This document shows positions 1 through 23,415 of a stretch of DNA of 23,415 nucleotides, one piece after another. The notes under the pieces are model-generated. The model was not told the origin of the DNA. It searched no databases and was given only the letters and a program-made list of their open reading frames with translations. Both the position numbers and the translations under genes were made by a program. Position 1 is the stretch's first letter, and every line of letters starts with the position of its first letter. Source of the DNA: a virus; IMG/VR virus record IMGVR_UViG_3300047548_000050, positions 1 to 23,415 of that record. One strand, written 5' to 3'.

Positions 1-63
1 GACATAGCCTTGTGTCAGCACATCTTTTTCATCTGGCAGATGAAGCCAATATAAGACAGCCAT
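1..63 (-). CDS. 5' end of a leftward gene running off the window, possibly a GIY-YIG-type protein (partial)
   Basis: An ATG at 63-61 opens a frame that stays open to the edge. It has a good ribosome binding site (GGGGAA, four bases before the ATG). The 21 visible residues begin MAVLYWLHLPDEK and end with TQGYV. A short hydrophobic first strand containing YW-H followed by a GYV segment recalls the start of phage GIY-YIG-like proteins, where the two strands carry the GIY and YIG signatures. That comparison is inference from very few residues. It lies 80 bases downstream of the last tail gene, behind a GC-rich hairpin, and has its own ribosome binding site, so it could be a separately acquired gene. 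Function is otherwise unknown. Confidence 0.55.
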   Translation of the reverse strand, partial: MAVLYWLHLPDEKDVLTQGYV

Positions 64-93
64 TTGGTTCCCCAAATCTCGGGTGGTGACGCT

Positions 94-111
94 CCCCGCT
101 TACTCGCGGGG
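94..111. repeat. GC-rich inverted repeat (6-bp stem) after the last tail gene
   Basis: CCCCGC (94-99) and GCGGGG (106-111) form a perfect 6-bp stem around a 6-base loop, between the stop of the last tail gene and the partial gene at the left edge. Neither strand has a T-run after the stem, so this is not a standard intrinsic terminator. It could still slow transcription, protect the 3' end of the late mRNA or mark an insertion boundary. Confidence 0.45.
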
Positions 112-142
112 CTACGGATTCTGTCTTATGTTATTTGAAAAT

Positions 143-397
143 TTACTCAGGAATCGGAGGCGCATCAGGAATTTTTTGAATTGCAGATTTGTTTGCATCA
201 AAATAAAACTCAAATGTATTCACATCATCATTACAATCTACCCAAAATAATGGAAGTGCAATTTCAAATTCAGCATCACAGATTTCAGCAATTCTTTCAG
301 CAATAGCAGAATAAATTGGGAAGTATTTATCTCCAATTAATTCCCATCCAGAAATATATTGCACGGTTTCGTTTGGAGAAATTAGAGCTTTTTTCAT
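143..397 (-). CDS. Small tail-fibre-associated protein of unknown function (84 aa)
   Basis: The frame opens further upstream at a GTG (406), but the ATG at 397 is the better start: it lies two bases after the stop of the glycine-rich protein and has GGAG eight bases upstream. The product is acidic, with no membrane segment. It starts MKKALISPNE, has an internal SGWELIGDKY segment, and ends in a proline-rich DAPPIPE. It is the last gene of the tail block, directly after the putative adhesin. Small proteins in this position often help fold or attach the fibre tip, so that is a reasonable guess here, but the family is not recognised with certainty. Confidence 0.7.
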   Translation of the reverse strand: MKKALISPNETVQYISGWELIGDKYFPIYSAIAERIAEICDAEFEIALPLFWVDCNDDVNTFEFYFDANKSAIQKIPDAPPIPE

Positions 398-399
398 TT

Positions 400-1116
400 T
401 TACCACTCCACAATAACAACACCAGCAGTTCCATTGCCGCCTGCCTGATAACTGCCGCCATAGGCACCGCTTCCGCCATTACCATAACCAGTAGCGGCGG
501 CGCCAGCCACGCCACTTGGGCTAACTCTACCTACGCCACCAAAACCGCCAAACATACCAATCCCGGGATTGGTATCGGCTGGGCCAAAACAACCACCTCC
601 AGGCCCAGAAATAACTGCATTGCCCGAAGTGCCTGCGCCAGAACTATAATTAAAGTCACCGCTAGAACCCGCGCCAGATGCGCCGCCAGCACCGCCAAAC
701 CCTACGTTGGCCCATCTAGCACCACCGGCGCCCCCAGTGGCGGAACAATAAGCGCCAAAAGAGGATGTACCCCCAGCGTTCCCGTTACCGTTGTTTACAC
801 CAGTACCACCGGCCCCAACAGTTACAGTAATACTAGCTCCAGGAGTTAACCCAGTAATCCACTTAATAGCTATACCGCCTCCGCCCCCACCGCCTCCAGA
901 GCCTTCAGGAATGTTAACGGCACCACCACCAGCGCCGCCGCCTCCAACTACGGTGGCTTTTACAGAAGTTACTCCAGTCGGAACAGTAAATGTTGATGTT
1001 CCAGCAGTTGTAAAAAGCTGCGCACGTTGACCAACATAACTATTTGCACCAGCAGCAGTGGTTTGAGTCGTGCCGTCGTTAAAAGTAATGGCTGTTCCGC
1101 CAACTGTGATTGCCAT
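400..1116 (-). CDS. Glycine-rich tail fibre/adhesin tip protein
   Basis: A 238-residue protein with two parts. The N-terminal ~35 residues (VGGTAITFNDGTTQ) resemble the short collar motif at the start of many phage fibre-tip proteins. From about residue 45 it becomes very glycine-rich, with long GGGG tracts separated by short hydrophobic strands, ending in a GTAGVVIVEW-like strand. Glycine-rich domains of this kind form polyglycine-II bundles in phage receptor-binding tips such as gp38 of phage S16, and their loops decide host specificity. It is a virion surface protein acting at host recognition (inferred from domain type and position). The GC-rich, low-complexity DNA is a likely site for recombination or slippage. 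Confidence 0.75.
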   Translation of the reverse strand: MAITVGGTAITFNDGTTQTTAAGANSYVGQRAQLFTTAGTSTFTVPTGVTSVKATVVGGGGAGGGAVNIPEGSGGGGGGGGIAIKWITGLTPGASITVTVGAGGTGVNNGNGNAGGTSSFGAYCSATGGAGGARWANVGFGGAGGASGAGSSGDFNYSSGAGTSGNAVISGPGGGCFGPADTNPGIGMFGGFGGVGRVSPSGVAGAAATGYGNGGSGAYGGSYQAGGNGTAGVVIVEW

Positions 1117-1126
1117 TTATTGCTCC

Positions 1127-1444
1127 TTAAACAGAAGTAAATCCGGTTGCTTGATCCATGACAAATTTTGTCACGCCTTGATATTGGAAAAGCAATTGAC
1201 CGCTTACTTCCAACACAGTCCAATTTGATGTTTGAATACCAGAAGAATTGATATTCCAGTCGCCACTAGCACCAGAACCATCGGCACCAGCAACGCCAAG
1301 ATTAGTTCTTGCAGCAGGAGCAGACGATGCACCAGTGCCGCCATTGGCAACAGGAACAGCGTTTACAAGGCCATCAGTTGCGTCCAACCGGCCAGATGAA
1401 TCCAGGTTGTTTGCAAGCTGGGAAAGATTGTAGGCTTGTGTCAT
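1127..1444 (-). CDS. Tail fibre protein (short, ANGGTGASS-type)
   Basis: A 105-residue protein starting MTQAYNLSQLANNL. It carries the phrase VANGGTGASSAPAARTNLG at about residues 32-50, which is very common in phage tail fibres as a trimerisation or linker segment before a receptor-binding domain. The C-terminal half is short and beta-rich (WTVLEVSGQLLFQYQG). It sits between the tail tip protein and the glycine-rich adhesin, with only ten bases to each neighbour, so it is probably an adaptor fibre joining tail tip to adhesin. It is shorter than usual for this class, which often runs to several hundred residues. Confidence 0.75.
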   Translation of the reverse strand: MTQAYNLSQLANNLDSSGRLDATDGLVNAVPVANGGTGASSAPAARTNLGVAGADGSGASGDWNINSSGIQTSNWTVLEVSGQLLFQYQGVTKFVMDQATGFTSV

Positions 1445-1453
1445 TTCAAGTCC

Positions 1454-4400
1454 TTATGCGTTGCCAATCCTAGCAAATGTTTGCTGGTTGAGCAAGGTAA
1501 AGTTGTTGTTAAAAGCCTGCGTCAGATTGTAGCCGCCAGAATTGGCGGTGTAATCGTAGCCAGAACCTTTTGCGAGAAGTGCTCCGTTGGCATATACCTC
1601 CATTGCCAATGGATTGTTGGGGTAAACATAGGAAAGCGCCCCATTGATTGAATACGAAACCGTGTTCACAACGTTGGAGGCAGGAACCCCAAAGTTATTT
1701 TCTGTGAACATAATGAACGTCATTTTCCCAGTCACAGTACCAGGGAAGCCGCCCAAAGTGTTGCCAGAAAGGTCATAGTCGATTTCATTCAATTGAACGC
1801 CATTCACATAAATCATCTCAAATCCATTGCGGATTGTGAAATTAGATGGGGTCACAGTATTGGCAGATGAGACATCAACCGTATATCTGCTGAATGGTGT
1901 GTAAGTCGATCCAGCCGCACGCTTTCTAAAAACACCATATCCATTCACTGCACCAGAAATGCTTGTTGTGAATGTGATGGTTTTTGTGGAAACGTTGACT
2001 GATTGAACTGTGTAGGTCGTTGGGCTGTCTGTTGGCTGCGGTTGAACAGCAGCAAAGCAAAGCAAGTCACCAGCAACAACGTTTTGATAAAGCGGGTCAA
2101 CGTAAGTGATTGAATTCGATGTGCTGGATGCAATCAATCCATTGATGTTCTCGTAGTATTGATCTGTGCTGACAGCACGCATATTGATGACAACAACGAT
2201 TTCGCCACTTGCGCACGCATTTGAGAACGTAAAGTTTGTCGTGGTTTCTGTGTATTCGCTTGTGTCTGCAAGAATGCCATCGCGGAAAACAAGAATGTTT
2301 CCTACAACATGATTGACTGCAAATGTGGTTTGTCCAGAAGTTGCAGAAAACACAGTCTCTGTGTAGTAGAAGTTGTCAGGTTGCGTAAACCCGACAACTC
2401 GACCAAACACATCAACCGTCAGCGTTGCGGTGCTAAACGTCTTGGAATACACGCCAGCGCCAAAGTTCAAGAACTTTTGCAGAGACACAACCATCGAGCC
2501 TTGAGTGTTGTTGCTCACGCTCAAAAGCCCGTCAGCAGAGCTAACAGCGGTTGTTCCAGCCTTGGTCAATTGACCAGTACGTTTATCAAGGTCAATGTAG
2601 TTTTGTCCGTCCTCAAGCGCACCCCAAAGCGATGTGTCATATACCGACGTTTCAGTCGGAACAAATGCGCCTCCAAGATTTGAGAATCCTGCGTTGCCAA
2701 TCGCAAAGCTGAATTTCCTGTTCTGTCGGTTGGCAATCAACAAGTAGTTGGATGTGCCAAAGCTGCCTGCGTACCATGTGTAATCAGCAGGATTTGGGCT
2801 TCCGTTGGCCGTTGCGTTGTTCAACAAACCATAATAGGTTTTGTTCCTGGGATTCAGGCTAAACCCAACAGTGCCATCTGCGCTATCAGCATAGGCCACA
2901 GCAATCCAACGTTCTGTGTACTGGAATGTTGTAGGACGCCACTTGAACACAGCAGAAGCTGCGGAGTATTGGCTGTTGGCAATCGGGTTTACAAGCCGAG
3001 TGAACAAATACCAGTCGCCAGCAGGAATAGCCAGGTTCACAGTTGGAAGCGTCTGACCAACCGTGTATGGAGTCCCGTTGCTTGGTAATGCGGTAGTGCC
3101 ACCCAAAAGTAACTGAGATGCTGTTGGGCTTGGGAATGCGGAATACCAAACTTCGGCATACGTCACAAAACTTGCAGTACCAACATAGGGCTGGACATTA
3201 AAGCTCGGAACGGCAGCAGACGGATAGCTGCTGGCAACTGTCGGAGCGGGAACCGTGCCAAAATATGATGGGTCAGGAAGGTCTGTATTTGGCGCAGGAA
3301 CATACTTTGTGATGTCCTTGTCGTCATAGACCTGGGCGTTGTATTCGTTAAGCTCAAACGATGCGCCAAGGCTACCATCAGGCAAGGAAGCCTCAGACAC
3401 ACGCATCACACGGAAAGGCTTGTTTGACCAACCATAAGAAGAGTTGGTCACGGTTACAACATCGCCTGCATCAACCTGGATGCCAGGATATGCCGTGCTG
3501 AAGCTAACAATCAGGTCTTCACGAGCCTGCTCAAGAATTCGTGTGGCAAGGTATTGCGCTTGCACAGAATCATTGGTCATCGAGAACTGGACTGATTGCT
3601 TGTTGACCGGCTCGTTTGGATACAGCAATTCAGCAGGTGTTTCGTAATAAACAAAATCTGATTGATCGCGGTTTTGTGCGCTTGGGAATTCAGCTTCAAT
3701 TTGATTGACGCTGCTGGTAATGTCATAAGCACTGACGCGAATTTCTCCAATGATTGTGCTGTCATCAAAAGCATAGGCCGACGTAGTAGCTTTGTTGATA
3801 ACAATGCTCCATTGGCCTTTGGCTGCGTTGTATTGATTCCAAGAATCGCAAACAATCATGATGGAGTTGATGTTGTTCAAGCATGACTGACCAGTATCGA
3901 CAACACCATTGATTCGATAACGAGGTTGATAATAAGGCCCTGTACCATTTTCTTGATAAGCAATAGGCTCGTCAGAATAAGAATTCAATGCTGCAACAGA
4001 AGTCGTATCAACCAAATCAAATGGCATTGCAGCGCCATATTTTTCATTGGTCATGTAGTCATACCAAACATCACCTGGCTTTGCACATCCAGCACCATTG
4101 AGATAATGATGAACGTGATATGTCAAAGACTGCATGTTTGTAGTCTCTGCTTCACGGTTGTAATTCATCTTGACGATGGCAAAAGCAAGACCAGGCATTT
4201 GACGATTTGTCGGTGCCCAACGTAATTCAGCAGGCAAATCAGCGCCGCCCATGAATGCGGAAGGCAACGTTGCGCCGTTTGCAGAAGTAATCACACCATC
4301 TTGAGTGGATGTGTAAAGAGCAATATAGATGTTGCCGCTTACTTTGGAATCCACATTCCCAGCGCCATCTGTCAGGCTAACGACCTTTGTTTGGTCCGTG

Positions 4401-4774
4401 CTGTCAAATGTAATCTTGCGATCACCCCAATACATATCATTAAGGTCAAAAGAAAATTGACCGTTGGGGCTAATGTGGGAAATGACCAAGACGTAGTACA
4501 TGGTCTTGGCATCTGTGCTTAATGCTGCGTCAACAAAAGCACCGCCAAGATAAGCATCACCATAGACAACGGGAATGCTGTTTGTAGAAGACGGAGGAAC
4601 CTGCTGGCGAACACCATTGTCAACGGCCTGGTCTGCGCTCATATCAGGCGCAAATGCGCGAGACATGATGTTTGAAACAGCAAAGTTAATGGCAAACGCT
4701 GCGGCGGTGTGATACCAGGCAAAAGCACTGACAGATATTTCTGCCAGAGCCGCAACAATCATTGACCCGACCAT
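1454..4774 (-). CDS. Tail tip / host specificity protein, lambda gpJ-like
   Basis: A 1106-residue protein, close to lambda gpJ (1132 aa), which forms the central tail tip contacting the receptor. The N-terminus has two alanine-rich hydrophobic stretches (about residues 4-45), then an SIPVVYGDAYLGGAFVDAA segment typical of the ring domain. Residues about 390-490 contain the hub-like part: Q-YLATRILEQAREDL, GDVVTVTNSSYGW, and ELNEYNAQVYDDKDIT. The C-terminal 300 residues hold three diverged copies of a fibre module (about 802-868, 979-1055, 1056-1106), each with a core like V-x-x-N/D-G-x-x-L followed by an aromatic/acidic pair. It starts two bases after the acetyltransferase stop. The C-terminal modules probably present or carry the receptor-binding proteins encoded next. 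Confidence 0.85.
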   Translation of the reverse strand: MVGSMIVAALAEISVSAFAWYHTAAAFAINFAVSNIMSRAFAPDMSADQAVDNGVRQQVPPSSTNSIPVVYGDAYLGGAFVDAALSTDAKTMYYVLVISHISPNGQFSFDLNDMYWGDRKITFDSTDQTKVVSLTDGAGNVDSKVSGNIYIALYTSTQDGVITSANGATLPSAFMGGADLPAELRWAPTNRQMPGLAFAIVKMNYNREAETTNMQSLTYHVHHYLNGAGCAKPGDVWYDYMTNEKYGAAMPFDLVDTTSVAALNSYSDEPIAYQENGTGPYYQPRYRINGVVDTGQSCLNNINSIMIVCDSWNQYNAAKGQWSIVINKATTSAYAFDDSTIIGEIRVSAYDITSSVNQIEAEFPSAQNRDQSDFVYYETPAELLYPNEPVNKQSVQFSMTNDSVQAQYLATRILEQAREDLIVSFSTAYPGIQVDAGDVVTVTNSSYGWSNKPFRVMRVSEASLPDGSLGASFELNEYNAQVYDDKDITKYVPAPNTDLPDPSYFGTVPAPTVASSYPSAAVPSFNVQPYVGTASFVTYAEVWYSAFPSPTASQLLLGGTTALPSNGTPYTVGQTLPTVNLAIPAGDWYLFTRLVNPIANSQYSAASAVFKWRPTTFQYTERWIAVAYADSADGTVGFSLNPRNKTYYGLLNNATANGSPNPADYTWYAGSFGTSNYLLIANRQNRKFSFAIGNAGFSNLGGAFVPTETSVYDTSLWGALEDGQNYIDLDKRTGQLTKAGTTAVSSADGLLSVSNNTQGSMVVSLQKFLNFGAGVYSKTFSTATLTVDVFGRVVGFTQPDNFYYTETVFSATSGQTTFAVNHVVGNILVFRDGILADTSEYTETTTNFTFSNACASGEIVVVINMRAVSTDQYYENINGLIASSTSNSITYVDPLYQNVVAGDLLCFAAVQPQPTDSPTTYTVQSVNVSTKTITFTTSISGAVNGYGVFRKRAAGSTYTPFSRYTVDVSSANTVTPSNFTIRNGFEMIYVNGVQLNEIDYDLSGNTLGGFPGTVTGKMTFIMFTENNFGVPASNVVNTVSYSINGALSYVYPNNPLAMEVYANGALLAKGSGYDYTANSGGYNLTQAFNNNFTLLNQQTFARIGNA

Positions 4775-4776
4775 TT

Positions 4777-5223
4777 TTATTCCTTCACAAAACTAGCGCC
4801 GACAGCCTTGTATCCGCGCTTGATGTAATTTATCAGTGGTCCTTTGGCAGAAACCGATGTATAGGCACAATGAATTGAACCTTCTTTCAGCATCTTGCTT
4901 GCGATCTTGTCGTATTCAATCCAGAGTTTTCCGCCGACTGTCGTGTTGCGATGTTCTGGCTCAACCCACCACAAAAGCTCGTGAAGCTCTACAACCCCAG
5001 GGCACCAAATGTTGTTCTGTTTTATGGCGATCAATGCCCCAGCCATGTGGTCATCAATCAAAATAAATCCTCGACCTTGGATAATGGAAAATAACAACTC
5101 TTCAACATACTTTGGCATGTGAAAATGCGTCTTCCCAAGTGTGTCTACTGGATACTCAAATGAGTATGCTTCAACAATCTCCAAAAGCCTTGGAATGTCG
5201 TATCTTGTCGCAAGTCGAATCAT
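4777..5223 (-). CDS. GNAT-family acetyltransferase-like protein within the tail operon
   Basis: A 148-residue protein, the usual size for a single GNAT domain. The N-terminus IRLATRYDIPRLLEIVEAY matches the first strand and helix of the fold. Motif A is ELLWWVEPEHRNTTVGGKLW at about residues 82-101. In the acetyl-CoA loop the usual R-x-x-G-x-G has Thr in place of the first glycine, so cofactor binding may be altered. The C-terminal NYIKRGYKAVGASFVKE matches the closing GF/GY-x-x-x-x strand. It overlaps the upstream minor tail gene by four bases (ATGA), so it is made with the tail. Lambda-like phages usually have an NlpC/P60 peptidase and gpI at this place, and neither is seen. Substrate is unknown. 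Confidence 0.8.
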   Translation of the reverse strand: MIRLATRYDIPRLLEIVEAYSFEYPVDTLGKTHFHMPKYVEELLFSIIQGRGFILIDDHMAGALIAIKQNNIWCPGVVELHELLWWVEPEHRNTTVGGKLWIEYDKIASKMLKEGSIHCAYTSVSAKGPLINYIKRGYKAVGASFVKE

Positions 5224-5855
5224 AGTCCGAATCGTTTTTGTGATGGTGCTTGTGTTACGGCTTGGCTACCAGTTGTAGGTTCGCCACCAAAATCAAAGTA
5301 CGAGCCAGCAATTGCTGGAACCCGGTTCATGCTGTTGTCGCCAGGATAGAAAACCTGCCAAATCTTTGGAGTGGTTCTGACGCCACCAACACGGTTCTCA
5401 AGAATGGTTCTGAAAGACGCGCAGGAAATTCCAACAGTTGCCACACGAGTCCTGGCCTGCTCGTTCCAATCTTCCGTGATGGAATAGTTCGAAACAATGC
5501 CTTGGTAACGTTTGAAGAACTGCTGGGTTGGCGTCTGGATGATCTGGTTGTCGGCATCCAGAAAACCGCGCCATACCTCAATGCGAGAACCCTTGATGTC
5601 CGAACTCAAGATGATGGATACGTTTGTACCGTCAACGCCCGTCAAGGAAATGTTCAAATCAGAACTATTTGCCTTAATGTCTCGTTTGACTTCAGAAAGC
5701 TGGAGAAGACTGCCAAGGTTTGTGAATGTCATGTCATCCACAGAGATGGGAGCAGCGGCATTGCAGAACGTATAGACGTTCGATGGCATTGTGAGCCTAA
5801 TGAATTCGGCATGGCGGATAGACGAACTATCCAATGCCGTCATTGTTGTACTCAT
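5220..5855 (-). CDS. Minor tail protein, lambda gpL-like
   Basis: A 211-residue protein. It begins with a short helix followed by IRHAEFIRLTMPSNVYTFCNAAAPISV, then beta-strand-rich segments (DLNISLTGVDGTNVSIILSSDIKG, IEVWRGFLD) typical of tail tip proteins joining the distal tail ring to the central tip protein. The C-terminal part contains a W-x-x-x-x-PGD-x-S-M-x-R-V phrase common in gpL-type proteins. It lies after the gpM-like gene and before the acetyltransferase and gpJ-like gene, with 4-base overlaps on both sides. Assignment rests on position and sequence style; the cysteines that bind an iron-sulfur cluster in lambda gpL are not obvious. Confidence 0.65.
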   Translation of the reverse strand: MSTTMTALDSSSIRHAEFIRLTMPSNVYTFCNAAAPISVDDMTFTNLGSLLQLSEVKRDIKANSSDLNISLTGVDGTNVSIILSSDIKGSRIEVWRGFLDADNQIIQTPTQQFFKRYQGIVSNYSITEDWNEQARTRVATVGISCASFRTILENRVGGVRTTPKIWQVFYPGDNSMNRVPAIAGSYFDFGGEPTTGSQAVTQAPSQKRFGL

Positions 5856-6505
5856 TCTGTAATGTCCTCTCTAAACACAAACGCTTCATCCCAGTTGACA
5901 AAAGCGCCGCCAGGGGCTGGTGTGAGTGTATATGTTGGGCATCGTTCTGCCAAGACAATAAACTCGCATGTGTTGCCAACGCCAGCCAAAGTTCCAGTTG
6001 GCGGCGTGCCAATCACGGGACGATGCAAGCTGACGCTAACTGTCGAGTTCGTCCCGCGCAAAACGTCTTCCTTGACTTTGTATGTGTAGTTGCCGAGTTG
6101 CAAGAAATCGCCAGCTTTAAACACATATTTTGTCGAAGCCACGGATGGAAGATTCCCGATTGACACGACTTGAGAATTTGGCGCAGGAACAGAAGCAAGA
6201 GTCAAAGCATTGACTTGAGCCGTTGTCAAATCACCCTGGTAGTCAGTGAACCAAGCAAGATTTGCGCTGTTGAACGTGATCGTTTCTGGCAACTGACGGT
6301 CAAGGTTGTCGATGGTCTGAATGATGTCCCTAGATGTCGAATATGGCAGATAGTTGTGCGGAACAATAGTGAACACCCACGGCACCGAAGTCAGGTACTG
6401 AGCCACGCGAACTTGTCCAGAACGGCTTACCTGTTGCCCAACCGTCCTGCGGGTGTTTACAGTCATTGACTGCTGGTTCTCAAAGATCGTCTGGAACGAC
6501 ATCAT
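5852..6505 (-). CDS. Minor tail protein (distal tail, directly after tape measure)
   Basis: A 217-residue, beta-rich protein without membrane segments. It starts MMSFQTIFENQQSMTVN. In the middle, VASTKYVFKAGDFLQLGNYTYKVKEDVLRGTNSTVSVSLHRPV has the look of the small beta-sandwich domains that form the distal tail ring. Its start overlaps the tape measure stop by four bases and its end overlaps the next gene by four bases. The position equals that of lambda gpM or the distal tail protein Dit, and a structural role at the tail end is likely. The exact family is not recognised. Confidence 0.6.
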   Translation of the reverse strand: MMSFQTIFENQQSMTVNTRRTVGQQVSRSGQVRVAQYLTSVPWVFTIVPHNYLPYSTSRDIIQTIDNLDRQLPETITFNSANLAWFTDYQGDLTTAQVNALTLASVPAPNSQVVSIGNLPSVASTKYVFKAGDFLQLGNYTYKVKEDVLRGTNSTVSVSLHRPVIGTPPTGTLAGVGNTCEFIVLAERCPTYTLTPAPGGAFVNWDEAFVFREDITE

Positions 6506-8964
6506 GTTCTCCCGAAATTCGTGGACAGGTTCTTGGATGCGTATTGGTTGGCCGACCAGATAGCCTGGTTGCTTTCCAGCAGGCGCTGCTCAAACGACTT
6601 AACATCAATTGCGTTGATGTAGTTGTTGGTCACTTGAGTTACGCCACCAGAGTTTGCCAGCATGTTGTTGGGCACAATCGTACCCGAGCCAGTCGGGACG
6701 AAAAGCTCTGGCCCACGCTCTCCAACAATGTATGGCGAACCGCCAGCAACTGGGCCTCCGTTAGCCCTGAATGAAGCATCTTGAGCCGCCAGCATTGATG
6801 TTTGCTGGGAACCAATGTTGGTTCCATAAGACATTGCGGTAGAGATATTGCCGAACACAGAGCCAAGCAAGCCACGAATCAACGTCATCGCTTGCAGACG
6901 CATGTTCATAATCAGCATGTCTTGAATCACACTGCGCGTGAAATCCTTGATGCTGAATTTGCCAGTGCGGACAAATCTCTCGATTGACGCAGACATATTT
7001 GACCAAACGGCGTCATACATGCCTTGCATACGCTGCAAAGAATCAGCAAGTTCAATGTTGGCAAGTTTTGCCTGCATTGTTTGCTCATAAATCTGTTTTG
7101 CCTTTTCCTGGTCTTCAACAGACATATTCTTGAATTCCTGGCTACGAGCCAGCTTTTCAAATTCCTTTTGAGCATCAATCTTTGCCTGGGTAAGCTGAAT
7201 CTCTTTTTGCGTTGCCCCAATCAAAGAGAACCGTGCTTCAAGCTGCTCTTTGGAGAACAACTGCTCTTGCCTGCGAGTCTCGGCATCACCAAAAATCTTT
7301 GTGCGTTCACGCTCAAGACGTTCACCAACGTTTGCAATAGATTCAAACCAACGCTGGTCAGCTTCCCATTGTTGTTTCTTGCGATACTCAAATCGCTTTT
7401 TCTCTGCCTCGGCCTCTGCCTCTTGAACCTTTGCAACACGCTTTCGAGCAAATTCCGCAGCGTATTGACCAAATGTGTCTTCGTTGCGTTGCTTCTCTTC
7501 AATCTTGGCTTCTGCAATTTTCTTTTGCAGTTCAACTTCAATGCGCTGCTCTTCGCTGGCAATGGCTTCTGCCGATTTATAGAACGCATCAAGCTCGGCC
7601 TTTTCAGCCTCACGACGAGCACTGATTTGACCTTGAATGCCACCCGCTTTATTCCACCTGGAAATTCCAGCTTCTTCTTCCTGCTTTTTCTTTGCTTTTT
7701 CAGCAGCAGTCTCGGATTCAGAAACGACCTTTTCAACAAGCTGACGGAATTCGTCTTGCTGCTTTGCAAGATCGGCCTCCAAAAGCTGAGTGTTCATGCC
7801 AAGTTTTCTGCGCTTGGCAATACCATCCATTGTTTCAACAATCTTGGAATTCACGCGCTCCAAGGCTTGAAGTGTTTGCTCAGGACGGCCAAGACCAAGC
7901 ATGGCATCCCACGCCTCGCTGGCAACCTTTTTGATGGCGCTCCAAGACTGCTCAAGGTATCCAAGTGTCCTGCGATTTTCCTGAAGGCTTTTGTCCAAGG
8001 CCTCTGCAACAATCTTGGTAGATTCTTGTGTCCTACCTTGACGCTCAAGGGCTTCAATCTGCTTGTACTGAGCAGCAGTCAAAAAGTGATATTGCTCATT
8101 AAGCCGCTTGGCAGAAGCCGCAGAGCCATCAAAAGAAGGGATCAGCTTTTGAGCCGCTTCTTCTGCGCTCAAACCAGAAACCTTGGCAAAGCTACCAATT
8201 GCCTTGGCAACAGAACCCATCGTGGCTTCTGTGAAACGACCAGAGGCAGTCAATGCCTGCATGATGTCTTTTGCAGAACCGATGCTAATGCTTACATCCT
8301 GGCTCAAAGCGCGGGACATCGAATAGAACTTGTCCGTAGTAATACCGGCAAAATTGCCAGTCAACGTCAAAGTATCTTTCAGTTTGTCAATCTCATCACG
8401 GCCTTGATATGCGGCATAAGCCATTGCGCCAAAAGCCGCAGTGATGCCTCCAACGGCAATACGGAAAGGCGTAAAGATGGAAGCAACAGCTTTGAAGGCG
8501 TTGCCAATGCCACCCATCGTGTCTTTCAACTGACCACCTTGTTGCAAGAATGCAATCATGGCGTTCTGACCGCTGGCGATCTGCGTTACAAAGTCAGTCA
8601 CTTGGTATCCGACTTGCAGTTTTTGCTGCTCAGTCATCAATCCATTGACTTTCTTCATCGACTCAACGCGCTCGTCATACGCTTTGGCAATTCGCCTTGC
8701 CGTGTCGATGGCGTTTTGTTCTGCGCCTTGATATTTGCCAGCCTTGATTTCACGTTCAAGCTGTTGAACTTTTGTCAATGTTTTGCCGTAGTCTTCCGTG
8801 GCATAAACAAGCTGCTGCATGTCCTTTGCAAGCGCATCAGTCGCACGCTTGCCTTGCTTGGACAGGCTATCAAAATTCTTCTGAGCCTCTGTAATGCCTT
8901 GGACAAGTTCTCCGCTATCAACCGCGAGAACAATACCAAGTCGCGCAAGATTTTGTGAAGCCAT
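6502..8964 (-). CDS. Tail tape measure protein, lambda gpH-like
   Basis: The 820-residue protein sets tail length and is ejected ahead of the DNA. Residues 1-115 are helical (start MASQNLARLG). Residues about 120-146 carry YQVTDFVTQIASGQNAMIAF, a hallmark of lambda-type tape measures, followed by a hydrophobic segment at about 163-186. Residues about 370-640 are charged, Glu/Lys/Arg-rich coiled coil. Near the C-terminus (about 735-766) there is a glycine-rich GGPVAGGSPYIVGERGPELF segment common in this family. The usual rule of about 0.15 nm per residue gives a tail near 120 nm (estimate). The start overlaps the gp10-like stop by one base, with GGAG nine bases upstream. Confidence 0.92.
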   Translation of the reverse strand: MASQNLARLGIVLAVDSGELVQGITEAQKNFDSLSKQGKRATDALAKDMQQLVYATEDYGKTLTKVQQLEREIKAGKYQGAEQNAIDTARRIAKAYDERVESMKKVNGLMTEQQKLQVGYQVTDFVTQIASGQNAMIAFLQQGGQLKDTMGGIGNAFKAVASIFTPFRIAVGGITAAFGAMAYAAYQGRDEIDKLKDTLTLTGNFAGITTDKFYSMSRALSQDVSISIGSAKDIMQALTASGRFTEATMGSVAKAIGSFAKVSGLSAEEAAQKLIPSFDGSAASAKRLNEQYHFLTAAQYKQIEALERQGRTQESTKIVAEALDKSLQENRRTLGYLEQSWSAIKKVASEAWDAMLGLGRPEQTLQALERVNSKIVETMDGIAKRRKLGMNTQLLEADLAKQQDEFRQLVEKVVSESETAAEKAKKKQEEEAGISRWNKAGGIQGQISARREAEKAELDAFYKSAEAIASEEQRIEVELQKKIAEAKIEEKQRNEDTFGQYAAEFARKRVAKVQEAEAEAEKKRFEYRKKQQWEADQRWFESIANVGERLERERTKIFGDAETRRQEQLFSKEQLEARFSLIGATQKEIQLTQAKIDAQKEFEKLARSQEFKNMSVEDQEKAKQIYEQTMQAKLANIELADSLQRMQGMYDAVWSNMSASIERFVRTGKFSIKDFTRSVIQDMLIMNMRLQAMTLIRGLLGSVFGNISTAMSYGTNIGSQQTSMLAAQDASFRANGGPVAGGSPYIVGERGPELFVPTGSGTIVPNNMLANSGGVTQVTNNYINAIDVKSFEQRLLESNQAIWSANQYASKNLSTNFGRT

Positions 8965-9446
8965 TATTTTTTACTCCTGGCTTGTTTAGCCGCGATTCGA
9001 TTGATGTGCTCTTTGAGTTCGTCCTTGAACACGGCAACCACCGTATCTTTATGACGGGCAAGAGCAGGACGAAGAAAAGGTTTTGCGGCCAGCTTTTTTG
9101 TGCCAAGCTCTTGCGCAAGAGAAACTGCCGATTTTTTAACAGATACCACTGCGATTGCGGCATCTGTCTGCGTCACCATTGTGGATTTGCGATCAGACTG
9201 ATTGGGGATTCTGGCATCCAGACGGACAGTATCGCGCAAGTGAACGGGGTTTTTGGCGTCCCTGGGGCGTTCACCATCGTATGGAGCATGAGTCTTAACG
9301 TCGGTATAAACAACGTCCATAGCCGTTTTTGCGGCCTTCACAAGCGTTTGACGGGCAACATTGTCAGCACGGCCAAGAGCCATGAGTTCGGACAGCTTGG
9401 CTTCCAGGTCCGCCAAGCCTTCGATCCGAAAAATGCTAGTTGCCAT
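8964..9446 (-). CDS. HK97 gp10-family tail completion/connector protein
   Basis: A 160-residue protein with the family pattern: FRIEGLADLEAKLSEL at residues 6-21, a central L-R-D-T-V (about 71-75), and near the C-terminus Q-ELGTKKLAAKPFLRPAL, the best-conserved signature of the family. Members act at the head-tail joint or tail completion step. The position is odd: such genes normally lie between head closure and tail terminator genes, before the tail tube gene. Here it sits between the tail assembly chaperones and the tape measure. The start follows the chaperone stop by one base and the end overlaps the tape measure start by one base. Confidence 0.8.
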   Translation of the reverse strand: MATSIFRIEGLADLEAKLSELMALGRADNVARQTLVKAAKTAMDVVYTDVKTHAPYDGERPRDAKNPVHLRDTVRLDARIPNQSDRKSTMVTQTDAAIAVVSVKKSAVSLAQELGTKKLAAKPFLRPALARHKDTVVAVFKDELKEHINRIAAKQARSKK

Positions 9447-9447
9447 G

Positions 9448-9792
9448 TCACGCCTTTATGTAGCCCTCCGACCCAGGTTTCATGGCAATAAAGGCCAACA
9501 GCTTTTCGTTGACCTGCTCTCGCTTCTGTTCCTCTGTCAGAGGTGGAACAATGTAATCATGTGTTGACGGCAAGATGTCTTCCATGCGGAATGGCTTTGC
9601 CGTTTTCTGTATTTTCGCGTTCAAGTTACCCGTGGTCAAGGAAGACAAGGCCAGAAGCACCGCCTTGTTCCCGATCATCCCATCGGACAACATGATTTCG
9701 ATGGCGCGCATGTCGTCCACCGGAATTTCGTCTGGACATCCACCGTGGGCAAAAACGTATGCTCTTGCCTGCCGATGAATGTCCCGAATTAG
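9448..9792 (-). CDS. Tail assembly chaperone, T part (-1 frame extension of the G protein)
   Basis: This segment has no convincing start of its own; the first in-frame candidate is a GTG at 9720 inside an already open frame. The frame is open without a stop from the slippery site at 9792 to the stop at 9448. A -1 shift there joins 114 residues (beginning LIRDIHRQARAYVFAH) to the 150 residues of the upstream protein, giving a fusion of about 264 residues. In lambda and many other siphophages gpG and gpGT are made this way; the T part contacts the tail tube protein while the G part coats the tape measure. Position directly before the gp10-like and tape measure genes fits. Confidence 0.85.
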   Translation of the reverse strand, partial: LIRDIHRQARAYVFAHGGCPDEIPVDDMRAIEIMLSDGMIGNKAVLLALSSLTTGNLNAKIQKTAKPFRMEDILPSTHDYIVPPLTEEQKREQVNEKLLAFIAMKPGSEGYIKA

Positions 9793-10241
9793 TTTTTTCG
9801 CTCTTCCTTGTAACCTGGCGCGATTACTTCATTGATTTTTGCCAGGATTTCAAGTTGAACCGTCATCGGCCACTCGGCGTCGATTTCTTCGTATGTGATG
9901 TCCTCAAGCGTGCCATCAACAGGCACCAACAGCTTGATGAATTCAACCACACGATTCTCCATCTGGAGAACCATACGAACCATCTCTCGTGTCGAGCGTC
10001 CGTCAACGATTACATCGTCATCGGTCATGACAACGCCTTCAACTTCGACGCCAGAAAAGCCTTTAACCATCTTTTCATAGCGACGTTGCTCTTCAGCCTC
10101 ATCAGTCTTTTTGATTCGCTCTTCAATCGCAGCCATTTCCTTGGTCAAAGGAATACGGACGCGAAAGATTTGCCCACCCAACTCAAAGGTCTTGAGTCGA
10201 AGGGCGTCAGAATTCTTGAATGCGCTACCAAGTCGTGTCAT
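9789..10241 (-). CDS. Tail assembly chaperone, G part
   Basis: A 150-residue protein beginning MTRLGSAFKNSDALRLKTFELGGQ, with a charged helix (KEMAAIEERIKKTDEAEEQR) in the middle and ending with EVIAPGYKEERKN. It lies between the tail tube gene and the tape measure, the standard place for gpG-type chaperones, which keep the tape measure soluble and recruit tail tube subunits but are absent from the finished virion. Its last codons and stop (CGA AAA AAC TAA) form a -1 slippery site leading into the T frame. The ATG at 10241 has AGGAA nearby and comes one base after the previous stop. Confidence 0.88.
   Translation of the reverse strand: MTRLGSAFKNSDALRLKTFELGGQIFRVRIPLTKEMAAIEERIKKTDEAEEQRRYEKMVKGFSGVEVEGVVMTDDDVIVDGRSTREMVRMVLQMENRVVEFIKLLVPVDGTLEDITYEEIDAEWPMTVQLEILAKINEVIAPGYKEERKN
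9792..9798 (-). promoter_or_regulatory. Programmed -1 ribosomal frameshift site, A_AAA_AAC
   Basis: Read on the minus strand, the heptamer A AAA AAC is in exactly the X_XXY_YYZ phase of the G frame (CGA AAA AAC), with the TAA stop immediately after it. The -1 frame continues open into the T segment. A stop directly after the heptamer and the correct phase together make chance unlikely. A possible downstream stem pairs GTCCA with TGGAC around 13 bases (between about 9745 and 9718), but it is weak and its role is unproven. Confidence 0.88.
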
Positions 10242-10242
10242 G

Positions 10243-10470
10243 TCATTTCCTGTTTTGGATGATCTTGTCGTAAATCTGCTGGTTCAACTCAATAGCATAT
10301 TCAACGACCTCGTTAGGGGTCATCTTATCTGCGTGTTGAGCAGCAATGTCGTGGGCTAGAGCAATTGACGTAATGCGTTGCTGCGTAAACCCAAACCAGT
10401 CCTTACGGGCACCGGATTGGGCTACGAGGAAACTCAGAAGGTCATTGCTGTCTTTTATTGTTGCAGTCAT
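10243..10470 (-). CDS. Small protein of unknown function before the tail chaperones (75 aa)
   Basis: A 75-residue, mostly helical, soluble protein starting MTATIKDSNDLLSFLVAQSG and ending YDKIIQNRK. It has no recognisable motif. The ATG at 10470 follows the GIY-YIG gene stop by one base, and the stop precedes the chaperone start by one base, so it is coupled to the tail genes. Without the endonuclease gene it would lie directly between the tail tube and chaperone genes. A role in tail assembly is possible on position alone. Confidence 0.65.
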   Translation of the reverse strand: MTATIKDSNDLLSFLVAQSGARKDWFGFTQQRITSIALAHDIAAQHADKMTPNEVVEYAIELNQQIYDKIIQNRK

Positions 10471-10471
10471 G

Positions 10472-11047
10472 TTAAATCCATTTTGGTGAAGTTGTAATGT
10501 GCCTATATTTTTTTTGCCTCAAAGCAAAATCTCTTGTTCCACTTGCCCAATGAGACAATGTTTTGTATGAAATTCCTGTAACTCTTTGAGCTTCTAATGA
10601 AGACCCATAAATTACTCCATCTACACAAATTTTTTTGCTTGTGGGATGTTTTGATCCAAATTTTCCAAGATGGAATCTTGTCTTTTTTTTTGATTGATTG
10701 GCTTTAAAAGAAACAACTCTTTTTTGGATGTGTAAGGCATCTTGTTTTTGTCCAGAAACACCTTTAAGCATACCATCAGAATTGCTTCTGTTGTAAAACA
10801 ACGGGTTGTTTCTTGCATCTAAAATTTGAAGAATTGCTTTTTCAACAAACAATACTTCATCTCTTGATCCAGAAAACAAGATTGAACGAGTCCATCCATT
10901 GGGATTTGACTCAATCAATGGCTTGACGTATTTGGATGAACAAATATAACCATCATTAACATGACAGTTTTTCTTTGTTCTACTGCCCAAATACATCAAG
11001 CCAGTTGAATGCTCAACCCACAAATAAACAAATGGTTCAGAAGCCAT
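10472..11047 (-). CDS. GIY-YIG homing endonuclease (free-standing)
   Basis: The frame extends upstream to 11074 inside the tail tube gene, but the ATG at 11047, eight bases after that gene's stop, gives a protein beginning right at the domain (191 aa). The GIY-YIG signatures are VYLWVEHSTG (about 7-16) and MYLGSRTKK (18-26), followed by DGYICSSKY, a conserved Glu at about 69 (EVLFVEKAIL) that should bind the metal, and an Asn near 86. The C-terminal half is a NUMOD-type DNA-binding region (FGSKHPTSKK, then VDGVIYGSSLEAQRVTG as a helix-turn-helix). Such genes spread by cutting copies of their locus that lack them. It is more A/T-rich than its neighbours, consistent with recent insertion. Confidence 0.85.
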   Translation of the reverse strand: MASEPFVYLWVEHSTGLMYLGSRTKKNCHVNDGYICSSKYVKPLIESNPNGWTRSILFSGSRDEVLFVEKAILQILDARNNPLFYNRSNSDGMLKGVSGQKQDALHIQKRVVSFKANQSKKKTRFHLGKFGSKHPTSKKICVDGVIYGSSLEAQRVTGISYKTLSHWASGTRDFALRQKKYRHITTSPKWI

Positions 11048-11055
11048 TAGGCTCG

Positions 11056-11577
11056 TCACACATTGTTGCTCCAACCGTAGCTGTTGCCACCAGTCGGGTG
11101 GATGGTGAAGTTGAACTTACCTTCAGCCGAGGGAGACATATCCCACGACAGGCCACCAACGCGACCGTTGAAGGCGTAAGCAACAGTGTCGGTGCCATCA
11201 TAAACGGCCACGACGTAGGTGCGGATGATCGTGCCGTTGTAGCCGTCATCGCGGATCAGAAGCTGGGCTTCGTCAGCGGGGTTCCAAGCAGCCGTCACGG
11301 TCAGGCTGGTCACTTGGTTCTGGGTGGTGATCTTGGCACCAGTGCGAGCACCAGCCACCGAGTAAGCGGCAAAAGCGTCGTCAGCACCGAAAGCGGGGAT
11401 CGCCTCGACGGGAACTTGAATACCAGTAGTACCCAGGCCACCAGCGGATGTGCCAATGATGGCTTCAATGCTGGCCCACGAGGACAGTTGGGTATCGGTC
11501 AAGGGAGTAGGCGAAGCGCCATCTTGACACCAGAGGGTTGCAACGTAACCCGGCAAGACTTTGTTAATGAGAGCCAT
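11056..11577 (-). CDS. Major tail tube protein
   Basis: A 173-residue protein starting MALINKVLPGYVATLWCQDG. It is rich in Gly, Ala, Thr and Val, with alternating beta-strands (TSLTVTAAWNPADEAQLLIRDD, TIIRTYVVAVYDG) and a final KFNFTIHPTGGNSYGW stretch. This matches tail tube proteins of siphophages, which stack as hexamer rings to form the DNA channel. It lies after the tail terminator gene and before the chaperones, the standard place. A 42-base gap and a clear AAGGAA binding site ahead of the ATG suggest strong independent translation, as expected for a protein needed in many copies. Confidence 0.85.
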   Translation of the reverse strand: MALINKVLPGYVATLWCQDGASPTPLTDTQLSSWASIEAIIGTSAGGLGTTGIQVPVEAIPAFGADDAFAAYSVAGARTGAKITTQNQVTSLTVTAAWNPADEAQLLIRDDGYNGTIIRTYVVAVYDGTDTVAYAFNGRVGGLSWDMSPSAEGKFNFTIHPTGGNSYGWSNNV

Positions 11578-11619
11578 TTTGAGTTTCCTTCAAAAGTGAG
11601 TTGAACAAATTGTCTTGTC

Positions 11620-12039
11620 TCATGCTGGAATGTAAATGGTGCAATCCAAATAGATTTGCGCCATATTCTCTTCGTTATTGTAGCTATTGTAAAGCCACAA
11701 AACATCTGCTTTTGCAATGAAAAACCCGTCGGAAACGCTCCCGAATAGGCCAGAATATCCATGCAAACTTTGCAGAATCTGGTCGGAAATTGTGAATCCA
11801 TCCTCAATCTTTTGGGTAAAGATCGAGATTTGGAATGTCGGCGTGTCAATGCCTTTGTTGCCTTGCGTCTGGCCCGTAAAAACAGGCTGGTGGACATCAC
11901 GCAGCATCCAGGTCACAAACTTGGGCTGGTTGGCAAAGTTGCGGTTGAAAGCCGCATAAACAGGCACAGGATTGACGATTTGACTCAGTTGATACTGAAT
12001 CGCTTTGCCATACTGGACGACATTATTTTGTGCTGCCAT
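11620..12039 (-). CDS. Tail terminator/completion protein, DUF3168-like
   Basis: A 139-residue protein starting MAAQNNVVQYGKAIQYQLSQI. The order of helix, strand (VPVYAAF), then PTFQISIFTQKIEDGFTISDQ and a terminal IYLDCTIYIP strand resembles the DUF3168 / lambda gpU class of small alpha-beta proteins that cap the tail tube at the head-proximal end. The gene follows the head closure gene with no gap and lies just before the tail tube gene, as in lambda and HK97. Family assignment is by pattern and position. Confidence 0.7.
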   Translation of the reverse strand: MAAQNNVVQYGKAIQYQLSQIVNPVPVYAAFNRNFANQPKFVTWMLRDVHQPVFTGQTQGNKGIDTPTFQISIFTQKIEDGFTISDQILQSLHGYSGLFGSVSDGFFIAKADVLWLYNSYNNEENMAQIYLDCTIYIPA

Positions 12040-12384
12040 TTAAACCGCCGTAACAGGATCAGAACGATAGCACATGAATGTCACGCGCATACGGTCATTT
12101 GATTCTCGGACATCAGTAATCCGCCAATCATGACCGCGCCATGTGATTGAGTACGACTGCTGGTTATCCACAATCGTTTTCATGTTGGGCGTGTAGTTCA
12201 AGGTGAAATTCACCAGGTCTTGATACAGCCGGTATTTGTCAGCGATTTTCACGCTGTTTGCAACGTCAGCCACACGCGCACGAGTCTTGAACCACTCAGT
12301 TTGAGTGGTCGCTTGCTCACCAAAATCCGACTTGCCGAAAGTCAGATTGTTGACGGCGATATTCTCGAAACGCGCAATTGTCAT
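12040..12384 (-). CDS. Head closure / head-tail joining protein
   Basis: A 114-residue protein starting MTIARFENIAVNNLTFG. The C-terminal half YSITWRGHDWRITDVRESND followed by RMRVTFMCYR is the typical pattern of the phage head-tail joining family (SPP1 gp16 / HK97-type stopper), in which a small beta-barrel closes the portal after packaging. The start directly follows the connector stop (TAA ATG), and the next start directly follows its own stop. Length and position between connector and tail terminator agree with the family. Confidence 0.75.
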   Translation of the reverse strand: MTIARFENIAVNNLTFGKSDFGEQATTQTEWFKTRARVADVANSVKIADKYRLYQDLVNFTLNYTPNMKTIVDNQQSYSITWRGHDWRITDVRESNDRMRVTFMCYRSDPVTAV

Positions 12385-13053
12385 TTACATCACCAAAGGT
12401 TTGTAAGGACGCAGCAATGTGGTCACGCCAAACGGAATGTCCTTGAGCTTGGTTTCTGTTGCGTTCGAACGATTGTTGTAAAGATGCGTTAGCAACAAAA
12501 GAGCAGCCTGCTTGATGACAGGGTAAGCAGCCAAGGGGTTCGCAGCAACCGTGTATTCCACGACGATTGGAGCCGTCATAGCCGTGTTGATGTCAGTCGG
12601 CAGGCCAGCAACCACGATTTTGTTCCCGGAGGGGTCGTAGTAATACTGGTTGGACGGAATCGTAGTCAACACAGAAGGTGTTGCATCGTTCCAATACTTC
12701 ACAAAAGAGATTGTGACGGGATGTGGATCAATGTTCGAACTTTGGCTCACCTCGGGCAAATCAAGGCTCGCAGGCGCTGCTGCAAGGCTTTCACCGCCGT
12801 AATAAACCCTGTACGAAGTGGCAAAGATGGACATACCAAGGTAGTCCTCAATTGCCATTCGTGTTGCGAGTTCAAGAGACAGGACATAAGCGTCCTGGCT
12901 CGTGTCATCAAACAGGTTTAGATGTTCGGTGATTTCATTGGCAGTGAGCCAGTTAGTCGAGACATCACGATTCGTCTGTTCAACCTTGACGTAATTGAAC
13001 GGATTGCGAGTCTGTGCCCCAAACGGGTAGCCGACAACGTTATCAACTGCCAT
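12385..13053 (-). CDS. Head-tail connector (adaptor), HK97 gp6-like
   Basis: A 222-residue protein. Residues about 35-80 form the helical part (LTANEITEHLNLFDDTSQDAY, then ELATRMAIEDYLGMSI) seen in gp6/gp15-type adaptors that sit under the portal ring. The middle is beta-rich (QYYYDPSGNKIVVAG). The C-terminal helix AYPVIKQAALLLLTHLYNNR followed by PFGVTTLLRPY is the strongest family feature. It lies 10 bases after the second capsid gene and before the head closure gene, the usual place. It is longer than HK97 gp6, mainly because of the beta insertion. Confidence 0.82.
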   Translation of the reverse strand: MAVDNVVGYPFGAQTRNPFNYVKVEQTNRDVSTNWLTANEITEHLNLFDDTSQDAYVLSLELATRMAIEDYLGMSIFATSYRVYYGGESLAAAPASLDLPEVSQSSNIDPHPVTISFVKYWNDATPSVLTTIPSNQYYYDPSGNKIVVAGLPTDINTAMTAPIVVEYTVAANPLAAYPVIKQAALLLLTHLYNNRSNATETKLKDIPFGVTTLLRPYKPLVM

Positions 13054-13063
13054 ATTTCACCTC

Positions 13064-14080
13064 TTAGGCGCTCATGCGAACACCAGCGAACGGATCACGC
13101 ACGGTAGACACCACACGCTTTTCTGCGTAGATAGTCATAAAACCGGGCGTGGTCTGTTCAAACATCTGGATGGACATTTCTTCATTGTCGCCAATGGTCA
13201 AGAAACGAGGCCAGTTTGCCAGATAAATTGGGAAGCCGGTAGACAGATACGGGTTCGGAATCACAGGGAAGCCAAACATGCGGCCAACAGCAGCGCCATC
13301 TTCGTCACCGATTTCTAGGAACAGCGGCAGACCTTGAGAGTCTTTCAGGCTACGCAGGCTGTCAATCATAGACGGACGGATGTGCCAAGCATTGCCAGGA
13401 AGCGACCAGTATTGGCTGGGGAAGGCATTCACCAGATCAACAATGTTGTTGTAGGTCACGCCACCGACAGTCTGAGCCACAGTAGCCAGTGTATGAATGC
13501 CAGCGGTGATTGCAGTGCCAGAAGTGCCATACGCAGCCGTCGAGCCAGAAGCATACATATCCAGACCACGCAGGCCAGATGTTGCACCAGTGGCAGTAGT
13601 TGTCGAACCAGCTTGGTCCGAGTTCACGGCCATCGAAGCGCCTTCGACTTGTGCGAATTCCAGCATCAGGTCTTCAATCAACGTGCTCTCAAGAGCATTG
13701 ACATCCGACAGAACAGCAGTACGGATGGGCAGTTGGGCTGTCACAGCACGGACAGGCAATTGCCAAATGGAAGTATTTGTGCCAGGAGTTCCGGTGTTGT
13801 TTTGAACCGGATAGCCCCAAGGGTTGGTTTGATAAGTTGCGTTACCAGTCTTGGCAACGAATTGCATATCAGAACCATCAACAGTAACCATGCGCGAACC
13901 CATGCGGAACGGGTTTGCATAGCGCAGGGCAGCGAATGCGTCATCAAAAATCACACGGCCACCGACACCCGAACCGGAACCAGTCAACGAGGACGCTTCC
14001 TTGAGGTCGATTGTGACTTTCTCGCCTTTGTCGTAGGCTTCTTTGATTCCGCTAAGAATTTTTTCGGTGATAGTGGTCAT
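13064..14080 (-). CDS. Second major capsid protein, HK97 fold, lacking the delta domain
   Basis: The 338-residue protein is a clear paralogue of the capsid protein upstream. Shared blocks, in order, include EAS-LT followed by GGR at its residues about 28-42, F-ALR-ANP, VKTGNA-like KTGNA, NTSIWQ, Q-PIRTA-L-D, LEFAQ-E, GLRGLD-Y, and a C-terminal SVRDPFAGVR-like VRDPFAGVR. Only about 27 residues precede the shared part, against about 107 in the other copy, so the scaffold-like delta domain is missing and it may not need protease maturation. A loop in the middle is also shorter. It probably takes part in the shell (for example at pentons or as a minor coat), but this is inferred. The start has AGGAA upstream and follows a terminator. 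Confidence 0.88.
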   Translation of the reverse strand: MTTITEKILSGIKEAYDKGEKVTIDLKEASSLTGSGSGVGGRVIFDDAFAALRYANPFRMGSRMVTVDGSDMQFVAKTGNATYQTNPWGYPVQNNTGTPGTNTSIWQLPVRAVTAQLPIRTAVLSDVNALESTLIEDLMLEFAQVEGASMAVNSDQAGSTTTATGATSGLRGLDMYASGSTAAYGTSGTAITAGIHTLATVAQTVGGVTYNNIVDLVNAFPSQYWSLPGNAWHIRPSMIDSLRSLKDSQGLPLFLEIGDEDGAAVGRMFGFPVIPNPYLSTGFPIYLANWPRFLTIGDNEEMSIQMFEQTTPGFMTIYAEKRVVSTVRDPFAGVRMSA

Positions 14081-14103
14081 GGCATTTCCTAAAAAAGCTG
14101 GTT

Positions 14104-14128
14104 AAAAAGCGGGGGCCGAAGCCCCCAC
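14104..14128 (-). terminator. Intrinsic terminator between the two capsid genes
   Basis: On the minus strand GTGGGGGC pairs with GCCCCCGC (8 bp, one G-U) around a UUCG loop and is followed at once by five T (plus-strand A at 14104-14108). It begins five bases after the first capsid gene's stop, and the second capsid gene starts 24 bases further on. As an internal terminator in the late operon it should allow partial read-through, lowering transcription of the second capsid gene and everything downstream. Confidence 0.88.
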
Positions 14129-14133
14129 TTTCA

Positions 14134-15486
14134 TCAGGTCGCTGTGCCAGTCGAGCGATAGCGAACGCCAGCGAACGGATCGCGCACAGACGTTGCCAGA
14201 CGCTTTTCACCGTAGAAGGTGATATAGCCGGGGAGCGTCTGGTCGTAGCGACGAACCAGCATGTTCAGGCGGTCGATGATCGTGTGGAAACGCGACCAGT
14301 CAGCGAAGTACGCAGGGTACAGGCTGGTAGTACCGGCAGAGCCAGTGGTGGCTTGTGCGGGAGCGTCAACGTAGCTGTTCACAACCACATCGAAGCCCAG
14401 CAGTTGGCCGACGATACCGTCAACCGACAGACCTTCGTTACGGTTGAAGATAGGAGCGCCATTGTCGTCAGTCAGACCACGCACTTGCGACAAGAACACG
14501 TTGTTCATCATGATCTTGGCGTTCGGGGTCCAGTACTGCTGCGGCAGAGCGTAGATGAAGTTAACGATGTCCTTGTAGGTCACGTTACCAGCACCCACGG
14601 TGTTGCCGTTGGTGGTCAACTGGTCATAGGTGTTGAGGCTATGCAGGCCAGTGTTCGAACCAGTGCCAGAGCTACCGAAAGCAGCGGTGGAGTGAGTGCC
14701 ACCAGTGTAGGTAGCGTTAGCGCCACCGTACTGGTCCAGACCACGCAGGCCATCAGCACCGCCAGTAGCCACGGTGGTGCCGTCGCCAGACTGGTCGTTG
14801 TTGGAAATCATGGACTGAGCTTCAGCTTGGGCGAATTCGGCCAGCATGTCGTCAACCACGTTGGCTTCCAGGCCGTCGATGTCGTCCAGGGCAGCAGTAC
14901 GGATCGGGAACTGCACGTTGATGTCTTTGAGGACGATCTGCCAAATCGAGGTGTTCTCGGTTGTGGGCGTGCCGTTGTTCTGGATGCCGTAGCCCCACTG
15001 AGCGCCAGCGTTGCCAGTCTTCACACGGAACTGATAGCTGGAGCCATCGGTAGCAACAGTGCGAGACACGCCACGCAGCGGGTTAGCCAGACGCAGAGCG
15101 CGGAACACGGGGTCGTAAGCGGTACGACCACCTTTGCCGTCACCGCCAGCGGTCAGGGCAGAGGCTTCAGCCAGGTAGGCTTCCATTTGCGACTCATCTG
15201 CAAAGATTTGCAGTTGCTTCTCAAAAGCAGACTTGGTGCCACTGGCGATGTCGCGCAGTTGCTCACGCACATGACGGTTAACGTCTTGGCGAACGGTCTT
15301 GGCCTTCTCTTTGTGGATGGCGGGAGCTTGCACGGAAGCAACTTTGGCTTCCAGGGCAGCAACCATTTCGCTCATTTCAGCTTTTACAGCTTCGATAGCA
15401 GCGGGGATTTTTGCTTCGACAGCAGCGACAGCTTCAACTTGTTTAGCTTCGATAGCGTCCAGCTTTTCGATGATTTCTTTCGACAT
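14134..15486 (-). CDS. Major capsid protein, HK97 fold, with N-terminal delta domain
   Basis: A 450-residue protein. Residues 1-57 are an Ala/Glu/Lys-rich coiled coil and about 58-110 a further helical part; together they form the delta (scaffold) domain that the prohead protease removes. Cleavage is expected around residues 105-120, in the ALTAGGDGKGG linker (inferred). The HK97-fold part follows (ANPLRGVSRTVATDGSS, NTSIWQIVLKDINVQFPIRTA, GLRGLDQYGG, ending VRDPFAGVRYRS). HK97 gp5 is 385 aa with a ~100-residue delta domain, so this copy has a normal-size delta domain and a longer body. It follows the protease by two bases and ends at a strong terminator. It is the likely dominant shell protein. 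Confidence 0.92.
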   Translation of the reverse strand: MSKEIIEKLDAIEAKQVEAVAAVEAKIPAAIEAVKAEMSEMVAALEAKVASVQAPAIHKEKAKTVRQDVNRHVREQLRDIASGTKSAFEKQLQIFADESQMEAYLAEASALTAGGDGKGGRTAYDPVFRALRLANPLRGVSRTVATDGSSYQFRVKTGNAGAQWGYGIQNNGTPTTENTSIWQIVLKDINVQFPIRTAALDDIDGLEANVVDDMLAEFAQAEAQSMISNNDQSGDGTTVATGGADGLRGLDQYGGANATYTGGTHSTAAFGSSGTGSNTGLHSLNTYDQLTTNGNTVGAGNVTYKDIVNFIYALPQQYWTPNAKIMMNNVFLSQVRGLTDDNGAPIFNRNEGLSVDGIVGQLLGFDVVVNSYVDAPAQATTGSAGTTSLYPAYFADWSRFHTIIDRLNMLVRRYDQTLPGYITFYGEKRLATSVRDPFAGVRYRSTGTAT

Positions 15487-15488
15487 GA

Positions 15489-16289
15489 TTAACCTTTCAG
15501 GCGTTTGTCAAGGAGTTTAAGAAGTTCGCGCTGCTCAAGAGCCGCGAGAATTTCCGCTTCGGTTGCCTCCGCATCAGAATCACTCTGACTCGGCGCAGCT
15601 TCAATAGGCTCTTTAACAGCATCACGCTGTTCAATCACCTGCTTGAATACAGATGCGGCGGCAACCGACATCTGCTTGGACAGACCTGCATCCCGCAGGG
15701 CTTCTTCCAATACTTTCAAGTCAGCAGAACCATCCTCACGGAAGTATTCCAGCTTTTTGACTTGAGCTTTGGGGTTGTTGGGGTGCATCACAACACTAGT
15801 CTCACGCAAACCACCTTTGGTGATTTGGAAATAGCCTTCTTCCCAATAATCTTGAGAACCAGCAGGAAACGGAGTGCCGTCTTCTTTGACCCACTGATAT
15901 TCATCAGCGTATGCGCCAACAGAAACACCGCCAAACATATTCGGCGATTCGCTCATTACCTGATACAGATCGGAGCCAGTTGTGGTGTTCAAGAACAGGC
16001 GACCTTTGGCAGACATGCCATCGTCGTCCATCTCAAACTCAGTCCACTCACCAACAGGGATTTGATCCGAGTTGTGATTGACATACATGGGAAGAGGACG
16101 ACCAGACTTGGCAAACTCGGTGGCCCATTCCATAAAGCCTTCAGGCTTGTAGAAGAATCGACGGCCATCAGCGCCTTCACGAGCGCCCCAAGTTGTGATG
16201 CGAGCTTCAATCTTTCCTGTCGGTTCGCCGCTTGCGGCCTTTTCGGACAGGTTGAGCTTTGCTTCGCAGATCAGATTTAGTTGCTTCAT
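15489..16289 (-). CDS. Prohead maturation protease, HK97 family (S78/U35)
   Basis: The 266-residue serine protease cuts the delta domain from the capsid protein and then itself during head maturation. The catalytic His is at about 72 in YVNHNSDQIPVGEW and the Ser at about 123 in GGVSVGAY. The conserved GGLRETSVVMHPNNPKA segment (about 159-175) closes the domain. The last ~75 residues are a charged helical tail (rich in Glu, Ala and Lys) that could contact the scaffold; this tail makes it longer than the ~225-residue HK97 gp4. The ATG at 16289 has AGGGG six bases upstream. It lies directly before the capsid gene, the standard order. Confidence 0.92.
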   Translation of the reverse strand: MKQLNLICEAKLNLSEKAASGEPTGKIEARITTWGAREGADGRRFFYKPEGFMEWATEFAKSGRPLPMYVNHNSDQIPVGEWTEFEMDDDGMSAKGRLFLNTTTGSDLYQVMSESPNMFGGVSVGAYADEYQWVKEDGTPFPAGSQDYWEEGYFQITKGGLRETSVVMHPNNPKAQVKKLEYFREDGSADLKVLEEALRDAGLSKQMSVAAASVFKQVIEQRDAVKEPIEAAPSQSDSDAEATEAEILAALEQRELLKLLDKRLKG

Positions 16290-16422
16290 TTATTGCCCCT
16301 AAAGCAATGGACTGGTTGTTGTCTTGTATTTTAGGGGATTGCCCTTGTAATACAGGCAATGGAATGTCAGGTCTAGTGACTTGTTTGGCTAATGCTACCA
16401 GATATTTTGAATCAGTACGCAT
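16207..16422 (-). CDS. Doubtful small reading frame between portal and protease (71 aa)
   Basis: An ATG at 16422, six bases after the portal stop, opens 71 codons that overlap the start of the protease gene by 83 bases in another frame. The product is basic and ends in a KGRKRRTDRK stretch, but that end lies fully inside the protease. The nearest purine-rich sequence (GGGAAG) is about 12 bases from the ATG, too far to be good. It fills the only sizeable gap in this part of the operon (139 bases between portal and protease), the main reason to list it. Confidence 0.25.
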   Translation of the reverse strand: MRTDSKYLVALAKQVTRPDIPLPVLQGQSPKIQDNNQSIALGAINEATKSDLRSKAQPVRKGRKRRTDRKD

Positions 16423-16428
16423 TTTTTA

Positions 16429-17826
16429 TCAAGTCTTCCCGATGTTCATTTTTCGAGTCTGATTTCCGCCACCACCACCTGTGTCTTGTTTACTGGTGCC
16501 AGGAATGGCATCGGTAGTTTTGGCGTCTTTTACCAATTCATCGCCACCCTCGATATTTGCCATACCCATATATTCACGGGCTTCGTTCGGGGTAATGATG
16601 CCATTGGTCACGCCAGATGTCACAAAGTTCATTTGGTCCAGCGGAGCACCTTTCAGGAAGTCCTTGGTGTCGAACTGGATGCAAAGCGACGGATAGCCAT
16701 TGAAAAGGTGGTCTTTCAGCTTTTCCTGGACATTCACAATAATCGGATACATGGCCGATTTGTAAAATTCATCCATTGCGGTCTGGGTGTTGTTAAATTT
16801 GCCATCATGAATGCCAAGCATAGAAGGTGGCACACCAAATAGACCGCAGATTCGGCGCATAGTTTGCAGCTTGAGCGCAGCAGCATCTGCATCCTGAAGG
16901 GTCAACATTTGCAAAGGCGTGTATTTCATGCCCTGGTCAAGCAACATGCCTTGGCCCGGTTTGGACGGGTCAGACTGCTTGCTACCGACCATATTGCTCC
17001 AGGCTTCTTTCAGTCGGGCAGCGATTTCTTTGTATTTGCCATCAGGAATCACGGCTTCCGTCATAAACATGCCAGAGGGCTTGGCACCGTTTTGCATGAC
17101 ATAGTTGGCATACAGGTCAATGTCCTGGTCCAAACCGCAAAGTTCGGCCATCAAGATGCCTTTGTTGAAGCCAGCAGAACCTTGCCATGCCATTTCCTTG
17201 CAATGCATGACTTGATGAGCCTGCAAAGGCTCGTCTTTGCTAAATCCATACGAAGGAGTGGACAAGCGGTAGCTGGGATAACGAGTGGGCGTAATCGTGA
17301 CTGCGATTAGAGTCGAGTCAAGGATATACATCTCCAGCGGAGTCTGCGTTGAGTTCTTTTGATCGGCTCTCCACCAAAGCGTGAACGCTTCGCCAGACAA
17401 CTCGTACCACATCAACCACTGATACCAGAACTCGTATTTGCTCTGGAAATTGTTTGGCTTATTCAGCAGCTTGGCAACTTGCTTGGCCTTGGCTTTGTCA
17501 CGAGCGCCAACGTCTTTATTTTTGATGGCATCAACATATTCGCCCTCTTCTGTCTCGTACATGACACGAATAGGCAACTGAGCCAAAGCACGAGCTTTGA
17601 TTGCAACGCACGACATAATCGTGCTATTGCGGGACAACATGGACATATCCACCGGACGACCAGCACTTGTAGTGCTGCCGGTGGTGACATACAGGATTTG
17701 GGTATTGACAGTCGGGTTTTTGTTGTCGCCCTGGTAAACAATGTTGTTACCAAGCGCCGTTTGACCGAACAAAGAGTTCGATTCATTGGCCTGCTTTTTA
17801 CCCCTGAAAATGTCCAAAATGCCCAT
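16429..17826 (-). CDS. Portal protein, HK97 family
   Basis: The 465-residue protein forms the dodecameric ring for DNA entry and exit. It begins MGILDIFRGKK. Family features in order: V-AIKARALAQLPIRVM (about 74-89), WYQWLMWYELSGEAF (134-148), HCKEMAWQGSAGFNKGI (208-224), the highly conserved RRICGLFGVPPSMLGI (324-339), and NGIITPNEAREYMGM (408-422). The C-terminus has a GGGGG tail, probably flexible and inside the head. It is close to HK97 gp3 (424 aa). It starts 24 bases after the TerL stop with AGGAG upstream. Confidence 0.93.
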   Translation of the reverse strand: MGILDIFRGKKQANESNSLFGQTALGNNIVYQGDNKNPTVNTQILYVTTGSTTSAGRPVDMSMLSRNSTIMSCVAIKARALAQLPIRVMYETEEGEYVDAIKNKDVGARDKAKAKQVAKLLNKPNNFQSKYEFWYQWLMWYELSGEAFTLWWRADQKNSTQTPLEMYILDSTLIAVTITPTRYPSYRLSTPSYGFSKDEPLQAHQVMHCKEMAWQGSAGFNKGILMAELCGLDQDIDLYANYVMQNGAKPSGMFMTEAVIPDGKYKEIAARLKEAWSNMVGSKQSDPSKPGQGMLLDQGMKYTPLQMLTLQDADAAALKLQTMRRICGLFGVPPSMLGIHDGKFNNTQTAMDEFYKSAMYPIIVNVQEKLKDHLFNGYPSLCIQFDTKDFLKGAPLDQMNFVTSGVTNGIITPNEAREYMGMANIEGGDELVKDAKTTDAIPGTSKQDTGGGGGNQTRKMNIGKT

Positions 17827-17850
17827 GATTGGCTCCTATTTGGTCACATA

Positions 17851-19530
17851 TTACCACTCAATCTGCCTGAAACCAAATGAATCCGACACAAACATGTTGT
17901 CTAAGTGGCCATGAACGGCCATGATTAGAGCAATAATTCCGTCAACCTTTGCGGAAGGATCAGCTTCGTTTTTACGAACTTTCACGTTTCCGTTTACGTC
18001 CGTGTAAACCTCACAGTTACCCAATTGCCAACCAAGGAATGGGTTTCCGTCATGCTTGATAGCCTTTTTTAGGATCAATTGCTCGGTGGCTTTTGATGGA
18101 TTCGATAGGACTGCCATACCTTGACCAACTTTTACTACTGGCAAGCCCTCTGCATACAAATTTGACACCAAGGCAGCAGCGTTGTACGGGTCATAGTTCA
18201 CAGCTTTGACAGCATACCTCTCACATTCTTGTTTGATATAGGCTTCAATTTCATTCAGGTCGGTTACGTTGCCAGGGGTCAGGCGCAAAATGCCAGACAT
18301 CACGGCCTGGCTGTAAATGCTCTTGTAATGGTTGGGAATCAACTCAATGGATTCTTCGGGCAGGAAGAATTGGAACTTCGAATAGAAGTTTTCCTCGCCA
18401 TACCGATGCAAAGTGCAAACAGCATTCAAGTCGCGTGTATGAGCCAAGTCGAAAGCCACAAAGGTGGACTCAGGCTCTTCCTCGGGCTTGGGCGCAACGG
18501 ACTCATCCCAGTATCTGCGGTCAACCCAAGCAGAGTTGGCGCTGACGTAAATGTTTAGCTGCTTGCAGAGGAATTCGTTGAGGCTTGCTGGCTTTGCTGC
18601 CGCTTCTTCAGCCATGTGACGAATATGCTCAGTTGTGACTGAAACTCCGAGCATGGGATTCGCCTTGCTCCAGACACTAGCATCTGCCCAAGCATCACCG
18701 GGATCAACGCTATACAGAAGGCCAAACCAGCGAAAATTATCAGCAGCAGCCCCACGGAGAACAGCACGGAAGTGCGAAAGGTCTTCATAGAATTTTGTCT
18801 CCTTTGTGAAGCTGGCCGTCGTCAGGTACATGCGCAGCGGGTTCTTTCGCGCACCCATACCCGAGTGCAAAACTTCAATTGACTGGCGCTCTGTAATCTG
18901 CGCCGCCTCGTCAATCATCGCACAAGACGGGTTCTTACCATCGCCCGTTTTCCTGTTCTCACGAGACAGCGAACGGTATGTGGATGTCGAATCACCAGCC
19001 TTCTTGAGTTCGCCCCGGTAGACGATGAATTTTGCGGCCAGTTCCGCAACCATGCCTTCAACAATCGCCTTTGACGAATCAAAGCAAATGGATGCCTGTT
19101 CGCGGTTTGTTGCAAGAGTGAAAACTTCCGCGCCTGCATCACCGAACTGGAGTTCGTACAGAGAAATGATGGACGCAATGGTAGTTTTGCCCGACTTGCG
19201 AGGAACGAAAAGAATGACATCCGTCGTCCACCGAACGCTATGATCCCGTTTGTCGCGGAAACCATAGACACCAGCCAGGAATAGAACCTGGAACGGCTCA
19301 AGCTGGATAGGCTTCCCGGCATCCGGGCCTTTGACATGCTTGCAGAACTTGACGAACTTGAGAACATGCTCGACCTTTGATGCGACAAACTCGTAGGGCG
19401 CATCCTTGCGCTCTACCATGTCCAGGAATCGTTGGCAGGCTAGCTTGATGTCCTCGCAAGCCTGAATGTCCCCCCGAGCTACGCCAGCAGCGTATTGGAA
19501 GGCGCTCTCAAGCGTTGGCGAATAACTCAT
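17851..19530 (-). CDS. terL: Large terminase subunit (ATPase and nuclease)
   Basis: The 559-residue motor pumps DNA into the prohead and cuts it. ATPase: Walker A VPRKSGKTT at 109-117, Walker B CAMIDEA at 203-209 (catalytic Glu 208), and coupling motif LTTAS at 236-240. Nuclease: Asp 361 in VAFDLAHTRD, Asp 447 in NYDPYN and Asp 530 in AKVDGIIAL, the expected acidic triad of the RNase H-like fold. Length and motif spelling fit the HK97-like Terminase_1 group, which mostly uses cos packaging. The gene overlaps the small subunit by 23 bases, which suggests coupled translation. Confidence 0.95.
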   Translation of the reverse strand: MSYSPTLESAFQYAAGVARGDIQACEDIKLACQRFLDMVERKDAPYEFVASKVEHVLKFVKFCKHVKGPDAGKPIQLEPFQVLFLAGVYGFRDKRDHSVRWTTDVILFVPRKSGKTTIASIISLYELQFGDAGAEVFTLATNREQASICFDSSKAIVEGMVAELAAKFIVYRGELKKAGDSTSTYRSLSRENRKTGDGKNPSCAMIDEAAQITERQSIEVLHSGMGARKNPLRMYLTTASFTKETKFYEDLSHFRAVLRGAAADNFRWFGLLYSVDPGDAWADASVWSKANPMLGVSVTTEHIRHMAEEAAAKPASLNEFLCKQLNIYVSANSAWVDRRYWDESVAPKPEEEPESTFVAFDLAHTRDLNAVCTLHRYGEENFYSKFQFFLPEESIELIPNHYKSIYSQAVMSGILRLTPGNVTDLNEIEAYIKQECERYAVKAVNYDPYNAAALVSNLYAEGLPVVKVGQGMAVLSNPSKATEQLILKKAIKHDGNPFLGWQLGNCEVYTDVNGNVKVRKNEADPSAKVDGIIALIMAVHGHLDNMFVSDSFGFRQIEW

Positions 19531-19879
19531 CTACTTCCGACGCCTTGGCTTTCAGTTTGGGACGACCACGGGCAACAAGACCCAATTCGGCAAGAATCTT
19601 GACAGCCTTGTCGGCCATCTCAGTGCGAATCTTGTACCAAGGGCTGGGAGCGTCACCAGAGTTGTAGCTGTATGTGTGGCCCATTTCACGGATGTTAATT
19701 TCCGCCGTCAACAGGCTGTCCACCGTGATGACCAATGTGCCAACCAGCAATTCGTCGCTTGCCGTAAGCGCACCTGTGCTTGCCTCGACTTCTGCGCGAA
19801 TCGCAGTCTCGAAAGCAGCTTTGTCCCAAGTGTTTGGGTTATTCAAGTAACCAAGTATGTGTCTAGCTTTTTTACTCAT
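19508..19879 (-). CDS. terS: Small terminase subunit, P27-like
   Basis: A 123-residue protein, short for the family (usually 130-180). It starts MSKKARHILGYLNNPNTWDK. The helical core contains a hydrophobic LLVGTLVITVDSLLTAEINIREMG segment followed by SPWYKIRTEMADKAVKILAELGL, the typical P27-family ending, and a basic RGRPKLKAK. The family forms a ring that recognises the packaging site and passes DNA to TerL. The usual long basic N-terminus is reduced here. It begins 12 bases after the HNH-AP2 endonuclease and its 3' end overlaps terL by 23 bases. Confidence 0.82.
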   Translation of the reverse strand: MSKKARHILGYLNNPNTWDKAAFETAIRAEVEASTGALTASDELLVGTLVITVDSLLTAEINIREMGHTYSYNSGDAPSPWYKIRTEMADKAVKILAELGLVARGRPKLKAKASEVDELFANA

Positions 19880-19891
19880 AGATTCTTTCTT

Positions 19892-20392
19892 TTAGATGGT
19901 GCATCCTACATGCAGTTTTCTTTTCGCGTCAACATAGGCTTTGTGAGCTTCTTCGACGGTATCAAAATACCCAATATGAATTTGCTTTCCTTTTGTTGTA
20001 ATCACGGCTCTCCAGCGCCTATGATTTTTCTCTCTTGACACACCTAAGATGCCGCAAGACCTATTATGGCTTGGAGCTTCTTTTTGGTTTTCATTATTTG
20101 TTGTCGCACTAACATCACGCAAATTTTCAATGCTGTTATCCGTGACAATTCCGTTGATATGGTCAATGTAGTGTTTTGGGAATTCTCCATAAACATAAAG
20201 CCATGCAAGTCGATGCGCTCTATAAACACGGCCATCAACGCCAATCACAACGTACCCTTTCACCGATGGTGAACCAGCAACATCACCAGCATGGACTCTT
20301 TTGCTGTGCGCAAACTTCCAAGTGAACAATCCCGTGTCAGGAGAATAGTCCAGCAATTCTTTCAATCGCGTCTGCGTAAGCAATGGCTTCAT
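19892..20392 (-). CDS. HNH homing endonuclease with AP2 DNA-binding domain
   Basis: The frame extends to 20428, but the ATG at 20392 is chosen because AGAGG lies five to six bases upstream; this gives 166 residues starting MKPLLTQTRLKEL. The HNH part runs about 58-100: AHRLAWLYVYGEFP, catalytic YIDHINGIVTDNSIENLRDVS (Asp 77, His 78, Asn 90). The AP2 part is about 113-160: GVSREKNHRRWRAVITTKGK, then IHIGYFDTVEEAHKAYVDAK. This pairing is typical of free-standing phage homing endonucleases. It sits directly before terS, so it either entered the start of the packaging operon or helps cleavage near the packaging site. A candidate promoter lies just upstream. Confidence 0.88.
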   Translation of the reverse strand: MKPLLTQTRLKELLDYSPDTGLFTWKFAHSKRVHAGDVAGSPSVKGYVVIGVDGRVYRAHRLAWLYVYGEFPKHYIDHINGIVTDNSIENLRDVSATTNNENQKEAPSHNRSCGILGVSREKNHRRWRAVITTKGKQIHIGYFDTVEEAHKAYVDAKRKLHVGCTI

Positions 20393-20409
20393 ATTTACCT
20401 CTCGTGCCA

Positions 20410-20418
20410 AATATACCA
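20410..20418 (-). promoter_or_regulatory. Candidate extended -10 promoter before the endonuclease-terS operon
   Basis: On the minus strand TGG TATATT fits an extended -10 element (TG-N-TATAAT type). About 16 bases upstream there is only a poor -35 (TGTAAA). Transcription would begin near 20403, leaving a leader of about eleven bases that contains the AGAGG binding site for the ATG at 20392. Confidence 0.35.
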
Positions 20419-20428
20419 CGCTTGCCAC

Positions 20429-20650
20429 ATTTTTACACCCCCCTCTGACTTTGTACTCCTACGCACATGACCCCGCGCCTGCTCCCCGGCGGGGACGCGT
20501 ACTTTTAGTTTCTTTTTTGCTTGGATCGGCCATCTGGGCAGCTCAATTTTCGCATGGATGGCCTGATTGAGTGGGAAAAAAGACAGAATGGATGCAAGAA
20601 TGAATGCGCTAGTATTACTTAATACCCCACAGGGTATGTGCAGCAGGCAC
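20429..20650. other. Gene-free spacer between HNH nuclease and packaging genes; candidate packaging (cos) region
   Basis: No convincing gene lies in these 222 bases. They hold a GC-rich block at 20471-20500 with two overlapping inverted repeats: CCCCGC (20471-20476) with GCGGGG (20489-20494), and TCCCC/GGGGA around a 3-base loop (20483-20495). Near the HNH gene there are two more that share bases: GTATTA/TAATAC (20612-20625) and ATACCC/GGGTAT around CACA (20622-20637). In HK97-like phages the cohesive-end site lies beside the HNH gene and terS, so this is the best place in the window for cos and its terminase binding sites. That is inference; no known cos sequence is recognised. Confidence 0.4.
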
Positions 20651-21082
20651 TCAGAGCGAGCGAAGCACAGCCGAAGGCCAGTCGCTGGCCTGGTAGTCAG
20701 TGAAAGAGCCGTCTTTGTAGTGGCGAAAGATGCCTCGCTGCTCCAGGCTGCTCTTCCTGCTGTGACAGGGCGCGCACAAGCTAGACCAAAGATTCAATCT
20801 GAAGGCTCGCTCTCCGAAGTCTTTCCACCTGAAGCAGTGGTCAACCACCTCGGCAGCCGTGAGCCGTCCTTCTGACTGGCAGCACTGGCACAGTGGCTGT
20901 GCTGTGAGTTGAGCCGTCCTTAACTGCCTCCAGACAGCAGACCGATACAGACTGTCCTGTTCTCGTCTGTCTGTCTTTGGTGTGGCTCTGGCTGGTGTGT
21001 GCTGCTCACAGAATCGAGAGCCAGCCACAGAGGGCGCTTTGCACTGGTACTGGTCACACTGAGAGCGAGGGATGGAGGGCAT
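20651..21082 (-). CDS. HNH nuclease of the packaging module
   Basis: With the ATG at 21082 the protein has 143 residues. A first Cys pair and His (CDQYQC, then FCEQH) may form a zinc site at about 9-28. The HNH motif follows: AEVVDHCFRW (Asp 81, His 82), LNLWSSLCAPCHSRK (Asn 97, Cys 103, Cys 106, His 107), with CQCC (65-68) completing the second zinc site. HK97 gp74-type HNH proteins lie next to terS and are needed with terminase for cos cutting, and this one fits that type. The frame is open further to a TTG at 21130, but that part runs through DnaA boxes. No start has a strong ribosome binding site, so the exact start is uncertain. Confidence 0.8.
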   Translation of the reverse strand: MPSIPRSQCDQYQCKAPSVAGSRFCEQHTPARATPKTDRREQDSLYRSAVWRQLRTAQLTAQPLCQCCQSEGRLTAAEVVDHCFRWKDFGERAFRLNLWSSLCAPCHSRKSSLEQRGIFRHYKDGSFTDYQASDWPSAVLRSL

Positions 21083-21381
21083 GAGCAGATTATCCACATA
21101 TTGCCCACAGGGGAAATCAACTATCCACAAAATCTAGACTTATCCACAGGCTGCACCACATCAAAGCATAAATGCACTTTTATCGTGCATTTTTGCACCA
21201 CTTTTGTGCGTGCTGTTTATAACTCCAAAAAATGTGAATTCTCGTGTTGAATTGTGGATAACTTTGTGCCTTGTGAATGAAAGTGCCTTTTGATAACCTG
21301 TGAATAAGTGGTTATCCACATTTTTTTATCATGCTGGCACGATGTGTGCATGAGAAAAGCACCTCAACACAGGAGAAATCC
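21083..21381. other. Divergent intergenic region with a DnaA-box cluster; candidate replication origin
   Basis: This region separates the leftward late genes from the rightward small-gene operon. Exact TTATNCACA DnaA boxes lie at 21090-21098 (+), 21140-21148 (+), 21253-21261 (-), 21299-21307 (-, TTATTCACA) and 21312-21320 (+). A near match, CTATCCACA, is at 21121-21129 (+). With equal base frequencies about 0.007 such matches are expected in 230 bases on both strands. Between the box groups there is A/T-rich DNA with GTGCA/TGCAC inverted repeats (21185-21198). A weak promoter-like pair for the rightward genes is TTGCAC (21193-21198) with TATAAC (21218-21223), spaced 19 bases. DnaA-directed origin opening, or DnaA control of divergent transcription, is inferred. 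Confidence 0.7.
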
Positions 21382-21513
21382 ATGCACCACCACCAACAGA
21401 CCCTCGCAGACCTTGAAAGAGTACAGGAGCCAGACGGCTGGCTCATCCTTGGAGGTGCAGCACTCACAACAGCAGCCGTCGTGCTGGTGTGTGCTGTTCT
21501 GTTTAATTTCTAA
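21382..21513 (+). CDS. Small single-span membrane protein (43 aa)
   Basis: Longer upstream starts exist, but the ATG at 21382 has AGGAG at a proper distance and gives 43 residues. The N-terminal half is polar (MHHHQQTLADLERVQEPDG) and the C-terminal half is one hydrophobic helix (WLILGGAALTTAAVVLVCAV), a likely single membrane anchor. It is the first gene of the rightward operon, directly after the candidate origin. No family is recognised. Small membrane proteins among early phage genes often act on the host envelope or exclude other phages, but nothing in the sequence proves that. Confidence 0.6.
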   Translation: MHHHQQTLADLERVQEPDGWLILGGAALTTAAVVLVCAVLFNF

Positions 21514-21528
21514 TCACTGGAGAAAATA

Positions 21529-21864
21529 ATGCAAAACACAAAATATAACGGCTGGACTAATTATGAGACCTGGGTGGTGAATCTCTGGCTAACCAATGAT
21601 TCTGGCTCAGATGAATATCTCCGAGAGATGGCTAGAGATTGTCTTACTCATTTAGATGGGGACAGGGATGATGCTATTTGGGAACTAGCCAAAAGAATCG
21701 AAGAAAATCACGATGAATTTAAACCAGAAATCTCTGGAGTATTTTCTGATTTGTTAAATCACGCCCTTGGCTGTGTTGATTGGCGAGAAATTGCCCAGTA
21801 CGTTATAGATGATGAATTCCAAGAATGGAAAGAAGATAACCAGGAGAATGAAAATGCTAATTGA
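21529..21864 (+). CDS. Conserved small phage/plasmid protein, NYETW-type (DUF7249-like)
   Basis: A 111-residue acidic protein starting MQNTKYNGWTNYETWVVNLWL. The motif YNGWTNYETW-VNLWLTN is widely shared by small proteins of phages, plasmids and mobile elements, annotated as a domain of unknown function (I believe DUF7249). Further on, VDWREIAQYVIDDE is also typical. It has no membrane segment and ends with a very acidic EWKEDNQENENAN tail. GGAGA precedes the ATG. It is the second gene of the rightward operon and overlaps the next by 11 bases. Molecular function is unknown. Confidence 0.85.
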   Translation: MQNTKYNGWTNYETWVVNLWLTNDSGSDEYLREMARDCLTHLDGDRDDAIWELAKRIEENHDEFKPEISGVFSDLLNHALGCVDWREIAQYVIDDEFQEWKEDNQENENAN

Positions 21865-22090
21865 ATATGATACTTTCGCTATCGCTGAACACTGGGCAGC
21901 AGCCATAGAAAATGGAGACATCACAGGATTGTCGGACGAGGAGGAAAAAGACCTCCAGCAGTTCCTCGACTCGCTGCCATCTGGCTGCTGGTCTTGGAGT
22001 GATTCTGCTGAATTCTCCAAAGATGCTGTCTCTGGTCTGATGGCTAACTGCTTAGAGGCTCGCCTGTGGGTTAGCCAATCTTCAATTTAA
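21854..22090 (+). CDS. Small acidic protein of unknown function (78 aa)
   Basis: The frame is open from 21809, but the ATG at 21854 has AGGAG seven bases upstream, whereas the ATG at 21848 is too close to it. The 78-residue product starts MLIEYDTFAIAEHWAAAIEN and contains the acidic GLSDEEEKDLQQFLDSLP and the aromatic CWSWSD. It is helical and soluble. The style (a helix, then a D-E-E-E helix, then an EFS-DAV helix) resembles small conserved phage proteins linked with the NYETW family. It starts inside the end of that gene, so translation is probably coupled. Function is unknown. Confidence 0.72.
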   Translation: MLIEYDTFAIAEHWAAAIENGDITGLSDEEEKDLQQFLDSLPSGCWSWSDSAEFSKDAVSGLMANCLEARLWVSQSSI

Positions 22091-22100
22091 GGAGATGACA

Positions 22101-22259
22101 ATGACAAGAGAAAGACTCGCTTGTGTTTATATGGATTGGAGAAATAATTTTCTCACCATCACAGGATTTGCGGAGCATTATGGATTAACAGACGAGGAAG
22201 CAGCAGACCTGATAAATTTGGCTCGGCGCTGTTTTGAGAATCCTCACCCGGATAATTGA
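22101..22259 (+). CDS. Very small helical protein (52 aa)
   Basis: The ATG at 22101 follows AAGGAGATGACA, the best ribosome binding site of this operon. The 52 residues read MTRERLACVYMDWRNNF, then FAEHYGLTDEEAADLINLAR and a short polar tail. The second part has the pattern of a small helix-turn-helix (F-x-x-H-Y-G-L-T-x-x-x-A), found in other small phage proteins, but it is too short to claim DNA binding. It starts ten bases after the previous stop and ends one base before the next ATG. It is under 60 codons and easily missed. Confidence 0.7.
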   Translation: MTRERLACVYMDWRNNFLTITGFAEHYGLTDEEAADLINLARRCFENPHPDN

Positions 22260-22260
22260 A

Positions 22261-22404
22261 ATGACAGAATATCAAATCGAAATAGCAGTTGAGCAGTGGA
22301 TGGACAAAATCGACTCTCAGTTAATGCGCCATCAAATCACGCAGGAAGAATACGAAAACATCGTTAAACAGATTAACCAATGGGTAAAGGAGCAGACAGA
22401 ATGA
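22261..22404 (+). CDS. Very small helical protein (47 aa)
   Basis: 47 residues starting MTEYQIEIAVEQWMDKIDSQ and ending INQWVKEQTE. It is amphipathic and helical, with no hydrophobic span. The ATG comes one base after the previous stop, and its stop overlaps the next start (ATGA). No strong separate ribosome binding site is visible, so translation is probably coupled to the upstream gene. The pattern Q-M/I-T-Q-E-E-Y-E-x-I resembles short phage proteins that follow a dimeric helical hairpin plan, but no family can be named. Confidence 0.65.
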   Translation: MTEYQIEIAVEQWMDKIDSQLMRHQITQEEYENIVKQINQWVKEQTE

Positions 22405-22589
22405 AAGATAAACAGACCTTTAGTTACAGGATGGCAGAGCTTGTTAATGTCTGCCCTTTTCCTGTTAGAGATCAAGAATTTTTTATTATCCAAATCCACT
22501 CACAGGACGGGCGAAAAACTAAACATCTAAACATCACTCCAGAAGAGTTTAAACAGATAGAGAAAATCCTTTTAGGGGTCGAGGCATGA
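22401..22589 (+). CDS. Small protein of unknown function (62 aa)
   Basis: The ATG at 22401 is preferred over the one at 22380 because AAAGGAG lies eight bases upstream and it overlaps the previous stop as ATGA. The 62-residue product starts MKDKQTFSYRMAELVNVCPF. It has a predicted beta-strand pair (FFIIQIHSQDGRKTKHLNI) and a C-terminal helix (TPEEFKQIEKILLG). This compact strand-strand-helix shape is common among small phage proteins that bind other proteins. There is no catalytic motif. Its stop overlaps the next start by four bases. Confidence 0.7.
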   Translation: MKDKQTFSYRMAELVNVCPFPVRDQEFFIIQIHSQDGRKTKHLNITPEEFKQIEKILLGVEA

Positions 22590-22747
22590 AAGCAGGGAAT
22601 ATCGGCTCATGGCTGGATGATGATTCAGGCAGTCTCTGGAGGGTCTGCTCTGCCTCTGGTGACTGGCTCACCATCCAGCACCTCGACACAGGACAGGAGC
22701 AGACCATCCAGACCGAAGACTTCTGGCTGCTGCTGGATTCTCTCTGA
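22586..22747 (+). CDS. Very small protein, last of the rightward operon (53 aa)
   Basis: 53 residues starting MKAGNIGSWLDDDSGSLWRV and ending EDFWLLLDSL. It is acidic, with four Trp, and mostly beta: SGDWLTIQHLDTGQEQTI looks like a small beta-hairpin domain. The start overlaps the preceding stop (ATGA). Base use changes to CTG/CAG-rich here, unlike the A/T-rich genes before it but like the HNH nuclease and the non-coding DNA downstream. An intrinsic terminator begins 17 bases after the stop. No family is recognised. Confidence 0.62.
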   Translation: MKAGNIGSWLDDDSGSLWRVCSASGDWLTIQHLDTGQEQTIQTEDFWLLLDSL

Positions 22748-22764
22748 CCACAGCCCCAAAAATG

Positions 22765-22791
22765 CCCGGAGCCTCGGCTCTGGGTTTTTTT
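22765..22791 (+). terminator. Intrinsic terminator of the rightward small-gene operon
   Basis: CCCGGAGCC (22765-22773) pairs with GGCTCTGGG (22776-22784) and seven T follow. The stem has one G-U pair. CCCCAAAAA upstream can also pair with TTTTTTTGGG downstream, so the opposite strand has a T-run after the same stem and the element may work in both directions. Confidence 0.85.
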
Positions 22792-23153
22792 GGGCCTGTG
22801 ATGTTAGTGAGTGCTCACACACTATTCATTTAAACGAGCCAGAAGGCCCTGAGAGGCTGGGCTGGTAGGGTAGTAGCAGCACATAGGAAACAGGGCTGCT
22901 GTGGGCCATTCTGGTGGGTCTGTCTGATGGCTGGCTGCTGGGTAGTCTGGAGGCTGTCACAGGGTGCATAAGCACTGGATGGATGCACAGGAGCCGAGGC
23001 TGCTGGCTGGGTTTTGTAGTACTTTCTCCAGCAGTTTCTTTGGTCTGCATGTAAGTGAGTGCTTACTACTGGACGGGCATCCAGTCCGATACCTCCGAGG
23101 GGCCAGAAAAAGGCCGACCCCCACTACGCATTCTTAAAAAAAAATTTTGAAGC
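22792..23153. other. Gene-free stretch between convergent operons, with a repeated palindromic site
   Basis: No convincing gene is present. The DNA is rich in CTGG/CAGG words. Two near-identical 16-base sites lie near its ends: GTTAGTGAGTGCTCAC at 22803-22818 and GTAAGTGAGTGCTTAC at 23051-23066. They share the core AGTGAGTGCT and each is partly palindromic. A short GGCC/GGCC hairpin lies near 23101-23115. The pair could be binding sites for a regulator. Confidence 0.5.
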
Positions 23154-23175
23154 AAAAAAAATCCCCGTAGCGGGG
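23154..23175 (-). terminator. Intrinsic terminator for the leftward gene at the right edge
   Basis: On the minus strand CCCCG and CGGGG form a 5-bp GC stem around CTA, followed by A and eight T (plus-strand A at 23154-23161). It lies 49 bases past the stop of the leftward partial gene and stops its transcription before it meets the rightward operon. Confidence 0.8.
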
Positions 23176-23224
23176 AAAAATTTTTGCCATTTTTTGGCAA
23201 CTGCGAATTGGCAAACAAATTTAA

Positions 23225-23415
23225 TTAAAACGTGCTTGAACTATTCTTGGTGTTTTGTTGCAGCAGCAGTTTTTGCGCAAGGATTTGGCGGTATTGCTGC
23301 TCAATGTTCTCGCCTTTGTAGCCATGAGCGTAAGCAGCCCTGGCAACGGCTAGTGCTTTGGCTTTGGAGTCGAATGGGCCTTTCGATCCCCAAAACCAGC
23401 CTGACGGTTTTTTGA
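23225..23415 (-). CDS. 3' end of a leftward gene entering from the right edge (partial)
   Basis: The minus strand is open from the right edge to a TAA at 23227-23225, giving 62 residues that begin KKPSGWFWGSKGPFDSKAKA, continue with LAVARAAYAHGYKGENIEQQ and end NSSSTF. The W-GSKGPF segment followed by an alanine-rich helix and A-GY looks like a real conserved protein end and resembles small phage proteins of unknown function. A terminator follows its stop, supporting this strand. The opposite-strand frame over the same bases crosses the terminator and is A/T-poly-run rich, so it is rejected. The start lies outside the window. Confidence 0.7.
   Translation of the reverse strand, partial: KKPSGWFWGSKGPFDSKAKALAVARAAYAHGYKGENIEQQYRQILAQKLLLQQNTKNSSSTF

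Follow-up and report, generated by a model that had tools for sequence, protein, structure and literature searches.

Why would a phage with a genome of about 39 kb encode two capsid proteins of the same fold side by side, one with a scaffold-like domain and the other without most of it, and what would the shorter protein do in the head? The locus that raises this question lies on a stretch of 23,415 nucleotides (positions 1–23,415 of the IMG/VR virus record IMGVR_UViG_3300047548_000050), hereafter referred to as the window. The long and short proteins are termed MCP1 and MCP2. The features of the window on which the analysis draws are the following.

14134–15486, minus strand: MCP1, full-length HK97-fold major capsid protein of 450 residues with an N-terminal delta (scaffold-like) domain (PF05065, 8e-27)
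13064–14080, minus strand: MCP2, short HK97-fold capsid paralogue of 338 residues, predicted minor shell subunit (PF05065, 2.5e-21)
15169–15486, minus strand: delta domain of MCP1, residues 1–106, mostly absent in MCP2 (MCP1/MCP2 alignment)
14000–14080, minus strand: N-terminal leader of MCP2, residues 1–27 (predicted helix 4–18; kept in 60 diverse orthologues)
14104–14132, minus strand: terminator-like GC-rich hairpin (12 pairs, UUCG loop) with a T-run, between MCP1 and MCP2 (folding)
15489–16289, minus strand: prohead protease (peptidase S78), directly upstream of MCP1 (PF04586, 2e-8; PHROG head maturation protease)
16429–17826, minus strand: portal protein (PF04860, 2.7e-61)
17851–19530, minus strand: terminase large subunit, TerL (PF20441/PF03354)
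12385–13053, minus strand: head–tail adaptor Ad1, directly downstream of MCP2 (PHROG 442 and 40)

Two capsid paralogues in one head operon

The head operon runs on the minus strand in the order TerS-like, TerL, portal, S78 protease, MCP1, MCP2, Ad1 connector and tail genes, and thus portal, protease and terminase share an operon with both PF05065 proteins. Both score far above the cut-off of the Phage_capsid family PF05065 (94.7 bits for MCP1 and 76.7 for MCP2; cut-off 24.2), both match major head proteins in PHROG, and the two are 43% identical to each other over 368 columns (BLASTP, E = 2e-79). A reading of the sequence alone had described two tandem HK97-fold paralogues here; the open reading frames, the three kinds of match and the two complete folds described below bear this out. 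That reading had also placed the start of the shared part after about 107 and 27 residues, in agreement with the alignment, where the common part begins at an EAS-LT motif (E107 in MCP1, E28 in MCP2) preceded by 106 and 27 residues. Its claim that the short copy lacks the scaffold domain stands for the long delta domain, of which a stretch of about 80 residues is missing from MCP2. It does not stand for the N terminus as a whole: MCP2 is not bare and retains a conserved leader of about 27 residues.

The pair is a fixed trait of a phage lineage

Relatives were collected from IMG/VR, where at least 574 were confirmed from one MCP2 profile and the best 80 were taken per scan. Among the matches listed, MCP1 lay intact and directly upstream of MCP2 in all 180 loci that were fetched via MCP2 and had enough sequence; nine further contigs, which start inside or just before MCP2, fall outside this count. 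To avoid circularity, loci were also fetched via MCP1, and MCP2 was directly downstream in 145/145 new loci with enough sequence (six others end at or just after MCP1 and are not included). Both genes were also present on 5/5 contigs from metagenome-assembled genomes (MAGs) found with MCP1, which are counted among the 180 loci as well. The loci of separate scans partly overlap, and the number of distinct protein pairs is 223. P19250A, the sole isolate record with the pair, carries both genes. The search for other phages with adjacent long and short capsid genes, which the sequence-only reading had suggested as a check, thus returned one isolate and more than 220 distinct metagenomic pairs. Rather than a product of decay or a one-off, the pair is fixed across a large lineage. 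The group consists of abundant, little-studied small freshwater tailed phages with genomes of about 39 kb.

Two minor observations concern individual contigs. On one (L051, positions 4490–5840; L132 is the same contig), an in-frame stop, perhaps a sequencing error, interrupts MCP1 at residue 151, and MCP2 is intact. Five GTDB MAGs (L155–L159) hold contigs of the group, and one of these MAGs is labelled Candidatus Nitrosotalea; this is probably binning contamination.

Elsewhere the arrangement appears to be rare. No second capsid open reading frame was found at 60 random proviral capsid loci from other genomes of one bacterial phylum, that of a MAG labelled Betaproteobacteria, which is in line with the earlier expectation that two-coat HK97-type siphophages are uncommon. 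Because a plain family search overlooked the second copy in the very genome that served as its positive, and was therefore too insensitive alone, the 60 regions were rescanned with a profile built from their central capsid open reading frames, which recovered both copies in 4/4 positive controls. On rescanning, 59 regions were single and one had an extra overlapping open reading frame in the wrong frame. The literature, of which our coverage is incomplete, yielded no other two-coat siphophages. Wider kinship with phage Venkman, once clustered with P19250A, was considered and rejected: its record has one capsid gene and a separate scaffold gene, and tblastn with both proteins gave no match in it.

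Origin and selection

In a tree that included five single-capsid outgroups, the MCP1 sequences were monophyletic (support 0.80), as were the MCP2 sequences (0.98), and the two clades were sisters (0.97). Such reciprocal monophyly implies one duplication before the whole known group, and the tree thus places a single ancient duplication on the stem of the group, as its founding event. The stem that joins the pair to the single-capsid outgroups is long (1.5 substitutions per site). MCP2 evolves the faster of the two, with a mean depth in the tree of 0.60 versus 0.32 for MCP1. Gene conversion that keeps the copies alike was examined and rejected, as the within-genome identity excess was 0.01–0.03 everywhere and no part of the alignment stood out.

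Both genes are under strong purifying selection, with a median dN/dS of 0.15 for MCP1 and 0.14 for MCP2 (908 pairs at moderate divergence); for MCP2, 93% of pairs fall below 0.3. The sequence-only reading had named a signature of decay in relatives as one of the results that would speak against it. None was seen: in loci with enough sequence no MCP2 is broken or frameshifted, and its dN/dS is that of a maintained gene.

Fold and domain structure

The AlphaFold2 monomer of MCP2 is a complete HK97 fold (pLDDT 73.5) that retains N-arm, E-loop, spine helix, A-domain and P-domain. That of MCP1 (pLDDT 67.1) shows the same fold after a long N-terminal helix; its leader is composed of this helix (predicted for residues 2–51) and shorter elements, all of low confidence. 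The best fold matches of MCP2 are the capsid of the Rhodobacter capsulatus gene transfer agent (RcGTA) and HK97 (best VIA-align Z 21 over residues 48–338; Foldseek E = 7.7e-17), and the top structural match of MCP1 is the RcGTA capsid 6tb9 (Foldseek E = 1.4e-17). RcGTA and HK97-type capsids are thus the closest solved folds for both proteins. In hmmsearch against the PDB at E ≤ 0.01, two capsid profiles (A4 and A5) found only RcGTA capsids (both profiles) and the EcCI2 head protein (A5). A decoration (cement) protein would be small, of non-HK97 fold and attached to the outer face of the shell; this role was rejected for MCP2 in view of its full HK97 fold.

The axis of a capsomer in HK97-fold shells is lined by the A-domain. 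Of the positions conserved in MCP1, MCP2 retains 25% within this domain versus 44% elsewhere (Fisher p = 0.02, with domain limits drawn by eye on the model), and three MCP1 loops from the loop/A-domain part (residues about 255–262, 291–300 and 377–388) are missing in MCP2. A change from hexamer to pentamer would be expected to leave such divergence at the capsomer axis. The signal is modest, and A-domains may vary more in any case. Fold searches and monomer models of moderate confidence do not separate pentamer from hexamer subunits.

In two divergent members of the group (L334, positions 2870–4102, and L337, positions 4976–6211), the E-loop of MCP2 contains about 70 extra residues. These match PHROG 21413 and the tail fibre family PHROG 38233, which suggests that they are exposed on the shell surface.

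A hairpin between the two genes

A GC-rich hairpin followed by a T-run was present in 188/198 distinct MCP1–MCP2 spacers, versus 1.8% of shuffled spacers. The mean folding z of the spacers was −3.8, and 123 distinct hairpin sequences were counted. The ten spacers that did not pass the strict test nevertheless contain, when read by eye, a GC-rich inverted repeat, with a T-run that is weaker. When the same test was applied to the 60 nt downstream of each gene, the hairpin was found after MCP1 in 93% of cases, versus 0–3% after TerL, portal, protease, MCP2, Ad1 and two further genes; it follows the probable tail tube gene in 18% of relatives. The spacer of the window folds at −21.9 kcal/mol. Its hairpin is visible by direct folding and missing from a generic terminator list, probably because part of the T-run is taken up in the stem.

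We infer that the hairpin is either an intrinsic terminator with read-through or an mRNA-stabilizing 3′ hairpin, which in both cases would keep MCP1 above everything downstream. As it precedes all later head and tail genes too, it is not specific to MCP2.

Some spacers are longer. In three loci (L011, L021 and L034; about 570 nt), an open frame of 190 residues resembling a GIY-YIG homing endonuclease, as judged by reading from sequence, is inserted exactly between the capsid genes, after the hairpin. In six others (L061, L063, L070, L071, L073 and L074; about 342 nt), a small extra open reading frame of about 100 residues lies between the hairpin and MCP2.

Codon bias as a proxy for amount

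The effective number of codons (Nc), computed over up to 223 loci, was 37.7 for MCP1 and 41.9 for MCP2, and MCP1 had the lower value in 201/223. Values in these loci were 41.2 for the probable tail tube gene, 46.7 for Ad1 and portal each, 47.4 for protease and 48.8 for TerL. In the window, MCP1 (Nc 36.3) has the strongest bias of the genes tested. The probable major tail tube gene of the window (11056–11577, minus strand) is second only to MCP1 (Nc 39.0); its product is without a PHROG match. The bias of MCP2 is thus intermediate: weaker than that of MCP1, close to that of the probable tail tube and stronger than that of the low-copy connector. Provided that a head contains tens to hundreds of MCP2 copies, this ranking agrees with expected copy numbers, but the bias of MCP2 may in part be inherited from the MCP1 parent. 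Hairpin and codon bias together suggest that MCP2 is probably made in smaller amounts than MCP1.

Proposed role of MCP2 in the head

We favour, with a probability of roughly 0.55, a division of labour in which MCP1 builds most of the shell and MCP2, the product of an old duplication, is a minor subunit, most likely the penton. Equipped with its own scaffold domain, MCP1 would nucleate and build the prohead lattice of hexamers. MCP2 would descend from a duplicated major capsid gene that lost most of its delta domain, and would be unable to scaffold a shell by itself. As the contacts of N-arm, E-loop and P-domain are kept, it should fit the same lattice, and with its A-domain reshaped it would most likely supply the pentamers of the eleven vertices without a portal. 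Read-through into MCP2 would be lowered by the terminator-like hairpin that follows MCP1; if the shell has T=7 geometry, this would suit an MCP1:MCP2 ratio close to 360:55. The S78 protease encoded upstream would then mature the head; it is expected to cleave MCP1 and possibly MCP2. The presence of MCP2 in virions, its vertex position and lower expression, the T=7 geometry and the cleavage of either leader are what we infer from these features. A minor-subunit or penton role had been put forward in the sequence-only reading, and it finds indirect support in the hairpin, the codon bias, the trimmed A-domain loops and the parallel with gp23/gp24 of T4.

A possible alternative, to which we give considerably less weight, is that MCP2 serves as a shell subunit beyond the vertices, mixed into hexamers variably or irregularly, or tuning shell size and stability. 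Two-component HK97-fold encapsulins of Streptomyces lydicus do co-assemble with variable composition and irregular tiling (PMC12407261), the N-arm and E-loop residues kept in MCP2 should suit any lattice position, and the copy number may exceed 55, given a mean codon bias about equal to that found for the probable tail tube. However, strict 1:1 presence and long evolution as separate clades suggest that the division of labour is fixed, the hairpin speaks for unequal amounts, and remodelling of the A-domain fits a changed capsomer symmetry.

It is improbable that MCP2 belongs to the head but not to the mature lattice, as an assembly factor, a protease-activating vertex plug, a ring at the head–tail junction or another low-copy part. 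Its gene does lie between those of the major capsid protein and Ad1, a frequent site of head accessory genes, and in T4 the protease has been suggested to be triggered when gp24 attaches to the vertices of the prohead (PMC9958956). Yet MCP2 keeps every part of a shell subunit, from N-arm and E-loop through the spine helix to the A and P domains, and TerL, portal, protease and Ad1 all have a weaker codon bias. We consider two kinds of particle (two head sizes, or a separate compartment) instead of one mixed shell to be very unlikely: although both proteins are complete HK97 folds, the window has one portal, one protease, one terminase and one connector set, and MCP2 is without the scaffold domain that, judging from HK97 biology, a prohead of its own would be expected to need. 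Redundancy or decay of MCP2, as a duplicate with no function of its own, is hardly credible, for although duplicated genes often decay and MCP2 is the faster-evolving copy, no locus with enough sequence lacks it or has it broken, the sole in-frame stop lies in MCP1 (L051/L132), and dN/dS is low.

Comparison with known systems

The closest parallel to the penton role that we favour is T4, where gp24 is a paralogue of gp23 with a propeptide of 10 residues versus 65 in gp23, and where some gp24-bypass mutations map to the A domain of gp23 (PMC9958956). As here, gp23 and gp24 are HK97-fold paralogues thought to derive from a duplication, with a much shorter second leader (PMC9958956; PMC5694885). 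gp24 is minor in copy number (PMC9958956; PMC5694885), as MCP2 may be too, to judge by hairpin and codon bias. The T4 pair also differs in its identity of about 20%, versus 43% here, and in that the pair here belongs to a genome of about 39 kb with an S78 protease. The T4 proteins in the PDB gave no match to the MCP2 profile. MCP2 is thus not detectably a relative of gp24 by profile, and would work like the T4 system without belonging to its sequence family. Fold and principle are already known.

Within the group, the Methylophilaceae phage P19250A (KX815270) has the same head operon as the window, with a hairpin between the genes and 57–59% identity. Its MCP1 (4600–5988) is annotated as 'gene transfer agent capsid protein' and its MCP2 (6066–7124) only as 'hypothetical protein', a label that can now be corrected.

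The Family 2B encapsulins of Streptomyces lydicus, which are also among the fold matches of MCP2, resemble the pair in having two HK97-fold shell paralogues, there co-assembling (PMC12407261), and differ in forming a host nanocompartment and not a phage head. A two-component encapsulin here (shell with cargo enzyme, without portal or terminase) was rejected because the pair lies among portal, terminase, protease and tail genes.

HK97-type shells differ from the arrangement proposed here in that their hexamers and pentamers are made of the same capsid protein (PMC13185644). According to a 2026 review, phages of about 40 kb such as HK97 and P22 make T=7 heads from one coat protein, a single coat uses genome space efficiently, and the large-genome phage T4 illustrates the use of distinct proteins for hexons and pentons (PMC13185644). 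If our reading is true, the freshwater group, with genomes the size of those of HK97 and P22, would run counter to this single-coat economy, and P19250A would provide a cultured member for testing what a dedicated vertex subunit buys. The odds seem to us about even that a siphophage lineage with genomes of about 39 kb has evolved, apart from T4, a penton or position-specific capsid protein by duplication minus the scaffold domain, with a ratio set by a junction-specific terminator and, in some members, a tail-fibre-related E-loop domain. The combination of small genome, scaffold on one paralogue, junction-specific hairpin and presence in a whole lineage was not found described in the literature covered. 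Where a capsid gene is used as a single-copy marker in metagenomes, phages of this group would be counted twice.

Other open reading frames in the window

Three further open reading frames lie on the minus strand of the window. That at 20651–21130 is HNH-like by reading only, as a second such frame, and that at 10472–11074, in the tail module, is a likely homing endonuclease (weak match to the I-TevI DNA-binding domain, below cut-off). The frame at 19892–20428, upstream of the small terminase gene, encodes a homing endonuclease of HNH/AP2 type.
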